Shown piece by piece: positions 1-62,627 of a stretch of 62,627 nucleotides of DNA. The notes under the pieces were generated by a model, which searched no databases, was not told the DNA's origin, and saw only the letters and a list, made by a program, of their open reading frames with translations. The DNA is from Candidatus Polarisedimenticolia bacterium (GTDB taxonomy: Bacteria; Acidobacteriota; Polarisedimenticolia; Gp22-AA2). The translations under genes were made by a program, and so were the position numbers. Every line of letters starts with the position of its first letter. Within the stretch, counting starts at the first letter, position 1. Where the stretch lies: positions 1-62,627 of the forward strand of contig DASYUH010000048.1 of NCBI GenBank assembly GCA_036001465.1, read 5' to 3'.

Positions 1-1680
1 GGCGTCCGTCCCGAAGCGCTGGACCCGCTGGCGCGCGGTCCCCGGCTCGCGGCGAAGAGAGTCGTGCCACGCGGCGTCGTCCAGCGGCGCCGCATGGACC
101 GCCCCCGCGAGCCCGGCGGCGCGAAGCGAGCGGGTGCGCCCGAGCGCCCGGGCCTCATCCCGGAGACGCTTCACGGTGGCCTCTTCGGCCCGCGCCACCC
201 AGGCGCGCTCGAGGTCGGCCGCAACCGGGCCGCGGCCGAGAATCTTCAGAATGAGAAGCGTGGCCTCGAAGCCGATGCGACCCGCCTCGCAGGCGGCGCG
301 CAGGATCGGGAACTGCCGCAGCGACCGGACGACTCGGACCCGGTCCTCCGCGGAGGTGCGGGAGACGCCGAGGCGCTCCTCGGCGTAGTGCCCGACGCCG
401 GCGAAGCGGAGCCGCGACCAGGCGCCGCGCTCGGCCAGGTCGGCCAGCACCTTCGCCAGGCGGCTGTCCAGGTCCTCCTCGAGAGCCAGCAAGGTGCGGA
501 TCTGCTCGTCGAGCTCGGCCGCGCCGCCGGTCCCCGATACGCGCTCGACGTCGCGCAGGCGGGCCAGGCCGACTCCCGCCAGAGCCAGGGACCACGAGGC
601 GGGGGACGTCGAGGGGAGGTGGCTCCAGTTGTCGGTCGAGCGGGCCAGCGCGGTCTCCACGACCGCCGGATCGGGCGAGACCTTCATGGGCTGGATGTCG
701 GCGTCGGGCGGGAGGCCGGCGGAGCAGGCCTCTCCCACCAGCGCCTCGACGAACGAGGTCACGCTCGCCTCACGCCCCTCGACGCAGCGGTAGAGGTCGA
801 CGACGTCGTCGAACGCCGCCAGGAGCGGTGCCGGGACGAGTATCCGGACGAGGGCGCGGTCGGAGAAGTCATCCAGCCCGTCCGCGGCCGGGCCTTCGGT
901 GTCGGCGGTCCGCTGCGTGTCGTCACAGGCGCGGGCCTCACTGTCCAGCGGCCGGTCAGAGCCGGCGGCGCGCGCCGCCCGGACCGCATCCCGCAGCGCG
1001 CGGATCGGGACGTGCCGCGCCAGGGCTACCCAGGCGGCCAGGGAATCGGCGGACGCGACCCGGGCGACGAGAAGCGCCGCCACGCGGCCGATGGGACGGC
1101 CGCCATCGTCTCCGGTAAGAGCATCGGCCAAATGCGGGAGAGCCTGGATCGCACGGCCCAGCGAGGCGCAGTCCTTCACCCACCGGCCCGAGCGTCCGAA
1201 TCGCTCGCGGGCATGATCTTCAAGCCGGGCGAACCCGAAATCGGACCAGGCCTGCCTTTGCACGAATGCGGCCGCCGCACGCGCCAGGGGAATCGCGATG
1301 CGGTCGAGCCCGGCCCGCAGCGACAGCGCCAGGGCGTCCGCCTGGCGGAGCGACCGCTCGACCGGGTAGGCGCTCTGAGTTGCCGCAGGTGGAGCGTCAT
1401 AGGCTGGCGCCGCCGGGGTGTCGGCGGCCAGGTCGTTACCGGCCTGGGCGTGATAGGCGGGCGCATCCTCCCTGCAGATGAAGCGGCGCGGGGCAGCGAC
1501 TCCCGCCGGCTGGGTGCGCGGGAGATCGGCGCGCGGCAGATCAGCGCACACGAAATCGACGGGCGTGAGATCGACGCGTGGCAGATCGACGTGCGCGAGG
1601 TCGACGCGTGGGTGGCGTGGCAGATCGGCGAGCGGATACAAGGAATGATGCAAGGCGCGCAGGCCGACGGCGAAACCCAT
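1..1680 (-). CDS. HNH-endonuclease-type protein, 3'-truncated by the window edge
   Basis: An open frame of 560 codons starts at ATG 1680 and runs off the left edge without a stop. The opposite-strand ORF here is its shadow: this frame has ordinary protein composition (long helical stretches rich in Ala, Leu, Arg and Glu). The layout, two halves of repeated helical units such as RFGRSGRWVKDCASLGRAI and ERLGVSRTSAEDRVRVVRSL, matches the DUF222-like region that precedes a C-terminal HNH nuclease in soil proteobacterial and acidobacterial proteins. The HNH motif itself would lie beyond the window, so nuclease activity is inferred. Residues about 17-57 carry seven pentapeptide-like units (ADLPR, VDLAH, VDLPR, VDLTP, VDFVC, ADLPR, ADLPR), unusual for the family. 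It is transcribed away from the aminotransferase with a consensus-like promoter immediately upstream. The family call is moderate; that the frame is coding is firm. Confidence 0.62.
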   Translation of the reverse strand, partial: MGFAVGLRALHHSLYPLADLPRHPRVDLAHVDLPRVDLTPVDFVCADLPRADLPRTQPAGVAAPRRFICREDAPAYHAQAGNDLAADTPAAPAYDAPPAATQSAYPVERSLRQADALALSLRAGLDRIAIPLARAAAAFVQRQAWSDFGFARLEDHARERFGRSGRWVKDCASLGRAIQALPHLADALTGDDGGRPIGRVAALLVARVASADSLAAWVALARHVPIRALRDAVRAARAAGSDRPLDSEARACDDTQRTADTEGPAADGLDDFSDRALVRILVPAPLLAAFDDVVDLYRCVEGREASVTSFVEALVGEACSAGLPPDADIQPMKVSPDPAVVETALARSTDNWSHLPSTSPASWSLALAGVGLARLRDVERVSGTGGAAELDEQIRTLLALEEDLDSRLAKVLADLAERGAWSRLRFAGVGHYAEERLGVSRTSAEDRVRVVRSLRQFPILRAACEAGRIGFEATLLILKILGRGPVAADLERAWVARAEEATVKRLRDEARALGRTRSLRAAGLAGAVHAAPLDDAAWHDSLRREPGTARQRVQRFGTDA

Positions 1681-1684
1681 AGTG

Positions 1685-1714
1685 TAAGTATGGCGTATAA
1701 GTTCAGATTGTCAA
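1685..1714 (-). promoter_or_regulatory. Predicted sigma-70-type promoter of the HNH-type gene, possibly leaderless
   Basis: On the minus strand TTGACA (1714-1709) is followed after 18 bases by TACTTA (1690-1685). The ATG at 1680 lies only 4 bases after the -10 box, so transcription would begin at or next to the start codon, and no Shine-Dalgarno sequence is visible. This suggests a leaderless mRNA. The -35 match is perfect and the -10 is mediocre. Confidence 0.4.
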
Positions 1715-1892
1715 CGAAAAAGTGAGAGGTTTTTGTCGCCGCGGGAGCCTGGTGAATGCCGGGCGCGCCGCAGTCACGCGGAGCCGACATCCCGACGAGC
1801 GCGCATCGAGCCGGGCAATGGGGTGGCGTCGACCGACTCGGTGGAGCCAGGTCGCGGCATGAACAGCGCGTCGAATCGCATTTGTGCCTGAA

Positions 1893-1909
1893 GGAGACGA
1901 GCCGTCTCC
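1893..1909 (-). terminator. Perfect 7-bp hairpin downstream of the aminotransferase
   Basis: GGAGACG and CGTCTCC form a perfect stem with a 3-base loop about 20 bases past the aminotransferase stop codon. There is no clear T-run after it, so it is either a non-canonical terminator or an mRNA-stabilising hairpin. Confidence 0.35.
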
Positions 1910-1929
1910 TCGACGGTGAGAAATCCGGG

Positions 1930-3216
1930 CTAGCGCGCCGCCCCGGCAAGAGCGCGGTCGAGGGCGGCGACGGCGCGGTCCAGGTCCGCGTCCTCGATCA
2001 CCAGCGGCGGCTGCAGGCGCAGGACGTTGCCGTAGTAACCCCCCACCCCCGCCAGGAAGCCCTCCTCGAGCAGGCGGGCCTGGATCGCGGCAGCCTCGTC
2101 CGGAGCGGGCGTCTTCCGGGCACGGTCGCTGACCAGCTCGACCCCGGCCATCAGGCCGAGACCCCGCACGTCTCCGATCAGCGCGTGGCGCTGCTGAAGC
2201 TCTCTGAGCCTTCCGAGAAGAGTCTGGCCCGCGGCGGCCGATCGCTCGGCCAGCTTCTCCTTCCGGAACACCGCGAGGTTGGCCAGGGCGGCGGCGCACG
2301 ACACCGGGTTGCCGCCGAACGTAGACAGGTGATCTCCCGGAGTGAAGGCCCGGGCGATCTCGTCGCGAGTCGTGAAGGCCGACAGCGGGAACCCGTCGGC
2401 GATCCCCTTGGCGGTGACCACGATGTCCGGCACGACGCCGTAGTGCTCGATCGCCAGCATGCGGCCGGTGCGGCCGAAGCCGCTCTGGACCTCGTCGCAG
2501 ATGAACAGGATGCCGCGCCGGTCGAGGATCTCCTTGACCAGCTTGAAATAGTCCGGCGGCGGCACGATGATCCCACCCTCACCCATGACCGGCTCGGCGA
2601 TGAAGGCCGCCACGTCCCCCGAGGTCCCCATGTCGATCGCCCGCTCGACGTCGCGCGCGCATTCGCGGGCCACGATCGCCGGGTCCGTGCCATACGGGCT
2701 CCGGTACGCGTAGGGAGCCGAGGCGAACGCCACTCCCGGCAGGTAGGGGCCCCCCTTCTTCTTCCGGTTCCAGTTGCCGGTGACGCTCAGGGTCCCGACG
2801 GTCCGGCCGTGGAACGACATCTGCAGCGCCACGAACTCGCTCCGGCCGGTGTGCTGGCGGGCCAGCCGCATCGCCCCCTCGATCGCCTCGGCGCCGCTGT
2901 TGCCGAAGAAGGAGACCCGCAGCTCCGGGGACGGCATGATCGAGGCCAGGGCCTCGGCGAGGTCGGCCGTCGGCCGGTTGTGGTAGAGGTAGGAATTGCA
3001 GTGCACCAGTCGCTGCATCTGGGCCTGGGCGGCCTCGACGATCTCCGGGCGGCCGTGCCCCGCGTTGACCACCGAGATTCCGGAGAACAGATCGACGAAC
3101 TCCCGCCCGCTCTCGTCCCAGACCTTCGCCCCCAGGGCCCGCTCGATGACGATCGGCTGGACCTTCTTGAGGAAGTGGGTGTTCACGTAGCGGCGGTACT
3201 TCTCCATCGTGTCCAT
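1930..3216 (-). CDS. Class III PLP-dependent aminotransferase
   Basis: A 428-residue fold-type I (subgroup III) aminotransferase that would move an amino group from an omega- or beta-amino donor to a keto acid, in the cytoplasm. Visible family features: the phosphate-binding region FFGNSGAEAIEGAMR (about 103-118), the DEVQSGFGRTG cofactor segment (241-251), the PLP lysine K270 in VVTAKGIADG, and the TFGGNP motif near the C-terminus. Length is normal for the family. The start is ATG 3216 because GGAGGA lies 5 bases upstream; an in-frame extension to 3396 has no coding look. The closest relatives by motif are alanine-glyoxylate aminotransferase 2-like and 4-aminobutyrate aminotransferases; the substrate cannot be assigned. 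An 88-residue fragment of a near-identical N-terminus lies at 6339-6602. Confidence 0.9.
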   Translation of the reverse strand: MDTMEKYRRYVNTHFLKKVQPIVIERALGAKVWDESGREFVDLFSGISVVNAGHGRPEIVEAAQAQMQRLVHCNSYLYHNRPTADLAEALASIMPSPELRVSFFGNSGAEAIEGAMRLARQHTGRSEFVALQMSFHGRTVGTLSVTGNWNRKKKGGPYLPGVAFASAPYAYRSPYGTDPAIVARECARDVERAIDMGTSGDVAAFIAEPVMGEGGIIVPPPDYFKLVKEILDRRGILFICDEVQSGFGRTGRMLAIEHYGVVPDIVVTAKGIADGFPLSAFTTRDEIARAFTPGDHLSTFGGNPVSCAAALANLAVFRKEKLAERSAAAGQTLLGRLRELQQRHALIGDVRGLGLMAGVELVSDRARKTPAPDEAAAIQARLLEEGFLAGVGGYYGNVLRLQPPLVIEDADLDRAVAALDRALAGAAR

Positions 3217-3541
3217 GAATCCTCCGCGATCCCGTACTTCTGTATTAATCCAGAGTCTCGGATTTCCTGATCTCAACAAGATCGGCGAGCGCCTCCCCCG
3301 ACGGCTGCCTGCACTCACGATAGAACCACGTCCAGTCCTGGCCGAGCCACGGGTGGCGAAACGGGACGTGGAGACATGTCGCGCCACGACATTCAATCCC
3401 GTGCGGTGCTGGCCTGCTCCTTAGATCGCTGAGCGTTCAGATCCACCGTTAAACGTCGCGCCGCAAAGGTGGACCCGATGGTCGCGTTGCGACATGAATA
3501 GCAGGTCGGTGAACCACTTTGTCCGGGCCTCCGTGGCCAGG
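3217..3541. other. Intergenic region, 325 bp
   Basis: This stretch separates the secreted BNR protein (stop at 3542) from the aminotransferase, both on the minus strand. A possible -10 (TAATAC, minus strand, 3247-3242) sits 26 bases before the aminotransferase ATG, but no good -35 is spaced with it. No gene, RNA or terminator could be supported. Confidence 0.5.
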
Positions 3542-5920
3542 TTACTTCCTTCGAGGAGGTAAAGGACAGGCAGCGGCGGCGGTGTTGCCCGATCCGTCCC
3601 GACTGCCGATGATGGGCTCGCCCGGCAGAAGGAGGTGCATGGAGATCGCTCCAGACTCCCCCCGCGGACTTCCGATGGAGGCCACCCTCGCTTCGCCGCC
3701 CGGAGCCTGGGTCATCTTCACGGCGGTGCCGCTGGAGAAGGGTCCGAAGGGACCGGATCCGGCGGTGTCCGACACGACGATCAGCGACTCGAGTGTGCAT
3801 GCATCCACGGCCACCAACCGATAGAAACCCGACTCGGTCGGGAGGGCTCCCTGGGTAGGCCGGGACGGCGTCCCGCCGCCAGGGGGGTTCGTTCCAACCT
3901 CGCATCGCACGACGGGCGCGGTGGTGTCCCGGATCGTGACCACCACTTCATCGCTGTCCGCGGCTCCCGCGGCATCCGTCACCTGGAGCGTGATTCGATG
4001 AATTCCCAGGGACAGTGTGACGGTCGGGCTCGCCTCCTCGATCTCACCGAATTCGTCGCTCCACCGGTAGCTCAAAGCCCCGCCTTCGGGGTCGGAGGAA
4101 CCGGACCCGTCGAGGCGGACCAGGGTGCCGGCGAACGAGCTGCACTCCACGACCTGATCCGGCCCGGCGTGGGCATGGGGAGGAGCGTTTCCGCAGATGT
4201 CGAGAACCCCATTCCCGTCCGCGTCCCGCCCGTTCCCGCATCCGGGGACGCCGCACCGGCTTCCCGCGGCTCCACAGGCGATGTCGCAGTCGTCCTCCAC
4301 GCCGTTCCCGTCGCAATCGAAGGGAATTCGTAGGAAATAGACATCTTGCTCCCCGTTGAAAGTCGCCGCATAGGCCAGACTCCCGCCTCCGTCGTCGGAG
4401 AGGAGGTGATAGTAATCGCCCAGCTTGAAGTTCTGCGGATAGCCGATGCCCGGGTCGAACTCCGGCGTCACCGGAACGTTCTTCGACCAGGTGACTCCCC
4501 CGTCGAGCGAGTAGGAGTACATCACCTCCGAGGCTCGCTTGGCCGGATCATGCCGAGTGTCGTTCCAGATCACGTCGATGCGCCCGCTCGGGGCCACCGC
4601 CAGGGAGCCGAACCATTGGAAGGCCCCGCTGCCGGACGTATCGTCATTGACGCGGATCGGGGCGCTCCAGGTCTCGCCCCGATCCGTGCTTCGAATGAAC
4701 ATCACGTCGGCGGGGTCGAGACCGGGCCTCTCGACGGAGCCGAGGAGGTAGACGTTCCCGCGGGCCGGGCCTGTGGAATGATCCGTGGCGATCCACACCT
4801 GGCCGAGGAGGCCGATATTATTGATACTCCGCGTGGCTGTCCGGCCCCCCAGGTCGACGTGCAGGGTTTGCTCGAACACCGGCGCGGTCGACCGGAGCTG
4901 AGCGTTGCTGCTTCGCGAAACCACGTGGCCGGTGGGCGGATTCGGGCTATTGAGATTGAGCGCTCCGGCGACATAGAGGGTGCCGTCGGGCCCGACGTCC
5001 AGGGCTCCCCACCGCAACGCGGGCGGAGGAAGCTGGAGCGGATTCTCGAAACTCGCTCCGCCGTCGATCGAACGGACGAAATCGGTCATCGAGCAGCAGC
5101 TGAAGACGCGGTCCCAGCTGCCATAGACATTGCCCCGTCCCACTCCCGTCGTCCGGTCGATGGCGAACCATTCCTTGTCGCCACCGCGGGCATCCACGGC
5201 GGAACGCCAGCTCACCCCGCCATCGACGGACTTGAAGAGAGAGACATGGTATTGCCTGGGTGCGGAGGGAGGCGGTAACCCCAGGCTGAAGTAGTAGAAG
5301 CTGCCGGCGGCGTCGGACTGGAGAACCGGATCGCTGTGAAAAACCCCATCCTGGATCACCTCCTCCGAGGACCAAGACCGCCCTCCGTCCACGCTGTGGG
5401 CGACCCCCGCTTCGCGAAAATCCGAGAAGACGCTGTCGAACTGGCGCCATCCCACCACGATTCGATTGGGGTCGATGGGGCTGATGGCCAAGGAAGGCTC
5501 GTTGGCTGCGTCGCCGAGGATGTTGTTTCCTGATCCGTCCACGTTGACCTGCACGCTGCGGTAGGGTCCGACCTGCCAAAGGCGGGCCGGTCCGACGCCG
5601 CGCAGCGACAGGATCGCTTGGCTGGCGTGGGCGTCTCGCCGCACCTCCAGCAGGCCTTCCATTGCTTCCTCAGGCTCCTCACGAATGGAATCCCTATCCG
5701 CCGAGTCGGTCTGAAACTCGACGCGTTCATCGTCCCCAGGAAGCGTTTCTGGGCGTCCGCCGGCAGAGCGGGCGGGAAGACTGGCGGAGGCGAGGAGCGC
5801 CAGCACGGACGCCGCGGTCAGGGAGCCAAAGATTCGCAATGATGCAATCCCCCGTCCCCAACCCCGGCGGCGGCCGGGGAGTCCGAGGAGTCGGATACTC
5901 TTCCGGAAAGATGCCGCCAT
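3542..5920 (-). CDS. Secreted BNR/sialidase-fold protein with calcium-loop and PKD domains
   Basis: A 792-residue exported protein. After a basic N-terminus a hydrophobic segment (about 26-50, ending ARSAGG) looks like a signal peptide, so the true start may be downstream of the ATG used here; no strong Shine-Dalgarno precedes it. Residues about 120-540 hold repeated Asp-box (BNR) motifs such as SVDGGRSW, SVDGGVSW, STDRGETW and SLDGGVTW, typical of a sialidase-type beta-propeller. A short Asp/Cys-rich segment follows (DCDGNGVEDDCD, then DADGNGVLDICG), resembling dockerin/thrombospondin-3 calcium loops, and then a PKD/Ig-like domain (about 585-670; VRLDGSGSSDPEG, YRW). No catalytic sialidase residues (Arg triad, FRIP) were recognised, so binding or structural function is as likely as hydrolysis. 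Confidence 0.8.
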   Translation of the reverse strand: MAASFRKSIRLLGLPGRRRGWGRGIASLRIFGSLTAASVLALLASASLPARSAGGRPETLPGDDERVEFQTDSADRDSIREEPEEAMEGLLEVRRDAHASQAILSLRGVGPARLWQVGPYRSVQVNVDGSGNNILGDAANEPSLAISPIDPNRIVVGWRQFDSVFSDFREAGVAHSVDGGRSWSSEEVIQDGVFHSDPVLQSDAAGSFYYFSLGLPPPSAPRQYHVSLFKSVDGGVSWRSAVDARGGDKEWFAIDRTTGVGRGNVYGSWDRVFSCCSMTDFVRSIDGGASFENPLQLPPPALRWGALDVGPDGTLYVAGALNLNSPNPPTGHVVSRSSNAQLRSTAPVFEQTLHVDLGGRTATRSINNIGLLGQVWIATDHSTGPARGNVYLLGSVERPGLDPADVMFIRSTDRGETWSAPIRVNDDTSGSGAFQWFGSLAVAPSGRIDVIWNDTRHDPAKRASEVMYSYSLDGGVTWSKNVPVTPEFDPGIGYPQNFKLGDYYHLLSDDGGGSLAYAATFNGEQDVYFLRIPFDCDGNGVEDDCDIACGAAGSRCGVPGCGNGRDADGNGVLDICGNAPPHAHAGPDQVVECSSFAGTLVRLDGSGSSDPEGGALSYRWSDEFGEIEEASPTVTLSLGIHRITLQVTDAAGAADSDEVVVTIRDTTAPVVRCEVGTNPPGGGTPSRPTQGALPTESGFYRLVAVDACTLESLIVVSDTAGSGPFGPFSSGTAVKMTQAPGGEARVASIGSPRGESGAISMHLLLPGEPIIGSRDGSGNTAAAACPLPPRRK

Positions 5921-6168
5921 CTCATGAGAAAACCAGCAAGAAATTCCGCCCTCCGCTGGGCTCCCACCGCGCCCGCGCGAGGACCCCCAATTCCCGGATC
6001 CGATAGAAGAAGCCTATAGGAAATCCAAGCGGGGAGATTGCAGGTCCCGTAAGGCCTATCCCGTCAACTTCGGCTCTGCCGGCGGGTAGTGGAGGCAGGA
6101 CCCGGTCCGGCGGGCGAGCCCTGTGGGAGGGAAAAGGTGCCCTCGCCGCGGCCGAGGAGCGACACCAC

Positions 6169-6312
6169 CTACCCGTAATAGGGACCGATGTAATTGTCGT
6201 TGGTCAGAACGAGATCGACATGGCCATCGCCGTCGAGATCCCGGGCGGAGACCCCCGACGAATGAAAGCCGGTCTGGTACAGGACGGTGAGGAAGATCAA
6301 CTCAGGACTCAT
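6169..6312 (-). pseudogene. C-terminal fragment of an FG-GAP/VCBS repeat protein
   Basis: A 47-codon stretch ends at a TAG at 6169-6171 and encodes RDLDGDGHVDLVLTNDN near its end, the calcium-binding core of FG-GAP/VCBS repeats found at the C-terminus of secreted propellers. There is no room for a full gene: upstream (minus-strand sense) the sequence passes directly into the aminotransferase fragment in another frame. It is read as the surviving tail of a lost surface-protein gene. Confidence 0.55.
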
Positions 6313-6338
6313 GGCCGCAGCGGCGGGCGAGTTGGGGC

Positions 6339-6602
6339 CTCGGCGAGGTCGGCCGTCGGCCGGTTGTGGTAGAGGTAGGAATTGCAGTGCACCAGCCGCG
6401 GCATCGAGGTCTTGGCGGCCTCGACGATCTCCGGGCGGCCGTGCCCCGCGTTGACCACCGAGATCCCGGAGAACAGATCGACGAACTGCCGCCCGCTTTC
6501 ATCCCAGACCTTCGCCCCGAGGGCCCGGTCGATGACGATCGGCTGGACCTTCTTGAGGAAGTGGGTGTTCACGTAGGGGCGGTACTTTTCCATCGTGTCC
6601 AT
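6339..6602 (-). pseudogene. Truncated second copy of the class III aminotransferase N-terminus
   Basis: From ATG 6602, with its own GGAGG ribosome site, the frame encodes 88 residues almost identical to residues 1-88 of the aminotransferase at 1930-3216. Differences include RRY to RPY, IERA to IDRA, GREF to GRQF and EAAQAQMQ to EAAKTSMP. Homology stops abruptly after ADLAEA, and a short unrelated tail reaches a stop at 6309. The catalytic half, including the PLP lysine, is absent. This is a gene fragment from duplication or recombination, not a functional enzyme. Confidence 0.85.
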
Positions 6603-6872
6603 GAGTCCTCCACGGGGCTGGAGCGAAGGCGCGATTATCACCTTGCGGCGCGACGTGAATCAACCGGTGTCCAGATTCCCCACATGACGCGCCCGCTGCG
6701 GCGTCCATGCAGCCCTCATTTCGTCGAACCCCCCGCCGGACGTGGCCTGGGGGCCGGTGCGGCGCTACATTTAATGACACCGGTGCGACCGGCCGAGGCC
6801 TGATCCAAGCCGCATGGTGCGGCCCCTTCAACCTCTGCAGCCCGCCATCCGGCCTGGAGCAGAGGTCCAGGA

Positions 6873-7835
6873 ATGCAAAGACCGAAGCGCCTCGCGGAGA
6901 TCGTCGCGGGGTTCACCCTGATTGCAGTCACCGCCTCCGCAGTGTCCCCGGCGCTGGCCGATGCCCCCCGCGCGGCCGAGGTCGGGGCGGAGGATTCGGC
7001 GCCGGTCGCCGACGCAGGCACGGACCCGGCCTCCGATCTGCCGTCCTATTTCGAGCGCTATTCCCGGCCCTTCGTGATCGACGGCCGGGAGCTCAAACTG
7101 ACCCAGAGGTATTTCTGGGGCCGACTGTTCCATCCCGAGGTGAAGGACCGGCTGTGGGGCTCCAGCGTCCTGATGGCGTCGTTCGTCCTGGCCACCCAGA
7201 AACGCCGCATTCAGAACGACGTCGCGGAGGACGATTCGCCCGATCGCTCCCACTTCTTCAAGGGGGCGCAGCAGCTCGGCGGCCGCGGCATCGTGCCGGC
7301 CGTCGCGGTGCTGATGTACCTGGGTGGCTCGGCGTTTCGCAGCTATGGCACCAAGCAGACCGGGGTCATGCTGGGGGAATCGGCGCTCCTGACCGGCATT
7401 CTCACCGTCACCGGGCAGTGGGTCCTGAGCGAGGACCGCCCGAACGAAGGGGGCCGTTTTCACCCGTTCCGGGGGATCGGGCACGGCGTCTCCGGTCACA
7501 CCGCCACCGCCGCCTCGATCGCCGGGATCCTGTCGCGGCAATACCTCCAGTTCAAGCCTGAGGACGGCCGCGTGGCGCGCACCTTCAAATGGATTGGCAA
7601 GGGGTTCGCGTACGGGGCGCCGGTCGTCGTGGCCTTCGGCCGCGTCAACGAGCAGCAGCACTTCGCCTACAGCACCCTGCTCGGTCTCGGGATCGGCTTC
7701 TGGACCAGCAACGTCGTCGCCGACGCGCACGGTCTCTATCTGGAGGGGGGCCGGCCCCGTCTCCGGCCGGCCAGCGTCGGCCCGATCGTCGGCGACCACG
7801 GAGAAGCCGGGATCGGCGCGCGCTGGGAATTCTAG
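6873..7835 (+). CDS. PAP2-superfamily phosphatase, exported
   Basis: A 320-residue protein with an N-terminal signal peptide (hydrophobic core about 8-28, ending ALADA). The C-terminal half holds the PAP2 (acid phosphatase/lipid phosphatase) signature in order: EDRPNEGG (about 191; motif 1, with the usual lysine six residues before RP replaced by Gln), VSGHTA (motif 2, general acid His) and GRVNEQQHFAYSTLLG (motif 3, nucleophile His). Hydrophobic segments between the motifs fit a membrane-embedded bundle. The likely role is dephosphorylation of lipid phosphates or undecaprenyl pyrophosphate at the periplasmic face; the substrate is not determinable. AGGTCC lies just upstream of the ATG. It is the last intact gene before the tmRNA-like fragment at 7857. 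Confidence 0.8.
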   Translation: MQRPKRLAEIVAGFTLIAVTASAVSPALADAPRAAEVGAEDSAPVADAGTDPASDLPSYFERYSRPFVIDGRELKLTQRYFWGRLFHPEVKDRLWGSSVLMASFVLATQKRRIQNDVAEDDSPDRSHFFKGAQQLGGRGIVPAVAVLMYLGGSAFRSYGTKQTGVMLGESALLTGILTVTGQWVLSEDRPNEGGRFHPFRGIGHGVSGHTATAASIAGILSRQYLQFKPEDGRVARTFKWIGKGFAYGAPVVVAFGRVNEQQHFAYSTLLGLGIGFWTSNVVADAHGLYLEGGRPRLRPASVGPIVGDHGEAGIGARWEF

Positions 7836-7856
7836 GGCCGCGAGGGTAGCCGAGGT

Positions 7857-7924
7857 GGTCACGCGCGTAGACGTCCCGCGCTGATCTCTTCCGGACGCGG
7901 GTTCGACTCCCGCCGCCTCCACCA
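7857..7924 (+). ncRNA. ssrA: 3'-terminal fragment of tmRNA (ssrA), attachment-site-like copy A
   Basis: The sequence reads through CGTAGACG, about 25 bases, then CCGGACGCGGG, the T-loop TTCGACT and an acceptor strand ending CCTCCACCA. Spacing and content match the last about 65 nucleotides of bacterial tmRNA (E. coli ssrA has GUAG, about 25 nt, then GGACGCGGG, UUCAACU and CUCCACCA). The 5' half, tag reading frame and pseudoknots are missing because the PAP2 coding region ends only 22 bases before. It cannot be a complete tRNA: no 5' strand pairs with the GCCTCC acceptor. Two further copies of the core lie at 14720 and 27235, in the same orientation. The likely reading is a displaced ssrA 3' end left by an integrating element. 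Confidence 0.7.
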
Positions 7925-8331
7925 CACGCCTAACTGCTCCCATCAGCACTTGATTGAGACCGGCTTTGACCGAGGAAGCTTCTCTGCGACTTTGAAGAGC
8001 GAGAAGAGCAGGAACGGGCAAGTCAAGGGCAAGCGCGTCCAACGCGCGGCCTCCCGTTTGAATCCGTTCCGAGAAGCCCCTGTCCACTTGGACATTACCC
8101 ACAAGGCAACAAGTTAATTAACAGGCAACTACGATCACTCCAAAAAAATGGACGAGGAAATTTGAAGTTGACATCGTCGCGTCCTCGAAGTATCAGGAGA
8201 ATAGGATGAGCGTCCCGCCGGACGACGGGACGACGCATTGTCCGGCTCCGTGATTTCGGTTCGTCGGTTGGCTAGCGACGAGCATTTCGAAGTACTCCGG
8301 CCCGAAAGTTCGGTGACGTATTCTGGTCTGA
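7925..8331. other. Intergenic region right of the tmRNA fragment
   Basis: No reading frame here looks coding on either strand. GC falls noticeably to the right of about 8090 (for example runs such as AAGTTAATTAACAGG and AAAAAAATGG), which marks the start of a foreign-looking segment. No integrase gene, terminator or RNA was recognised. Confidence 0.45.
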
Positions 8332-8590
8332 TCATGCAGCCTCGGTGAGTTGACGACGATGATGCTCGAGTTTGGTCAGGAGCGCAGCGAGGTCCGTGCG
8401 GGTAAACTTCCACTGGAAGGGCCGTGCCACCCGCTCGTAGTGGTGGTGGAATCGAAGCAGGCGACCCCGCAGCTTCGCCAGCGAAGGAAGGTCATTCGGC
8501 GTGAGCACCTTGCGCTGCACGACCGAGAAGTAGATCTCGACTTGGTTGAGCCAGCTGGCATGAACGGGGGTGTGGACCGGGACGATCGTC
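8332..8590 (-). mobile_element. IS630-family transposase, C-terminal remnant
   Basis: The minus-strand frame ending in TGA at 8332 encodes VHTPVHASWLNQVEIYFSVV followed by QRKVLTPNDLPSL and a basic C-terminus. This is the DDE catalytic region of IS630-type transposases, in which ASWLNQVE supplies the last acidic residue. Similarity begins only at about IVPVHTP; the N-terminal two thirds, including the helix-turn-helix and the first two Asp residues, are absent. No terminal inverted repeats were identified, so the remnant is inert. Confidence 0.75.
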
Positions 8591-8694
8591 GACCATTGAC
8601 AGTAGGAAACGCTAGATATATACGTCATCGTATTTGTGGAATCGAGTACTAAGCAAAAGTAAAACCAGAATCGCTGACTGGAGGAACCACGTCC

Positions 8695-11600
8695 ATGATC
8701 CGACCGGATTGGTCTCCGAAACGCGCATACCTCGCTATTCCTCTCATGGGCCTTTTGCTGACAGCGTCCTTGACCCGGGTCTCTTCAGGCGATCAAGTTG
8801 CATGGAAGAGCATCGGACGCGGGGGAACGGGCGCTGCTATTTTCGGCGCGGCGATCAGTCCTGTCAACCCGAACATCATCATTCTCGGGTCGGATGTGGG
8901 GGGACTCTTTCGCACGACCGATGGCGGCCTGACGTGGAAGGCAGTCAATAATGCGATCGCGAGTCCGGACACCGTGACCAACTACCGTATCTGGTCCATC
9001 GCGTTCGCCCCGGTCAATGGACTCAATCCGAACGCTCAGATCGTCTACACGGCCTCGCCTCCGCATTTTTATCGCAGCGCGGACGCGGGCGCGACCTGGA
9101 CGCGACGCGCCCTCATGCCTGGTGACGGTGACCCCACCGTAATCGTGGTCGATCCGACCGATCCCAACATCGTCTACGCCGCTGGTAATGGATACACGAC
9201 TGGCACGAGTCGCCTTTGGAAAACCACCGATGGCTTCGCAGGCGCCACGGCGTCTTGTATCGACCCAAACAATTGCAATGTCTCGGTTGGTTCGCTCGTC
9301 ATACGCCCCAGCGACAGAACACAGCTTCTCGCCTGTACCCCGGCCGGCATCTACAAAACCACCGACTCCGCCGCGTCCTGGACCAAAATCGGAGGACCAG
9401 GCGGAATTCCCGCAGGATTGCCACACGACTCTTGTCAACGCATGACCGTCCACGCGAGCGGCGTCGTCTACATGACTCTGGCCACCCCGAACGCCGGCGG
9501 GTCAGGATGGAAGGATCCTACAATGTGGCATGGGGGAGTCTACAAAAGCTCTACCTGGGGAGATTCCTGGACAGCAGCGAACGGTACCGATGGACCGAAC
9601 CTGCTGGTCAATGGACTCGGCCATGACGAAGGACAGTTCGAGTTCCTCGGAGGCAGTGGTCCCGCCGAAGGCTGGAGCTATCTCGGGGACTCTCGCACGG
9701 TCACCAGGGTCTGCGACGCTCCGGAAAATCTTCCCAGGACCGGGTGCGCGATCAAAATGGAGCCCATCGACCTGGGTGACACGAGCTCGCGCGGAGTCTC
9801 GAAGACGATCCCTATCGCGGTCCAGAACCGGAACAAGCTGCACAAGATCTCCGTATGGATGCGAGCACCGAGCGGTCAAGGAGTGACGCTCTATGTCAGG
9901 GCCCACATGCAGAACGCTGCTGGGGCTGGAATCCGGTTCCCTGCGCTTGTCGGTGATTACATCGATCCAATCGCCAGTGTCGTAGTCCATTCGGAATGGC
10001 GGAAGTATCAATCCATCCTTTACGTTCCTGACGATGTCGCCCAGGTCGCCCTTGAAATGTACACTTTTTTCGACGATGGGAAGACCTGGATGGATGAAGT
10101 TTCGATCCAACCCATCGATTCCCTTCCCGATGTCGTGGGAGCAGGAGCGACGCCGACCTTCGCGAACTACGATCTCATCGTGGTCGATCCGGCCGATGTC
10201 AACACGCTCTATGTCGGCACGGCGCCAGGCGGCTTCGCCGACGACAACGAGACTGGGACGAGCGGCATCTGGAAGACGACGGATGCGGGAGCGACATGGC
10301 GGCGCGTCACGCGCAGTCTTTACCATGATAACGTTCTCGACGGGCGGGGAACGGCGCCCGTTTGCGGCGACGGGGTCTGTGGCGGAAGGTGGGAGCACCA
10401 TGCTGCCGGCGGTGTCTGTCCTGACTTCAGCGTGGCTTCCACCTGCGCCGCCGACTGTGCTATCAGCGGCAGCTCATCCTGTTGCGGGAACAACATTTGC
10501 GAGCTGGCGGAAGACGCGGACAACTGCTTCGTGGATTGCCCTCGATACGCCGAGGCGGGACTTCCCTACAATGAATCGCCCCGTCAGTTGAAAGATGGAG
10601 TCACCTCCTACGCCATCAACGGCATCAGCTATGGCGTCGAATCCCTGGCCATCGGGAACGGCGGAACGAATGGAAAGGGAAACGCGGGAAGCCAGACGTT
10701 GTCTACCGGCGGAATCCTGTTGACCGAGGACGGAGGAAATCGCTGGACTGAAATCAGCAACGATCTGACGGTGTCGTCGACGCCTCCGTATGAGGGCTGG
10801 AAATCCCGCGGTGACACGAATTGGGTATTCACCTACCCGGTCGTGACCGATGCCGCGAATCCGCAAAGAGTCTATTACGGAGACAGTGATAACTATCTAA
10901 ATGTCAGCTTCGACGGTGGCGTCCACTTCGTGCTTGAAGGCAAATTTGTCTGGCCGGTGGGTGGAGACGCGGTTACCTCGATGATCCTCGATCCGGTCGA
11001 TCCGAACCACGCCTATTTCGGTGTGTTCAACGGCGATGACATCAACACATTGCCTGACGGTGGGGTCATCGACGGACACCTCGATCCGACCACCAATCGA
11101 TGGACGTGGGCGAAGGTTGGCGTGCAGGCACCCGATCCTGGAGGAACCGATCTCCGGGGCGGCAACGTGAGCCTGGTGCGGCATTCGGATGGCACGCTGT
11201 TCGCGGCTGTCGGCAGTAAGGGGGTGTTTAGGCTGGATGGAAGCACATGGAACAACACGTACTCGGGGTCGAACTGGAAGGATTCTTCCGGTCAGGCCGC
11301 GATTCCAGCCGGCTGGAAGATCATGCGGCTCGCCATCGATGGAGACGACCGGCTTTATGCGGGCGCTGGATACAACCTCGGAGACACGCCGCCTTCCGGA
11401 GAGACCGGCGTCTGGGTCTCCGCTGACAGGGGCGTCAATTGGACCAAGATCAGCAGCGCCGAAATGGATCGTGAGCCGATCACATGGATCACCCCGGCCG
11501 GCAAGGACGGCAGTAACCGGCCGATCGTGCTCGTCGGGACCTGGTTCGCATATCGTTGCGGCTGGGGAGTGCCTGATACGCCGGAGTGTGCCGGGCGGCA

Positions 11601-12468
11601 AGGCGGTGGCCTGTACCGCGGGTGTCTCGGCTGCAGCGCTCCAAACGTGTGGAGCTTTACCCGAAGTCTTATCCAACCACGGGTCACCGGAATCGCGGTG
11701 CATCCGACAAACCCGAGCATCGCCTATGCGTATGCCGGAAGTTTCTTTTATGCGGTCGACGCTCCGGGACTCCAGGCCGGCATCTATAAGAGCGTAGATC
11801 AGGGGCTAACATGGAGCCTGCTCGACAATAACGGCCTGTCGAATCTGAAGTCGGGCCGGCTCTACTTTTCGGCCATTTCCCCGTACCACACGATTTACGC
11901 CTCGACTGTGGGAGGAGGGGTCTACGAGGGCACGATCAATTGCGGGCCTGTGAGCGAGGGGTTCGCTGATGTCGATGGCGACGGCGTTCCCGATTGCGCC
12001 TTCACCAACATCAATCAGCAGATTGCGATGACGACCGGCAGCATCGTGTCCGGCACGTACTCGAGCCTGAGCTGCTCCTCGACTGCGACCTACGAAGTTT
12101 TGAAGGAGCAAACCTCGGGAAGCCAGCGGAAGATGATCAAGGTGTGGAAGTTCGACAACGTCCCGACTGGAAAAGCGTATGACCTGTGGGTCGAGGGCTT
12201 CAAGACGGTCGCCGGCACGCCGTCCGATAATTTCAACTTCAGCCTGACCACGAAGGCCGCGGGGTCCGCCTGTACTAACAGCGATGGAATCGGCCCGACG
12301 CTTCTCACCGTGTCGAAGACGGGCGACGACAACCAGGCGCAGATTGCTAGCGCAGGCACGATCAACAACCCAGTAGTTTGTCTGAGGGTGCAGGACAGCA
12401 TTCAAGGGAGTGACAACAAGTCGGAGACGCTGACACTGGACCGGGTGTGCCTGCGCGCCCTGCCGTGA
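8695..12468 (+). CDS. Large secreted BNR/GH74-like beta-propeller protein with CBM-like and Cys-rich inserts
   Basis: A 1257-residue exported protein: signal peptide with hydrophobic core about 12-26, GGAGGA about 11 bases before the ATG. The first propeller half opens with ISPVNPNIIILGSDVGG LFRTTDGG, strongly like the first blade of GH74 xyloglucanases, where the Asp of the DxGG motif is catalytic. Asp-box motifs recur (RSADAGATW, KTTDSAASW, KTTDAGATW, VSADRGVNW, KSVDQGLTW). A region about 320-480 (EGWSYLGDSRTVTRVCDAP, ISVWMRA) resembles a CBM4/9-type carbohydrate-binding jelly roll. About 565-620 contains two CGDGVC/CGNNICE type cysteine motifs ending in DC, as seen in myxobacterial and acidobacterial surface proteins. 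The C-terminus is a further Cys-containing beta domain. A polysaccharide-degrading role is plausible but unproven. GC is lower than in the window flanks. Confidence 0.75.
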   Translation: MIRPDWSPKRAYLAIPLMGLLLTASLTRVSSGDQVAWKSIGRGGTGAAIFGAAISPVNPNIIILGSDVGGLFRTTDGGLTWKAVNNAIASPDTVTNYRIWSIAFAPVNGLNPNAQIVYTASPPHFYRSADAGATWTRRALMPGDGDPTVIVVDPTDPNIVYAAGNGYTTGTSRLWKTTDGFAGATASCIDPNNCNVSVGSLVIRPSDRTQLLACTPAGIYKTTDSAASWTKIGGPGGIPAGLPHDSCQRMTVHASGVVYMTLATPNAGGSGWKDPTMWHGGVYKSSTWGDSWTAANGTDGPNLLVNGLGHDEGQFEFLGGSGPAEGWSYLGDSRTVTRVCDAPENLPRTGCAIKMEPIDLGDTSSRGVSKTIPIAVQNRNKLHKISVWMRAPSGQGVTLYVRAHMQNAAGAGIRFPALVGDYIDPIASVVVHSEWRKYQSILYVPDDVAQVALEMYTFFDDGKTWMDEVSIQPIDSLPDVVGAGATPTFANYDLIVVDPADVNTLYVGTAPGGFADDNETGTSGIWKTTDAGATWRRVTRSLYHDNVLDGRGTAPVCGDGVCGGRWEHHAAGGVCPDFSVASTCAADCAISGSSSCCGNNICELAEDADNCFVDCPRYAEAGLPYNESPRQLKDGVTSYAINGISYGVESLAIGNGGTNGKGNAGSQTLSTGGILLTEDGGNRWTEISNDLTVSSTPPYEGWKSRGDTNWVFTYPVVTDAANPQRVYYGDSDNYLNVSFDGGVHFVLEGKFVWPVGGDAVTSMILDPVDPNHAYFGVFNGDDINTLPDGGVIDGHLDPTTNRWTWAKVGVQAPDPGGTDLRGGNVSLVRHSDGTLFAAVGSKGVFRLDGSTWNNTYSGSNWKDSSGQAAIPAGWKIMRLAIDGDDRLYAGAGYNLGDTPPSGETGVWVSADRGVNWTKISSAEMDREPITWITPAGKDGSNRPIVLVGTWFAYRCGWGVPDTPECAGRQGGGLYRGCLGCSAPNVWSFTRSLIQPRVTGIAVHPTNPSIAYAYAGSFFYAVDAPGLQAGIYKSVDQGLTWSLLDNNGLSNLKSGRLYFSAISPYHTIYASTVGGGVYEGTINCGPVSEGFADVDGDGVPDCAFTNINQQIAMTTGSIVSGTYSSLSCSSTATYEVLKEQTSGSQRKMIKVWKFDNVPTGKAYDLWVEGFKTVAGTPSDNFNFSLTTKAAGSACTNSDGIGPTLLTVSKTGDDNQAQIASAGTINNPVVCLRVQDSIQGSDNKSETLTLDRVCLRALP

Positions 12469-12575
12469 GAGGCGCGCCCTCTTACGTGCCGGGGGTACCG
12501 GACCGAGGTGCCGACCGCGCGACGCCCAGCTGCCGCCGACTGGGGTAGTAGAGGAAAAGCCGGCTCATACGAGGT

Positions 12576-13662
12576 TCACGACCGCATGACATACATACGC
12601 GGGCTCGTTCCGGTCCAACGCTTGGATGCGCGCGAGAACGCGGCCGGTTCGGAGAAGCCCAGCAGATAGGCTGTCTCGTTGACTGAAATCTTCTGTGCCA
12701 TCAAGTAGTGGAGTGCCAGCTTGTGGCGCAGCGTGTCCAACACCGCTTCGAAGGTCACGCCCTCCGCTTTCAGCCTTGCGAAAGAGCGTCTGACGGCTGA
12801 GCGCGAGCTGTCCCGCGATCCTGTCCACGCTCGCTTCACCGGTATGCAGGATGGGGATCAACAGCTCTTCGACGCGGCCGCGTATCGACTTCGAGCTTTC
12901 CAGTTTCTTGAGCAGGCCCTCAGCATGGGCGCGCAGTATCTCCGCAAGATATGGGTTCGGGCGCGGCAGCTTCATGGTCAGGAATGCTTCATCGATCAGG
13001 AGGGCGTTCATGTCGCTCTCGAAGAACAGCGGAACACCGAAGATGCGATTGTACTCTGCGCGGTAGGTCGGCTCCGGGTGGGTAAAGCGGATTGCCGTAG
13101 GAAAAGGCACCTTCGGCATATCAGCGATAGAGGCCAACCTCGACCGGGTGGCGCAGACGCAACGCGCGAAACCTGATTCCGTAAGTAGAGGATGCTCGAC
13201 GTAGACGTTGCCTGTGAGTCTCACCCAGACGCCACCATTGTCACGGACGAGTTCAGTGGGTTCCGCGTGGCCGCCGTTGTCAGCATCGAGCGCCAGGCGC
13301 GCGTAGCGGTTCGTCTGAAGGCGCCCCGACTCGATGCTGTCCATGACCCCACCCATCAGCCCGACGATCGAGATGTCCTGTATCCGGACCGCTTCGCCAA
13401 AAAGCAGCGAGAGAGCTGGTTCGTTGCACGATTCGATACCCGCTTCCAGCAGGGCGATGTACTTTGCGAGGGGAATACGGTTGTCTTTGTCTGTGAGATC
13501 CTCAGGACGGGTGTTCGATCGTTCGATCAGCATCCGACGATCAGCGCCTCGCGAGACGGCGAAATCCAAGAGGTCTCTGGGGTACCCGGCGGCTACCGTT
13601 GGATCAGGCACTTTCACCTTCTCCCTGCAACCTGGGGTCAGGTTATTGATACGTCGCGTCAT
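12576..13662 (-). pseudogene. AraC-family regulator with an internal frameshift
   Basis: From ATG 13662 (GGAAGG 8 bases upstream) the frame encodes an AraC-type ligand-binding domain (VAAGYPRDLLDFAVSRGADR, then a long alpha/beta region) and enters the HTH domain at GEASVDRIAGQLALSRQTLFRK. At about 12780 one extra G, in AAGGCTGAAAGC on the coding strand, shifts the frame. The correct continuation, LKAEGVTFEAVLDTLR and then AYLLGFSEPAAFSRASKRW, is found in the next frame and ends at 12576. The shifted frame continues to 12565 with nonsense sequence. With the extra base removed the product would be a full-length regulator with both HTH motifs. Either the gene is recently inactivated or the base is a sequencing or assembly error. 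Confidence 0.85.
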
Positions 13663-13704
13663 GTGGATCGCCTTCCGACCTGTATAGGCTGAGCGTATCA
13701 ATAA
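13643..13704. promoter_or_regulatory. Widely spaced inverted repeat between divergent AraC and DUF4386 genes
   Basis: TTATTGATACG (13643-13653) is perfectly inverted as CGTATCAATAA (13694-13704), with 40 bases between arms and 51 bases centre to centre, about five helical turns. The arms bracket the AraC start codon and lie just before the DUF4386 gene, as expected for a regulator operator acting on both genes. One arm falls inside the first AraC codons. Function is inferred from symmetry and position only. Confidence 0.45.
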
Positions 13705-13737
13705 TGGGAAAGTGGGATCAACACGAGGAGAACCTGT

Positions 13738-14457
13738 ATGAACGCAGCCGTAATGGTGGCCGGGACCAGGGAGACATCACCGCGACTCATGGCCAGGATT
13801 GCAGGTGCCTGTTACTTGATGAACTGTGCTCTTGCGCCCGGTTTCTACGCCAACGCCAGGTGTGTCGTACCTGGCAACGCCGCGGCGACAGCGACCAACA
13901 TGCTCGCGCACGAGGGCCTATACCGGCTGGGGTTCGCCGGAAACCTGGTCGCGATCGCGGCCTATGTCGCCGTCACGGCCTTGTTCTACGAGTTGTTCAG
14001 GCCGGTGAACAGGACGGTCTCTTTTCTCGCTGCGTTGTTCAGCCTCGTGGGGTGCGCTCTTCTGACTGTTGCTTCCCTCTTTCAAGTCGCTCCCTTCGTT
14101 GTCCTGGGAGGCGCACAGTACTTGAGCGTGTTCGCTGTGGAACAGGTGTATGCGCTGGCGCTCGTGCTTCTCAAATTGTACAGTCAGTGCTTCGGCATCA
14201 GTATTGTATTCTTCGGATTCTATTGCCTCCTGATCGGCCACCTCATTTGGAAATCCAGCTTCCTGCCTCGAATCCTGGGCGCTGGAATGGCGCTGGCCGG
14301 TCTGGGTTGGCTAACCTTTCTGTCGCCGCCGTTCGCTCAATCTCTGTCCCCCTACATGTTATCCGGGATCGGAGAGGCAGCGCTGACTCTGTGGCTCCTG
14401 GTGGCCGGCGTGAACGCCGAACGATGGCAAGCGCAGGCCGCTGCATCGGAAGCATAG
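13738..14457 (+). CDS. DUF4386-family membrane protein
   Basis: A 239-residue integral membrane protein with about six hydrophobic segments. The N-terminal ARIAGACYLMNCALAPGF, the GNAAATATNMLAHEGLYR block and the FELFRPVNR-like YELFRPVNRTVS are characteristic of DUF4386 proteins. GAGGAG sits 7 bases before the ATG. It is divergently transcribed from the AraC-type gene and shares its putative operator, so it is probably that regulator's target. The function of DUF4386 is not established; nothing here indicates a substrate. Confidence 0.8.
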   Translation: MNAAVMVAGTRETSPRLMARIAGACYLMNCALAPGFYANARCVVPGNAAATATNMLAHEGLYRLGFAGNLVAIAAYVAVTALFYELFRPVNRTVSFLAALFSLVGCALLTVASLFQVAPFVVLGGAQYLSVFAVEQVYALALVLLKLYSQCFGISIVFFGFYCLLIGHLIWKSSFLPRILGAGMALAGLGWLTFLSPPFAQSLSPYMLSGIGEAALTLWLLVAGVNAERWQAQAAASEA

Positions 14458-14570
14458 CGGCCGCCGCCCGCCGCGGGCTGGTGACCTATGAGAACGACCG
14501 ACAGGACGGACACCGCGCTGATGTCGGTCAATCTTCCGACCGACGATGGTGTGACGATGGCGTTGGCGAC

Positions 14571-14746
14571 TCCGTCTCCACAATATCTCCAAGACAGGGG
14601 AGCACTCCAGAGCACAGCAGAGCACTCCAGAGCACAACGAATTGACTACAAGGCAACGAGTTTCCTGACGCTTACGACGAAAGTCACGCGCCATCAACCA
14701 GTTAGCATTTCCGGGAGGCGCGGGTTCGACTCCCGCCGCCTCCACC
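14571..14746 (+). repeat. Attachment-site-like long repeat, copy B, ending in a tmRNA 3' core
   Basis: About 175 bases beginning CCGTCTCCACAAT and ending GGGTTCGACTCCCGCCGCCT. It is matched by copy C at 27112-27261 along most of its length (GAGCACAACGAATTGAC, ACAAGGCAACGAGTTTCC, GACGAAAGTC, CCAGTTAGCATTT). Copy B carries an internal tandem duplication of GCACTCCAGAGCACA that copy C has once. The last about 25 bases equal the T-arm/acceptor of the tmRNA fragment at 7897-7924, and a GGAGGCG just before them can pair with CGCCTCC, giving a long hairpin. Frames across this region give the spurious AAGVEP-type peptides known from antisense tRNA/tmRNA ends; no gene is called. The rest of 14458-15042 shows nothing coding. 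Confidence 0.75.
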
Positions 14747-15042
14747 GACTCCACGAGATCCAGCCGGGCAGGCCCTCACGAGCGGGCCTCTTCATGACGG
14801 GTCAGGCTACGGTTCCATTGCCTGAAGGCTCGTATTCCGGCATTTCGGGAGATCCCCGGTCGTGTCACATCTCGATGCATCCTCCCTGGTCGGGTGTCCG
14901 CCGGTGCACGGCCTGGGCCGGCGATGACGCAGTCTCGGGAGGTTCGAAGATGATGCAAGGCATCGGGTAGCGGCGTTGCGGGGCGCGAGCCGCGGCATGC
15001 GCCACGGCGGGCACGGTCAAGGCCGCCTGCGACGGTCCGGCC

Positions 15043-15420
15043 GCGTACCGCCCGCGTCGCGCGCGCGAATCTCCGCTGTACCGGTTGGCCGAGAGGCACC
15101 AGGAGACCTTCAAGCAGGTCTACGACGAGCGCTTTTTCGAGCGCTACGGGTTCTGGCGCGCCGAGGTCGAGCGCACCTTGTGGGCGTTTCTGGACCGGGA
15201 GTCCGCAACGGCCGGGCAGCCACCGCCCTCACCGGACGCGGAGACGGCGGCCTGGTCGACCCCGTCGCAGCGCGAGCGGCGCCGTCGGTGGGCGCGCCTG
15301 ATCGCGAAGGTGTTCGAGGTGGACCCGCTGCGTTGCCCCTGCGGAGCGACGATGCGCGTCGTGGCGCCCCAGCACCGCTCCCGCCCTGAGCCGCGCGCCC
15401 ACGTTCCGCCGCCGGGCTGA
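15043..15420 (+). mobile_element. IS91-type (Y2) transposase remnant with internal deletion
   Basis: The frame opens with AYRPRRARESPLYRLAERH and YDERFFERYGFWRAEVERTL, the N-terminal signature of IS91-like putative transposases. It then jumps, after about 30 low-complexity residues, to RERRRRWARLIAKVFEVDPL and CPCGATMRVVA, which is the C-terminal zinc-ribbon-like signature of the same family. The central catalytic HUH/Y2 region is missing. No start codon with a ribosome site is evident (TTG 15085 is the first candidate). The remnant lies immediately right of repeat B. Confidence 0.7.
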
Positions 15421-15467
15421 GATCGGCGCTGCCACCTGTCAGGCGGCGCCGCCCGTGTGAAACACAC

Positions 15468-16673
15468 TCACCCCGCGCGATGCATGCGCTGCCGGACTGG
15501 GGTCGGTGGATCACCGGCCGCCGGTATCCCGCCTCTGGGCTCCCAGGCCATGACGCTCCGGCCGATGAGCACAGACAACACTCCGAGGAGTGCCGCGGCA
15601 TTCACGAAGCAGAAGAAGTAGGGGACGGACAACAATCGCGACCTGCCCGGCTGGGTCTCTCTCAGCCTCCAGCCAAGGAAGGCCAGAACATAAAACAGAA
15701 CCTGGCATCCCCATGTGCTGACACAAACCGGATGGGTCCCCAGCAACAGGACGTTCGAGGAGAACAGGACGATCAGCCAGAACGGAGCCAGGTGGCGCAG
15801 GAGCTTGTGCGACAGCAGTTTGATTGAGTAAAAACCGGACAGCCAGAGATCTCTTCCCAGGCCCAGAAGCGCACGCACGCTGTGGTTGGTGATGCGCACC
15901 TTTCTGAGAAACTCCTGCCGTCCGCGGGCTGGAGCATCTTCATACGTAACCGCCCGGGCTTCGTAAACGAGTCGATGACCGTTGAGCACGACCCTCGTCG
16001 AGATCGCCATGTCATCCGCGACAACGGGATCGTCGATTGGAACATAGAGGCTCCTCCTGATGGCATAGAGTGAGCCATCGGCCGCGATAATGCTCCCCGT
16101 TCGACTCTCGAGACCTTTGACGGCCTTGTCGTACTGCCAGTAGAGGCTTTCCTCCCGCCCTGTCACATCGTCGCTGTCTGCAGGCCGATACCTCTGGTTT
16201 CCGCAGACTCCTCCGACCTCGGGATCGCCAAGATCCTCGACCAGGGCGCGCAGGCTCTCCGTCTCCAGCATCGAGTTCGCGTCCGTGAAGACGATGACTT
16301 CCCCCGTCGCGGCCAAGACACCATCGTTGAGGGCCTCGGCCTTGCCTCGACGCGGGAGGTCGAGAACGCGGATCCCCTGGGAGGCGTACCTCCGTGCAAT
16401 GCTCACGGTCCGATCGGTCGATCCATCGGACGCGATCACGATTTCGAGCCGATTCCTTGGATAGGTCAGCTCGAGAGTGTTGCGCAGCTTTCGCTCGATG
16501 ATTTCTTCTTCATTGTAGGCAGCGATGACCACGCTCACTGAAGGGAATCGAGAGCCTTTTCGTACGGGCCACGGTGCAAGGATGCCGATCAGCATGAGCA
16601 TCAGGGGATAACCGAAATAGATGTAGAACAGCAGGCCCAGACTCGAGAGGAAGATCAACTCGACCAGAATCAA
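15468..16673 (-). CDS. Family 2 glycosyltransferase, membrane-bound
   Basis: A 401-residue processive-type GT2. An N-terminal membrane segment (LIFLSSLGLLFYIYFGYPL) is followed by the GT-A domain with SVVIAAYNEEEII, ASDGSTD (nucleotide-binding), FTDANS (DxD-like, metal binding) and DDMAIS (catalytic-base region). Two or three C-terminal membrane helices follow. The canonical QxxRW is replaced by a KVRITNHSVRAL segment. The start TTG 16673 is chosen because AGAGG precedes it and it lies 16 bases after the flippase stop; frames upstream are non-coding. It is the last gene of the minus-strand exopolysaccharide operon and probably extends the repeat unit on the cytoplasmic face. Acceptor and donor sugars are unknown. 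Confidence 0.85.
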   Translation of the reverse strand: MILVELIFLSSLGLLFYIYFGYPLMLMLIGILAPWPVRKGSRFPSVSVVIAAYNEEEIIERKLRNTLELTYPRNRLEIVIASDGSTDRTVSIARRYASQGIRVLDLPRRGKAEALNDGVLAATGEVIVFTDANSMLETESLRALVEDLGDPEVGGVCGNQRYRPADSDDVTGREESLYWQYDKAVKGLESRTGSIIAADGSLYAIRRSLYVPIDDPVVADDMAISTRVVLNGHRLVYEARAVTYEDAPARGRQEFLRKVRITNHSVRALLGLGRDLWLSGFYSIKLLSHKLLRHLAPFWLIVLFSSNVLLLGTHPVCVSTWGCQVLFYVLAFLGWRLRETQPGRSRLLSVPYFFCFVNAAALLGVLSVLIGRSVMAWEPRGGIPAAGDPPTPVRQRMHRAG

Positions 16674-16689
16674 GCAAGGACCTCTTTTC

Positions 16690-18189
16690 TCATGGTGCGT
16701 TCCTCGACAGAGAGTGAGCCGCGAGGTGGATGCGCCTCGGTGATGAAGAAAGCAGGAGACTCCACGCGTGACGGCACAAGCCCGGGGCGACTGTTCGCAG
16801 CACCGCAAGATAGATCGTTAGGCCGAGCAGGATTGTGCCAGCCAACCCTCCGACACTGTCCACGGGTCCTGCCATTCTTTCGAAAACCAGCAGGGCCGCT
16901 CCCATGACAGCCGAGGCCGAGACCGACGGCGCCAGAGCGCGCAAGACCTGCCGTAGTTTGAGGCCCACGCGAGCGCAGGCGTATCCGAGGCTCAGTGCGG
17001 CGGACGGCATCGTCACCGCCGCCATCGACCACGCGACCATCGGCCCGCTCACCCTGGCCGCCATGTAGAGCACAGGCAGGAGAACGATGCCGCGGAGAGC
17101 CCCCAGCCAAGCCACTAACGACGGCTTCCCGACGGCCTTGAGAACGTCGCCGCCTTGGGTCCCGAGGGATCTCGAAGCAGCGTAGACCGCAAGGCCTTGC
17201 ACGATTGAGACCGCGGGGGTCCATGCCGTGCCGAAAAGCACGCGCACGAGGGCGTCGGCAAGGACGATGAGTCCCGTCGCGGCCGGAATCGTGGTGAGGG
17301 AGACGAACTGCAGGAACCGGATGTAGCTCCGGGCGACTCCATTCTCATCCCGCACCTTCGATAGAGCGGGGAACGTCACCTGAGTCACGGCCCAATTCTG
17401 CAGGTGAATGGTCGTCTCGACGATCTTGTTGGCCACGTGGTAAAACCCAAGCGTCGATGTCCCCAACATCCTTCCGACCATCATCAGGTCGATATGATGA
17501 AGGATGCTGGACACCACGTTGATCCAGACGATGGGCCGGCCGTACCGCAGCATGGGTCGGATCAGATCAATCGGAACGCCCCATCGCGGCCTCCACGACG
17601 TGATCCTCCACATCCCCACCGTCCATATCGTCAACCCCGCCAGGTGTCCCGCCACGAGGCTCCAAACTCCGAAGCCTTGTAGGGCCAGGAGGATGGCCAC
17701 GAGGGCCTTTGTCACCGTGAGGGACATCTCAGGGAGGATCCGAGCCTTGAAACCAAGATCCTTGCGGGACAAGGCGTCGTGGGTGTTGCCCACGGACCGA
17801 ATCAGGAAACTGACCGACAGGACCCGCAGAACGCTGGTGCCACCTGGCTGATGGAAGAACGCAGCGACGAGAGGTGCCAGCGAGATCGACAGACCGAACC
17901 AAACCGCGCCGGCCAGAAGATTCAACAAGAAGGTGATCTGAGCTGCATCGTGTCTCCGGTCCGGCCAGTAGATCAATGCCGTACCCGTTCCAAGATCCCC
18001 GATGGCGTCCAGGTATATGAAGAAGACAAGAGCGAAAGCCATCATCCCGAACTCGTGGGGAGAGAGGAACCGCGCGAGGACCACCATCGAGAGCAGCGAA
18101 ACGAGCCTGCTTCCCGCCATCGCGGTGAAGGACCACAGGACTCCCCGGAACGTCCGGATCGCGGCTTCGCCAGAGGCGCGGTTCACCAT
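16690..18189 (-). CDS. Wzx-type polysaccharide flippase (WzxC/PST family)
   Basis: A 499-residue protein with about 12-14 hydrophobic helices, matching the lipopolysaccharide biosynthesis/PST exporter family of the MOP superfamily. Recognisable family sequences include GSRLVSLLSMVVLARFLSP near the N-terminus, SRKDLGFK in the fifth/sixth segment region, and the central HHIDLMMVGRMLG and LGFYHVANK. It would translocate undecaprenyl-linked repeat units across the inner membrane. Its ATG overlaps the stop of the upstream GT4-kinase gene by 7 bases, so translation is coupled. The adjacent Wzy and Wzz complete a Wzx/Wzy-dependent pathway. Confidence 0.88.
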   Translation of the reverse strand: MVNRASGEAAIRTFRGVLWSFTAMAGSRLVSLLSMVVLARFLSPHEFGMMAFALVFFIYLDAIGDLGTGTALIYWPDRRHDAAQITFLLNLLAGAVWFGLSISLAPLVAAFFHQPGGTSVLRVLSVSFLIRSVGNTHDALSRKDLGFKARILPEMSLTVTKALVAILLALQGFGVWSLVAGHLAGLTIWTVGMWRITSWRPRWGVPIDLIRPMLRYGRPIVWINVVSSILHHIDLMMVGRMLGTSTLGFYHVANKIVETTIHLQNWAVTQVTFPALSKVRDENGVARSYIRFLQFVSLTTIPAATGLIVLADALVRVLFGTAWTPAVSIVQGLAVYAASRSLGTQGGDVLKAVGKPSLVAWLGALRGIVLLPVLYMAARVSGPMVAWSMAAVTMPSAALSLGYACARVGLKLRQVLRALAPSVSASAVMGAALLVFERMAGPVDSVGGLAGTILLGLTIYLAVLRTVAPGLCRHAWSLLLSSSPRRIHLAAHSLSRNAP

Positions 18190-20423
18190 CTGCCTTTCCC
18201 CTGGAGAGCCTTATCCAGATAGGCAACCTGCCAGACGCGCAACATCCGGTTCGACGACTCTCGGAAACGCATGTTGGCGAGCAGCTCCAGGCCTTTCACC
18301 ATCCGCCCCAGGTGAAGGGCCGCCGGATCGGCGCGCGCCCCATCGAGATATCCTGTCAGGAACGCGCCGGCCAGAGTCGGAACTCGTCTCCTCGAGAACG
18401 GGTAGCTGAAAAACAGCTCGAGGTGTACCAGGAGGCACGCCACGTCCTCGAACGGAAGGCCTTCGGAATAGCCCTCGAAGTCGATGACGTTCACCTGGTT
18501 CTTCCCGACGAAAATGTTGCCGGGCCAGAAGTCCCCGTGGACGCCGCAAGGCACGAGGGAGGGGCTGGAGAGACGACCGGAGTGAGTCTCGAACTCACGT
18601 CGGATGTCCTCCGCCGTGATGGAGAGACCCAAGGTCCTTCTGCAGACTGACAGGTGCTCGAGGGATCTGTCCATCAGGACCTGGATCCGGTCGAAGGGAT
18701 CACCGCCAGCCGGGTTATGCCGCTGGAGGCTGTTCAGCCATTCTCCGCAGAGCCTGAGAGAGGGTTCGGCGAGCCCTGCGTCCCAGTTTTTCCGGAGATC
18801 TGTGAGAAGCCTGGTCAGGGGAATGCCGTCACATGTCTCCATCACCAGTGTCGCTTCTCTTTGGTCCAGGTGCAGCACACGCGGAACTCCCAGCTTGCCG
18901 GAGATCTGATGCTGCAGTCGTGAGAGGATTTCATACTCACGCCTGGCACGGACAGAGGCGGCGCGCGACTGATTTTCGCGGGTTCTATGATGCTTGATCA
19001 CCACCTCACGCACCTGGCCCGCGTCCGACACGAGAATTCCGGCGATCCAGGAATCCCTCCGGCATTGTTCCCAGCGGAGCCCGAGACGAGTGCCACGGAT
19101 GCCTGGAGAGTCCAGATGCCGGAGCCGTTCTTTCGCCTCGGACCGGATGGGCGATCGATATCGGTCCATCAAGTCGAGCAGGCTCCCGACCGATCGCTCC
19201 AGGCTGTGCCGCATGACCACCCTTCTCCGACCTGCTTCGCCCAGCCGCCGCGCGAGCCGCGGATCCCCGCAGACCCTTTTGAGGGCACCGACGAGGCCTT
19301 GAACATCGGCCGGCTCCACCAGGACGCCCGTCATCCCGTCTTCCACAAGCTCCGGTATCCCTGACAGCCGGGAGGTGATCACGGGACGCCGGCACGCCAT
19401 GGCCTCCATCAGGGCCACCGGTATGCCCTCCATCTGACCGTCCGCCGCGACGACACTCGGCAAGACGAAAACCGTACAGGTCGCCATGAGCTTCGCGACC
19501 TCAGTTTGCGGAAGAGAACCGCGCAAGTACACGCGGTCCTTCAGGCGGCAGCATGCGATTTGTTCCTGGATGGCGGATTTCAACGGCCCATCGCCCACGA
19601 TGTCGCAGACGAAGTCCCATCCCTCGGCCTTCAGTCTCCTGCAGGTCTCGATCAGAACGCTCAACCCCTTGTAGGGCTTGAGGGCCGCGACGCAGAGAAT
19701 GCGTGGCTGAGGATGCGACGGGGGTGTATACGCTGGCTCAAATTGATCCGCGGGGATGCCGACTCGGACCAGCGGAAGTTTCTCGCGAGGGATCGAGGGG
19801 TCCAGACGGCGCAGGAAGTCTTGATTGAAACGGGAGATGACTCTCACGAACGAAGCGCCCCGGATCTTTTCCTTCAACATGGCCCGATGAACGAAGATGT
19901 CGTGGGCATGGGTTGTGAAGCTGTAGGGCAGCCCGGTGATGTCGGAGACGATCTTCACGGCCAGGGCCGGATGTGTGGCGTAGTGCGCGTGCAGATGGCT
20001 CACGCCCTCCTCAGCGAGCCTCTCCGCCAGATGGACAGATTTCGGGAAAATGCCCAGGGCTCCGAAGAAGAGGTTGGCGCTTTTCGAGCAACCCAGCAAG
20101 ATGTGGGCGATAAGTGAAAAATAGCGCAGCGGTCGACGTCGGAGCAGCCGCAAGTTCGAGGCGATGATCTGCCGGGACAGGAAGGGTGTGTACTCGGCCC
20201 GTTCGATCCAGGGTCGGGCCTCGTCATGAACCACTACGGCCCGTTCCCTCAAGAGCGGGATCAAACGGACCGGCTGACCTTGCCGCTCCAGCTCGATCAT
20301 CTCCCTGAGGATGAACGTCTCCGTGATCAAAGGGAACCTGGAAAGAAAGATGGCGATCGGCGAGCGTATTTGTGGGGCGGCCTTGGCGTCGAGAGCGCGG
20401 TTCGTCAGAGCAGAAGCGTTCAT
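18183..20423 (-). CDS. GT4 glycosyltransferase fused to an aminoglycoside-phosphotransferase-like kinase
   Basis: A 746-residue two-domain protein. Residues 1 to about 425 are a GT-B family 4 glycosyltransferase: THAHDIF (about 171), HAHYATHP (145), KPYKGLSVLIE (249), VGDGP (276) and EGIPVALMEAMACRRPVI (332; the E-x7-E donor-binding motif). Residues about 440-746 form an APH/choline-kinase-like domain with an ATP lysine (VVIKHH, K476), the Brenner-type catalytic loop HGDFWPGN (629-636) and a metal-binding VIDFEG (646-651). The fusion is uncommon; the kinase could phosphorylate the sugar acceptor, the nascent glycan or a lipid carrier. The start is ATG 20423, overlapping the Wzy stop as ATGA. 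The in-frame extension upstream is not coding. Confidence 0.85.
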   Translation of the reverse strand: MNASALTNRALDAKAAPQIRSPIAIFLSRFPLITETFILREMIELERQGQPVRLIPLLRERAVVVHDEARPWIERAEYTPFLSRQIIASNLRLLRRRPLRYFSLIAHILLGCSKSANLFFGALGIFPKSVHLAERLAEEGVSHLHAHYATHPALAVKIVSDITGLPYSFTTHAHDIFVHRAMLKEKIRGASFVRVISRFNQDFLRRLDPSIPREKLPLVRVGIPADQFEPAYTPPSHPQPRILCVAALKPYKGLSVLIETCRRLKAEGWDFVCDIVGDGPLKSAIQEQIACCRLKDRVYLRGSLPQTEVAKLMATCTVFVLPSVVAADGQMEGIPVALMEAMACRRPVITSRLSGIPELVEDGMTGVLVEPADVQGLVGALKRVCGDPRLARRLGEAGRRRVVMRHSLERSVGSLLDLMDRYRSPIRSEAKERLRHLDSPGIRGTRLGLRWEQCRRDSWIAGILVSDAGQVREVVIKHHRTRENQSRAASVRARREYEILSRLQHQISGKLGVPRVLHLDQREATLVMETCDGIPLTRLLTDLRKNWDAGLAEPSLRLCGEWLNSLQRHNPAGGDPFDRIQVLMDRSLEHLSVCRRTLGLSITAEDIRREFETHSGRLSSPSLVPCGVHGDFWPGNIFVGKNQVNVIDFEGYSEGLPFEDVACLLVHLELFFSYPFSRRRVPTLAGAFLTGYLDGARADPAALHLGRMVKGLELLANMRFRESSNRMLRVWQVAYLDKALQGKGRW

Positions 20424-21928
20424 TCGCGAGCATCCTTCTCTTGCGCGACATTCGATAGCGCCGCCACCAGGGCCAGGATCAGCCAGAAATACCTGGGATA
20501 CTGCAGGTGGAGAAAAATGCTCGAGACCAGAAAGCCGACGCACGAGACCTGCATGGCCCGGGCAAGGTCCGCGGTCTCCTGATCCCCTGCCTTCAACAGC
20601 CTTTTGCGGGCTCCGGAGAGCTGAAAGAAAGTGGCGGCGAGGACGATTGAGAACGCCATCAACCCTGGAACTCCGGTCTCGGTTCCGATCTCGAGATACA
20701 GGTTGTGCGGGTAATGAAGTTGGGCCGGATCGTCATAGTCACGGGCCGCGGAACCCACCTCATCCGCGAACTTGTCGAAATGAGTCGTAAAATTGCCTGC
20801 ACCCACGCCCAGAATGAAATGCGTCTCAAAGAGACGCCAGCCCGCCCTTGCGAGAAGCTTCCTATTTTCGAATGAGCTGTCGGGATGCAGCACACCTCCG
20901 CTTCCGGGCAGGATCTGGGGAATGGTGGTCATGCGACGTTTGAAGCCTCCCGGCACGAGGAGCAGAAGGACGAGCAACACCGCGATCCCAAGGATCAGCT
21001 TGCTCCAGTCATGCCTGTGCAGCGCCACCCACAACACCAAGACGACGCCGAGGGAAAGCGCCCCTCCGCGCGAATACGAAAAGATAATTCCGGCGCCGAT
21101 GAGCATTGCGGAAGCGCAGATGACGACCCGCTTGAGCCGTCCCGCCTTGCGCGGGGAAGCGAACAGACCCAGCGGCAGTGCAAGGAGGAGAATTTGCGCA
21201 AAGAAGTTTGGATCACCAAGGGGCCCGGCAACTCGAGGCTCGAAGGTCGTATCGTAGATCTGGGCATACTTGACTCGAGCCAACCCGCCCCATTCCCAAC
21301 CGTACTGCCCGGTCAAGACCTGCCACACTCCAAGGCCGGCCAGTAGAGCCGCAGCGCCGAAAACAGCCCACAGTGCCCATTTCAGCTCCCTCCGGTCTCT
21401 TGCCAGCAAGACCACCAGGCAATGCAGCGCCAGAGCTTTGGAGAGCATCAGGCAGCGCTGGTCGGCCAGGAGCTGGTCGCTGGCCCTGATCGTCGAAAAG
21501 AAGACGATGAGAGTGTAGCCAAAGAGTGAAACCGTCAATGAGTTCCCAAGACGAGCCATCCCGATCCTCGGGTCGCGGTGAATCCACGCCGTCGCCGCCA
21601 CCGGGAGGATCGCAAACTGGAGAACCGAAGGCAAAGAGTGAAAGCGAACGAGGAGCTGGGATAGATTCAGGAAGATGAAAACGACGAGCGAAATCAGCGC
21701 GAGCCTGGGGTATTTGAGCACCGTGACGCCGAGCGCGACAAGAATCGCGAGCGCCAACAAATTCGTCCCCGTCGGCGAAAAATGGACCTCGAGCAGCAGC
21801 GCGTCGAGTGTGGCGAGATAACCGATGAGAACCGTCAGAAGGACGATGCCGAGCGTCCCGATGATTCCGAGGCCTCCGCGCGGGAATTCCAGGGGCCCCC
21901 CCGACGACGCGTGGCCGCGCACAGTCAC
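20420..21928 (-). CDS. O-antigen ligase / Wzy-type polymerase
   Basis: A 502-residue polytopic membrane protein with at least ten hydrophobic segments and a long periplasmic loop near the C-terminus. That loop contains GVGAGNFTTHF and HYPHNLYLEIGTETGVPGL, the Wzy_C (O-antigen ligase/polymerase) signature; the YPHNLYLE histidine is conserved in the family. It polymerises repeat units or ligates the glycan in the periplasm; sequence alone does not separate the two. Gene order beside Wzz and Wzx favours polymerase. The start is GTG 21928, overlapping the Wzz stop as GTGA. Confidence 0.87.
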   Translation of the reverse strand: MTVRGHASSGGPLEFPRGGLGIIGTLGIVLLTVLIGYLATLDALLLEVHFSPTGTNLLALAILVALGVTVLKYPRLALISLVVFIFLNLSQLLVRFHSLPSVLQFAILPVAATAWIHRDPRIGMARLGNSLTVSLFGYTLIVFFSTIRASDQLLADQRCLMLSKALALHCLVVLLARDRRELKWALWAVFGAAALLAGLGVWQVLTGQYGWEWGGLARVKYAQIYDTTFEPRVAGPLGDPNFFAQILLLALPLGLFASPRKAGRLKRVVICASAMLIGAGIIFSYSRGGALSLGVVLVLWVALHRHDWSKLILGIAVLLVLLLLVPGGFKRRMTTIPQILPGSGGVLHPDSSFENRKLLARAGWRLFETHFILGVGAGNFTTHFDKFADEVGSAARDYDDPAQLHYPHNLYLEIGTETGVPGLMAFSIVLAATFFQLSGARKRLLKAGDQETADLARAMQVSCVGFLVSSIFLHLQYPRYFWLILALVAALSNVAQEKDARE

Positions 21929-22527
21929 TCTCTCCGAAGCGTGCCGATCTTTTCGACGAGGAGCGCTGAAAGGATACCCAGGAAACAGCTGAGGACTCCT
22001 GAAGCAACGTAGTTCCTCAGCGGATTCGGATAGACCGCACTCTCGGCCGGCGTGGCTTCCTCCACAACCTCGAGCTCGAAAATACGGTAAAGCCTCTCCG
22101 CTTCGGCGCGGGTGAGACGGGCAACATTGTTGGCGACAGTCGCCGCCTGAAGCGGGTCCGGCCCCCGGACCTGCACCTGGATCATGTTCCGGTTGGGGAC
22201 CACCTGACCCTCGATGGCAAAGTCGCGGAGTTCCTCTGCACTGATCCCCAGCGCGCGGGCAGCCGATTGTCGGATCTCCTGGGTTGAGGCGAGCCGCGCG
22301 AAGGTTGCCGGGACGCTGCGACGCTCCAGGGTCTCCAGGCTTCGGTTGATGTCGGCGGAGGAAGACAGTCCGCTGCGTGGTTTCAGAACCATCAGATTAC
22401 TGGATTCATAGATTCGTCTTTGTCGCATCGTGAGAATTACCGTAGAGCCAAGAGCCAGGGCGATGACGAGGATCGGAATCCACCATCTCTTGACCAGTGC
22501 ACGAATAATTCTGTCGGTATCGTTCAT
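21925..22527 (-). CDS. Wzz-type polysaccharide chain-length protein
   Basis: A 200-residue protein with the Wzz layout: a cytoplasmic basic start, TM1 (about 15-35, WWIPILVIALALGSTVILTM), a periplasmic alpha/beta domain with coiled-coil character, and TM2 near the C-terminus preceded by a Pro-containing segment (YPNPLRNYVASG). It is shorter than E. coli Wzz (about 325 residues) and has no cytoplasmic tyrosine-kinase domain, unlike Wzc. It would set modal chain length with Wzy. The start is ATG 22527; the frame open to 22665 has no coding look and overlaps the preceding gene. It lies 62 bases downstream of the ExoY-like gene. Confidence 0.83.
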   Translation of the reverse strand: MNDTDRIIRALVKRWWIPILVIALALGSTVILTMRQRRIYESSNLMVLKPRSGLSSSADINRSLETLERRSVPATFARLASTQEIRQSAARALGISAEELRDFAIEGQVVPNRNMIQVQVRGPDPLQAATVANNVARLTRAEAERLYRIFELEVVEEATPAESAVYPNPLRNYVASGVLSCFLGILSALLVEKIGTLRRE

Positions 22528-22589
22528 CGGTCCCACCCCCCATCCATCGGACCCGAGAATCCTGACGTTGCGGAATCCCCGACGGCCGT

Positions 22590-23279
22590 CTAGTACGCTC
22601 CTCTGGCTCGGAGCACCACCGGCACGGTTCTCAGAAGGATCTGCAGGTCGAACCAGAAGCTCCATTCGTGGACATAAGCGAGGTCATAGTTCAGCCGATC
22701 TCGATCGCTGCAGTCATTGCGTCCACTGACTTGCCACAAGCCGGTCATGCCTGGGCGCACGGTGAAGCGACGCCCGTACCGAGCAAACGGAAAGTGCTTG
22801 ACCTCGCTGATCAGGAGAGGGCGCGGCCCCACGAGGCTCATGTCTCCTCGCAGCACGTTATAGAGCTGCGGCAGCTCATCGACACTGTACTTTCGGAGCC
22901 ATCGTCCGAGTCCCGTGACCCTCGGGTCGTCTTCAACCTTGAAAAAGGTCCGCGCCGGCCGCCCAGCCGCCAGCATCGTTTCGAGCTTCTCCGCCCCTAC
23001 CCGCATCGTGCGCAATTTGTACATGGAGAAGATCCGACGCGCGTAGCCGAGCCTTCTCTGGACGAAGATGACCGGTCCCGGGCTGGTGAGCCAGATGCCC
23101 AGCGCGGCCACAAGCAGGAGAGGCGAGAGCAGCGCGAAGAGAAGGACCGATACCACGACATCGACCTGTCTCTTTGCGACAGACTTCATGGGGTCCGCTT
23201 TGCTCTCGGCGTGAGATCGGTAGAGTATCCATCTGCTTTTGTGAAGTTGAGCCGATACCAAGGCACCGGTGTGGGACAT
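22590..23279 (-). CDS. ExoY/PglC-type initiating polyprenyl sugar-1-phosphate transferase
   Basis: A 229-residue short-form sugar transferase (bacterial sugar transferase family, monotopic PGT). One re-entrant hydrophobic helix (VDVVVSVLLFALLSPLLLVA) is followed by the conserved core: FVQRRLGY, MYKLRTM, DDPRVTGLGRWLRK, SVDELPQLYNVLRGDMSLVG (catalytic DE), GPRPLL and RPGMTGLWQVSGRN. It transfers a sugar-1-phosphate from UDP-sugar to undecaprenyl phosphate, the first committed step of repeat-unit assembly. A strong GGAGGA lies 8 bases before the ATG. It lacks the long N-terminal membrane region of WbaP. As first gene of the minus-strand operon it probably follows the promoter in 23280-23733. 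Confidence 0.92.
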   Translation of the reverse strand: MSHTGALVSAQLHKSRWILYRSHAESKADPMKSVAKRQVDVVVSVLLFALLSPLLLVAALGIWLTSPGPVIFVQRRLGYARRIFSMYKLRTMRVGAEKLETMLAAGRPARTFFKVEDDPRVTGLGRWLRKYSVDELPQLYNVLRGDMSLVGPRPLLISEVKHFPFARYGRRFTVRPGMTGLWQVSGRNDCSDRDRLNYDLAYVHEWSFWFDLQILLRTVPVVLRARGAY

Positions 23280-23733
23280 CGGAGTCTCCTCCCTGCTCCG
23301 TCAGTTCCTCATCACCGACACCTCGCCGCGTGATGCGGAATCGAGCACACCCTTTGCAGGAACTGCGGACTGATTTTGCAAATGCCGGGCCACGGTCGGC
23401 TCGGAATTCGATCCTGAGACCTGGCTTGGCGCAGCTCAATGTCGGAAGGGACTTTCGCCTGCCCGACCGCTCACCCCTACCACCGTGGGGTTCAGTTGGA
23501 ACCGATCCGAGTCGTTCGGAATACGGGAACGGAATTCAAGTCCGTAATCCGGATGACATCCATGTCTTCTGAACAGACGGCTCCCCCTGGCCTTGTGCTC
23601 TTCGGGATACTGTCCGCAAGGGTTCCCGGGTCAAGGGAATCGTGAATGTCGCTTCGCGCGCAGGGCACATCGTTTGCACGACTTCAATCCAGAGGAGTTT
23701 GTCCTGGGGCCCGGGGAGGTGCGCGGAGGGGGC
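23280..23733. other. Divergent intergenic region of the exopolysaccharide cluster
   Basis: About 450 bases between the minus-strand ExoY-like operon and the plus-strand barrel/GT4 operon. It must contain both promoters, but I could not find a confident sigma-70 or sigma-54 (TGGC-N8-TTGC) match by eye. Short open frames across it have no coding character. Confidence 0.5.
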
Positions 23734-24642
23734 ATGCGAGTCCGTCTGAGCTGGTTCGCGATCCTGGTGTTGATGGGGACGCTACCGTCGCTGGCGGCCG
23801 AGAGTGGAGGGCGCCCGAAAAGGTGGTCGTTCGAGCTTGGAACGATGATCGGTTATCACAGCAACGTGTTCGCCATGCCCAACACCAACGGACAGCCGAC
23901 GGTCGCCGCGTCGATCTCGACTCTTTATCTGAACGGCGATCTGGGGACCCGCCACACGGGCATGTACTTCGGTGCTCGCGGGAGCCTCTACACGGGGGAG
24001 GCCGACATTTCTGGCGAGCGGTGGGGCCTGCTCGGGTTGATGTTGAAGAGTCCTGCGACGCGCATCGCTGCCGAGTATGAGCGTTCCCCGACAAAAGTCT
24101 ATGTTGAAGAGGCGGGTGAAGACTTCTTCGAGCTCGAGAGAGTCCAGCTCAAGGCGCGTCTTGGCGAGTCCACGAAAGTGTGGATGGAGACGCGTTACGG
24201 CCGGGAAGAATGGACCTTCGATTCGGCTCAGTTGGGCCAGAACGCGGAGGTTCGAGTCGCGTCGGCCACGCTTCGGTTTCCCATTGCACGGCAACTGGGG
24301 CTTCGCGCTTCCTACGATCGGGAGTGGAAGGTTGCGGATGATCCGCAGTACAGCCGCGATGGCGAGGGTCGGTCGATTGCGATCGAAGCAGAGCCATCGA
24401 AGCGTATCAGGCTGTTCGGTCGGTATATGGTTCGAACACGCAGTTATCAGGATGCCCCGGTGGGCAGCGACAATTTCGCTCGAGAGGACACGATCGAGGA
24501 CGCGACGCTCACCCTCCGTGTGGAAGTGGGAAAGAACTGGGGCATTCGCATCGAGGATTCCTATAAACGCGCGACGTCAAACCTGCCGGACCGGAATTAC
24601 CACACGATTCTTGCAAAGGCAGGAATCTTCCTCACCTTCTAA
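23734..24642 (+). CDS. Putative outer-membrane beta-barrel of the exopolysaccharide cluster
   Basis: A 302-residue exported protein. The signal peptide covers about residues 1-23 (hydrophobic WFAILVLMGTLPSLAA). The mature part alternates polar and hydrophobic residues in short strands joined by Gly/Asn turns and ends AGIFLTF, with a C-terminal phenylalanine as in Bam-inserted barrels. GGAGG precedes ATG 23734; the frame open from 23593 lacks coding look. By position, directly upstream of two GT4 genes and divergent from the Wzx/Wzy operon, it could be the glycan's outer-membrane conduit or a surface anchor. No Wza-like export protein is present in the window. The barrel assignment is from pattern, not from a recognised family. 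Confidence 0.65.
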   Translation: MRVRLSWFAILVLMGTLPSLAAESGGRPKRWSFELGTMIGYHSNVFAMPNTNGQPTVAASISTLYLNGDLGTRHTGMYFGARGSLYTGEADISGERWGLLGLMLKSPATRIAAEYERSPTKVYVEEAGEDFFELERVQLKARLGESTKVWMETRYGREEWTFDSAQLGQNAEVRVASATLRFPIARQLGLRASYDREWKVADDPQYSRDGEGRSIAIEAEPSKRIRLFGRYMVRTRSYQDAPVGSDNFAREDTIEDATLTLRVEVGKNWGIRIEDSYKRATSNLPDRNYHTILAKAGIFLTF

Positions 24643-24643
24643 G

Positions 24644-25771
24644 ATGCGGCCTCTGATCCTCATGAGCTCGTTGGCCGACGGAGGGGCGGAGCACGTGACC
24701 GTCACGCTGGTCGGAGCCCTGCTGGCACGCGGCGTCGGCGCGACCGTATGCACCGTCACGAATCGAGGGGACGGTAGTCCAGCGGAACTGCTGCGGGAGG
24801 CAGGCATTCCGCGCGTGGATCTCGGAGCCCGGCGGCTCGCCGACCCGTCGGCTTTCGTTCGGTACTTGAAGCTCTTAAGATCTCGACGGTTCGACCTCGT
24901 TCATGCTCACGGCCAGGATGCCTCGATCCTGGCCGCGGCGGCTCGGCCCCTCGTGAATACCCCTCTGATCCTCACCCGTCACGTGCTCGAGGAGCCCCGC
25001 GCGAACTGGCGGCAGCGGCTAAGGGCTCGGGCCGCGCTGGCAGCCGCCCGACGCGCCGATGCGCTCATCGCTGTCTCTCGGGAGGCCGCCGACGCATGGG
25101 CCAGGCTGGCGGGAATCTCACGAGCATCGGTTCGAGTTCTTTACAACGGGATCGACGTGATGCGCTACCGACGCACAGGACTGTCTTCTCAATGCGCGGC
25201 GATCCGTAAGGCTCTGGGGTTCGGCTCGGACGAGAGGCTTCTTCTGATGGCTTCCGTCCTGCGCGAGGGGAAGGGGCATGAAGTGATGTTCCAGGCCTTG
25301 CCCTTGATCCGGTCGAGGGTTCCCTGTACGTTTCTGCTGGTCGCCGGCAGCGGCAACCAGGAAACTGCCCTTCGGCGACAGGCGGCCGAACTCGGCGAAG
25401 CCGTGCGCTTCCTCGGGTCTCGACAGGATGTGCCTGAACTCCTCGCCGCCTGCGATGTGGCGGTTCTCCCCTCTCACATGGACGCCCTGCCAACGTTCCT
25501 CCTGGAGGCCGCAGCGGCCCGACGGCCGGCCGTGGCCAGCCGAGTTGGAGGCATTCCAGAGATCATCGAACATGGTCGTACGGGTCTTCTGGTGCCACAG
25601 GGTGCACCGGGCCCTCTGGCAGACGCCATTCTCGAGATCCTGCTCAACCCCTCGCGCTCCCGGGAGATGGGGGCGGCGGCGGGGCGAGCCGTGACGCGGT
25701 TTTCGCTGCATGAGTCCGTCGAGAAGACACTTTCCGTCTGGAATGAGGTGGTGCAAGCTTGCCGGCACTGA
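24644..25771 (+). CDS. Family 4 glycosyltransferase
   Basis: A 375-residue GT-B fold enzyme, complete in length. The N-terminal domain contains LADGGAEHVTVTLVGAL (the GGAE acceptor-side motif) and FDLVHAHGQDA. The C-terminal donor domain contains VLREGKGHEVMFQALPLI, FLGSRQDVPELLAACDVAVL and LPTFLLEAAAARRPAVASRVGGIPE, the last being the E-x7-E-equivalent region with one acidic residue substituted. It starts one base after the barrel gene's stop, so the two are co-transcribed and probably translationally coupled. It adds a sugar to the lipid-linked repeat unit in the cytoplasm; specificity is unknown. Confidence 0.85.
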   Translation: MRPLILMSSLADGGAEHVTVTLVGALLARGVGATVCTVTNRGDGSPAELLREAGIPRVDLGARRLADPSAFVRYLKLLRSRRFDLVHAHGQDASILAAAARPLVNTPLILTRHVLEEPRANWRQRLRARAALAAARRADALIAVSREAADAWARLAGISRASVRVLYNGIDVMRYRRTGLSSQCAAIRKALGFGSDERLLLMASVLREGKGHEVMFQALPLIRSRVPCTFLLVAGSGNQETALRRQAAELGEAVRFLGSRQDVPELLAACDVAVLPSHMDALPTFLLEAAAARRPAVASRVGGIPEIIEHGRTGLLVPQGAPGPLADAILEILLNPSRSREMGAAAGRAVTRFSLHESVEKTLSVWNEVVQACRH

Positions 25772-26937
25772 AAATAACCTGGAGCTTGCCGGTCAGGGGT
25801 GAAAGTCTCTCCGGAGGTCGCGGCGATCTCGTGCGCGCGCGCAATCTGGTAGCCGCCCTTCAACGTGCCGGCCACGAAGTACGAGTCGTCCAGGCCGTTG
25901 AGGGAATCGGATCGGAGCTCATGGTCGCCGGCTACCGGCGCGTCCTGAACCGTCTTCTGCCCCGGAAGCCGGCCCTGATACTGCGCGACCTTGGCCGCAT
26001 CGCGCACGGTCACCTGCACGGCCTACGGGTCGTGCGTGCGGCTCATGAACACCACGCCGATCTGGTGATTGAAACCCAGGTCGGGTTCGCCTCATCCAAC
26101 TGCTTTCTCTCCCCAAGAACCGGCACGCCGCTCATCCTGGACGACTGCTCTCCCAGCAGCGAAGAACGAACTCTCGGATCGGGTCTCCCCGGCCTCGCGG
26201 CCGCCACCCTGAGGCGCCAGGCTCAATTCGCCCGGGTCGTCGTCGCGGTGTCATCGGCCGCCCGCGGGGCGCTCGTGGCCGAAGGGATCCCGGAGGACAA
26301 GGTGTGGGTGGTGCCCAACGGTGTGGATGTCGATGCATTCAAACGTTCTCGGCACCCCGGCGTGCGCCAGGAGGCCCGCAGCCGCTTTGGATTCCGTGAC
26401 GACGAGATCATCCTGGGCTTTTCCGGCTCCTTCCAATCGTGGCACCGCGCCGAGCTGCTCGTCGAGGCCGTAGCCAGGCTGCGGCATCACTATCCAGTCC
26501 GTGGGATGTTCGTCGGCGACGGCCCCACCTACGCGCGGGCCCTGGCGCTGGCTCTAGAGAGAGGAGTTGACGATCGCGTGATCGCACTCGGTTCGGTCGC
26601 CCCGGAAGAGATTCCGATGGTGCTGAGCGCATGGGACGTTGGGCTGCTGCCGGGATCGAACTTCTACGGTCACCCGATGAAACTCGTCGAGTATGCGGCG
26701 GCCGGACTCGCGTGCGTCGCCCCCGATCTCCCGGCCATTCGCGAGGAGCTCCGGGCGGATGAAACGGGCCTGCTCTTCCGGGAGGGCGATCTCGAATCTC
26801 TGTGCGCCGTTCTCGCGCTGCTGATCACGGACCACTCGCTCAGAAAGCGCCTGGGGCAGGCCGGTCGGGAATCCGCATTCAGGAGTGCTTCGTGGGACCA
26901 ACGAGCGCGAAGTCTTCTCCGCCCGCTGGGGTTGTAG
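25759..26937 (+). CDS. Family 4 glycosyltransferase
   Basis: A 392-residue GT-B enzyme. Family features: SGGRGDLVRARNLVAALQRAGHEV at the N-terminus, VVPNGVDVDAF in the interdomain region, LGFSGSFQSWHRAELLVEAV, MFVGDGP and GLLPGSNFYGHPMKLVEYAAAGLACVAPD (donor-binding loop). The start TTG 25759 overlaps the previous gene by 13 bases and has GAGGTG at a suitable distance; no ATG with a ribosome site fits. It is the last gene of the plus-strand exopolysaccharide unit, ending 174 bases before repeat C. Confidence 0.84.
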   Translation: MPALKITWSLPVRGESLSGGRGDLVRARNLVAALQRAGHEVRVVQAVEGIGSELMVAGYRRVLNRLLPRKPALILRDLGRIAHGHLHGLRVVRAAHEHHADLVIETQVGFASSNCFLSPRTGTPLILDDCSPSSEERTLGSGLPGLAAATLRRQAQFARVVVAVSSAARGALVAEGIPEDKVWVVPNGVDVDAFKRSRHPGVRQEARSRFGFRDDEIILGFSGSFQSWHRAELLVEAVARLRHHYPVRGMFVGDGPTYARALALALERGVDDRVIALGSVAPEEIPMVLSAWDVGLLPGSNFYGHPMKLVEYAAAGLACVAPDLPAIREELRADETGLLFREGDLESLCAVLALLITDHSLRKRLGQAGRESAFRSASWDQRARSLLRPLGL

Positions 26938-27111
26938 TGTTGCGAACGAGCTCTCACTGGACCAAGTCCAGCCCCGGCAATCGACCAGCCGGGTAGGCCG
27001 ATGTCGTCGAGGAAGAACGGGTCAAATGCACAGACTTCGCCTCCAAAGTGCTCGCTGGTTGAGCCCGAGGCGATCTCTGGCGATTGGCTCGGCAGGGGTG
27101 GGCGCTCCCAA

Positions 27112-27261
27112 GCCGTCTCCACAATGGCTCCAAGAAGCACTCCAGAGCACAACGAATTGACAACAAGGCAACGAGTTTCCAGCGAGTTCCGACGAAAGTC
27201 GTGCGCCACCAGCCAGTTGGCATTTTGAGGAGGCGTGGGTTCGACTCCCGCCGCCTCCGCC
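27112..27261 (+). repeat. Attachment-site-like long repeat, copy C, ending in a tmRNA 3' core
   Basis: About 150 bases homologous to copy B (14571-14746), in the same orientation: CCGTCTCCACAAT, AGCACTCCAGAGCACAACG, ACAAGGCAACGAGTTTCC, GACGAAAGTCGTGCGCCA and CCAGTTGGCATTT. It ends in GGTTCGACTCCCGCCGCCTC at the right boundary of the exopolysaccharide cluster. GGAGGCG-TGGG before the T-loop pairs with CCC-GC-CGCCTCC after it. No tmRNA body precedes the core, unlike copy A. The rest of 26938-27317 shows no coding sequence. Confidence 0.75.
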
Positions 27262-27317
27262 AAGTTCTCTTTCCCTTCCTGCCTCAGGAGAAGACGCGAA
27301 GCCGCTCCGTTTTTCGT

Positions 27318-30300
27318 TCAGCGGGTCAGGCTCATGGACAGAAACCGGTCGCTCGGAAGGGAGTCCGACGCGTCCGATCCTTCCTCGTGCTCTTCGCGAC
27401 ACCGCCTGAGCAACCGGGCGACCTGGGGCGCGTAGTCGCCGAGCATGGTGTCGCCCAGACAGCCGCGCGGGCCGAAGTACTCGGTGGTGCGCTCCGCCGA
27501 TGAGCGCCAGAGCCGCGCGGCGGAGGGCAGCCATTCCCGGCTCGGCGCGACCAGGGCGATGCGACCTGTAAAGTGACGCGGTGTGTAGCGGCGCACTGCG
27601 GCGAGGGTGGCGCGCTCGACCCTGGCACGACGCGCCAGCAGCGGGTCGAGCGCAGCGACCGATGCCGCAGCACGTCGCGCCCGAACCTGATCGAGCCGCT
27701 CGGTCGCGTAGCGGAGGCGGTCCCCTGCCGGCCGGGACCACAGCGCGCGGGCGTGCTTGCTGACACGTTCGCACCGCTGGCGGAGGTAGAAGGGTACCTG
27801 GCTCGAGTAGCGGTACCACGTGGGATAAGGGCTTGCCAAAAGCGCGATGAATTGGATGGTTCGACCCGCCTGCAGGAGCCGTCGTCCCAGCTCGAAGGCG
27901 ACCGTGCCGCCGGCGCAGAAGCCGGCGATGATGAGCGGGCCGTGCGGCCGGAATGCGCCGATCTGGTCCGCAAAGTAGGTCGCGAGAGCCTCAATCCGGA
28001 TCAGCGGCGCGCTCCGGCCATCGAGGCCCGGAGGCTCGAGCCCGAAGAACGGCTGGTCGTGCCCGAGGTTGAGAGCCAGCACCCGGTAGCAGAGGATGTC
28101 GCCGTTGTGTCCCGGCACGGCGAACACCGGCGTGCGCGTCCCGCGCGGCTGGAGCGGCACGACCGCGCGCGGCGGCCGACCGGGCGCCTCCGCCGGGCGC
28201 ACGAACGGGAGGACCTCGCTCTTGCGTTCCGTCAGGATCCTCGACAGGTCGTTGATCGTCGGGTTCTCGAACAGCGTGCGGGTCTGCAGCTCCAGTCCGA
28301 ACACGTCGCGAATGCGTGACACGGCCTTGATGGCCAGCAAGGAATGCCCGCCGAGGTCGAAGAAGTCGTCTGTGGGGGCGATGTTCTCCACCTGGAGCAA
28401 TTCCCTCCAGATGGCGACGAGCGTCTGCTCGGTCTCGGTGAGGGGCCGGGCCATGCCGTGGAAGGCCCGGGCGTTTTCGCGGGAGGGAATCGGAAGGGCT
28501 TGTCGATCGACCTTGCCGTTCGCCGTCAGGGGGAGCTTGTCCATCAGGACGAACGACGCAGGGATCATAGGTTGCGGCAATCGCTCCTTGATGTGCTTGC
28601 GCAGCGTCGCGGGCGTCAGGACCTGGCCGTCGGGCGGCGGCAGGGCGCGGACGTGCGCGCCGGGAGGCGGTTCCCGTATGAGCCGCGCACCCCCGGGTGA
28701 CGGCCGAATCGCGTACACGTAGCACAGGGCCGTGTCTCGGAGCAGCGGGTCCTGCTCGACGAGAGCCTCGAACCCGCGCTGCTCCAGCAGTGCCCTGATC
28801 GGCCCCAGGTTCTCGCGATCATCCACTTCGATCACCATCTGGCGGATCCTGGGCCAGTCACGGGGCTCGAGTCCTCTCAAGACATCGAGCTCGCTCTTTT
28901 CAACGTTGATCTTCAGGAGGTCGATGCCTTCGAGGCCCTGTTCGGCGATGACGCTGGACAGGGTGCGCAGCACCGCCGGGACGCTTCGGGCGCGGAGCCG
29001 CTCGTCGATCAGGTCATCGAGTTCAGAGGCCAGCCACTCGCGGATCGCCGGGACGGACTGCTGGTTGAGCACGTACTGCTTGACGACCGCGCGCTCCTTC
29101 GCCGCATCGGCGTAAAACCCCGACAGGAGCGACATTCCCTCGAAGAACGTCAGATCGGCGGTCTTGTTCTCGCTCGACACGCCCACAGGGAGACACGTGA
29201 CGGCGGTCCCCCACGCCTCGGCATTGACTTCGAGACACGCGAATGCCGATGGGTTGGGCTCGAGGGAGATGATCCGGAGGTTTCTGGCCAGGCGGCTGGC
29301 AAAGATCGTGAACAGGCCGATGTTGGCGCCCGCATCCACGACGCAGTCCCCGTCGCGCAGCGCGATGCCGTGCCGGAGATAGGCCTGGCGATCGAAGATT
29401 TCGCCGTAGAGGTAATCCGTCTCGTTCCTGTTGAGGTGGGCCACCGGCGAGCCATCCGGCAGGACGTGCACCGCTTGACAGCCCCACAGCGCCTGCCTCG
29501 CCCGCCGCGGCACGACATACGCGGCCAATTGGCTGCCGCCGGACCCATCCTCCTGCAACCGCACGACGGCCGCCGCCACACCGGGGTGCTCCCGCATCGC
29601 CGCCTCGATCTCGCCGAGCTCGATCCGGTAGCCGTGCACCTTGACCTGATCGTCGATCCGCCCGCAAAACTCGAAGGTGCCGTCCCGCAGGGTTCGCGCC
29701 AGGTCGCCCGTGCGATAGAGCCGTGCGCCGGGGTTCGGGCTGAATGGGTCCGGGATGAATTTCTCGCAGGTCAGATCGGGGCGGTTCAGGTAGCCGCGCG
29801 CCACACCGCGTCCGCCGATGTACAGCTCACCCTTCTCGCCGACGGCGACGGGCTTCCCGCCCTCATCGAGGATGCATGCGCTGCTGTTCGGCAGGGGCGT
29901 CCCCAACGGGAGCGTGCCCGAGAGGGTCCGCGGGAGCAACGCCCCCACTCGATAGGTCATCGCTCCGACCGTGGTCTCCGTGGGGCCGTAGTGGTTGTGG
30001 ATCTCGCATTCAGGGGAAAGGGCGCGCAGCCGCTCGATCCAGTCCAGGCGGGAGGCCTCGCCGCCGAGGATCAGCCGGCGGCGGGGCATGACATCCCGCG
30101 GGTCCCGGCCGGTTTGGAGTGCCGCGAGATGCGACGGCACGATCTTGAGAACGTCGATCCGCTCGCGCCGGAAGTACTCTGCCAGCATCGCCGGGTTCTC
30201 GGCCCGGTCCTGCGAGATGACGTGGAGGCAGCCACCGGTGGCAAGCGCCGGGAAGATCACCGTATTGCCGAGGTCGGCTGCGATGCTCGACACCGTCGCG

Positions 30301-30878
30301 TGGTTCATCCCGGGCTCACATCGCAGCCGATCCGCAACTCCCTGCACGTAACTCACGATGTTGCGATGCTCGATGCATGCGCCCTTTGGGCGGCCTGTGG
30401 AGCCGCTCGTGTACATCACGTAGGCGAGATTTTCGGGCCGGCACGGCGCCTCGGGCTGTATCGGCGGCGCCGCGGCGCTCCAGTCGAAGGAATCCAGGCA
30501 GAGCGCCGGCGGCGCGCCGATCGGGAGGTTTGCGACGAGGTCTTGCTGCGTCAGCGTGCACGCGACGCTCGCGTCCCCGAGCATGAACGCGATCCGCTCC
30601 CTGGGATACCCCGCATCCAGGGGCACGTAGGCTGCACCGGCCTTCAAGATGCCCAGAATGCCCACCACCATCTCCAGCGAGCGCTTGAGGTAGAGCGCGA
30701 CGAGCACCTCGGGCCCGACCCCCAGCCCCCTCAGGTGGCGCGCGACGCGGTCGGCGCGATCGTCGAGCTCCCGATAGCTCATCCCCTGCCCTTCGAACAT
30801 CACGGCCGCCTGGCCGGGAGTCCTCCTGACCTGCGCTTCGATCAGGTGATGCAGGCAGGGCCCTTTCAGAGCGAGCAC
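27318..30878 (-). CDS. Single-module NRPS: adenylation domain interrupted by FkbM methyltransferase, PCP, Cys-type thioesterase
   Basis: A 1186-residue synthetase with no condensation domain. The adenylation domain starts at the N-terminus: YTSGSTGRPKG (156-166), GPTETT (298-303), YRTGDL (388-393) and GRIDDQVKVHGYRIELGEIE (406-425). Between A8 and A9 about 265 residues are inserted (about 463-730) with VVDAGANIGLFT (513-524) and a C-terminal DLLKINVE, an FkbM-type SAM methyltransferase. A9/A10 resume at QPMIPASF and LPLTANGKVD (782-791). PCP: DLGGHSLLA, Ser846. The thioesterase (about 915-1186) has GFCAGG with Cys988 where Ser is usual. By GrsA alignment the specificity residues read D-L-T-K-I-G-H-V-G-K, close to the aspartate code DLTKVGHIGK. 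The start is GTG 30878, overlapping the acyl-CoA dehydrogenase end by 13 bases with GGAGA upstream. Confidence 0.9.
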   Translation of the reverse strand: MLALKGPCLHHLIEAQVRRTPGQAAVMFEGQGMSYRELDDRADRVARHLRGLGVGPEVLVALYLKRSLEMVVGILGILKAGAAYVPLDAGYPRERIAFMLGDASVACTLTQQDLVANLPIGAPPALCLDSFDWSAAAPPIQPEAPCRPENLAYVMYTSGSTGRPKGACIEHRNIVSYVQGVADRLRCEPGMNHATVSSIAADLGNTVIFPALATGGCLHVISQDRAENPAMLAEYFRRERIDVLKIVPSHLAALQTGRDPRDVMPRRRLILGGEASRLDWIERLRALSPECEIHNHYGPTETTVGAMTYRVGALLPRTLSGTLPLGTPLPNSSACILDEGGKPVAVGEKGELYIGGRGVARGYLNRPDLTCEKFIPDPFSPNPGARLYRTGDLARTLRDGTFEFCGRIDDQVKVHGYRIELGEIEAAMREHPGVAAAVVRLQEDGSGGSQLAAYVVPRRARQALWGCQAVHVLPDGSPVAHLNRNETDYLYGEIFDRQAYLRHGIALRDGDCVVDAGANIGLFTIFASRLARNLRIISLEPNPSAFACLEVNAEAWGTAVTCLPVGVSSENKTADLTFFEGMSLLSGFYADAAKERAVVKQYVLNQQSVPAIREWLASELDDLIDERLRARSVPAVLRTLSSVIAEQGLEGIDLLKINVEKSELDVLRGLEPRDWPRIRQMVIEVDDRENLGPIRALLEQRGFEALVEQDPLLRDTALCYVYAIRPSPGGARLIREPPPGAHVRALPPPDGQVLTPATLRKHIKERLPQPMIPASFVLMDKLPLTANGKVDRQALPIPSRENARAFHGMARPLTETEQTLVAIWRELLQVENIAPTDDFFDLGGHSLLAIKAVSRIRDVFGLELQTRTLFENPTINDLSRILTERKSEVLPFVRPAEAPGRPPRAVVPLQPRGTRTPVFAVPGHNGDILCYRVLALNLGHDQPFFGLEPPGLDGRSAPLIRIEALATYFADQIGAFRPHGPLIIAGFCAGGTVAFELGRRLLQAGRTIQFIALLASPYPTWYRYSSQVPFYLRQRCERVSKHARALWSRPAGDRLRYATERLDQVRARRAAASVAALDPLLARRARVERATLAAVRRYTPRHFTGRIALVAPSREWLPSAARLWRSSAERTTEYFGPRGCLGDTMLGDYAPQVARLLRRCREEHEEGSDASDSLPSDRFLSMSLTR

Positions 30879-32017
30879 GCGATCATCTCCTTCATGACTT
30901 CATTGGCCCCGGCGAAGATGCGCAGCACGCGAGCGTCGGCCCACATGCGGGCTATGGGATATTCGGTCATATAGCCGTAGCCGCCGTGCAGCTGCACGCA
31001 TTCGTCGACGATCCGGAACTGGCGGTCGGTGAGCCAGTATTTCGCCATGGCCGTCGTGATGTCGTCGAGCCCGCCGGAGATGAACCGCTCGATGCAGTGG
31101 TCGAGGAAAACGCGACCGATGTGCGCCTCCGTTTTGCATTCGGCGAGCTTGAAGCGCGTGTTCTGAAGCTCGATCAGCGGCTTGCCGAATGCCATGCGCT
31201 CTTTCACGTGCCGAGTCGTGAGTGTGACCGCCTGTTCCGCGGTGGCGACTGCGCTCACGGCGACGGTGAGCCGCTCATACGACAACCGCTCCAGCATCTG
31301 GGAGAGCCCGCGTCCTTCCGAGGAGCCGAGCAGGTTCGCGCACGGGACGCGCACGTCGTCGAAGAAGAGCTCGCACGTGTCCTGCCCATGCATGCCGACC
31401 TTTTCAAGCGGTCGCCCCGCTCGGTATCCGGAAAGATCCTTCGTTTCGACGAGGATGAGCGAGATGCCCTTCATGGCAGGCGCTCGCGTGTCGGTCTTCG
31501 CGGCGAGGCAGACGAGGCCGGCGAGCCGGCCGTTGGTGATGAACGTTTTCGACCCGTTGATGACATAGTGATCGCCGTCGCGACGCGCGGTGGTCTGGAT
31601 GCCCTGGAGGTCCGAGCCCGCGGCGGGTTCGGTCATCGCGATCGCGCCGACCAGCTCGCCGCGCGCCATCGAGGGGAGCCAGCGGCGCCGCTGCTTCTCG
31701 CTTCCGTACGCGAGGATGTAGTGCGCCACGAGGCTCTGGACGCCGGCGCCGAACTGGACGACCGCGCGAGCGAGCTCTTCCGACACGACGGCCTGATGGG
31801 CGAAGGTTCCTCCTCCTCCGCCGTATTCCTCCGGGATGTCGGGCAGCAGGATGCCGGTCGCGCCGGCCGACGTCCAGTCTCCGGGATCGGGGCCCCGTTG
31901 CCCGCGCCAACAGTCCTGGCGAGGCAGGAATTCCGTCTCGATGAAGCGCTGCGCCGTCTGCCGGAACATCAGGATGTCGTCGGTCATCCAAGGGGACCGG
32001 TAGGTGCCGGAGGTCAT
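30866..32017 (-). CDS. Acyl-CoA dehydrogenase-family flavoprotein coupled to the NRPS
   Basis: A 383-residue FAD-dependent dehydrogenase of normal length. Features: AMTEPAAGSDLQGIQTTA (flavin-binding), KTFITNG, RMAFGKPLIELQ, LHGGYGYMTEYPIARMWADA and RIFAGANEVMKEMI. The MCAD catalytic glutamate position (YEG) is Ala here, but SYERLTVA supplies a Glu at the place used by isovaleryl- and long-chain acyl-CoA dehydrogenases. AGGTGA precedes ATG 32017. It is upstream of and overlaps the NRPS, so the two proteins are probably made together. In pyrrole pathways (PltE, RedW) relatives oxidise a PCP-bound prolyl thioester, so an aminoacyl-S-PCP desaturase role is plausible here. Ordinary fatty or branched acyl-CoA oxidation is the alternative. 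Confidence 0.9.
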   Translation of the reverse strand: MTSGTYRSPWMTDDILMFRQTAQRFIETEFLPRQDCWRGQRGPDPGDWTSAGATGILLPDIPEEYGGGGGTFAHQAVVSEELARAVVQFGAGVQSLVAHYILAYGSEKQRRRWLPSMARGELVGAIAMTEPAAGSDLQGIQTTARRDGDHYVINGSKTFITNGRLAGLVCLAAKTDTRAPAMKGISLILVETKDLSGYRAGRPLEKVGMHGQDTCELFFDDVRVPCANLLGSSEGRGLSQMLERLSYERLTVAVSAVATAEQAVTLTTRHVKERMAFGKPLIELQNTRFKLAECKTEAHIGRVFLDHCIERFISGGLDDITTAMAKYWLTDRQFRIVDECVQLHGGYGYMTEYPIARMWADARVLRIFAGANEVMKEMIACSL

Positions 32018-32665
32018 GAGCGTTCACCTGTGAAGAGCCGCGCAGCGATATCGTCGGCCTCGAGTGGCGAATGCATCAGCAACCACTATCCGAATGCCGC
32101 TGGTCCATCACCGAGCGACGTGGAACGGGCCTCATTCATGCTCGCCTCCGGCCGTCGGGCAACAGGACCACCAAGTGTGCTCGCGTGAGGGGAGGATTGC
32201 CATCGCGAGAAAACCGGATTGACGTGGAGGAAGAGACCCGATCCTCAGGCAGGGCCGTTGGCTGGACCCTCACACGGAGCGAAAACGCCGGCCATTGAGG
32301 GATCTTCCGCATCATCGCATCCAGTCTTTCCCCGGGACACTTTCATGTTTCTCCGATTGCCGGAAGGGCCGCGCACGGCAGGCTTCATATGCCAGGGCAT
32401 CCAGGCGCATGCCAGGGGGTCGGCCCGCTTCCCCGCGGGCTGGCGATCAGATTGACGAGCGCCCAGGATGTGCACGTTCCCGGTGATCCGGTTGCTGCCG
32501 TACGGAGGGTTCGAGCCGTCGCCGGAGATCTGCGCCATGAAGCACGGTCCGTTGAAGACGTTGTCGACCTCCGCCGAACCCTGCACAGCCCGCCGAAGTT
32601 GATGATAATCTCTGCGTCCCGCCCGATTCGATCACGGTCCATAAGCGCGCGGGGAGGAGGCGTCC
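32018..32665. other. Divergent intergenic region, about 650 bp
   Basis: This lies between the acyl-CoA dehydrogenase/NRPS operon (minus) and the FAD oxidase (plus). A minus-strand stretch at about 32450-32590 reads GPCFMAQISGDGSNPPYGSN, which looks like a protein remnant, but it has no recognised family and no ribosome site. No promoter, riboswitch or terminator could be supported. Confidence 0.4.
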
Positions 32666-34207
32666 TTGGGCCCGGCAGCCGGAGAAAACTCCCGCCCCAT
32701 CGAGCAGGCCTGCTTCTGGCTGGCCGGCCGGAAACGGGAATCCGATCCTCCCCTGATCGGCCGGCGCGAGGCGGACATCGCCATCATCGGAGCCGGCCTG
32801 ACCGGGCTGTGGACGGCGATCTTCCTCAAGCGCTTCGACCCGGAGCAGGACATCGTGGTCGTGGAGCAGGGGGACGCGGCGTTCGGCGCCAGCGGCCGGA
32901 ACGCCGGGATGCTCGGCGAGGGGATCGACCACTCGCACGAGCTGGCCATCGCCCACTTCGGGCGGCGGGAGGCGGTCCGGATGGCCGGCCTAGGGGTCGA
33001 GAACATCCGCTCGATGCTGACGTTCCTCGAAGAGCGCGGCATCGACTGCGACCTCGAGCGCACGGGACAGCTGCACGTCGCCCTGCTGCCGTCGCAGGTC
33101 GAGGAGCTGCGCGAGTCGGCCGAGGTGGCGCGGCAGCTCGGCCTGACGCACTTCCGCTTCCTCGACGCCGCGGAGACCCGCGCCGAGCTGAACTGCGCCC
33201 GCTTCCAGGGGGCCCTGCTCAATCCGAATTCCTGCATTCTCGATCCGGTGAAGCTGGTGGAGGGTCTCAAGCGCGAGGCGGTCCGGTCCGGCGTCGTCTT
33301 CCACGAGCGGACCCGCGTGACCGCCATCGAGCGGTCGAACGGCGGGATGCGGGTGCGGTCGGTCCATGTTCCCGGCGCCGGGGGACCTCCCGCGGCCCGC
33401 ATGGAAGCGACCGGGGTCGCGGCCGAGCGCCTGCAGGCCGCGGCCGCGCGATTGAAGGCGGCTGCGGCCCGCGCCCAGGCCTCGTCCGCCCCCCCGCCCG
33501 GCGCCGAGGGGGAGCTTCTGGCGCGACGCCTGATCCTGGCGACCAACGCCTACACGCACCACCTGTTCCCACGGCTCCTGAGCCGCTTCATCCCGCTCTA
33601 CGACTACATCCTGGTGAGCGAGCCCCTGAGCGGGGACCAGATGGCGCGGATCGGCTGGCGCCAGAGGCAGGGGGTGACCGACACACGGTCCTTCTTCAAG
33701 TACTACCGCCTCACTGCCGACAACCGGATCCTGTGGGGGACCAGCGAGGCGGCGTACTACTCGGGGAACCGCGTCGACGCGGGCTGCGACCACTCCGAGC
33801 GCCATTACTCCGAGCTGCGCGACAGCTTCCGCCGCCACTTCCCGCAGCTCGGCGACCTGCCGTTCCCCTACGCCTGGGGCGGGCCCATCTGCTCGACGAC
33901 GCGCTTCACGCCGTTCTTCGGCGCCGCCGAGGGGGGGCGCGTCCTCTACGGCCTGGGCTACACCGGCCACGGGCTCGGCAACACGCACCTGGCCGGACAG
34001 ATCCTCGCCCACATGGCGCTGGAGCGAAAAAGCACCCTGCTCGATCTCGCCCTGGTTCGCAAGCACCCGTTCCCGTACCCGCCCGAGCCGCTGCGCACCC
34101 TGGCGGTCAAGGCCGTCACGAAGGCGCTGCGCCGCGTCGACGCGGGGGGCCGTCCGGGCCTCCTCCTGCGCATCCTCGACCTGATGGGGATAGGACTCTC
34201 GAGCTGA
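32666..34207 (+). CDS. FAD-dependent amine/D-amino-acid oxidase-type oxidoreductase (DAO family)
   Basis: A 513-residue flavoprotein. It has the Rossmann dinucleotide motif IAIIGAGLTGLWTAIFLKRF (about 38-57), ending in an acidic VVVEQGD, the AFGASGRNAGML segment typical of the DAO/gamma-glutamylputrescine-oxidase group, and the C-terminal GLGYTGHGLGNTHLAGQILA FAD motif. It would oxidise a C-N bond to an imine with release of peroxide or electron transfer. The start is TTG 32666 with GGAGGAGG about 9 bases upstream. About 45 residues in the substrate-domain region (33373-33510) are an Ala/Pro-rich insert with repeated LQAAAAR/LKAAAAR units. It is divergent from the NRPS/dehydrogenase operon and could act on an amino acid linked to it. 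Confidence 0.85.
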   Translation: MGPAAGENSRPIEQACFWLAGRKRESDPPLIGRREADIAIIGAGLTGLWTAIFLKRFDPEQDIVVVEQGDAAFGASGRNAGMLGEGIDHSHELAIAHFGRREAVRMAGLGVENIRSMLTFLEERGIDCDLERTGQLHVALLPSQVEELRESAEVARQLGLTHFRFLDAAETRAELNCARFQGALLNPNSCILDPVKLVEGLKREAVRSGVVFHERTRVTAIERSNGGMRVRSVHVPGAGGPPAARMEATGVAAERLQAAAARLKAAAARAQASSAPPPGAEGELLARRLILATNAYTHHLFPRLLSRFIPLYDYILVSEPLSGDQMARIGWRQRQGVTDTRSFFKYYRLTADNRILWGTSEAAYYSGNRVDAGCDHSERHYSELRDSFRRHFPQLGDLPFPYAWGGPICSTTRFTPFFGAAEGGRVLYGLGYTGHGLGNTHLAGQILAHMALERKSTLLDLALVRKHPFPYPPEPLRTLAVKAVTKALRRVDAGGRPGLLLRILDLMGIGLSS

Positions 34208-34271
34208 GAGAGAACGCGTCGGCGCCCGCAGGCGATCCAGCCGGCCAGGTTCTACGCGGCGGGATCGCCGC

Positions 34272-36002
34272 TCATCTGGCCCCCGCGGGCCCGAGCGCCC
34301 GATCGAGCGTCTTGGGATCGTCGAGGAGGAGCCACTCGACGATCGACAGCGGCAGGCTCCCGTTCTTGAGCAGGTCGTCGTGGAAGTCGCCCAGCCGGAA
34401 GTCCTTGCCGCGGCGATCGCGATACAGGCCGAGCAGGCGCATGATCTGCCACTTGCCGACCATGTAGGTGATCTTCTGCGTCGGATCCGAGGCGGCGCCC
34501 GCCGCTTCTCCTTCGGCCGCCTCACGGTCCAGCCCGCCGGCCTCCATGAAGTACTTGACCGCTTCCTCGAACGTCCAGCGGCCGGTGTGCAGGTTGACGT
34601 CGACGCCGATCCGGGCGGCGCGATAGCGCGACAACCTCAAGATTTGTCCCTGGCCGGCGGAGCCGTCCGGGTAGAGCCCGGCCCGCATCAGCATCTCCTC
34701 CGTGTACAGCGCCCAGCCCTCGACGAAGACCCCGTCCCCCTGCTGGCGCCTGATCTCGTCCTGCAGGTGGTTGGCGATCGAGATCTGCAGGAAATGGCCC
34801 GGGATTCCCTCGTGTCCCAGGATGGGGCGCGGGTCCTCGATGGCGGCGCGGATGTAGAAATTGGCGCTCTTCGGGCTGTACGTCGGGATGAAGTAGAAGC
34901 CGCTCGGGTCGGAGTCGTACAGCCCGGGGGGGTTCATGAAGCCGCCCGGGCTCGTCGGCTTGAACGCCTCCGGCAGCTGCCGGATGGAGAAGCGCCCGAG
35001 ATAGGGGGGGAGCGTCAGGAGGCGGTTCTCTCCGAGAAAGCGGATCATCTCGTCCTGGCGGCTCTCGTACGCCTTCAGGAATTCCTCCTGGTCCTTCGGG
35101 ATGACGCGGCTGCGGGAGGGATCCGGGTTGGCCATCGCCGGATCCTTGAGCAGAGCCTCGAGGGCCCGGTAGCGGGCCAGCTCCGCCTGGCCGAGCATCT
35201 CGACCTGGCCCGCGTCGATCGGCAGCAGGTAGGCGGTCTTCAGAAGCGTGTTGTAGTTCTCCATCCCCATCGGCTTGAAGGGCTGCATCTGAGGCAGGCG
35301 AGTCTCGAGCCAGTCGGCGAAGCCGTGCAGGGCCTGAATGGCGGCGTCCCTGGCCTTCACCAGCGAGTCTCTCTCGGCCGCGCTCAGGTCCGGGGCGAGG
35401 GTCATCAGGCTGTCCTTGAACAGCGGGTCGATGGCGCGCGCCGCTTCGATGGCGAGACGGGAGTAGAGAGCCACCGGGCGGGTCAGGTTCGCCTTCCCCT
35501 GCTCCAGGAGCGCGGGCATCGCCTGCAGCCGCGCCGTGGCCGCCAGCGCCCGGGCGCGCGGCGGGGCGTACTCCTTCTTGAGCAGCGAGAAGATGGCGTT
35601 GCTGCACTCGCCGACGTAGACCTGCGGGTTGGCCGCCTCGGGATCCAGGACGCGATCGATGAACTCCACCGTCCCGACCTGGGCCCTGAACAGGAGCCAG
35701 TCGATCCGATCGTTCCTGCTCCATGAATCGGACGGCATCGCCCGGACCTGCGCGAGCACGTCGGCGACGCGCTTTCTCCTGGACGCCACGGCCCGGGCGG
35801 AGTAATCGGCCAGCCGGTCGTCCCAGGTGTGCAGCCCCTGCGAGCTGCTCGACACCGGATAGCTCTGATCGCGCCAGCCGTAGTACTCGGCCGCCAGTTT
35901 CCGCAGCGCCTCGGGAGTCGCCGCCGGCGCGGCCCGCGCGACCCGCACAGCGCCCAGGACGAACACCGCCGCACCGAGAAGCACCATCCCCCGCATCATC
36001 AT
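34272..36002 (-). CDS. DUF885-family zinc-metallopeptidase-like protein, exported
   Basis: A 576-residue protein with a signal peptide (MRGMVLLGAAVFVLGAVRVARA). The DUF885 core contains HEGIPGHFLQ (397-406), an HExxxGH variant of the gluzincin motif, followed by EGWALYTEE (about 425), whose Glu would be the third zinc ligand. It ends at the usual family position. Members are periplasmic or lipid-anchored proteins of Acidobacteria, Proteobacteria and Actinobacteria, generally believed to be peptidases; a substrate is not established. ATG 36002 is preceded by GGAGGAG but is the first of three consecutive ATG codons, so the exact start is ambiguous by one or two residues. Confidence 0.85.
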   Translation of the reverse strand: MMMRGMVLLGAAVFVLGAVRVARAAPAATPEALRKLAAEYYGWRDQSYPVSSSSQGLHTWDDRLADYSARAVASRRKRVADVLAQVRAMPSDSWSRNDRIDWLLFRAQVGTVEFIDRVLDPEAANPQVYVGECSNAIFSLLKKEYAPPRARALAATARLQAMPALLEQGKANLTRPVALYSRLAIEAARAIDPLFKDSLMTLAPDLSAAERDSLVKARDAAIQALHGFADWLETRLPQMQPFKPMGMENYNTLLKTAYLLPIDAGQVEMLGQAELARYRALEALLKDPAMANPDPSRSRVIPKDQEEFLKAYESRQDEMIRFLGENRLLTLPPYLGRFSIRQLPEAFKPTSPGGFMNPPGLYDSDPSGFYFIPTYSPKSANFYIRAAIEDPRPILGHEGIPGHFLQISIANHLQDEIRRQQGDGVFVEGWALYTEEMLMRAGLYPDGSAGQGQILRLSRYRAARIGVDVNLHTGRWTFEEAVKYFMEAGGLDREAAEGEAAGAASDPTQKITYMVGKWQIMRLLGLYRDRRGKDFRLGDFHDDLLKNGSLPLSIVEWLLLDDPKTLDRALGPAGAR

Positions 36003-36089
36003 GTCTCCTCCGGTCCTCATCCAGCGCCCCTTGCCGCGGGGCGGGGGGGCATTATATGTTGGTCGCTCGCGCAGCATGGGGGGTGGACG

Positions 36090-37070
36090 ATGGCCAGCCC
36101 GGTCGAGGCCCTGATACGGGATCAGCTCGCGGAGCGGCGGGACAGGCTGCAGGGCATCGCCGGGCAATCTCCCGACGCGGACCGGCTTCGGACCCTGCTG
36201 CGCGAGGTCGACGCCGCCCTCGAGCGCCTGGACAGAGGGACCTACGGGATCTGCGAGACCTGCCACGACCCTATCGAGGCCGACCGCCTGATGGCGGACC
36301 CGCTCCTCGAGTACTGCCTCGACCATCTCTCGCCCACGGAACAGCGCGCGCTCGAGCAGGATCTCGATCTGGCGGCCCGGGTCATGCGCGGCCTGCTCCC
36401 GCCTCCGAGCCTGAGCCTTCCGGGGTACGAGATCGCCCGCCACTACGAGGGGCCGGGTCCCGTCGGCGGCGACTACTGCGACGCGCTGGGCGCCCCGGAC
36501 GGGAGCCTGCACTTCGCCATCGGCGACGTCTCGGGGAAAGGGGTCGCGGCGTCGATGCTGATGGCGCACCTGCACGCCACGCTTCGGGCGCTCGTGCCGC
36601 TGGGGCTGCCGCTCGAGGAGCTGGTCGCCCGGGCCAGCAGGCTGTTCTGCGAGAGCGCCCTGCCGAGCCACTTCGCCACGCTGGTCTGCGGCCGCGCGTC
36701 ACGATCGGGCGAGGTGGAGCTCTGCAACGCCGGGCACGTGCCTCCGCTGGTGGCGCGACAGGGGGCCGTCGAGGCGATCGCCTCGACCGGGCTGCCGATC
36801 GGCATGTTCTGCGACGCGCGCTTCGCGGTGGCCCGGCTGCGCCTGGCGCCGGGCGACGCCATCCTGCTCTACACCGACGGGGTCTCGGAGACGCGGGGAG
36901 CGGCGGACGAGGAGTACGGGATCGAGCGTCTCAAGGCGCTTCTGGCGCAGGGCCCTGCGCGGAAGCCCGCAGAGACCGTCTCGGTCTGCCTGCGGGACCT
37001 GAAGGCCTTCCGCGCCGGTGCCGCGAAGTCGGACGATCTCACCCTGATGGCGATCCAGCGGGTCGAGTAG
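36090..37070 (+). CDS. DksA/TraR-type zinc finger fused to a SpoIIE/PP2C phosphatase
   Basis: A 326-residue cytoplasmic protein. Residues 1-85: a helical hairpin, then CETC (55-58) and CLDH (76-79), a DksA/TraR zinc finger with the fourth ligand His instead of Cys. Residues about 90-326: a SpoIIE-type Ser/Thr phosphatase with GGDYCD (127-132), GDVSGKGVAASMLMA (145-159), CNAGHVPPL, LLYTDGVSE and KSDDLTLMA, the full set of metal-binding Asp residues. Such phosphatases usually act on anti-anti-sigma factors. The finger might tether it to RNA polymerase or act as a redox switch (inference). The start ATG 36090 follows GGGGGGTGG. Transcribed divergently from the DUF885 gene. Confidence 0.88.
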   Translation: MASPVEALIRDQLAERRDRLQGIAGQSPDADRLRTLLREVDAALERLDRGTYGICETCHDPIEADRLMADPLLEYCLDHLSPTEQRALEQDLDLAARVMRGLLPPPSLSLPGYEIARHYEGPGPVGGDYCDALGAPDGSLHFAIGDVSGKGVAASMLMAHLHATLRALVPLGLPLEELVARASRLFCESALPSHFATLVCGRASRSGEVELCNAGHVPPLVARQGAVEAIASTGLPIGMFCDARFAVARLRLAPGDAILLYTDGVSETRGAADEEYGIERLKALLAQGPARKPAETVSVCLRDLKAFRAGAAKSDDLTLMAIQRVE

Positions 37071-37131
37071 GAGCCGGTCGGGGCCATGGGCCGCGGCCCG
37101 GCCGGATGCTCGGCCCCTCGCCCGGGCCGCT

Positions 37132-38751
37132 CTACCGGCGCGCCACGGCCCCGTCCCGGCGCGCCTGGCGGAACGCCTGCCAGCCGGGGATGCCGTTCAC
37201 GCCGCCGCCCGCGTGCGTGGCGCACGAGCCGTGGTACAGCCCCTTGATCGGCGTGCGGTAGTCGGCGTACCCGGGGGCCGGCCGCATGTGGAAGAGCTGA
37301 TCGGCCGAGAGCTCGCCGTGGAAGATGTTGCCTCCGATCAGGCCCAGCTCCTGCTCCATGTCGTAGGGGCCGATCACCTGCCGGTCGATGACGGCCCGCC
37401 TGAAGTTCGGGGCCAGCTCGGTGTACTGGTCGATGATGCGGTCGGCGTAGGCCTCCAGCTCCTGGCGGTGGGGCGCCATGTTCCAGTCGTCCGGCACCCA
37501 CTGCGTGAACATCGAGAAGACGTGGATCCCCTTCGGCGCCAGGGTCGGATCGAGCGTCGTCGGGATGGTGCCGTCCACGAACGGCGCGGTCGATGCCTTG
37601 CGCTCCATGTGCGCGTCCTGGAAGGCGCGCTCGGCGTAGCGCGAGGAGAAGCAGAGCTCGATCGCGCCGGTGTGGTGCTCCTGGAGGTTCGTTCCGGGGT
37701 CGGCCTTGAAGTCGGGAAGCTCGGAGAGGGCCACGTTGATCTTGACCACGCCGGATCGCGTCTTCCAGCACTCGATGTCGCGGACGAAGTCGGCGGGCAG
37801 CTCCCGGCGGTCGAGGAGCTTCAGGAAGGCGATCTTCGGATGGATGGCGCTGACGACGACCGGGGCATGCAGCTCGTCGCCGTTCTCGAGCGCCACGCCG
37901 GCCACGCGCCCCCCGTTCACGAGGATCCGCGCCGCGCGCGCGTTCGTCCGGACTTCGCATCCGAAGCTCGCCGCCGATTTGCGGATCGAATCCGACACGG
38001 CCCCCATGCCTCCCTCCTGGAAGCCCCAGGAGCCGAGATGCCCGTCCCCCACGTCGCCGATCGAGTGGTGCAGCATCACGTAGGCGGTGCCCGGCTCGTC
38101 CGGCCCGGCCCAGGTGCCGATGATGCCGTTCACCGTCAGCATCCCCTTGACCGCGTCCGACTCGAACCAGTCGTTCACCAGGTCGGTGACGCTCATGGTG
38201 AACAGGCGCGTGACGTCGGCCACGCCGCGGACCCCGAGCTTGCGGACCTTCCAGCCGGTCTGCGCCTGCTCCAGGAGGTCGCCCGGCGACAGAGAGCCGA
38301 GCCGCGGAGGGACCTGCAGGAGCAGCGGCCCGAGAACGTCCGCCACCCCCTTCAGCCACGCCTCCCACTTCGGCAGCGTCTCGGCGTCCTTCTTCGAGAA
38401 CTGCGCGATCGACGCGTGGCTCCTGGCCGCGTCGCTGACGAACACCTTGACGGCGCGCCCGTCGGGATAGGCCTGGTAATAGGGACCGAACGGCGTGACC
38501 TTGTACCCGAAGTCCTTCAGCCGCAGCTCGCGGATGATGGTGGGGGGCATCAGGGACATGACGTACGAGTAGGTCGTGACCTTGATCTCGGGATGATTGG
38601 GAAAGGGGGCGCTGGTGTCGGCGGCGCCGCCCGTCTTGGGGCGGGCCTCGAGGACGACGGTCCGGGCGCCCGATCGCGCGAAGTAGGCCCCGCTGACCAG
38701 CCCGTTGTGGCCGCCGCCGATGATGATCGCGTCGTACCGGTTCTCCGCCAT
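37132..38751 (-). CDS. PYROXD2/phytoene-dehydrogenase-like FAD oxidoreductase
   Basis: A 539-residue flavoprotein. The N-terminal AIIIGGGHNGLVSGAYFARSG and the acidic VVLEARPKTGGAA form the dinucleotide-binding fold and the following GG doublet. WGFQEGGMGAVSDSI in the middle and YHGSCATHAGGGVNGIPGWQA at the C-terminus are conserved in the NAD(P)/FAD-dependent PYROXD2 and CrtI-like group. Carotenoid desaturation is unlikely, as no CrtB or other carotenoid gene is nearby and the C-terminus matches the PYROXD2 subgroup. The substrate is unknown. GGAGGCGG lies about 10 bases before the ATG. Confidence 0.88.
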   Translation of the reverse strand: MAENRYDAIIIGGGHNGLVSGAYFARSGARTVVLEARPKTGGAADTSAPFPNHPEIKVTTYSYVMSLMPPTIIRELRLKDFGYKVTPFGPYYQAYPDGRAVKVFVSDAARSHASIAQFSKKDAETLPKWEAWLKGVADVLGPLLLQVPPRLGSLSPGDLLEQAQTGWKVRKLGVRGVADVTRLFTMSVTDLVNDWFESDAVKGMLTVNGIIGTWAGPDEPGTAYVMLHHSIGDVGDGHLGSWGFQEGGMGAVSDSIRKSAASFGCEVRTNARAARILVNGGRVAGVALENGDELHAPVVVSAIHPKIAFLKLLDRRELPADFVRDIECWKTRSGVVKINVALSELPDFKADPGTNLQEHHTGAIELCFSSRYAERAFQDAHMERKASTAPFVDGTIPTTLDPTLAPKGIHVFSMFTQWVPDDWNMAPHRQELEAYADRIIDQYTELAPNFRRAVIDRQVIGPYDMEQELGLIGGNIFHGELSADQLFHMRPAPGYADYRTPIKGLYHGSCATHAGGGVNGIPGWQAFRQARRDGAVARR

Positions 38752-38888
38752 GAGGCCGCCTCCCTGGGAGCCTGCCCGGAGGCCCGGGCGGGCTCCTGGA
38801 TGAGATGTCGTCCGGGAGCGGCGATTATATCGATCCCCCGGCGTTTAGCGGTAGAATGCAGCGCCGTTTCAAACCGTGAGGAGAGCCC

Positions 38889-41800
38889 ATGCTGGCCCGT
38901 TGCCGCCGGTCCGTTCGTTTGATCATGGTGTTGCTGGCAGTCCTGATCGTCGCCGCCCCCGCTCTCGGCCTGGCGGCCGATGAGCCCGACAAGCCGTCCA
39001 AGGGCCCGGAGGAGTTCAAAGGGATGAAGTTCCGGCTCGTCGGACCCGCCGCGGGCGGCCGGGTGTCGCGGGTCGCCGGCGTCCCGGGCGACCCGCTCGT
39101 CTACTACGCGGCGAGCGCCTCGGGGGGAGTCTGGAAATCGGAGGACGGCGGCATCGCCTGGAAGCCGATCTTCGACGATCAGCCGATCTCGTCCATCGGG
39201 TCGATTGCGGTCGCGCCCAGCAACCCGGGCGTGGTCTATGTCGGCTCGGGGGAGGCCAACATCCGCGGCAACGTCGCGGCCGGCAACGGCATCTACAAGT
39301 CGACGGACGCCGGCAAGACCTGGACGCACGTCTGGACGCAGGAGGGGCAGATCGGCACGATGATCGTCCACCCGTCCAATCCCGACATCGCCTTCGCCGC
39401 GGTCCTCGGGCACGCGTTCGGCCCGAACCCCGAGCGCGGCGTCTACCGGACGAAGGACGGCGGCAAGACCTGGCAGCAGGTCCTCAAGAAGGACGCGGAC
39501 ACGGGCGCCTCCGACGTCTGCTTCGACGTGTCGAACCCGAACATCCTGTTCGCCGGGTTCTGGCAGGCGCGCCGCCGGCCATGGCAGATGACCAGCGGCG
39601 GCCCCGGGAGCGGGCTCTACACGTCGCGCGACGGCGGGGACACGTGGAAGCAGTTGACCGGGCACGGCCTGCCGGAGGGGATCTGGGGGAAGGTGGGGGT
39701 GGCGGTGGCCCCCTCCGACGGGCGGAGGGTCTACGCGCTCATCGAAGCGGAGAAGGGCGGCCTGTTCCGCTCGGACGACGGCGGCGACTCGTGGTCGCTG
39801 GCGACCGATCACCATGCCGTCACGCAGCGTCCCTGGTACTACATGACGATGACGGTCGATCCGTCGAACGCCGACGTCATCTGGTTCCCGCAGGTCCCCA
39901 TGCTGCGCTCGATCGACGGCGGCCGGACGATCAAGAGGGTGAGGGGGGCGCACCACGGCGACCATCACGATGTCTGGATCGATCCGAAGAACCCGAAGCG
40001 GATCATCAACGGCAACGACGGGGGCGTGGACCTGTCCTGGGACGGCGGAGAGACCTGGTACGCGCCGCCGCTGCCGCTCGGGCAGTTCTACCACGTGACC
40101 GCCGACAGCTCGGTGCCGTACCGCGTCTCGGGGGCGATGCAGGACCTGGGCACCGCCTCCTGTCCGAGCAACAGCCTGCACGGCGGCGGCATCAGGAACG
40201 GCGACTGCCATGACGTCGGGGGGGGCGAGGCCGGGTACACGGCGCACGATCCCTCCGACCCGAACATCGTCTGGGCGGGGGAGTACTTCGGGATCATCAC
40301 GCGATACGACCACCGCACCGGCATGACGCGCAACATCTCCGCCTACCCGGAAAACTGGTCGGGCCACGGCGCCGAAGACAACCGCTACCGCTTCCAGTGG
40401 ACCGCCCCGATCCACATCTCGCCGCACGACCCGAAGACCGTGTACCACGCGTCCCAGGTCCTCTTCAGGACGACCGACGGCGGCCAGTCCTGGACGGCGA
40501 TCAGCCCCGACCTGACGCGCAACGACAAGTCGAAGCAGAAATGGTCGGGCGGGCCGATCACGGGGGACAACACCGGCGTCGAGTGGTACGACACGATCTT
40601 CGCGGTGGCCGAGTCGCCGAAGGAGAAGGGGCTCATCTGGGCGGGGAGCGACGACGGGCTGGTGCACGTGACGCGCGACGCCGGGGCGCACTGGACCAAC
40701 GTCACGCCGGCCATCAAGGGGCTTCCGGAGTGGGGCACGGTCAGCGTCATCGAGCCGTCGCCGCACGACGCCGCCACGGCGTACGTCGTGGTGGACGCCC
40801 ACCGGCTGGATGACATGCGCCCGTACATCTGGAAGACGTCCGACTACGGCAAGTCCTGGAAGAGCCTGGCGGCGGGGCTGCCCAAGGACGTCTATCTCCA
40901 TGCCGTGCGGGAGGACCCGAAGCGCCGCGGGCAGCTCTACCTCGGGACCGAGCGGGGCGTGTCGTTCTCGCGCGACGACGGAGGCACCTGGACGGCGCTC
41001 GGATTGAACCTGCCGACCGTCGCCGTGCACGACCTCGTCGTGAAGGACAACGATCTGGTGGTGGGGACCCACGGCCGATCGATGTGGATTCTCGACGACC
41101 TGACGCCCCTGCGCGACTGGTCGAAGGAGATCGCCGAGCGGCCGGCGCACCTGTTCCCGCCGCAGCCTTCGACGAGGTGGGAGTCCCGGTCCTCGTTCGA
41201 CGGAGAGGACGTCGGGGAGAACCCGCCCTACGGCGCCGTCCTCAGCTACTACCTGAAGAAGAAGGCGGAGGGGGACCTGAAGCTGGAGATCCTCGACGCC
41301 GGCGGCGCCGTCGTCCGCACGTTCTCCAGCAAGAAGGACGAGCCGGAATACGAGAAGGACGATCCCGACGGCGGCCGGGACGACGAGAAGCCGGTCCTGT
41401 CGACCGAGACGGGCGTGCAGCGGATCGCCTGGGACCTCGAGTACGGCCCGGCGACGAGGATCAAGAAGGCGAAGACCGAGGGGAATCCGGAGGCCGCGCC
41501 GCGGGCTGTCCCGGACGTCTACACCGCCCGTCTGACCGTGGGGGACAAGACGATGACGGCGGCGATCGAGATCCTCCCCGATCCCCGCCTGAAGATCCCG
41601 GCCGGCGAAATCGCCGAGCAGGTGAAGTTCGCCCGCCAGGTCCAGGAGCAGGTGACCCGGCTGGCCGGCCTCGTGGCGCGAATCCGATCGGTGCGGGACC
41701 AGCTCAAGGTCAAGTCGGAGGCCCTGGATGGCAGCGCTCCCGCCTCCGACTGGACCAAGGCGGCCGCCGACCTGATCACCCGGTGCGACACCCTGGAGGG

Positions 41801-42077
41801 GAAGCTCCATCAGCCGAAGGCCCAGGTCGAGTACGACATCCTCGCCAAGGGGGCCCGCCTCTACAGCCGGCTCAGTCCGCTTCTCGGGTTCGCCGCGGAC
41901 GGGACCGGGGCCCCGACGAAGGGGATGCGTGAGGTCTTCACCGATCAGGTCCGCGAGCTGGACGCGCTCGAAGGGGAGTGGAACGCCCTCGTCTCGGGCG
42001 ATCTCGCGGCGCTCGGCCGCAAGGCGAGAGAGGCACATCTCGAACCGGTGGTGGTCCCGGTCACCGCGGCGCGCTGA
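38889..42077 (+). CDS. Secreted BNR/sortilin-like propeller protein
   Basis: A 1062-residue exported protein. Signal peptide: SVRLIMVLLAVLIVAAPALGLAA split around residue 20 with cleavage near ALGLAA. The bulk (about 40-720) is a chain of BNR/Asp-box repeats such as KSEDGGIAW, KSTDAGKTW, RTKDGGKTW, TSRDGGDTW, RSDDGGDSW, RTTDGGQSW and SRDDGGTW, of the sortilin/VPS10-like ten-bladed type annotated as WD40/YVTN/BNR-like glycosyl-hydrolase homologs in Acidobacteriota. The C-terminal about 300 residues contain an acidic linker (KKDEPEYEKDDPDGGRDDEK), an Ig-like segment and a helical coiled-coil tail. Function is not established; no catalytic residues were identified. GAGGAG precedes the ATG. Confidence 0.83.
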   Translation: MLARCRRSVRLIMVLLAVLIVAAPALGLAADEPDKPSKGPEEFKGMKFRLVGPAAGGRVSRVAGVPGDPLVYYAASASGGVWKSEDGGIAWKPIFDDQPISSIGSIAVAPSNPGVVYVGSGEANIRGNVAAGNGIYKSTDAGKTWTHVWTQEGQIGTMIVHPSNPDIAFAAVLGHAFGPNPERGVYRTKDGGKTWQQVLKKDADTGASDVCFDVSNPNILFAGFWQARRRPWQMTSGGPGSGLYTSRDGGDTWKQLTGHGLPEGIWGKVGVAVAPSDGRRVYALIEAEKGGLFRSDDGGDSWSLATDHHAVTQRPWYYMTMTVDPSNADVIWFPQVPMLRSIDGGRTIKRVRGAHHGDHHDVWIDPKNPKRIINGNDGGVDLSWDGGETWYAPPLPLGQFYHVTADSSVPYRVSGAMQDLGTASCPSNSLHGGGIRNGDCHDVGGGEAGYTAHDPSDPNIVWAGEYFGIITRYDHRTGMTRNISAYPENWSGHGAEDNRYRFQWTAPIHISPHDPKTVYHASQVLFRTTDGGQSWTAISPDLTRNDKSKQKWSGGPITGDNTGVEWYDTIFAVAESPKEKGLIWAGSDDGLVHVTRDAGAHWTNVTPAIKGLPEWGTVSVIEPSPHDAATAYVVVDAHRLDDMRPYIWKTSDYGKSWKSLAAGLPKDVYLHAVREDPKRRGQLYLGTERGVSFSRDDGGTWTALGLNLPTVAVHDLVVKDNDLVVGTHGRSMWILDDLTPLRDWSKEIAERPAHLFPPQPSTRWESRSSFDGEDVGENPPYGAVLSYYLKKKAEGDLKLEILDAGGAVVRTFSSKKDEPEYEKDDPDGGRDDEKPVLSTETGVQRIAWDLEYGPATRIKKAKTEGNPEAAPRAVPDVYTARLTVGDKTMTAAIEILPDPRLKIPAGEIAEQVKFARQVQEQVTRLAGLVARIRSVRDQLKVKSEALDGSAPASDWTKAAADLITRCDTLEGKLHQPKAQVEYDILAKGARLYSRLSPLLGFAADGTGAPTKGMREVFTDQVRELDALEGEWNALVSGDLAALGRKAREAHLEPVVVPVTAAR

Positions 42078-42094
42078 ATCGGGGAGGGGCCGCG

Positions 42095-43117
42095 ATGAGG
42101 GTCCTGAAGAAGCTGCTGATCGTCCTGGTCGTGCTGGCCGCCGTCCTGGGCGGGATCGGCCTGCTCCTGCCCCGCCGCGTGCACGCCGAGAGGTCGGCGG
42201 TGATCGACGCCCCTCGGGCGACCGTGTTCGTTCTCTTGAACGGGTATGCGAGTTTCAACAAGTGGTCGCCCTGGTTCGAGCTGGATCCCCAGGCGAAATA
42301 CACGTACGACGGCCCCGCCACCGGAGTCGGCGCGAAGATGTCCTGGGCGGGGGATCCGAAGAAGGCCGGCTCGGGCAGCCAGGAGATCGTCGAGAGCCGT
42401 CCGTACGAGCTGGTCAGGACCCGCCTCGATTTCGGGTCGGAAGGGAAAGCCGATGCCCAGTTCACCCTGACCCCCGAGGGGACCGGCACCCGCGTGACCT
42501 GGGGGTTCGAGACCGACCTCGGGATGAATCCGGTCAGCCGCTACTTCGGCCTCATGATCGACAGGATGGTCGGATCGGACTTCGAGAAGGGGCTCGCGGG
42601 GTTGAAGAAGCTCGCCGAGAGCCTCCCCAAGGCGGACTTCTCGACCCTCGAGATCGAGACGGTGGAGGTGGCCCCGGTGACCGTGGCCTACGTCTCGACG
42701 TCGAGCACCTGGGACGACAAGGCGATCGCCGCGGCGAACGGCTCGGCGTACGCGCAGATCGGGCGCTTCCTGACCGCCCAGCGCCTGAAGCAGAGCGCCG
42801 CGCCGATCACGATCAACACCAGGTGGTCCGACACGGAGTATGAGTTCGACGCGGCGATCCCGGTGGATCGGGCGCCGGAGCGCGAGGTCCCGCCGTCCTC
42901 GCCGGTCCGGATCAAGCAGACCTACGCCGGCACGGCGCTCCAGGCGATCCACCGCGGGGGCCGCCTCGACATCCCGGCGACCTGCGAGAAGCTCGCCGCC
43001 TACGCCGCCGCCTGCGGCCGGGAGACGGCGGGCCCGACATGGGACCAGTACTCCGCCGACCCGGGAAGCACGCCGGAGGCCGAGCCGGTCACGCATGTCT
43101 ACATGCCGATCCGGTAG
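42095..43117 (+). CDS. Membrane-anchored SRPBCC domain plus GyrI-like effector-binding domain
   Basis: A 340-residue protein. An N-terminal membrane segment (LLIVLVVLAAVLGGIGLLL) is followed by an SRPBCC/polyketide-cyclase-type domain (about 28-175; VFVLLNGYASFNKWSPWF, GTRVTWGFETDLG). A GyrI/AraC-effector-like domain follows (about 180-310; VAPVTVAYVSTS, with IPVDRAPE and a ligand-pocket Glu region). This pairing is known in uncharacterised bacterial proteins. It may bind a small hydrophobic ligand at the envelope. It follows the propeller gene by 17 bases with GGGGAGGGG upstream and is followed after 2 bases by the esterase, so the three probably form an operon. Confidence 0.75.
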   Translation: MRVLKKLLIVLVVLAAVLGGIGLLLPRRVHAERSAVIDAPRATVFVLLNGYASFNKWSPWFELDPQAKYTYDGPATGVGAKMSWAGDPKKAGSGSQEIVESRPYELVRTRLDFGSEGKADAQFTLTPEGTGTRVTWGFETDLGMNPVSRYFGLMIDRMVGSDFEKGLAGLKKLAESLPKADFSTLEIETVEVAPVTVAYVSTSSTWDDKAIAAANGSAYAQIGRFLTAQRLKQSAAPITINTRWSDTEYEFDAAIPVDRAPEREVPPSSPVRIKQTYAGTALQAIHRGGRLDIPATCEKLAAYAAACGRETAGPTWDQYSADPGSTPEAEPVTHVYMPIR

Positions 43118-43119
43118 GC

Positions 43120-43833
43120 ATGAGCGAATTCCTTCCCTGCGTCGAGGTCGCGTCCGGCGCCCCGATCGCCAATGCGGTCATCTGGCTGCACGGCCTGGGA
43201 GCCGACGGCCATGACTTCGAGCCGATCGTGCCGGCCCTGGGGCTGCAGGATCTCGGCGTGCGCTTCATCCTTCCCCATGCTCCGCGCCGCCCCGTGAGCG
43301 TCAACATGGGGCTCATCATGCCGGCATGGTTCGACATCAGGGGTCTCGACTTCGAGGGGGACGTGGACGAGAAAGGGATCAAGGAGTCGGTCGACCAGGT
43401 CGGGGCGCTCGTCGCGCGCGAGCGGGAGCGGGGGATCGAGAGTCGGAGAATCGTCCTGGCCGGGTTTTCCCAGGGCGGCGCCATCGCGCTGTACGTCGCC
43501 CTGCGCCACCCTGAGCCGCTCGCCGGGGTCGTGGCGCTGTCCACCTACCTTCCGATCTGGCCGGGGCCCGATGAAGGGGCCGCACGGGGTGGGGCCGCGC
43601 GGGAGCCCGGCGCGGGCGAGGGGGGGCGCCCGCTCTCGGTGTTCCAGGCGCACGGCACGGACGATCCTCTGATCACCCTGGAGCGTGGCGAAGGGACCCG
43701 CGACCGCCTGCTCGCCCTCGGCTGCGCGGTCACCTGGACGACCTACCCGATGGCGCACGCGGTCTGCCCGGAGGAGGTCGCCGACATCAGCGTCTGGCTG
43801 CGTGGCCGGCTCCAAACGCCAGCCCCCGCCTGA
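43120..43833 (+). CDS. Carboxylesterase/phospholipase of the alpha/beta-hydrolase family
   Basis: A 237-residue alpha/beta-hydrolase of the short carboxylesterase (LYPLA-like) family. Features: VIWLHGLGADGHDFEPIVPAL (oxyanion region), RFILPHAPRRPVSVNMGLIMPAWFDI, the nucleophile elbow GFSQGG, the acid in HGTDDPLI and the His in MAHAVCPEEV. It hydrolyses short-chain esters or lysophospholipids in the cytoplasm; no signal peptide is present. An Ala/Gly-rich insert of about 15 residues follows the nucleophile subdomain. The start is ATG 43120, two bases after the upstream stop. Confidence 0.9.
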   Translation: MSEFLPCVEVASGAPIANAVIWLHGLGADGHDFEPIVPALGLQDLGVRFILPHAPRRPVSVNMGLIMPAWFDIRGLDFEGDVDEKGIKESVDQVGALVARERERGIESRRIVLAGFSQGGAIALYVALRHPEPLAGVVALSTYLPIWPGPDEGAARGGAAREPGAGEGGRPLSVFQAHGTDDPLITLERGEGTRDRLLALGCAVTWTTYPMAHAVCPEEVADISVWLRGRLQTPAPA

Positions 43834-43875
43834 GAGCCGGGACGCGCGGCCCGGGCCGAATCCCCGGGCAGGCTG

Positions 43876-44658
43876 CTACACCGGGGCGCGCCGCAGGAGC
43901 TCTCGCCGGTGGTCGATGACGAAGTTGATCTCGGCGCCGAGCGCGAAGATGGTCCCCGAGACGTACAGCCACAGCAGCACCGCGATCACGGACCCGACCG
44001 ACCCGTACGGCATGTCCTGGGCCGAGAGGGACCCGACGTAGATTCGGAAGAGCGCCTTCGACACCTCCCACAGCACGGCCCCGGCCAGGGCCCCGGGCCA
44101 GATCTGCCGGTAGCGCCGCCTGACCGATGGCCCGAAATGGTACAGGGTCAGGAGGAGCACGAAGTTGAAGACGATCCCGGCCAGGGTGCGCGCGGGCAGG
44201 GATCTCACGGCGCTGATCCCCATGGACAGGGGGATGAAAAGCGTCAGGATCAGCCCCAGAAGCACCCCGAGCAGTCGCCGCCGCCACAGGGGCCGCATGG
44301 CGGGGGCGCGGTGGATCCGGTTCAGGATCTGCTGGAGATTGTCGAAGGCCCCCGTCGCGCTCCAGATCAGCAGGACCGACCCGAAGAAGCCCAGGCTGTG
44401 ACGCGCGTGGATGATTCGATCCAGGGCGTCCGACATGAACTCCGAGCTGAAGGGGAACAGGTCCAGGACCTGACGAGGCAGCTGCACGGACTCCGCCCCC
44501 GTGCCGTAGACGAAGCCGATGATCGAGGCCAGAAGGAGCAGGATGGGGAAGAACGAGAAGAAGGTGTAGTAGGCGAGGCTCGAAACGAGGATCGCGACGT
44601 GATCTTCGCGGTACTTGTGCCAGAGCGCTCTGACGAAATCGCGCGGCCCCGGGGTCAC
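43876..44658 (-). CDS. YihY/BrkB-family inner-membrane protein
   Basis: A 260-residue protein with about six membrane helices. The family signature is visible: LAYYTFFSFFPILLLLASIIG (first helix), WSATGAFDNLQQILNRIH, the two central helices, and the C-terminal YGSVGSVIAVLLWLYVSGTIFALGAEIN. The family (YihY, formerly called RNase BN) is not an RNase; its transport or envelope role is unresolved. GTG 44658 is preferred over the TTG at 44682 because GGAGG lies 8 bases upstream. It is convergent with the esterase gene. Confidence 0.88.
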   Translation of the reverse strand: MTPGPRDFVRALWHKYREDHVAILVSSLAYYTFFSFFPILLLLASIIGFVYGTGAESVQLPRQVLDLFPFSSEFMSDALDRIIHARHSLGFFGSVLLIWSATGAFDNLQQILNRIHRAPAMRPLWRRRLLGVLLGLILTLFIPLSMGISAVRSLPARTLAGIVFNFVLLLTLYHFGPSVRRRYRQIWPGALAGAVLWEVSKALFRIYVGSLSAQDMPYGSVGSVIAVLLWLYVSGTIFALGAEINFVIDHRRELLRRAPV

Positions 44659-44791
44659 GGTGCGGCCTCCAGAAGCCGGCAATCATAGCCCAGGATGCCC
44701 GACAGGCTCCGGAGGCGCGGGGCCTCGCACGCCCCGCGGCGTCCGGAACGCCGCCCGTCCCCGTGCCCGGGACGGGCTCCTCGAAAAGCGT

Positions 44792-45946
44792 CTAGCCGCC
44801 GACTGCGACCAGGACTTCCTTGCCCTTGAACAGCTCGGGATCCAGGATGGTGACCTTGGCGGTGCCGGTCGCTTCCGAGGTCTCGACCGTGAAGTCCCGG
44901 CCTTCCTGGAAGATCGGCGGCAGCAGGCGCACCCGGCCGATGCTCTCGAGCCCGAACAGGCGGGGCTCGAGGTTGATCGTCGTCCCCGACCTCAGATCGA
45001 GCGACGCCTCGTACTGGAGCGGCTTGACGTCCTTGACGCGCTTCAGCACGGGCGAGAGGACGCCCTGATCCTTGAGCGAGCGCTCGTTGGCGGCGTGATA
45101 GAACAGGCTGTTCTGCCGGAACGAGAGATCGCTCGACAGGCGCGCGACGCTGTCCTCGAGGGAGGCCTTGTTCGCCTGCAGCATCGAGATGTCCGTCTCC
45201 AGCCCCGCCTTGATCTGCTGGAGGTTGCTCACCTCGGCCTGCGCGACGTCCCTCTCGGAGCGCGCCGTGTCCCGCTCGCCGATCAGGTTGCGCTGGTTGG
45301 CGCGCCGCAGCGCCAGCGGCAGCTGCTTGGCCTCGCCCCGGGTGATGTACGTGCGGAACGCGTCATCCTTCGGGTCGTAGGCGAACCAGACCTTGTTCCC
45401 GGGCACCAGCTCGTCGGTCTGGTCGGCCTCGGCGAGAAGCGTCTTGGCCTTCTCGGGCGGCAGCTGCATCTCGTTGACCAGGTAGTTCATCGCCAGGTCC
45501 TTGTGCCGGTCCCCCTTCTTGACGACGACGAACTTGTCCGGCAGGGCCTGCTCGAGGTGCATGACCTTCTCCTGGAGCGCCTGGAGCTCGTTCCGATCGG
45601 CGACGATATGCTCGAGGAGGGACTTGTAGGAGACGTCCTTCTCCTGGGCGATCATCTGATTGAGGACGTCGCGCTGGGCGTCGGTGAATTCCTGCCCGTA
45701 GATCTCGCTGAAATGGATCGTCCGCTCGCCCGGCTTGCGCGTCTGGTTGAACTCGTCGATCCGCTTCATGGTCGCATCGGTCGCCGCGTCGATCTTTTCC
45801 TGGTGGGTCTTGAGCTCGGCCAGGAGCTCCTCGGGCGTCTTGGGAACCGCCTTCGAGAACTTGAGGTCCTGCGTGCACGCCATGGACGCCAGGGCGACCC
45901 CGGCCATGACGAGCAACAGGAAAGATGCCGTCTGCATCGTTTTCAT
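44792..45946 (-). CDS. Coiled-coil lipoprotein with LysM-like segment
   Basis: A 384-residue predicted lipoprotein: signal peptide with lipobox LASMAC and Cys24 as lipidation site. A heptad-rich helical region (about 40-135) is followed by a segment VVKKGDRHKDLAMNYLVNEM, with PGNKVWFAYDPKDD, that resembles a LysM or tail-module fold. A second coiled coil follows (about 205-285; RDVAQAEVSNLQQI, ISMLQANKASLEDSV), then a beta-rich C-terminus. No family was recognised. A strong ribosome site, AAGGAGG, precedes the ATG by 6 bases. An envelope-scaffold role is suggested by structure only. It is downstream of the ligase/ACP/PlsC gene by 120 bases. Confidence 0.7.
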   Translation of the reverse strand: MKTMQTASFLLLVMAGVALASMACTQDLKFSKAVPKTPEELLAELKTHQEKIDAATDATMKRIDEFNQTRKPGERTIHFSEIYGQEFTDAQRDVLNQMIAQEKDVSYKSLLEHIVADRNELQALQEKVMHLEQALPDKFVVVKKGDRHKDLAMNYLVNEMQLPPEKAKTLLAEADQTDELVPGNKVWFAYDPKDDAFRTYITRGEAKQLPLALRRANQRNLIGERDTARSERDVAQAEVSNLQQIKAGLETDISMLQANKASLEDSVARLSSDLSFRQNSLFYHAANERSLKDQGVLSPVLKRVKDVKPLQYEASLDLRSGTTINLEPRLFGLESIGRVRLLPPIFQEGRDFTVETSEATGTAKVTILDPELFKGKEVLVAVGG

Positions 45947-46066
45947 GGGCCCTCCTTCTGAAAGAGGAAACGAGACACTCGTGCCGACTTTTCGCTTGAC
46001 CCAAGCAGACTAGCAGAGTCAAGGTCCGGCGCCCAATTTTTCAAGTTTTTTTTCGAGGGATTTCCA

Positions 46067-48721
46067 TCAGGGAGCGGGACGCAGCCGGCGGACGGCGGCC
46101 TCGATCTGCGCCGTGGCCACGGCCGCATCGGTGCCCGGATCGATCGCGAGCGGCGGACCGATGACCAGGCGGGTCCTGCCGAAGCGCGGCCAGTAGCGCC
46201 CGTCGGGCAGGACCTGGGCCGTCCCCTCGATGAACGCCGGCACGACGGGCGCGCGCAGCTCGCGGGCGAAGATGCCGATCCCCTTGCGGAAGGGCTCCAT
46301 GTCGGGCCCGGGAACGTGCCGTCCCTCCGGAAAGATGAGGATCGAGAAGCCCTCGTCCATGAGCTCGCCGGCGTACGCGAGACTGGCGCGGAGGCCGGCC
46401 GTCTCCGGCAGCGGCCAGGCGTTGAAGAAGAACTCCACGAGGCGCACCTGGGTCCATTCCTTCATGTGGCGGGCCGGCCCGCCCTCCGCTTCGCCGTAGA
46501 ACACGCGGTGGTACCGCGTCGTCATGCCGGGGGCGATCCGGCCGCGGAGCGCCCGGGGGAGCGTCGCCTTGAAGAGGCCGGTATCCATGTAGCTGCGGTG
46601 GTTTGCCACGAACAGGCAGGGCGGCCGCGCATCCCGCAGATGCTCGAGCCCGGCGATCCGCGGCCGCGCGTAGAAGCGGATGAACGGGATCATCAGGCAT
46701 TCCTCGATCGCGCGACGGGCGAGGCGCACCGGCAGGAGGCGCGTCCAGCGCGGCATCCTCAGGGAGCCCCGGCTCTCGAGGGCCAGGAGGTCCGTCGGGG
46801 CCGGAGTGGCGTCCGGCGCCCCGCCCGGTCCCGGGAGGCGGGCCGGCGGGGGCGCGCCGACGCCTGGCCGCGACGTGCCGCCGGCGGAGACGGCCATGGC
46901 GGCCAGCCGCTCCAGATCGAGGACGGTGGCTTCTCCTAGGCGTCCTTCGGGGAGACGTGCGCCGAACTCCTCCTCGAAGGCGGCCGCCAGCTCCACGAGG
47001 TCGAGGCTGGCGAAGCCGAGCCCCTCGACGAGGCGCGTGTCGTCCCGCAGGGTTTCGGGCGCGACGCGCGCCAGGGAGGCGAGCAGGCGCCGCACCGCCG
47101 AGAACCCCGCCGCCGTGCCGCCCGGCCCGGCGGCGCCGTCGCGCTCGAGGAGGACGATGCGATCGCGCATGAGACCCCGGCGGACCTTGCCGGTGGCGGT
47201 GCGCGGGAAATCGTCCTCCGGCCAGACGGTGTGGCCGCGGACGCGCTGCTTCGGCAGGAGCCGCTCGTTGGCCGCGGTGACCGCCGCCTGCGGGTCGGCG
47301 CCGCGCTCCATCAGGAGCGCCGCGTGGACCCGCTCGCCGCGCGCGAGCGGCAGGCCCAGGACGGACACGCCGCGCACGCCCGGGGCGCCGGCGAAGGCCG
47401 CCTCGACGTCGCCTGGATGCACGTTCTCCCCTTCGGGGGTGACGATGACCTCCTTCAGCCGACCGCGGATCGTCAGGCGCCCGCGCGCGTCGAATGCGCC
47501 GACGTCGCCGGTCTTGAGCCAGCCCTCACCGTCCGCCTCGCGCCCCTCTCCCAGGTAGCCGGGTGTGACGTTCGGCCCGCGAACCAGGATTTCCCCCTCG
47601 GGCCCGAGCTTCACCTCCTGCACCGCGAGCGGGCGGCCGACGCTGCCGGCGCGCCGGTCGAACGGGCTCGACACCGAGATGATCGGGGCGGTCTCGGTCA
47701 GCCCGTACCCCTGCACCACCAGGTAGCCGCTGCGCCGCCAGAAGAGGTCCACCTCCTCCGGGAGCCGGGCGCCCCCCGAGACGATGATCCGGAGCCGCCA
47801 GCCGAGCAGCCGCTGGATCGGCCAGAGGAGCGGCGCCTGGAGATAGAACGGCCAGTCGGCCACGCGCTGCTGGCGCCTCTCGCATGCTTCGAGCCTGCCG
47901 GCGGCGTGGAGCGCGCGACGCACCTCGGCCCCCAGGAGGTCGAGCAGCCGCGGCACGGTGAACAGGCCCCAGGCGGAGAAGCGCCGCGAGGCCTCGATGA
48001 CCTCCAGGGGTCGCGGGGGGACCAGCACGATGGTGAGCCCCATGCTCAGGCCGAGGAACACGTTCATCGCCTGGCCGAACATGTGCGACAGGGGGAGGGT
48101 GGAGAGGAAGCGCAGGGCTCCGACCGGCCGGATGAGTGGCGCCCACTTGAGGTAGCCACGCTCGATCGGCGCGAAATCGGAGACCAGGTTCCCGTGGGTC
48201 AGGATCACGCCCCGGGGATCGCCGGTCGTGCCGGACGTGAACATCACGAAGGCGCGGTCGTCGGGGCCGGGGTCGGGCGCGGGACGGGCCGGAGCTCCTC
48301 GCGCGGGAGCCGGGGCGCTCCGCGCCCCCCACGAACCTGTTTCGATCCGCGTGACGCCGTCCGGTGGCGCGAGCTGCGCGGGGGCGACGAGAAGGCGCGC
48401 GCCCGCCTTGGCCGCGATCCGGGCGCGCAGGTCGCCGGGGGAATCGGGATCGAGGGGGACGGCGATCCCTCCCGCATGAAGCGTCCCGAAGAGCGCCTCC
48501 ACCCAGTCGGCGCCGTCGGGCCCCTGGATGAGGACCGGGTCTCCCGGCTTCAGCCCGGCGGCGCCGAGCGCCTCCGCGCAGGCGAGGGAGCGCCGGTGCA
48601 GCTCGCCGTAGGTGCGGCGGCGCCAGCGGACGCCGTCCTTCCAGAGGTAGGCTTCGCGGCCGCCGAAACGCGGCAGATCCTCGATGTACGTCAGGAGATT
48701 GCGGCGCGCGGACGGCGTCAT
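46067..48721 (-). CDS. AMP-ligase / acyl-carrier protein / PlsC acyltransferase fusion
   Basis: An 884-residue three-domain protein. Residues about 1-520: an adenylate-forming acyl ligase with FTSGTTGDPRGV (161-172), VQGYGLTETAPI (336-347), the KTGDV segment (403-407), RLKEVIV and the catalytic PRTATGKVRRG (506-516). Residues about 545-610: a carrier-protein domain with LGFASLDLVEL, Ser572 as phosphopantetheine site. Residues about 650-884: a PlsC-type acyltransferase with FVANHRSYMD (H708, D713) and FPEGRHVPG. It could charge a fatty acid onto its own carrier and transfer it to a lysophospholipid. E. coli Aas has the acyltransferase first and lacks the carrier. The ATG at 48721 has only a weak ribosome site. 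It diverges from the threonine dehydratase gene across 49 bases. Confidence 0.87.
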   Translation of the reverse strand: MTPSARRNLLTYIEDLPRFGGREAYLWKDGVRWRRRTYGELHRRSLACAEALGAAGLKPGDPVLIQGPDGADWVEALFGTLHAGGIAVPLDPDSPGDLRARIAAKAGARLLVAPAQLAPPDGVTRIETGSWGARSAPAPARGAPARPAPDPGPDDRAFVMFTSGTTGDPRGVILTHGNLVSDFAPIERGYLKWAPLIRPVGALRFLSTLPLSHMFGQAMNVFLGLSMGLTIVLVPPRPLEVIEASRRFSAWGLFTVPRLLDLLGAEVRRALHAAGRLEACERRQQRVADWPFYLQAPLLWPIQRLLGWRLRIIVSGGARLPEEVDLFWRRSGYLVVQGYGLTETAPIISVSSPFDRRAGSVGRPLAVQEVKLGPEGEILVRGPNVTPGYLGEGREADGEGWLKTGDVGAFDARGRLTIRGRLKEVIVTPEGENVHPGDVEAAFAGAPGVRGVSVLGLPLARGERVHAALLMERGADPQAAVTAANERLLPKQRVRGHTVWPEDDFPRTATGKVRRGLMRDRIVLLERDGAAGPGGTAAGFSAVRRLLASLARVAPETLRDDTRLVEGLGFASLDLVELAAAFEEEFGARLPEGRLGEATVLDLERLAAMAVSAGGTSRPGVGAPPPARLPGPGGAPDATPAPTDLLALESRGSLRMPRWTRLLPVRLARRAIEECLMIPFIRFYARPRIAGLEHLRDARPPCLFVANHRSYMDTGLFKATLPRALRGRIAPGMTTRYHRVFYGEAEGGPARHMKEWTQVRLVEFFFNAWPLPETAGLRASLAYAGELMDEGFSILIFPEGRHVPGPDMEPFRKGIGIFARELRAPVVPAFIEGTAQVLPDGRYWPRFGRTRLVIGPPLAIDPGTDAAVATAQIEAAVRRLRPAP

Positions 48722-48770
48722 CAGTGTTTCATGATACTTTGAATCCTCCCGGCCGGAGGCGGCGCGCTCC

Positions 48771-49721
48771 ATGGACCTCAAGACCGAAATCACCGCGGCC
48801 GAAACGCGGATCCGCCCGTACGTGCGCGAGACCCCGGTCGACGAGTCCCCCGCGCTCGGCCAGGCCGCGGGGGCGCGCGTCCTGCTGAAGATGGAGCACC
48901 TCCAGCTCACCGGCTCGTTCAAGCTGCGGGGGGCGATGAACCGGCTCCTGTCCCTGACGCCGGACGAGAAGGCGGAGGGGATCGTGACCGCCTCCTCCGG
49001 CAACCACGGCGCGGCGGTGGCGTACGGCCTGAAGGCCCTCGGCTGCCCCGGCGTCATCTTCGTCCCGGAGAACGCCTCGCCGGCGAAGGTGGCCAACATC
49101 CGAGCCTACGGCGCCGAGGTGCGCACGCACGCCACAGACTCGGGGATCACGGAGATGTTCGCGCGCCGCCACGCGCAGGAAACCGCCAGGGTCTACGTCT
49201 CGCCGTACAACGATCCTCTGGTCGTGGCGGGGCAGGGGACGATCGGCGCGGAGCTGGCCCGGCAGGTGGACCGCATCGATGCCTTGTTCGTGGCGCTCGG
49301 CGGCGGCGGGCTGATCTCCGGAATCGCGGGGTATCTCAAGTCGGGCGGCGCCCCCGTCGAGGTCATCGCCTGCTCGCCGGAGAACTCCGCCGTCATGCAC
49401 CACTCGGTCGCGGCCGGGCGGATCCTCGAGATGGAGTCGAAGCCGACCCTCTCCGACGGCACGGCCGGGGCGGTCGAGCCGGGGGCGATCACGCTCGATC
49501 TCTGCCGCCGCTTCGTCGATCGCTACGTCCTCGTCTCGGAAACCGAAATCAGGGACGCGATGCGCCTGGTCATCGACCGGCACCACACCCTGATCGAGGG
49601 GGCCGCCGGTGTGGCGGTCGCCGGCTTCCTCAAGGAGAAGGAGCGGTTCGCCGGCAGGAGCGTCGTCATCGTTCTGTGCGGTGCGAACATCTCCCGAGAC
49701 CGTCTGAAGGACGTCCTCTAG
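48771..49721 (+). CDS. Threonine dehydratase-type PLP enzyme
   Basis: A 316-residue fold-type II PLP enzyme. Features: PLP lysine in LTGSFKLRGAMN (about 47-58), SSGNHGAAVAYGLK, the glycine-rich phosphate loop ALGGGGLISGIA and VLCGANIS near the C-terminus. Length and motif order match the short threonine/serine ammonia-lyases lacking the ACT regulatory domain. It deaminates L-threonine (or L-serine) to the 2-keto acid, for isoleucine synthesis or catabolism. A serine racemase-like role is the alternative. It stands alone, convergent with the TMEM175-like gene. Confidence 0.9.
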   Translation: MDLKTEITAAETRIRPYVRETPVDESPALGQAAGARVLLKMEHLQLTGSFKLRGAMNRLLSLTPDEKAEGIVTASSGNHGAAVAYGLKALGCPGVIFVPENASPAKVANIRAYGAEVRTHATDSGITEMFARRHAQETARVYVSPYNDPLVVAGQGTIGAELARQVDRIDALFVALGGGGLISGIAGYLKSGGAPVEVIACSPENSAVMHHSVAAGRILEMESKPTLSDGTAGAVEPGAITLDLCRRFVDRYVLVSETEIRDAMRLVIDRHHTLIEGAAGVAVAGFLKEKERFAGRSVVIVLCGANISRDRLKDVL

Positions 49722-49730
49722 GCCGGGTTC

Positions 49731-50312
<582 letters not shown>

Positions 50313-50337
50313 GGACACGCCGTCCGGCCGATCACGC

Positions 50338-52170
50338 TCATCCCCGGGGCCGGCGGGCGGCGTCCCGCTTCAGCGCCTGGAGAAGCGTCTTGACCTGCCC
50401 GAGCAGGCCGGGATCGGTCACCTCGCGGGACAGGCCCTCCAGGATGTCGATGGCTCCCTTGTAGTCCCGCAGATTGGCGCGCTCGACCGCCTTGTTGTAC
50501 TTCTCGACCCAGAGGTTGTAGACGCCGACGGGGGCCCCTTTCGGCATGACCGTGTCCAGGGGTGCCGGGTCCTGAGGCATCACGCCGGCGTCGTCGACCG
50601 TCCCTTCGCCGGAGGATGATTCGTCCGCAGCCGGGGGCGAGGTCCGGGCGCGCCAGGCCTCCTCGGCCGAAAGCGCGCGGCGCGCGGCCTCGAGCGCTTC
50701 CCGGTCGTTCATGCGCGCCAGGCCGTTCTCGACCAGATCGCGGGCCCTGGCCAGGTCCCCGTTGCGCGCGTGGAGCATCGCCAGGCTGGCAAGAACATCG
50801 GCTCGGGCGGGAAGCATCTGCCGGGCGGTCTCGAGGTGCCGGATCGCCGGCGCCAGGTCGCCGCCGTTCCCGAAATACGTCCTGCCGAATTCGACGTAGG
50901 CCTCGGCGAGCCCCGGGCGGAGCCGGATCGATTTCCCCAGCAGGTCGCGGGCGCGGGCGACGTCGGGAGGGATCGCATCGCGCCCGCCGTCCATCCCTCG
51001 CAGGGCGCTTCGCCGGGCCAGGCAGGCGCCAAAATGGAAGCAGGTCATCCCATCGTCCGGGTCGATCGCCAGGGCCTTCTCGAACTGGACGACGGCCTCG
51101 TCGTAGCGCTCGGCCTTCTCGCTCAGGACCGCGAGCCCGGTGATGGCGGATGCGCAGGCCGGATTGAACTTCAGCGCCTCCCGGTAGTGCGTCTCGGCCT
51201 CCCAGGGCCGCCCGGGCTGAACGTGGACGACGAGATCCCCCAGGCGGGCCAGGATCTCCTCCCGCTTCATCGGGGCGACCTTCGTGGACGTGTCCACGTG
51301 AAGATCCGAGAACTTGACGGCGTTGAACAGGAACCGCGTTCCGCCCACGTGGGCCCGCAACTCCTGCTCCAGCTTCTCGTGGGTCGTCGCGAAGCTGGCC
51401 GTGAAGGCCTGGTCGGGGTCCTGGCCGCTCGCGAGGCGGTCGAGAAAGGCCCCGAGCTGCGAGCGCCGTTCCGCCTTGTCCCACAGGAAGTAATGCACCA
51501 GCGCCCAGGACTGCGCGTAGAAAACCCCCCGGCGCGTCCCCTCGTTGTAGTCGGGGGAGTCGTGGGTGATCGCGAACAGGTGCCGCAGGCTGAGCAGGTT
51601 GTTCTCGCGCAGGAACAGGACGTGCTCGGCGGGGGTCCTGCCGATCGAGGCCGACTTGTCGTCCGCCTGGAAGGTGCTGTAGCACTCGGCGAGCCCTTCG
51701 TTGAACCAGGGAGGTGTGCCGTGCAGGTTGTTGTTGAGAAACTGGTGGACGTACTCGTGGTAGATGATGTCCAGCGGGTCGGTCCCCGGATCCCCGTTCA
51801 TCGCGATGAAGGAGCCGTCGGGCCAGCCGACGAAGACTCCCGCCGAGTCGACGAACCGGTCGTTGTAGAGCGCCCGGTAGGGCTTGAAGGACGCCTCGTG
51901 CTTGAACACGTAAATCGAGGTCGGGGCGGGCGGGTCGATCCGGAACTTCTTGTAGAAGAGGGACAGCACGGCTCGGAACCGCTCGAGCCTCCGCCCCAGG
52001 TCGGCGGTCCGCCTCTCGGAGGCGTTGCTGTACATGGTGAAGTGGGCCGTCTCGATCCGGATCCAGTCGTCGGTCTCCGGGGGCAGGGCAAGGAGGCCGT
52101 CCCCCGCGGGCCCCAGGACACCCAGCAGGAGGATCGCGACGAGAGCACAGAAGGCGCGACGCGTCCGCAT
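50338..52170 (-). CDS. Secreted HExxH peptidase-like (DUF1570-type) protein with TPR repeats
   Basis: A 610-residue exported protein. Signal peptide: FCALVAILLLGVLGPAGDGLLA. A gluzincin-like domain follows (about 30-290) with IIYHEYVHQFL (HExxH, 138-142) and WFNEGLAE (Glu158, likely third zinc ligand), as in DUF1570 proteins. TPR-like repeats cover about 300-500 (EAETHYREALKFNP, YDEAVVQFEKALAIDP), and a Pro-rich linker and helical tail end the protein. A periplasmic protease or scaffold is plausible. Its ATG lies one base after the stop of the 1379-residue membrane-protein gene (TGACATG), so the two are translationally coupled. Confidence 0.8.
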   Translation of the reverse strand: MRTRRAFCALVAILLLGVLGPAGDGLLALPPETDDWIRIETAHFTMYSNASERRTADLGRRLERFRAVLSLFYKKFRIDPPAPTSIYVFKHEASFKPYRALYNDRFVDSAGVFVGWPDGSFIAMNGDPGTDPLDIIYHEYVHQFLNNNLHGTPPWFNEGLAECYSTFQADDKSASIGRTPAEHVLFLRENNLLSLRHLFAITHDSPDYNEGTRRGVFYAQSWALVHYFLWDKAERRSQLGAFLDRLASGQDPDQAFTASFATTHEKLEQELRAHVGGTRFLFNAVKFSDLHVDTSTKVAPMKREEILARLGDLVVHVQPGRPWEAETHYREALKFNPACASAITGLAVLSEKAERYDEAVVQFEKALAIDPDDGMTCFHFGACLARRSALRGMDGGRDAIPPDVARARDLLGKSIRLRPGLAEAYVEFGRTYFGNGGDLAPAIRHLETARQMLPARADVLASLAMLHARNGDLARARDLVENGLARMNDREALEAARRALSAEEAWRARTSPPAADESSSGEGTVDDAGVMPQDPAPLDTVMPKGAPVGVYNLWVEKYNKAVERANLRDYKGAIDILEGLSREVTDPGLLGQVKTLLQALKRDAARRPRG

Positions 52171-52171
52171 G

Positions 52172-55100
52172 TCAGGGGGCCGCGACCCCGGGCGCGGACG
52201 GGGAAGGGGGCGCGAGCGGCGGCGGCGACGGCTTCTTCTTCAGTCTCGGCCGCCACAGCCCACCCCGGGTGAAGGATTCCCAACCCCACTTCAGCCAGCG
52301 CAGGAGGGCCTGCGCCAGCCACAGCGCCCACGCCAGCATCGCCAGGCGATAGAGAAAGAGCGGGACGGAGACGACCCATGGACGGGGGAGGACCTCGCCC
52401 GAGCGATCGAGATACCAGTGCAGGTTTCCGGCCTGCGAGTCGTTCCCGGCGATCTGCATCTCGGGGAGGCCCAGGAGGCCGTTGGTGATCGACCAGAAGA
52501 GCCCGCCCAGCGCGACGACCGTCGCGCCCGCCAGCAACACTTGAAGGAGATTGAAGCGGACCCCCGACCCCTCGGCGCCCCGCTGTCCGCGCCACCCGAG
52601 GGCGAACAGCCAGCCGACGATGACGAGGGAGATCCAGACGGGCGCCTGCGTCAGCCCGAGGCTCAGCAGAAACCAGTCCCGGGCGCGCAGGGGCGTCAGG
52701 CGAAGGCGACCGAGGGCGATCGCGGCCAGGAGGCCGACGACGACCCGGCTCCAGAACAGCACGGCCGGCCCCAGGCGCGGGCCACCCAGCAGGAGCGTCC
52801 AGCGATCGGCGGGCATCACGATCGAGGTGCGCGCGTTCACGCTGGCGGTGCCGAGATCCACCTCGGGCGCCCTGAAGCCGAGGCGGATGCCGTCGTTCTG
52901 CCTCCAGGCGACGCCGATGTGCTGCGGCCCCGGCATGATCGGCAGCGTCAGTTCCCGCCCGTCCTGGCGGATCGGCTGCACGACGCCGTTGATCGACACC
53001 GATTGCAGCTCGGCCACCTCGGGGAGGGTGAGCACGTGCTGCTCCCCCCGGCTGCTGCGGACGGTGAGATTCAGGCTCGCGTCGGTGGCGCGCAGCCCCG
53101 GCGAGATCGTGAGATCGGTCGTGTCGATGGTCAGCGTCTGCCCGGGGAGCCCGCCGGGACGAATCACGTCGATGGTGACCGCTTCCCCCGGCCACGGGCG
53201 CCATTCGCGCATCCGCACGGGCGTCTCCTCCGGCAGATGGACCACCGGGATCCCCTGGACCTCGACGTGCCAGACGGGTCCGGCGGCCAGGCGCCAGACC
53301 TCGACCCACGGGACGTCGCCCGGCGCCGCGAGCCGGATCGATTCCCTTTGATCGAGGGAGGACGTCCAGGCCGCCTCGGTCGCCTGCGGGGCGAGGCTGA
53401 CCAGCGCCCGGTCGCCGGCCACGCGCACGTCGGCGGTCGTCACCGACTCGCCCGGCAAGAGGGGGACCTCGAGGCGGACCGCCGATCCGACCGGGGTGAT
53501 CCGGACCACCCGGGTCGCGACCTGCCACTTGATCCCGAGCGTGAGCTCGCGCTCGACGCGCACGAAGGGCGGGAGCGCGATCGGCTCGAAGGCCCCCGAA
53601 GGCCCCCGCTCGCGGCCGCGCTCCTGCACGAGCTGCAGGCTGTCCTCCGCCTGGCCGTCCTCGTGCAGCCCTTCCACGCGCCAGCCGCGGGCCCGCGCCT
53701 CGACGCGGTGGGGCTTGAGCGGCAGGGGAAGCGGGACCGACTCACGGTCGGGCAGCGGGCCCTCCATCAGGACCTGGTGGTTTCCGGGACTCACGCGCAG
53801 CCACAGCCGTCCTTCACCGGTCCGCACCAGCCCGGTGGCCGCCTCGCCGTCCACGGCCACCCGATCGGGGAGCCACTGATCGGCACCCCCCGGGAGCGGC
53901 ACCGCCGTCTCCGCCGCGGCGCTGATCTCGATGCGGGCGCGCAGGGAGGCCGGGCCGACGTCGAGCAGCATGCGGGGGCTGGAGGCGCAGTTCGGGCGGC
54001 AGGCGGGGGGCTGCAGCAGGCGCGTGCGCAGCTCGTTCAGCATGTCGGCCGGCGGCATCTCGGCCGCGCCGGCCGGCGGCGACCCGGCCCCCGCGAGCGC
54101 CAGCGCCGAGGCCAGCGCGGTAGCCATCGCGGGGCGCGCCAGGCCGATCCGTCGCATGAGCCGGGCCGGCCAGGAGCGATCGGGAAACCCGAACAGGCCG
54201 AGCGCCAGGATCGAGACGAGGACGACCCGCAGCAGGTTCAGGAGCCGGTTCGCGGCGGGCGGGATCAGAACGAGACGCAGCTCCTGCGCCTGTTTCACCG
54301 GCCCACGCCAGCTCAGGGAGACCGTCCTCCAGCTCCAGTCGGGCAGCCCGGGGCCGGTCTGGACGACCGTCTTGGGGTCGGGAGCGTAGAGGTACGACAG
54401 GGATCGCTGAGCCATCTTGCCTTCCGCGGCGGGTTCCGAAGCCGGGGCATTGGACTTGAGCGCGGACATGGCCTTCATCTTGTTGGAGAGATCGCCCCGA
54501 ATCTGGTCGAACTCCTCAGTCGCCGCCCCCTTCTCCCCCATCGGGGCCTGCAGCAGGAAGCCCCCCCCGAGCCCGCCGCCGCCCATCCAGGGCTCCTCCA
54601 ACGAAGGGTAGAGGGCGGTGCGCACCTGATCGACCAGGAACGGGATGATCATGAGAACGAGCACGACCTGCGCGAGGCGGTGAACGACCGTCACCGTGGC
54701 CAGGATCCGCCCCGCTGGAAGGGCACGCCGCAGGGCCTCGAAGGCCAGGACCGCGAGCCAGGTCCAGTGCGGCGCCCCCGGCTCGATCCAGATGAGGACG
54801 AGCGTCAGAAGGGCGATGATCCCGAAGCGCCGCCCCCAGAGCCTGGCGACCGACATGGCGCCGATGAGGACCAGGAAGAGATCGAGGAGCGTCCACGAGG
54901 CGATCCAGGTGGCGGAGACGTCGTCCACGCCCGATGCGCTGAACAGGCGCCAGGCGGGCGGGAGATTCAGCTCGGCGCTGACCTGGTTGAAGTCGTGATC
55001 CCACCCGACCGCGGGCACGACGCCGGCGCCCCGCTCGACGCGGCTGTCGGCGTCCAGGCGCACCTCTCCCTGCCGCAGCTCGACCCCCGCGGGCCGATCG

Positions 55101-56311
55101 GGGCCGGTGCGCGTGATGAACTGGTCGACGCCGTCGATCGCCACCCGTCCGAGGACGGCGGGCGGCGGCATCTCGAGACGCCAGGTCCGCCGCATCGTGC
55201 CGGCGACCGCGTCATGGACCGTGTACCCGCCGCCATCGAAGTCGAGCCAGAGCCTGCGGTCGAGGATGAGCTGGTCCGGCGCGGGCTCGGAGTCGCCGCG
55301 GCGCTTCTCGACGAGCGTCATGGTCTTGCCGCTCTGCATCAGGTAGGCCGGAAGCTGCCTCCACTCGTCCGGCAGGGTCGTCTGCTGCGGATCGACCGCG
55401 GTCACCCCCTCGACCGAGACCAGCCTCAGGTGCGGCCGGGCGTCGAAGACCCACACCTCCTGGGCGGGCCAGGACCCGTCGGGGACTGGCGTCGCCAGGG
55501 TGGAGGCCGGCCCCTCGTGCCGCGCCGCCAGCTCGAGGCTGAAGCGCCCCGGCCGCACCTGCGCCCGCAGCCGGCCGTCCGGATCGATGCGCGCCGGGAG
55601 CGGTCCGCGAAGCGACATCGCGATGAAGCGCTCCGGCAGCGCCCGCCCGAGGACCACTTCCCGGCCTTTTCCGGAGACTTGCAGATCGACGCGGGTCGTC
55701 AGGACCTGTGGAATCTCGTCGGCGACGCGGCGATTGACGGTGACCTCCAGGCGGTCCTCCGCCGTCTCCTCGCCGGCACGTTTCTGGAGCCACAGACGCC
55801 CCTGCTCGTCGCGCGCCGGAAACGGCACGGCGCGTCCCCGGAGCATCAGGCCGACCAGTCCCGTTCCGGTCGGCACCTGGAGGAGCGGGGGCAGCGCGTC
55901 CCAGTCGAACGTTCCGCTCACGGCGTGACGTCCGGCCGCGAGCCAGACGGCGGGCCCGCCCGGCTGCGCCGCCACGATGGCCGGCCGCCCGTCGACGCGC
56001 ACCTCCTGCGGCCAGGTGCGCGCGTCGCCCGGCAGGAGGACCCACTCGTCCCGATGCAGGAGCCACTGCTGCGTGAAACGCCCGCCCCGGTCCGAGAGAT
56101 CGAGACCGAGCCGCGACGGCCAGGCGCACTGGCGCGTCTCGGCGTCCCCCTGGAAGAACGGGCAGCGCTCCTGCTCGTGCCCCTGGAGAACCCAGTCGAT
56201 CCACGGCCGCAGCGGCTCGGGGGTCTTCTCCCTCGTGAGGGGCTCGGCGGACGCCGTCACGGGGAACAGCAGGACGATCAGGACGAGGAGCGGGAGCGCG
56301 GAGCGTAGCAT
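52172..56311 (-). CDS. Large exported/membrane protein of unknown function (1379 residues)
   Basis: I do not recognise a family. Signal peptide (about 1-22, LLVLIVLLFPVTASA), then a beta-rich extracytoplasmic region to about 465. A membrane cluster follows (about 470-560; TWIASWTLLDLFLVLIGAMSV and neighbours), then a Gly-rich linker, further membrane helices (about 690-740), a second large beta-rich domain (about 760-1160), and C-terminal helices ending in a Pro/Lys-rich tail KKKPSPPPLAPPSPSAP. The two beta regions contain repeated strand-turn segments with LPGGAD/LPLPG-like turns. Nothing indicates catalysis. It is followed one base later by the HExxH-TPR gene, which suggests a joint envelope function. 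GC is very high, as in neighbouring genes. Confidence 0.75.
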   Translation of the reverse strand: MLRSALPLLVLIVLLFPVTASAEPLTREKTPEPLRPWIDWVLQGHEQERCPFFQGDAETRQCAWPSRLGLDLSDRGGRFTQQWLLHRDEWVLLPGDARTWPQEVRVDGRPAIVAAQPGGPAVWLAAGRHAVSGTFDWDALPPLLQVPTGTGLVGLMLRGRAVPFPARDEQGRLWLQKRAGEETAEDRLEVTVNRRVADEIPQVLTTRVDLQVSGKGREVVLGRALPERFIAMSLRGPLPARIDPDGRLRAQVRPGRFSLELAARHEGPASTLATPVPDGSWPAQEVWVFDARPHLRLVSVEGVTAVDPQQTTLPDEWRQLPAYLMQSGKTMTLVEKRRGDSEPAPDQLILDRRLWLDFDGGGYTVHDAVAGTMRRTWRLEMPPPAVLGRVAIDGVDQFITRTGPDRPAGVELRQGEVRLDADSRVERGAGVVPAVGWDHDFNQVSAELNLPPAWRLFSASGVDDVSATWIASWTLLDLFLVLIGAMSVARLWGRRFGIIALLTLVLIWIEPGAPHWTWLAVLAFEALRRALPAGRILATVTVVHRLAQVVLVLMIIPFLVDQVRTALYPSLEEPWMGGGGLGGGFLLQAPMGEKGAATEEFDQIRGDLSNKMKAMSALKSNAPASEPAAEGKMAQRSLSYLYAPDPKTVVQTGPGLPDWSWRTVSLSWRGPVKQAQELRLVLIPPAANRLLNLLRVVLVSILALGLFGFPDRSWPARLMRRIGLARPAMATALASALALAGAGSPPAGAAEMPPADMLNELRTRLLQPPACRPNCASSPRMLLDVGPASLRARIEISAAAETAVPLPGGADQWLPDRVAVDGEAATGLVRTGEGRLWLRVSPGNHQVLMEGPLPDRESVPLPLPLKPHRVEARARGWRVEGLHEDGQAEDSLQLVQERGRERGPSGAFEPIALPPFVRVERELTLGIKWQVATRVVRITPVGSAVRLEVPLLPGESVTTADVRVAGDRALVSLAPQATEAAWTSSLDQRESIRLAAPGDVPWVEVWRLAAGPVWHVEVQGIPVVHLPEETPVRMREWRPWPGEAVTIDVIRPGGLPGQTLTIDTTDLTISPGLRATDASLNLTVRSSRGEQHVLTLPEVAELQSVSINGVVQPIRQDGRELTLPIMPGPQHIGVAWRQNDGIRLGFRAPEVDLGTASVNARTSIVMPADRWTLLLGGPRLGPAVLFWSRVVVGLLAAIALGRLRLTPLRARDWFLLSLGLTQAPVWISLVIVGWLFALGWRGQRGAEGSGVRFNLLQVLLAGATVVALGGLFWSITNGLLGLPEMQIAGNDSQAGNLHWYLDRSGEVLPRPWVVSVPLFLYRLAMLAWALWLAQALLRWLKWGWESFTRGGLWRPRLKKKPSPPPLAPPSPSAPGVAAP

Positions 56312-56391
56312 GGCAGGTCCCCCCGGAAAACTCCCGGGGAGGCTATCGCCAGCAGGCGTGCCCCGTCAACTTCCGTGCCGGGAACGACCGT

Positions 56392-59070
56392 CTATTCCCG
56401 TGTGGCCGGTCCCCAGAGCTCGACGGTTCCGTTGATCCGGATCAACTCGACGAAGATGTTCTTCCCGCTCTTGTGCTTGGGCACGGTCAGGAGATACGTG
56501 TGCGGCGCCCCCGTGACGCACTCCTCGCATTCGATCGGGGCCATGTTCTGCTGGCTCCGGTTCCCCTGCGAGTCGAACACGACGATATTGAAGGACGCAA
56601 TGTCGACCTCGTGGGTGGTTGTCCAGGTGACGATCCCCGAGCCCCGGCCCAGCGGGCCCGAGAAGGAAATGGCGATCGGGTCGATACGCTGGTCGCAAAC
56701 CGCCGGGTCCTGACTGGCGTTGGGAATCGTCGGACAGACGTCGCAGGCATCGCCGACCCGGTCGAAGTCCTGGTCCTCCTGTGCCGGATTGTCGACGAGC
56801 GGGCAGTTGTCGCAGGCGCTCAGGACGCCGTCGCCGTCGGGGTCGGTCCCGGCGGCACCCTCGTCCACGAGCCCGTCGCAGTCGTTGTCCGCGCCGTCAC
56901 AGACCTCCGCAGCCCCCGGATGCACGTCGGCGCGGACGTCGTCGCAGTCGGTGCAGGAGGTGAACCCGTCTCCATCCGTGTCAACGCAATTGCAGCCGAT
57001 GCTAGCCAGGTATATCTCCTCGTTGAAGTTTCGGAAGTCTGTCCAGGCCACCGTGTACTGGCTCCCAGTCCAGGCCAGCCTAGGCGAATTCAAGGATCCG
57101 GGGTCGTTCGTCAGCCTGAAGTCGGAGCCGATGCGCACGCCCTGGGCGGTCAGGCCGATGAAATAGATCTCCCCGTTCCCGTCGCGCCCGTCCACCCACG
57201 TCACGCCGTACTCATCGCCGTTCCAGACCAGCGACGGCAAACTCGAGCCGTCCGGACTGCCGTCCACTCGGACCTCGCCGCCGATCCGATTCCCGGTTGG
57301 GTCGAGGCGCGCGAAGACGACGTGGACGGGCTGCGCGTCCGTTTTGCTGTCCCAGGCGACTCCATACTCCGATCCTGTCCAGACGAGCGAAGGAGCCACG
57401 AACAGAGTTGACGTCGTGGTGACACGGATTTCCTCCGCCAGCTTGGTCCCCGAAGCGCCGACCCCGACAAAGTAGACGTCGCCCTCCCCGCCGTTCCGGT
57501 CATCCCGAAAGGCGATGCCGAACCGAGATCCGGTCCACGCCAGGCTCGGGTTGCTGGAAATCCTCGGATGATCGGTGAGCCGGACGTCGGCGCCGATCTT
57601 GGACCCGGAGGCATCGAGCAGCGCGAAGTAGAGCTCGCCGTTGTAATCGTCGCGAAGGTCGCTCCAGGCGAGGCCGTAACCGGTTCCCGACCAGACGAGG
57701 CTGGGACGGATCGAATCCCGCGCGGCGTTCGTGACTCGCAGGTCGCCGGTCACGAAGGTTCCGGCCGGCCCGAGTCGCTTGAAGTAGATCTCGTAATTGC
57801 CATCCCGGTTGTCTGCCCATGCGAGTCCGTACTCCGACCCCGTCCAGACCAGAGAGGCCATCGTGCTCCTTGCCGGGTTATTGGTGACCCTGATGTCAGT
57901 GCCGATCTTCGATCCCGATGGATCGAGATGCGCAAAATAGATCTCATCGTTTCCGTCGCGAAAATCCGACCAGGCCACGCCGAATTCCGATCCCGTCCAG
58001 ACCAAAGAGGGCTCGATGGACTGGCTGGTGTCGTTCGTGACTCGGATGTCCGCCCCGATCTTGTTGGGCGGGAAGCACGACCCCTGGCAGGCAATCCCGT
58101 TGTCGGCCTGACCATCGCAATTGTTGTCGATCCCGTCGCAGATCTCCGGGTTTCCCGGGAATCGTGCGGGATCCGAATCGTCACAGTCTCCCTGGCAGTC
58201 CGTGACACCGTCGAGATCGTCGTCGAAGCAAGGTTCGCCCGAGATGGTCACGAACCCGGTGATTCCGCTGCTCTCGAAGCCGTTGATGGTCGCCGTGTCG
58301 CCGGCGTACAGGCACTGACCCTTGCCGGGCGCCGAGACTGTCAGGGTGGCGTTGCCGTCGGCATCGGGAACGAGACCCGTATCAGTCCACTGATCCCGCC
58401 TCAGGTCGGGCGGCGTCGTGCAGGTGGCCAGCCGGGTGAATATCCTGCCGATCTCGGTCGAAGCTGTGAAGTTGTCGGGGCAGGTTCCGAGGCCGGCCAT
58501 GACTCCGAGAGAGTCCGGGTCGCAGTCGCTGAAGACGCTCGGAGCAGTAAAGTGAAGCGAGAGGGTCACCATGCCGCCCGACGAGGACTGGGAAACGATT
58601 GTCGGGGCCCCCCCGGTGTCACCACAGGGCAGGGGAAGGGCAAGGCCGGTCGACGGGTCGAACTTGTGTGCCATTTCGACGAGGTAACCCAACGAGTTGG
58701 GGTCGACGCCGCTCAGCGAGACGAAGAGTCCTTTCCCGTCGTTACCCTGGACGGCGATCACGATACGCCGCCTTCCCGCCTGCGAGACCGGACAGCCGAC
58801 GAACCCGGACACCTGCCAGTCTGTGCTGATAGTCACGCGTCCATCGTCCCCCACACCCTCGTTGACGATGTCCACGAGGCCACTGTTCGCGCCGATCGGA
58901 TTCGAGAGCTCATAGGTGAAGCCGGCGACAGGTCCCGTGTCCGTGCACACGAAATAGGAATCGACGCCATGATAGATGGGCACCCCCGCGGCGCAGGCCG
59001 CGTAGACGCCGGAAGTGAGGGCGAGACAGAGTGGAATGCCGATGAGCGCGATCGCAACCGCTTTGTTCAT
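56392..59070 (-). CDS. Secreted seven-repeat propeller protein with MopE and thrombospondin-3-like calcium motifs
   Basis: An 892-residue exported protein: signal peptide about 1-24, GGAGGTGAGCC before the ATG. After an N-terminal beta domain comes a MopE-type motif (DCDDSDPARFPGNPEICDGIDNN CDG). Seven about 50-residue repeats follow, each with DxRVT, PSLVWTGSEYGVAW and DxRDGNxEIYFA-like cores and a closing SGSKIG, consistent with a seven-bladed propeller (about 360-700). Then come a second MopE motif (HPGAAEVCDGADNDCDGLVDEG) and thrombospondin-3-type DGDGVLSACDNCPLVDNPAQ and VGDACDVCPTIPNASQD, and a C-terminal beta domain. Likely a calcium-stabilised surface adhesin or binding protein; no enzymatic motif was seen. 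Confidence 0.82.
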   Translation of the reverse strand: MNKAVAIALIGIPLCLALTSGVYAACAAGVPIYHGVDSYFVCTDTGPVAGFTYELSNPIGANSGLVDIVNEGVGDDGRVTISTDWQVSGFVGCPVSQAGRRRIVIAVQGNDGKGLFVSLSGVDPNSLGYLVEMAHKFDPSTGLALPLPCGDTGGAPTIVSQSSSGGMVTLSLHFTAPSVFSDCDPDSLGVMAGLGTCPDNFTASTEIGRIFTRLATCTTPPDLRRDQWTDTGLVPDADGNATLTVSAPGKGQCLYAGDTATINGFESSGITGFVTISGEPCFDDDLDGVTDCQGDCDDSDPARFPGNPEICDGIDNNCDGQADNGIACQGSCFPPNKIGADIRVTNDTSQSIEPSLVWTGSEFGVAWSDFRDGNDEIYFAHLDPSGSKIGTDIRVTNNPARSTMASLVWTGSEYGLAWADNRDGNYEIYFKRLGPAGTFVTGDLRVTNAARDSIRPSLVWSGTGYGLAWSDLRDDYNGELYFALLDASGSKIGADVRLTDHPRISSNPSLAWTGSRFGIAFRDDRNGGEGDVYFVGVGASGTKLAEEIRVTTTSTLFVAPSLVWTGSEYGVAWDSKTDAQPVHVVFARLDPTGNRIGGEVRVDGSPDGSSLPSLVWNGDEYGVTWVDGRDGNGEIYFIGLTAQGVRIGSDFRLTNDPGSLNSPRLAWTGSQYTVAWTDFRNFNEEIYLASIGCNCVDTDGDGFTSCTDCDDVRADVHPGAAEVCDGADNDCDGLVDEGAAGTDPDGDGVLSACDNCPLVDNPAQEDQDFDRVGDACDVCPTIPNASQDPAVCDQRIDPIAISFSGPLGRGSGIVTWTTTHEVDIASFNIVVFDSQGNRSQQNMAPIECEECVTGAPHTYLLTVPKHKSGKNIFVELIRINGTVELWGPATRE

Positions 59071-59257
59071 GGCTCACCTCCGGGGGGTGAAAGGGGTCTG
59101 ATGCCTTCAAATCTACGCCCGTGACACCCGGCCGACAACGGAAATCGCGGAGAAACAACCCACGGTCGGGGGACGGCTGGGTATTCTGGCCGCACTCTCG
59201 CCCAGGCTTGCGGAACCGAGCCGCGCCGGGGGTTCTTCGGGGAATGGAGCCCTGTCC

Positions 59258-59340
59258 ATGGCGCGATGGTCCGTCTACATCTTGAGGTGTGGGGACGGCA
59301 GTCTCTACACCGGGATCGCGACGGATGTGCGCCGCCCAAA
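59258..59340 (+). pseudogene. 5' fragment of a GIY-YIG gene (tandem duplicate)
   Basis: The first 26 codons of a GIY-YIG-type gene, MARWSVYILRCGDGSLYTGI and ATDVRRP, are almost identical to the start of the intact copy at 60215 (MAQWSVYVVRCGDGTLYTGI). After codon 26 the match stops and sequence belonging to the opposite-strand FxLYD gene begins. It is the 5' arm of a direct duplication whose two ends lie about 955 bases apart. It is not functional: the catalytic Arg/Glu region is missing. Confidence 0.8.
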
Positions 59341-59346
59341 CCGGGT

Positions 59347-60083
59347 TCAGTTCTTCCTTCCGAGGTTCAGGTCCTGGACGGATGTCTCGAGGATCACCGG
59401 CCCGCCGTGCTCGAGGGCGTCTCGGGGGCTCAGCTTGATTTCGGCGGAGAACGGGCGGCTGCCATGGGGCGGCATCGGTTCATAAGGGCCGTCGAGCCGC
59501 TCGTAGTGACAGGTCACGATCGGCGCAATGCCACGGCCGACGACGCGACCCTGGCCGTCCAGGGCGCGGCATGCCACGGAGACAGCGCGGATGGGCAGGT
59601 CGCCGCCATTCTTCACCTCCCCGATCGCCTGAAGCGGCCGTCGGTGGATTTCAGGGGTGTACTCCATGTTCTCGTCGGGGGTGTACCAGATGTCCCTTTT
59701 CTGGCCGGGCAGCCGGGGCCGGCGAGGACGTGTGTCACGATCGTCTGGGCGAGGCGGTTGATCGCGCCCGGGTTGTCGAGCCGTGCCGTCGAGACTCTGG
59801 CCGCGACCCGCGTGAAGCGTGGATCGACGCCGGCCCACAACGGCACGAACATCGCCGGCACCGCCCATAGCCCCATCAGTCCCAGGAGGAGTTTTCTGGC
59901 ATTCACCTTGTCAGGACTGAGGCGTGCCAGGAGCGCACAGAAGGGGGCGAAGAGGGCCAGTCCCCACAGCATGCCCTGCAACCAGAGCCCGCTTAAGGAG
60001 CCGAAGACAATGTACGAGATGAACGACCAGCCTTCATCGCCGGTAAAACTAGGGTCGGGGCGCCCCCCAGTAAAGGCTCCGGC
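59347..60083 (-). pseudogene. Frameshifted, 5'-truncated membrane protein with FxLYD-like domain
   Basis: One minus-strand frame (open from 60083, no start codon after an in-frame TGA) encodes a membrane segment, GLALFAPFCALLARLSP and LLLGLMGLWAVPAMFVPLW, up to about THVLAGPGCPARKG near 59710. The protein resumes in another frame with PGQKRDIWYTPDENMEYTPE and PLQAIGEVKNGGDLPIRAVS, then RPFSAEI, an FxLYD-type domain, ending at 59347. An indel near 59710-59720 therefore breaks the gene, and the N-terminus is missing. The remnant lies between the two GIY-YIG copies. Confidence 0.65.
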
Positions 60084-60214
60084 TCAGACATGTCGCAGGC
60101 TCCTCCCTAGCAGGGTGCGCGACTCGGGCGAGCGGGGTGTATTCTCCACGGGCGCTCGCGCGGACTCGCGAAGCAGGACGCGGCCACGTGGGCCCTGGTG
60201 CATCGACTCTGTTC

Positions 60215-60604
60215 ATGGCGCAATGGTCCGTCTACGTCGTGCGGTGCGGTGATGGGACCCTCTATACCGGCATCGCCACGAACATTCGCCGTCGGCTCGC
60301 GGAGCATGCGCGGCACGACGGCCGGGGGGCGAAGTATGTGCGCGGCAGAGGGCCGCTGCGCCTCGTGTTCGTGAGAGCCGTCGGCACCAGGGGCATGGCG
60401 CTGCAAATCGAAAGCCGGATCAAGAAGCTTCCGAAGGCACGGAAGGAGGCGCTGATCGCAGGGGGCGCCGGAAATCCGTTCCGGGTCGGGCTCCCCGAAT
60501 TCAACGCGGCGACGCCCCCGTCGCCACGGGCTTCACGTCGTCCGGCAGCGCGGGGGCCTTGTCGCCCGGCGGCGAGGCGGGCGTCCCGTCCGGCATCGGG
60601 ATGA
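60215..60604 (+). CDS. GIY-YIG nuclease-domain protein (UPF0213-like)
   Basis: A 129-residue protein. Residues 1-90 are a minimal GIY-YIG domain: VYVVRCGDGTLYTGI (the GIY and YIG positions read VYV and YTG), RRRLAEHARHDG (catalytic Arg region) and QIESRIKKLP (metal-binding Glu). Length to about 100 matches UPF0213-type proteins; the extra 30 residues (PRASRRPAARGP and following) are low-complexity and lie over the 3' end of the opposite-strand peptidase gene. The start ATG 60215 is equivalent to the start of the fragment at 59258. Biological function of the family is not established; DNA binding or nicking is the expectation. Confidence 0.82.
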   Translation: MAQWSVYVVRCGDGTLYTGIATNIRRRLAEHARHDGRGAKYVRGRGPLRLVFVRAVGTRGMALQIESRIKKLPKARKEALIAGGAGNPFRVGLPEFNAATPPSPRASRRPAARGPCRPAARRASRPASG

Positions 60605-62627
60605 GATGCGCGTCGAGCCAGCCGATCCACTCGCGGTAGACCGAGCGGCTGCGCACCGGGTCGGCGGGAAAGTGGCCCGGCACGGGCCAGGCGACGAAGC
60701 GCGTGGGGACGCCGTTGTCCTTGAGGGCGTGGTACAGACGGTAGGACTGGGTCACCGGGACGCGGGCGTCGCCGGTGTTGGACAGGATCAGGGTGGGCGT
60801 CTTGACGCGCTGGGCGTAGGTGATCGGCGACTGCTCGCGGTACGCCTTGTCGCGGCCGCCGGTCCAGGGGGATCCGCCGAACGACCAGCGCGCCTGCACG
60901 TTGAAATCGGCCAGATTGTACTGGTCGATGAAATCGCTGACCGTGGCGCCGGTGACCGCCGCCTTCCAGACGTCGTAGTGGCCGATGAGCCAGGAGGTCA
61001 TGTAGCCGCCGTACGACCAGCCCGACACGCCGATGCGGCCCGGGTCGACGAACCCGCGCGCCTGGACGACCTTGAGCCCGGCCATGACGTCCCGGCCGGG
61101 GCCGTCCCCGGCGTTGTTGACGATCGCCCGCTGGTACGCGTTGCCCAGGTTGTCGCTGCCCCGGTAATTCGGCTGGAAGACGACGTAGCCGCGCGCCGCC
61201 AGGAGCTGGCCGAAGGTCGAGAAGCTCTCGGTCGAGGCGGCCTGCGGACCGCCATGGATGAGAAGCACCAGCGGGAACCGCTTCCGCGCGTCGAATCCCG
61301 GAGGATAGATCAGGACTCCGTTCTCCGACAGCCTGTCCGGCCCCTGCCACTCGATGGTCTCCACGCGTCCGAGATCCAGCGACGCCACCGGGTCGTTGAA
61401 CGACGTCAGGCGCCGCGGCGCGGCGTCGGGCGACGCCATGTAGTAAAGCTCCGTCGGATGCTGGGGCTCGCTGCCCGTGAAGGCGACCGCGCCATTCTTC
61501 GCCACCGCCGCGTCGATCCAGAACGACCATGAGGGGTTCGCCTTGCCGAGGTCCAGACGGCGGGCCGGGCCATCGAGCGGCTGCAGCCAGAGCGAGACGC
61601 GCGTGCCGTCGTTGCCGCCCACCAGGAGCGACCGGCTGTCGGGCATCCAGATCGATCGATAGAGGCAGCGATCGATGGCACGGGTGACGACTTTCGGCTC
61701 GCCGCCCGCCGCGGGGACGACATGGATCTCGTTGACGGCGTTCGGGTCGCCGTCCCGCGGGTACCAGAGGGCGATGCGCGCGCCGTCCGGGCTGTAGCTC
61801 GGAAAGCCCTCCAGGAGGGTGCGCCCCGTCAGGGGGCGCAGGGCGCCGGAGGCCACCTCGAGAATCTGGATCGACGTCCGATCGGCGTCGCCGAAGTGCG
61901 GGTTGTCCTGCCGCGCGAAGGCGATCTGCCTGCCGTCGGGCGACCAGGAGAGGGGGGACGACGGGGGACCGGGAGGCTCGCTCACGGGCAGGCTCCAGCC
62001 GCCCGAAGTGAGCCGCCGCGCCACCCCGCCTTCGGCCGGCACCAGCCAGATGTGCGACGGCAAGGCCGCCTGTTGCGCCAGATAGTCGTTGTTCCCGACC
62101 TCGAAGGCGTCCTCCCCCTTCTTCATCGCTTCGCGGTTGGCGGGCACGTCCTCGGTGACAAAGGCGAGGGCGCCGCCGTCCGGCCTCCAGGCAAACTGCT
62201 GCACGCCCGCAAAGGCGTCGGTGATCTGCAGCGCGTCGCCGCCGTCCATCGGCATGACGAAGATCTGGCGGTGCCCCTCTTCGTCCGGAGCGATCGGCGG
62301 GGCCCCCTTTTCCGTCGCGGCGGGGGTCGCCGCAGGCTCGACCTTCGGGGTCTTCCTGGGCGTCCCCTTCGCCAGGAACGCCAGCCTGTCGCCCCCCGGC
62401 GACCAGCGGGGGTGGGCCAGCTCCTGCCGCCCGCGCGTCAGGACGCGCTGCGCCCCCGTCGCGACGTCCACGACGACGAGCTCCGCCTCGTGCCGGTTGT
62501 CGTCGTAGTTCGGACGGGACACGACGATGACGATCGAGTTCCCGTCGGGGGACACCTGCGGGTCGCTCACGCGCACCAGGCGGGCCAGGTCCTCGAAGCC
62601 GATGCGTCGGGGGGCGGCGGTGGATGT
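60501..62627 (-). CDS. S9-family prolyl oligopeptidase/acylaminoacyl peptidase, 5'-truncated by the window edge
   Basis: 708 residues are visible; the frame is open to the right edge (reading RRIGFEDLARLVRVSDPQVS at its start), so the N-terminus and signal peptide lie beyond the window. The N-terminal half is a seven-bladed TolB/WD-like propeller (DPQVSPDGNSI, HPRWSPGGDRLAF, WSPDGRQIAF, YSPDGARIAL). The C-terminal alpha/beta hydrolase has the nucleophile elbow GWSYGGYMTS, the acid in NTGDARVPV and the His in VPGHFPADP, the S9C peptidase triad in the expected order. It cleaves peptides, probably in the periplasm or outside. Its last about 100 bases overlap the tail of the convergent GIY-YIG gene. 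Confidence 0.92.
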   Translation of the reverse strand, partial: TSTAAPRRIGFEDLARLVRVSDPQVSPDGNSIVIVVSRPNYDDNRHEAELVVVDVATGAQRVLTRGRQELAHPRWSPGGDRLAFLAKGTPRKTPKVEPAATPAATEKGAPPIAPDEEGHRQIFVMPMDGGDALQITDAFAGVQQFAWRPDGGALAFVTEDVPANREAMKKGEDAFEVGNNDYLAQQAALPSHIWLVPAEGGVARRLTSGGWSLPVSEPPGPPSSPLSWSPDGRQIAFARQDNPHFGDADRTSIQILEVASGALRPLTGRTLLEGFPSYSPDGARIALWYPRDGDPNAVNEIHVVPAAGGEPKVVTRAIDRCLYRSIWMPDSRSLLVGGNDGTRVSLWLQPLDGPARRLDLGKANPSWSFWIDAAVAKNGAVAFTGSEPQHPTELYYMASPDAAPRRLTSFNDPVASLDLGRVETIEWQGPDRLSENGVLIYPPGFDARKRFPLVLLIHGGPQAASTESFSTFGQLLAARGYVVFQPNYRGSDNLGNAYQRAIVNNAGDGPGRDVMAGLKVVQARGFVDPGRIGVSGWSYGGYMTSWLIGHYDVWKAAVTGATVSDFIDQYNLADFNVQARWSFGGSPWTGGRDKAYREQSPITYAQRVKTPTLILSNTGDARVPVTQSYRLYHALKDNGVPTRFVAWPVPGHFPADPVRSRSVYREWIGWLDAHLIPMPDGTPASPPGDKAPALPDDVKPVATGASPR

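Follow-up and report, generated by a model that had tools for sequence, protein, structure and literature searches.

A stretch of 62,627 nucleotides from Candidatus Polarisedimenticolia bacterium (the window; contig DASYUH010000048.1 of assembly GCA_036001465.1) encodes, on its reverse strand at 18183..20423, a 746-residue protein in which a GT4 glycosyltransferase is fused to a kinase of the aminoglycoside phosphotransferase (APH) fold. We regard it as an even call that this protein is an active kinase phosphorylating the lipid-linked repeat unit that its own GT4 half extends, leaving a phosphate per repeat. The reading frame opens with an ATG at 20423 and continues for 746 codons without an internal stop, although the listing of open reading frames extends the same frame to an upstream GTG at 20543. 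The ATG shares the sequence ATGA with the stop codon of the neighboring polymerase gene (Wzy), and the stop codon of the fusion overlaps the start of the flippase gene (Wzx). Pfam places PF00534 and PF01636 in this one frame, confirming the first-pass annotation of a GT4 enzyme running into an APH-like domain. That two genes had been joined by an assembly error into a chimeric frame is excluded because the fusion recurs in six genomes.

The GT4 half covers approximately residues 1-425 (19149..20423, reverse strand), with Glycos_transf_1 (PF00534) at residues 237-401 (E=2.3e-35, 122.1 bits versus a cut-off of 26.4). It resembles GT4 enzymes of both the EpsE and WcaL types, yet stays below both curated cut-offs: the NCBIfam EpsE profile NF041876 spans residues 23-411 at 204.7 bits (cut-off 400), and the WcaL profile TIGR04005 reaches 135.7 bits (cut-off 537.6). 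Neither model (389 and 406 positions, respectively) includes a kinase half, in contrast to the window protein. EX7E is a GT4 motif, and the corresponding stretch here reads EGIPVALME, its first position being E in four and D in two of the six fusions. A structural model with a pLDDT of 65.5 matches many GT4 structures at Z 19.9-23.6, but mostly with an rmsd of 8-11. The PHROGs matches of the protein, to a glycosyltransferase family and a radical-SAM family, both lie on the GT4 half.

The APH half (approximately residues 445-746; 18186..19091, reverse strand) is delineated by a predicted model and by PF01636 at residues 472-698 (E=3.8e-17, 63.3 bits versus a cut-off of 23.2). The HGDFWPGN and VIDFEG loops noted earlier are present at residues 629-636 and 646-651. 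The former, the catalytic loop (18516..18539), holds Asp631 and Asn636, and its H, G, D, P and N are invariant across all six fusions; the latter, the metal-binding loop (18471..18488), holds Asp648 and is identical in all six. Lys477 (18993..18995) and Glu496 (18936..18938), on the same reverse strand and likewise invariant in six of six, are assigned from family knowledge as the putative ATP-binding lysine and its partner; we take the roles of the ATP-site Lys and Glu, the HGDxxxxN loop and the metal Asp to be those general to the APH superfamily (PF01636). Close homologues have thus lost neither the catalytic Asp nor the Asn. All five canonical kinase residues fall among the 26 invariant columns of the 285 gapless columns in the alignment of the six fusion proteins, a match with a probability of ~4e-6 if invariant columns were placed at random, and on this alignment their conservation is more than chance. 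Furthermore, an AlphaFold2 model built from 23 sequences shows both lobes ordered (pLDDT 88.5, pTM 0.87), predicting that the domain is a complete two-lobe kinase fold.

APH-fold proteins are commonly annotated as antibiotic-resistance or metabolite kinases. For the window protein, a reading as an aminoglycoside-resistance enzyme is unsupported, the one resistance model listed, APH(2'')-IIa, scoring 15.7 bits against a cut-off of 625. A role in phage defence is likewise unsupported, PADLOC returning only two PD-T4-6 models, which cover residues 470-542 at E=0.0045 and 0.0067.

Compared with APH-fold kinases in the PDB, the model of the APH half is closest to maltokinase (Z 22.1), its nearest structures also including the tryptamine kinase PsiK (21.9), methylthioribose kinase (20.8) and glucosamine kinase (20.7). 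The maltokinase, methylthioribose kinase and glucosamine kinase share its two-lobe fold (Z 20.7-22.1) but only 15-16% identity in the structural alignments, and we know of no case in which any of the three occurs inside a glycosyltransferase. The predicted fold would suit sugar kinases and other small-molecule kinases equally well. This comparison bears on an alternative that we consider rather unlikely, in which the kinase makes a soluble precursor, be it a sugar-1-phosphate or an alcohol or amino acid that is phosphorylated and afterwards put on the glycan, and is fused to the GT4 enzyme only for supply or co-localisation. The nearest folds, PsiK included, use free small molecules, and the four PDB sequence matches of the kinase half are a corramycin phosphotransferase, 4-hydroxytryptamine kinase (two entries) and amicoumacin kinase. 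Known pairings of comparable kind exist as well. For example, TreS:Pep2 (trehalose synthase-maltokinase) likewise pairs a carbohydrate-active enzyme with a PF01636-type kinase, on a route to capsule glucan (PMC6509496). TreS converts trehalose to maltose and back and does not belong to the GT4 enzymes, and the window protein scores only 11.6 bits against the TreS/maltokinase model TIGR02457 (cut-off 375.05). Similarly, Pseudomonas aeruginosa FgtA (PA1091) is described as one protein with predicted glycosyltransferase and TagF-like phosphotransferase domains; it differs in acting on a flagellin glycan and in that its phosphotransferase part aligns with the TagF-like CD0244 of the Clostridioides difficile counterpart, thought to use a CDP-activated donor, proposed to be CDP-threonine (PMC10714395). 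Against a soluble precursor, no nucleotidyltransferase or phospho-alcohol transferase turned up in a Pfam scan of 19 window proteins; the same 19 include no lic-type genes (choline transport, LicC, LicD), which were sought as a check for a LicA-type choline kinase. In weighing the repeat-unit mechanism, we counted against it both the Z score of the tryptamine kinase, level with those of the sugar kinases, and the consideration that a kinase encoded in the operon might just as well supply a soluble precursor.

The operon itself informs where such a kinase would act. On the reverse strand, it comprises an initiating sugar-phosphate transferase (Bac_transf; 22590..23279, PF02397, E=1.3e-64), a Wzz-like chain-length protein (21925..22665; PF02706 at E=1.9e-4 and TIGR01006 at 8.8e-9, both below cut-off), a polymerase of the Wzy/O-antigen-ligase type (20420..21928, PF04932, E=1.4e-21), the fusion gene, a Wzx-type flippase (16690..18189, PF13440, E=7.9e-72) and a GT2 glycosyltransferase (15468..16808, PF00535, E=1.2e-29). 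Bac_transf, Wzz and Wzy precede the fusion gene in all six operons, including a Wzy gene in L065 and a Wzz region in L068, and Wzx directly follows it in five of the six; a second, standalone APH gene comes after Wzx in three. An exopolysaccharide operon had been proposed as the setting of the window protein, and by gene content all six fusions sit in such operons, of the Wzx/Wzy type. On the forward strand, two further GT4 glycosyltransferases are 45% and 46% identical to GT4b and GT4c of the L009 locus (24077..25771, whose true start is probably downstream, and 25759..26937, respectively). Beside them, an open reading frame at 23593..24642 without a Pfam match resembles a late gene of L009 (12196-13341; 31.7% over 63 residues, E=1.1e-5); identifying it or its L009 counterpart as an outer-membrane protein would be guesswork.

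We propose that the fusion is a bifunctional cytosolic enzyme of this pathway. The Bac_transf protein would start a repeat unit linked to undecaprenyl diphosphate, the GT4 half would add one sugar to it, and the APH half, dependent on ATP and Mg, would phosphorylate a hydroxyl of the lipid-linked unit, on the sugar just added or a neighbor. In the Wzx/Wzy pathway, flipping comes first and polymerisation afterwards; given an operon of this type, a cytosolic kinase would find its substrate in the repeat unit prior to flipping by Wzx and polymerisation by Wzy. Because it would act before flipping, the polymer is predicted to carry a phosphate on each repeat and no terminal cap. We infer the kinase activity, the glycan as acceptor and the order of steps. 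Counted in favor of this mechanism were the conservation of the fusion, its operon, the intact residues, the full fold and the presence of sugar kinases among the nearest structures.

It had also been suggested that the enzyme could cap or branch the glycan with phosphate. The fusion, its place in an exopolysaccharide operon and the intact kinase active site are borne out, but the capping part is not supported for an operon of the Wzx/Wzy type, in which per-repeat phosphate would be more likely than a cap. Capping does have a precedent in WbdD of E. coli O9a, also a kinase acting on a polyprenol-linked surface glycan, which phosphorylates the terminal mannose of O9a and methylates that phosphate so that polymerisation stops, capping chains in an ABC-transporter pathway (PMC3482155). 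Unlike the window protein, WbdD combines a eukaryotic-protein-kinase-like fold with a methyltransferase. Since polymerisation follows flipping here, a Wzz-like protein is available for length control and Pfam detects no methyltransferase domain in the fusion, we consider it highly improbable that the kinase terminates chain growth.

Five further GT4-APH fusions were found in other Acidobacteriota genomes, 36-39% identical to the window protein and 23-34% identical to it in their APH halves; the Lys, the Glu, the Asp and Asn of HGD..N and the Asp of IDFEG are kept in every one. The Acidobacteriota profile search recovered two fusions absent from its profile (3.7e-81 and 2.2e-49). In the GT4 tree, the fused enzymes do not form a single clade; the fused label has to change at least twice, and the unfused GT4s of L010 and L063 are placed inside the fused group. 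The fusion may therefore have arisen twice or been lost. In the APH tree, where the row L065_2nd (74 aa, wrong frame) is to be disregarded, a single fused clade is not rejected (p-AU 0.475).

Unfused relatives offer a broader view of the kinase. A standalone APH gene has a GT4 gene within ~2 kb in 8 of the 35 other Acidobacteriota stretches (in L067, outside these eight, the GT4 lies 7.4 kb away), and genes of the exopolysaccharide type occur in seven of the 12 Chloroflexota stretches. L115 and L116, both among these seven, are near-copies, and the 12 are the best-scoring places of the phylum search and thus a chosen sample. These counts are descriptive and carry no random-locus control; neighborhood labels came from BLAST against 22 reference sequences, and the stretches differ in length, some of them running out at the end of a contig. 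The Chloroflexota loci L020 and L021 have a comparable gene set with a related GT4 that carries no APH half, so the kinase half looks like an added step. Counted for the repeat-unit mechanism were this unfused association, the second APH gene in three of six fusion operons and the GT4s of L020 and L021; counted against it were degenerate unfused relatives, the scattered fused GT4s and a survey of carbohydrate loci, which reports that glycosyltransferase-kinase co-localisation is not significant in general (PMC5702140). Elsewhere, two sources describe an aminoglycoside phosphotransferase gene alongside the Akkermansia cps1 locus (PMC13343947) and an uncharacterised phage protein that has both a glycosyltransferase and a phosphotransferase domain (PMC12838424).

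In some unfused relatives the catalytic Asp is gone (L069 has HGS and HGT, L066 has LGE) or Gln takes the place of the Asn (L069, L072), so members of the wider APH group need not all be kinases. Such degenerate proteins, together with the GT4s that do without an APH half, would accord with an APH half that serves as a non-kinase module, regulating, scaffolding or sensing ATP to control the GT4 enzyme. With all five catalytic residues invariant in six of six fusions, we judge such a module improbable.

Beyond Acidobacteriota, no fusion-type APH domain was found among the matches listed for the 1,301 genomes sampled from five other phyla, in a search where the first 5-8 candidates were scored in many genomes and the positive control came from Acidobacteriota only. 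In Chloroflexota, the phylum of an Ardenticatenales MAG (G158), matches at E<=1e-3 come from 81 of the 251 genomes, with no fusion-type domain among those listed; the best listed match is 1.2e-23 in a 363-aa frame, and seven weaker matches lie in frames >650 aa, mostly outside the GT4 check. Among the matches listed, the phylum of a Chthoniobacterales MAG (G160) gives 0 of 288 genomes at 1e-15, those of Lautropia (G152) and a Hydrogenedentes MAG (G154) give 0 of 398 and 0 of 68, and that of a Patulibacter MAG (G161) gives one matching genome of 296 (1.7e-18, 374-aa frame) and no fusion-type domain. A Lautropia fusion suspected from long matches was rejected, those proteins being GT4-GT4 doubles. 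None of 1,497 matching plasmid records contains 80% of the query at a single location, and no GT4-APH fusion was found among the matches listed from the open-licence literature. In the Bacillus spore coat, the GT4-type CotSA and the APH-like CotS are encoded together as separate genes; the window kinase half differs in being fused and in reaching only 14.8 bits against the CotS model TIGR02906 (cut-off 172.7).

More broadly, we put forward tentatively, and with more doubt than belief, that APH-fold kinases are widespread, largely unnoticed glycan modifiers in the surface-polysaccharide clusters of Acidobacteriota and Chloroflexota, in Wzx/Wzy as well as ABC-exporter settings, and that the fusion acts as an 'add and phosphorylate' machine within a single protein, placing a phosphate on each lipid-linked repeat. 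The fusion and its operon tie an APH-fold protein to polysaccharide assembly and make the glycan acceptor directly testable, in a phylum that is abundant yet poorly characterised. If the proposal holds, annotations of 'aminoglycoside phosphotransferase' within glycan clusters would need re-examination, and phosphorylated repeats would give exopolysaccharides negative charge and metal-binding capacity. In some Acidobacteria, the addition of a sugar and the phosphorylation of surface sugars may thus take place together.

The minus-strand gene at 18183-20423 (start ATG at 20423) encodes one 746-aa open reading frame in which, as the first-pass annotation had read it, a GT4 glycosyltransferase runs on into an APH-like kinase domain. 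Pfam places the GT4 catalytic domain at residues 237-401 (E=2.3e-35) and the APH kinase domain (PF01636) at residues 472-698 (E=3.8e-17), so that the kinase assignment of the C-terminal half holds up against profiles; the motif HGDFWPGN occupies residues 629-636, and VIDFEG 646-651. Similarity of the GT4 half to EpsE and WcaL falls short of both cut-offs. Because its top 19-residue hydropathy, sited in the GT4 half, is just 1.86, the fusion is likely a cytosolic or membrane-associated enzyme. The literature search returned no description of a GT4-APH fusion among the matches listed. Comparable designs are described in two sources: TreS:Pep2 fusions likewise join a carbohydrate enzyme to a PF01636 kinase in one protein (PMC6509496), and FgtA similarly is predicted to combine a glycosyltransferase with a phosphate-transferring part, in its case TagF-like (PMC10714395).

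The fusion lies in a Wzx/Wzy-type exopolysaccharide locus. On the minus strand it is preceded by genes for the initiating sugar-phosphate transferase Bac_transf (22590-23279), a Wzz-like chain-length protein (21925-22665; matches below cut-off) and the polymerase Wzy (20420-21928), and followed by the flippase Wzx (16690-18189) and a GT2 glycosyltransferase (15468-16808). The Wzy stop overlaps the fusion ATG, and the fusion stop overlaps the Wzx start. Past Bac_transf, the plus strand carries two further GT4 genes with 45-46% identity to two GT4s of L009, a locus from Acidobacteria MAG Zod_Metabat.240. Elsewhere in the window, the stretch 27321-32017 encodes, beside an acyl-CoA dehydrogenase, a 1186-aa protein that combines AMP-binding, FkbM methyltransferase, phosphopantetheine-site and thioesterase domains. 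The same genome holds one other near-full-length APH match (G000:C109:33360-34118; 70.2 bits, in a 652-aa frame) and eleven additional ones, all short.

Beyond the window, the fusion recurs in five Acidobacteriota loci: L009 (its contig, titled Acidobacteria, recurs at identical coordinates as G149 and as G297), L026/L065 (genome G102), L068/L030 (G150, genome of Acidobacteria MAG RYN_27), L063 (G280) and L064 (G401). Bac_transf, Wzz and Wzy precede it in all six operons (window, L009, L063, L064, L065, L068), with Wzz and Wzy joined in one 827-aa frame in L063 (10620-13103). The next gene is Wzx in five of the six and a GT4 in L063. A standalone APH gene, lacking a GT4 half, comes after Wzx in L009, L064 (where one small gene intervenes) and L065; the window has none at that place, and the L068 contig ends inside Wzx. 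A different joining, of GT2 and Wzx in one 917-aa frame, was seen in L013 (11275-14028).

The phylum survey counts G297 as belonging to the same phylum, which makes the window's organism an acidobacterium. Within the phylum, 37 of 396 genomes gave some match at E<=1e-3 and five carried the fusion (the window's, G102, G297, G280 and G401); none of four same-genus genomes matched, two of which are only 75% and 88% complete. This patchy occurrence among families suggests operon transfer or loss. The GT4 tree (23 rows) requires at least two changes for the fused label, and the unfused GT4s of L010 and L063, whose genomes also carry a fusion, nest within the fused group. In the APH tree (31 rows, one mis-framed), the six fused domains form two supported groups, and a single clade is not rejected (p-AU 0.475). 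The history may comprise two fusion events, or one plus losses. The first-pass annotation had proposed seeking the same fusion in other phyla: none of 1,301 sampled genomes from five phyla (251, 288, 398, 68 and 296) yielded a fusion-type APH domain in a search that scored a subset of the candidates in each genome and that, for four of these phyla, retained matches at 1e-15 or better. Other architectures met were two GT4 domains per chain in Lautropia (L011, L012, L014, L015, L019) and a 661-aa Chthoniobacterales GT4 (L023, 2684-4669) whose final ~260 residues have no Pfam match at E<=0.01.

Unfused GT4 and APH genes also lie close together. Among 35 Acidobacteriota stretches (all those with standalone APHs from the phylum survey, setting aside the additional APH that two of the fusion operons carry), a GT4 lies within ~2 kb of an APH gene in eight, a descriptive count (L069, L071, L072, L086, L088, L089, L103, L104); in L067, outside these eight, a GT4 is 7.4 kb off. 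L069 (3-5316) has a GT4 then four APH genes, the fourth cut by the contig end; in L072 (1-3627) one APH gene follows the GT4, and a different frame gives a further APH match. Besides two GT4s and two APHs, L086 (560-11192) encodes an ABC exporter and a sulfotransferase, along with one GT28-like and one alginate-export-type protein, and L103 (985-9995) and L104 (676-7807) hold ABC exporters with GT4 and APH genes, L103 with a heparinase II/III-like protein. Two or more standalone APH genes accompany a GT4 in glycan-type clusters of L086, L103, L104, L072 and L069. In Chloroflexota, glycosyltransferase, Bac_transf or Wzx-like genes occur in seven of the best 12 APH stretches (L110, L112, L114, L115, L116, L119, L120; descriptive, L115 and L116 being near-copies), and in L020 and L021, whose gene content is similar, this GT4 comes directly after Bac_transf and lacks the APH half.

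The APH halves of the other fusions are 23-34% identical to the window's, and 26 of 285 gapless columns are invariant across the six. These include all five canonical residues, Lys477, Glu496, Asp631, Asn636 and Asp648 (chance ~4e-6, assuming random placement of invariant columns); loss of the catalytic Asp or Asn in close homologs, which would have spoken against a kinase, was found in none of the six. Unfused relatives include degenerate forms: HGS or HGT in two L069 APHs, LGE in L066, and Gln for Asn in APHs of L069 and L072. The L069 HGS and HGT proteins, a tandem pair (685-3068) beside an HGD-keeping relative, are likely pseudokinases, judging by these motifs.

A model of the whole protein, built from four sequences, is too weak (pLDDT 65.5) to place the two halves relative to each other; AlphaFold2 predicts a kinase fold for the APH half (pLDDT 88.5, pTM 0.87, 23 sequences). 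The structural neighbours of this half include maltokinase (Z 22.1, rmsd 2.8, 268 aligned), 4-hydroxytryptamine kinase (Z 21.9, rmsd 4.5, 282 aligned), methylthioribose kinase (Z 20.8, rmsd 4.2, 280 aligned) and glucosamine kinase (Z 20.7, rmsd 4.1, 284 aligned). Rows within 1 Z are ties, and the ranking therefore does not discriminate substrate class; the chief rival explanation is that the APH half is a kinase making a soluble precursor. Most likely, the fusion adds a sugar and then phosphorylates: on the cytosolic side, the GT4 half would extend the lipid-linked unit, which the kinase half would phosphorylate ahead of flipping. Among known kinases, WbdD phosphorylates polyprenol-linked O antigen; its fold is protein-kinase-like, and it caps the chain (PMC3482155). 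A phosphate cap had also been suggested for the window's glycan; because Wzy polymerises after Wzx flipping, the locus type instead predicts that each repeat of the exopolysaccharide would carry one phosphate.

Follow-up and report, generated by a model that had tools for sequence, protein, structure and literature searches.

The window analysed here, a stretch of 62,627 nucleotides, is an entire contig from the 4.58-Mb genome of a Candidatus Polarisedimenticolia bacterium (Acidobacteriota), and Rfam and tRNA scans across it returned no matches. Two genes on its minus strand form the unit of interest: the first (30866..32017, 383 aa) encodes an acyl-CoA dehydrogenase (ACAD) with the N, M and C domains of the Pfam ACAD families, and the second (27318..30878, 1186 aa, GTG start) a nonribosomal peptide synthetase (NRPS) with the organisation A(Asp)[FkbM]-PCP-TE, Asp being the predicted substrate. 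The coordinates, the strand and the A-FkbM-PCP-TE order given in an earlier note on this DNA all proved correct by Pfam domain and motif positions, and so did its description of the dehydrogenase gene as overlapping, the GTG start of the NRPS gene lying 13 nt inside the 3' end of the ACAD gene. To the left of the NRPS (15.5-27 kb) there is an EPS-type cluster which is convergent with it and displays a weaker codon-position GC signal, and to the right of the ACAD a divergent gene (32666-34207) encodes an FAD oxidoreductase weakly related to curated families. Elsewhere in the window, AMP-binding, PP-binding and acyltransferase (PF01553) domains are combined in one protein (46067-49099, minus strand), which provides a second carrier protein; a PALP enzyme gene (48771-49721) lies on the opposite strand, and long BNR/Sortilin-Vps10 or PKD repeat proteins are encoded at 8695-12468 and 38889-42077 (plus strand) and at 3542-5920 (minus strand).

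All the domains of the NRPS are read on the minus strand. The N-terminal part of the A domain (29499..30860, aa ~7-460; Pfam AMP-binding at aa 14-364) is separated from the C-terminal A9-A10 subdomain (28512..28629, aa ~750-789; AMP-binding_C, PF13193, at aa 750-789) by an FkbM methyltransferase (28630..29498, aa ~461-749), an insertion bounded by the A8 (RIELGEIE, aa 418) and A10 (NGKVDR, aa 787) motifs. Membership of the insert in the FkbM family is indicated by its PF05050 score (aa 515-704, 48.7 bits against a gathering cut-off of 22.7), and alignment of the inserts revealed intact catalytic motifs, among them DAGANIG at aa 515. A PCP follows (28236..28427, aa 818-881, PF00550) with the motif LGGHSLLA. 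The A domain is an interrupted one of the A8/A9-methyltransferase type, like KtzH, TioS and ColG, which likewise carry a methyltransferase between A8 and A9; the curated list of interrupted A domains contains N-, O- and S-methylating inserts only and names neither FkbM nor Asp (PMC11355689). FkbM inserts also occur within A domains with Glu-like, Thr-like and Asn-like codes (L040-L044, L056, L057, L060 and L061), and the FkbM-split A domain is thus a wider class. In the window, the specificity residues D, L, T, K, I, G, H, V and G are found at aa 202-305, the tenth being the Lys of NGKVDR. The near-identical code DLTKVGHVGK has been listed for OH-Asp, with Asp as the prediction (PMC10391617), and has been assigned mostly to Asp and sometimes to Asn (PMC12283262). 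Therefore, the wording "near the aspartate code" used previously was too cautious: the code is of the aspartate type, from which Asp is predicted as the substrate.

To establish how far this arrangement extends, an alignment of three FkbM inserts was searched against one genome per species, which yielded 29 loci. The closest inserts, 60-69% identical, belong to MAGs of Gemmatimonadota, Rhodocyclaceae, Acidobacteriota (Terriglobia, gp6) and Chloroflexota, whereas the two relatives from the class and order of the window itself fall below these, with 45-49% insert identity. The same ACAD adjoins an A(Asp)[FkbM]-PCP unit in ten loci (L023, L024, L025, L027-L032 and L051); in the L033 genome the ACAD is followed by just the start of an A domain before the contig ends. 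Eight further loci share the 13-nt overlap (L023-L025, L027-L031), and a PPTase gene stands immediately upstream of the ACAD in four (L023, L024, L027, L032). A close ACAD is encoded in 12 out of 12 genomes with a close module and in none of the nine (E<=1e-90) with more distant FkbM-split A domains; FkbM-split Asp modules without a close ACAD are those of G009, G018, L034-L037 and L039. The cassettes of L027, from a MAG titled Gemmatimonadetes, and L031, from Acidobacteria gp6, are near-identical, their ACADs too, probably reflecting one mis-binned contig, and should therefore count once. The two-gene cassette is real, conserved and present across several phyla, mostly in soil bacteria.

What follows the loading unit varies. 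A C-A-PCP module with a code that we read as Gly type comes next in L023, L024, L025, L026, L028 and L051, and in L025 one further module has what we take to be a Thr-like code. The window, L027, L030 and L031 are devoid of the Gly-type module. The earlier designation of the NRPS as condensation-less holds for the window, which has no C module, but describes a lineage variant, because relatives often continue with C-A(Gly)-PCP.

The dehydrogenase itself preserves its catalytic motifs and the three-domain ACAD fold with a Glu of the xERL type, Glu248 in YERL, which is kept in all aligned relatives covering that position and which, by comparison with LCAD/IVD-type enzymes, is the probable catalytic base. 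In a maximum-likelihood tree the 19 cassette ACADs, drawn from genomes with either the Asp[FkbM] unit or an Asn-type unit, form one group with 97/97 support, separate from 10 other ACADs, which include the paralogs of the window genome. The ACAD of L138 falls just outside the cassette group; its locus, judged by eye, is one of beta-oxidation. The cassette group is linked to carrier modules that load Asp or Asn. The enzyme could in principle be an ordinary fatty-acid dehydrogenase lying beside the NRPS by coincidence, given that it belongs to the general acyl-CoA dehydrogenase family and that its top PDB match is the generic ACAD 2pg0 (357 bits), but its repeated association with Asp/Asn modules across several phyla, the supported ACAD group and the mere 37% identity to the closest paralog inside its own genome render this very unlikely. 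A chance neighbourhood of the two genes was considered and discarded on the co-occurrence across genomes and the tree grouping. The same two lines of evidence argue for a dedicated enzyme and so favour the action on a PCP-bound amino acid that had been proposed for it. The parallel with PltE drawn at the same time stands as a mechanistic likeness, since in PltE, RedW and PigA an ACAD-fold flavoenzyme encoded beside an A domain and a carrier oxidises a carrier-bound amino acid, and the site of the catalytic Glu, placed by analogy with known ACADs, is common to both; it does not stand as family membership. Assignment to the PltE-like prolyl-PCP dehydrogenases was rejected on a score of 192.7 bits with the RedW/PltE NCBIfam equivalog model, whose cut-off is 650, and unlike those enzymes the window ACAD sits on another branch, its partner has an Asp/Asn and not a Pro code, and a methyltransferase lies within the A domain. 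BolQ of the bolagladin pathway is also an ACAD desaturating an Asp-derived carrier-bound acyl group, to dehydro-beta-alanine; in that system, however, Asp is attached to a free ACP through its beta-carboxyl and a PLP enzyme decarboxylates it, steps with no counterpart at the window (PMC7756342).

Within the ACAD-linked set, the 13 close FkbM-split A domains, that of the window among them, all have the code DLTK[IV]GHVG. On the other hand, a phylum-wide ACAD search retrieved relatives beside A-PCP didomains with the Asn code DLTK[IV]GEVG and no insert (L132-134, L136 and L137). A sixth Asn-code unit, L119, is a second cassette in the L027 genome, consisting of ACAD, an A domain with a WbuX-type insert, PCP and a TE of the GH[NT]GD type described below. 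The insert of L119 (7491-10412), again between A8 and A9, resembles the WbuX/TIGR03573 PP-loop amidotransferases, with an intact SGGKDS motif and 121.9 bits against TIGR03573 (N-acetyl sugar amidotransferase), below the curated cut-off of 203; this insert type is absent from the curated interrupted-A-domain list (PMC11355689). FkbM accordingly accompanies Asp in 13/13 and Asn in 0/6 members of the set, the Asn-code units being five plain A-PCP didomains and the one with the WbuX-type insert (Fisher p 3.7e-5, a value that ignores shared ancestry). Outside the ACAD-linked set, L060 combines FkbM with an Asn-like code. Since FkbM goes with Asp and never with Asn in this set, desaturation of carrier-bound Asp or Asn by the ACAD probably takes place once the side chain has been rendered neutral, either as amide or as methyl ester.

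We therefore favour, with a probability of roughly 0.55, a reading of the two genes as a starter cassette making a modified (dehydro-)aspartate. As judged from its code, the A domain would activate L-Asp and load it onto its own PCP; the FkbM domain within the A domain would O-methylate the carrier-bound Asp on its side-chain carboxylate; and the co-translated ACAD would strip the alpha and beta hydrogens to leave PCP-bound 2,3-dehydroaspartate methyl ester. The acyl group would then be condensed onto a Gly module in many relatives, and in the window pass straight to the fused Cys TE-fold domain, whose rewired site may release or transfer it. Both Asp loading and the role of FkbM as a side-chain tailoring domain gain strength from the comparison of relatives, in co-occurrence and in the ACAD tree. 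Several observations point against the starter cassette: the TE has no recognisable triad, the code DLTKVGHVGK has also been listed for OH-Asp (PMC10391617), in the L026 genome the ACAD is on a separate contig with no A domain nearby, and the FkbM-split Asp modules lacking a close ACAD, the Asn-like L060 and the N-methylating FkbM enzyme EreM described below count on the same side.

An unlikely variant is that FkbM places its methyl on the amino group of carrier-bound Asp, or on a beta-hydroxy group, and that the ACAD acts afterwards, on N-methyl- or beta-methoxy-Asp or on a later peptide. EreM, a member of the FkbM family, is an amide/backbone N-methyltransferase (PMC9259500), which makes N-methylation possible for the window FkbM, and both N- and O-methylating domains are known as a8/a9 inserts (PMC11355689); the shared use of DLTKVGHVGK by beta-OH-Asp (PMC10391617) would fit a beta-methoxy product. 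N-methylation, however, would not predict that FkbM is confined to Asp in the ACAD-linked set, and the beta-hydroxy version has to contend with the lack of a hydroxylase among the loci examined.

The last domain of the NRPS, of TE fold (27321..28169, minus strand), scores 70.4 bits with the Thioesterase family (PF00975, aa 917-1024), with an alpha/beta hydrolase fold, and MAFFT places Cys988, in GFCAGG, at the Ser/Cys nucleophile of other TEs and not outside the elbow, in agreement with the earlier identification of Cys as the nucleophile residue. Aligned with it, about 25 other TEs of the phylum have as a rule a small-residue oxyanion loop, Ser, a position-I Asp and a terminal His. In contrast, the family of the window TE has a conserved GH[NT]GD as its oxyanion loop, a Cys, one of Ala, Gly and Thr at position I, and a His-less GPxx[CS]xxxxML, a loss of the other catalytic residues that the earlier note did not mention; in the window these are GHNGD at aa 923, Cys988, Ala1015 and GPRGCLGDTML at aa 1136, the latter replacing PGxHxxM, so that the terminal His is missing, and no conserved position-II acid was found in a seven-sequence TE alignment. 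Relatives encode the GH[NT]GD TE mostly as a separate protein starting with a TubC_N docking domain (PF18563, E about 1e-19), whereas the window protein carries the TE joined to the module. The PCP-TE junction (28170..28220, minus strand), TERKSEVLPFVR, resembles by eye the last TubC docking helix and may be its remnant, i.e. a fusion scar. In an unrelated NRPS-PKS locus, a TubC-docked GHNGD TE (L165:8967-10097) keeps the position-I Asp, from which the loss of catalytic residues looks stepwise. A second kind of Cys-TE, in L026 and L149, also keeps the position-I Asp and has [DN]PGGIF at the terminal-His site.

The Cys had been taken as a possible sign of a TE that closes a strained ring, as the obafluorin (beta-lactone) and sulfazecin (beta-lactam) enzymes do. 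Like SulM, ObiF1 and AB3403, the window TE is an alpha/beta hydrolase whose nucleophile elbow holds a Cys, the expected product is small, and the chain of ObiF1 matches the AF2 model of the TE (pLDDT 75) with a Z of 19.0. Nevertheless, SulM and ObiF require Asp at position II, after beta 7, and His after beta 8 (PMC11298585), and the window TE differs from SulM, ObiF1 and AB3403 in having the GH[NT]GD loop and neither a position-I Asp, a conserved position-II acid nor a terminal His. Moreover, the model resembles NRPS/PKS TEs generally, many of which match it as well as or better than ObiF1 (NocB, Z 22.4; AB3403, 20.8), and no beta-hydroxyl or sulfamate donor is known. The sulfazecin/obafluorin-type assignment was hence abandoned, and strained-ring closure appears extremely improbable. 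The Cys-TE was also dismissed as a sign of such a product on the absent triad and on the occurrence of Cys in L051, L026, L149 and AB3403; in L051 it is accompanied by intact Asp and His.

It is tempting to speculate, although we consider it quite unlikely, that this TE family, with its rewired site (Cys, no terminal His, and a His in the GH[NT]GD oxyanion loop), acts by transfer and not by hydrolysis, handing the dehydro-aspartyl group to an acceptor that is an amine or a sugar. A broader, still unlikely proposal is that the cassette feeds a polysaccharide, with a dehydro-Asp/Asn acyl group placed onto an amino sugar of the adjacent EPS and the odd TE serving as acyltransferase. In the window, 381 bp separate the NRPS from a glycosyltransferase gene, and genes resembling those for Wzx, Wzy, Wzz and sugar transferases lie within 15 kb; L027 carries GT2 and Wzz-like/kinase genes; L132-134 belong to a locus with genes for a Wzc/Wzz-like kinase, UDP-sugar dehydrogenase, epimerase and glycosyltransferase; and a hexapeptide-repeat (Hexapep) transferase gene follows the L136 unit, with a similar one after L137 by eye. 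But the EPS genes of the window, being convergent with the NRPS, are not co-transcribed with it and have the weaker GC3 signal, sugar genes are missing among the neighbours examined of L023, L024, L032 and L051, and in several relatives the modules assemble an Asp-Gly peptide. A link between the cassette and the polysaccharide genes of the window may exist.

A literature search found no route of direct carrier-bound oxidation to alpha,beta-dehydro-Asp/Asn with a capped side chain, and a second one, on a parallel with AmbE/methoxyvinylglycine, gave nothing bearing on that parallel. If the starter-cassette reading is true, alpha,beta-dehydro-Asp/Asn would be made by direct oxidation of the carrier-bound amino acid, its side chain being capped inside the A domain. 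The comparison also exposes a TE family without the usual triad and provides a testable rule, namely that Asp-code units have FkbM and Asn-code units lack it, and the ACAD group makes it simple to mine genomes for all members of the class.
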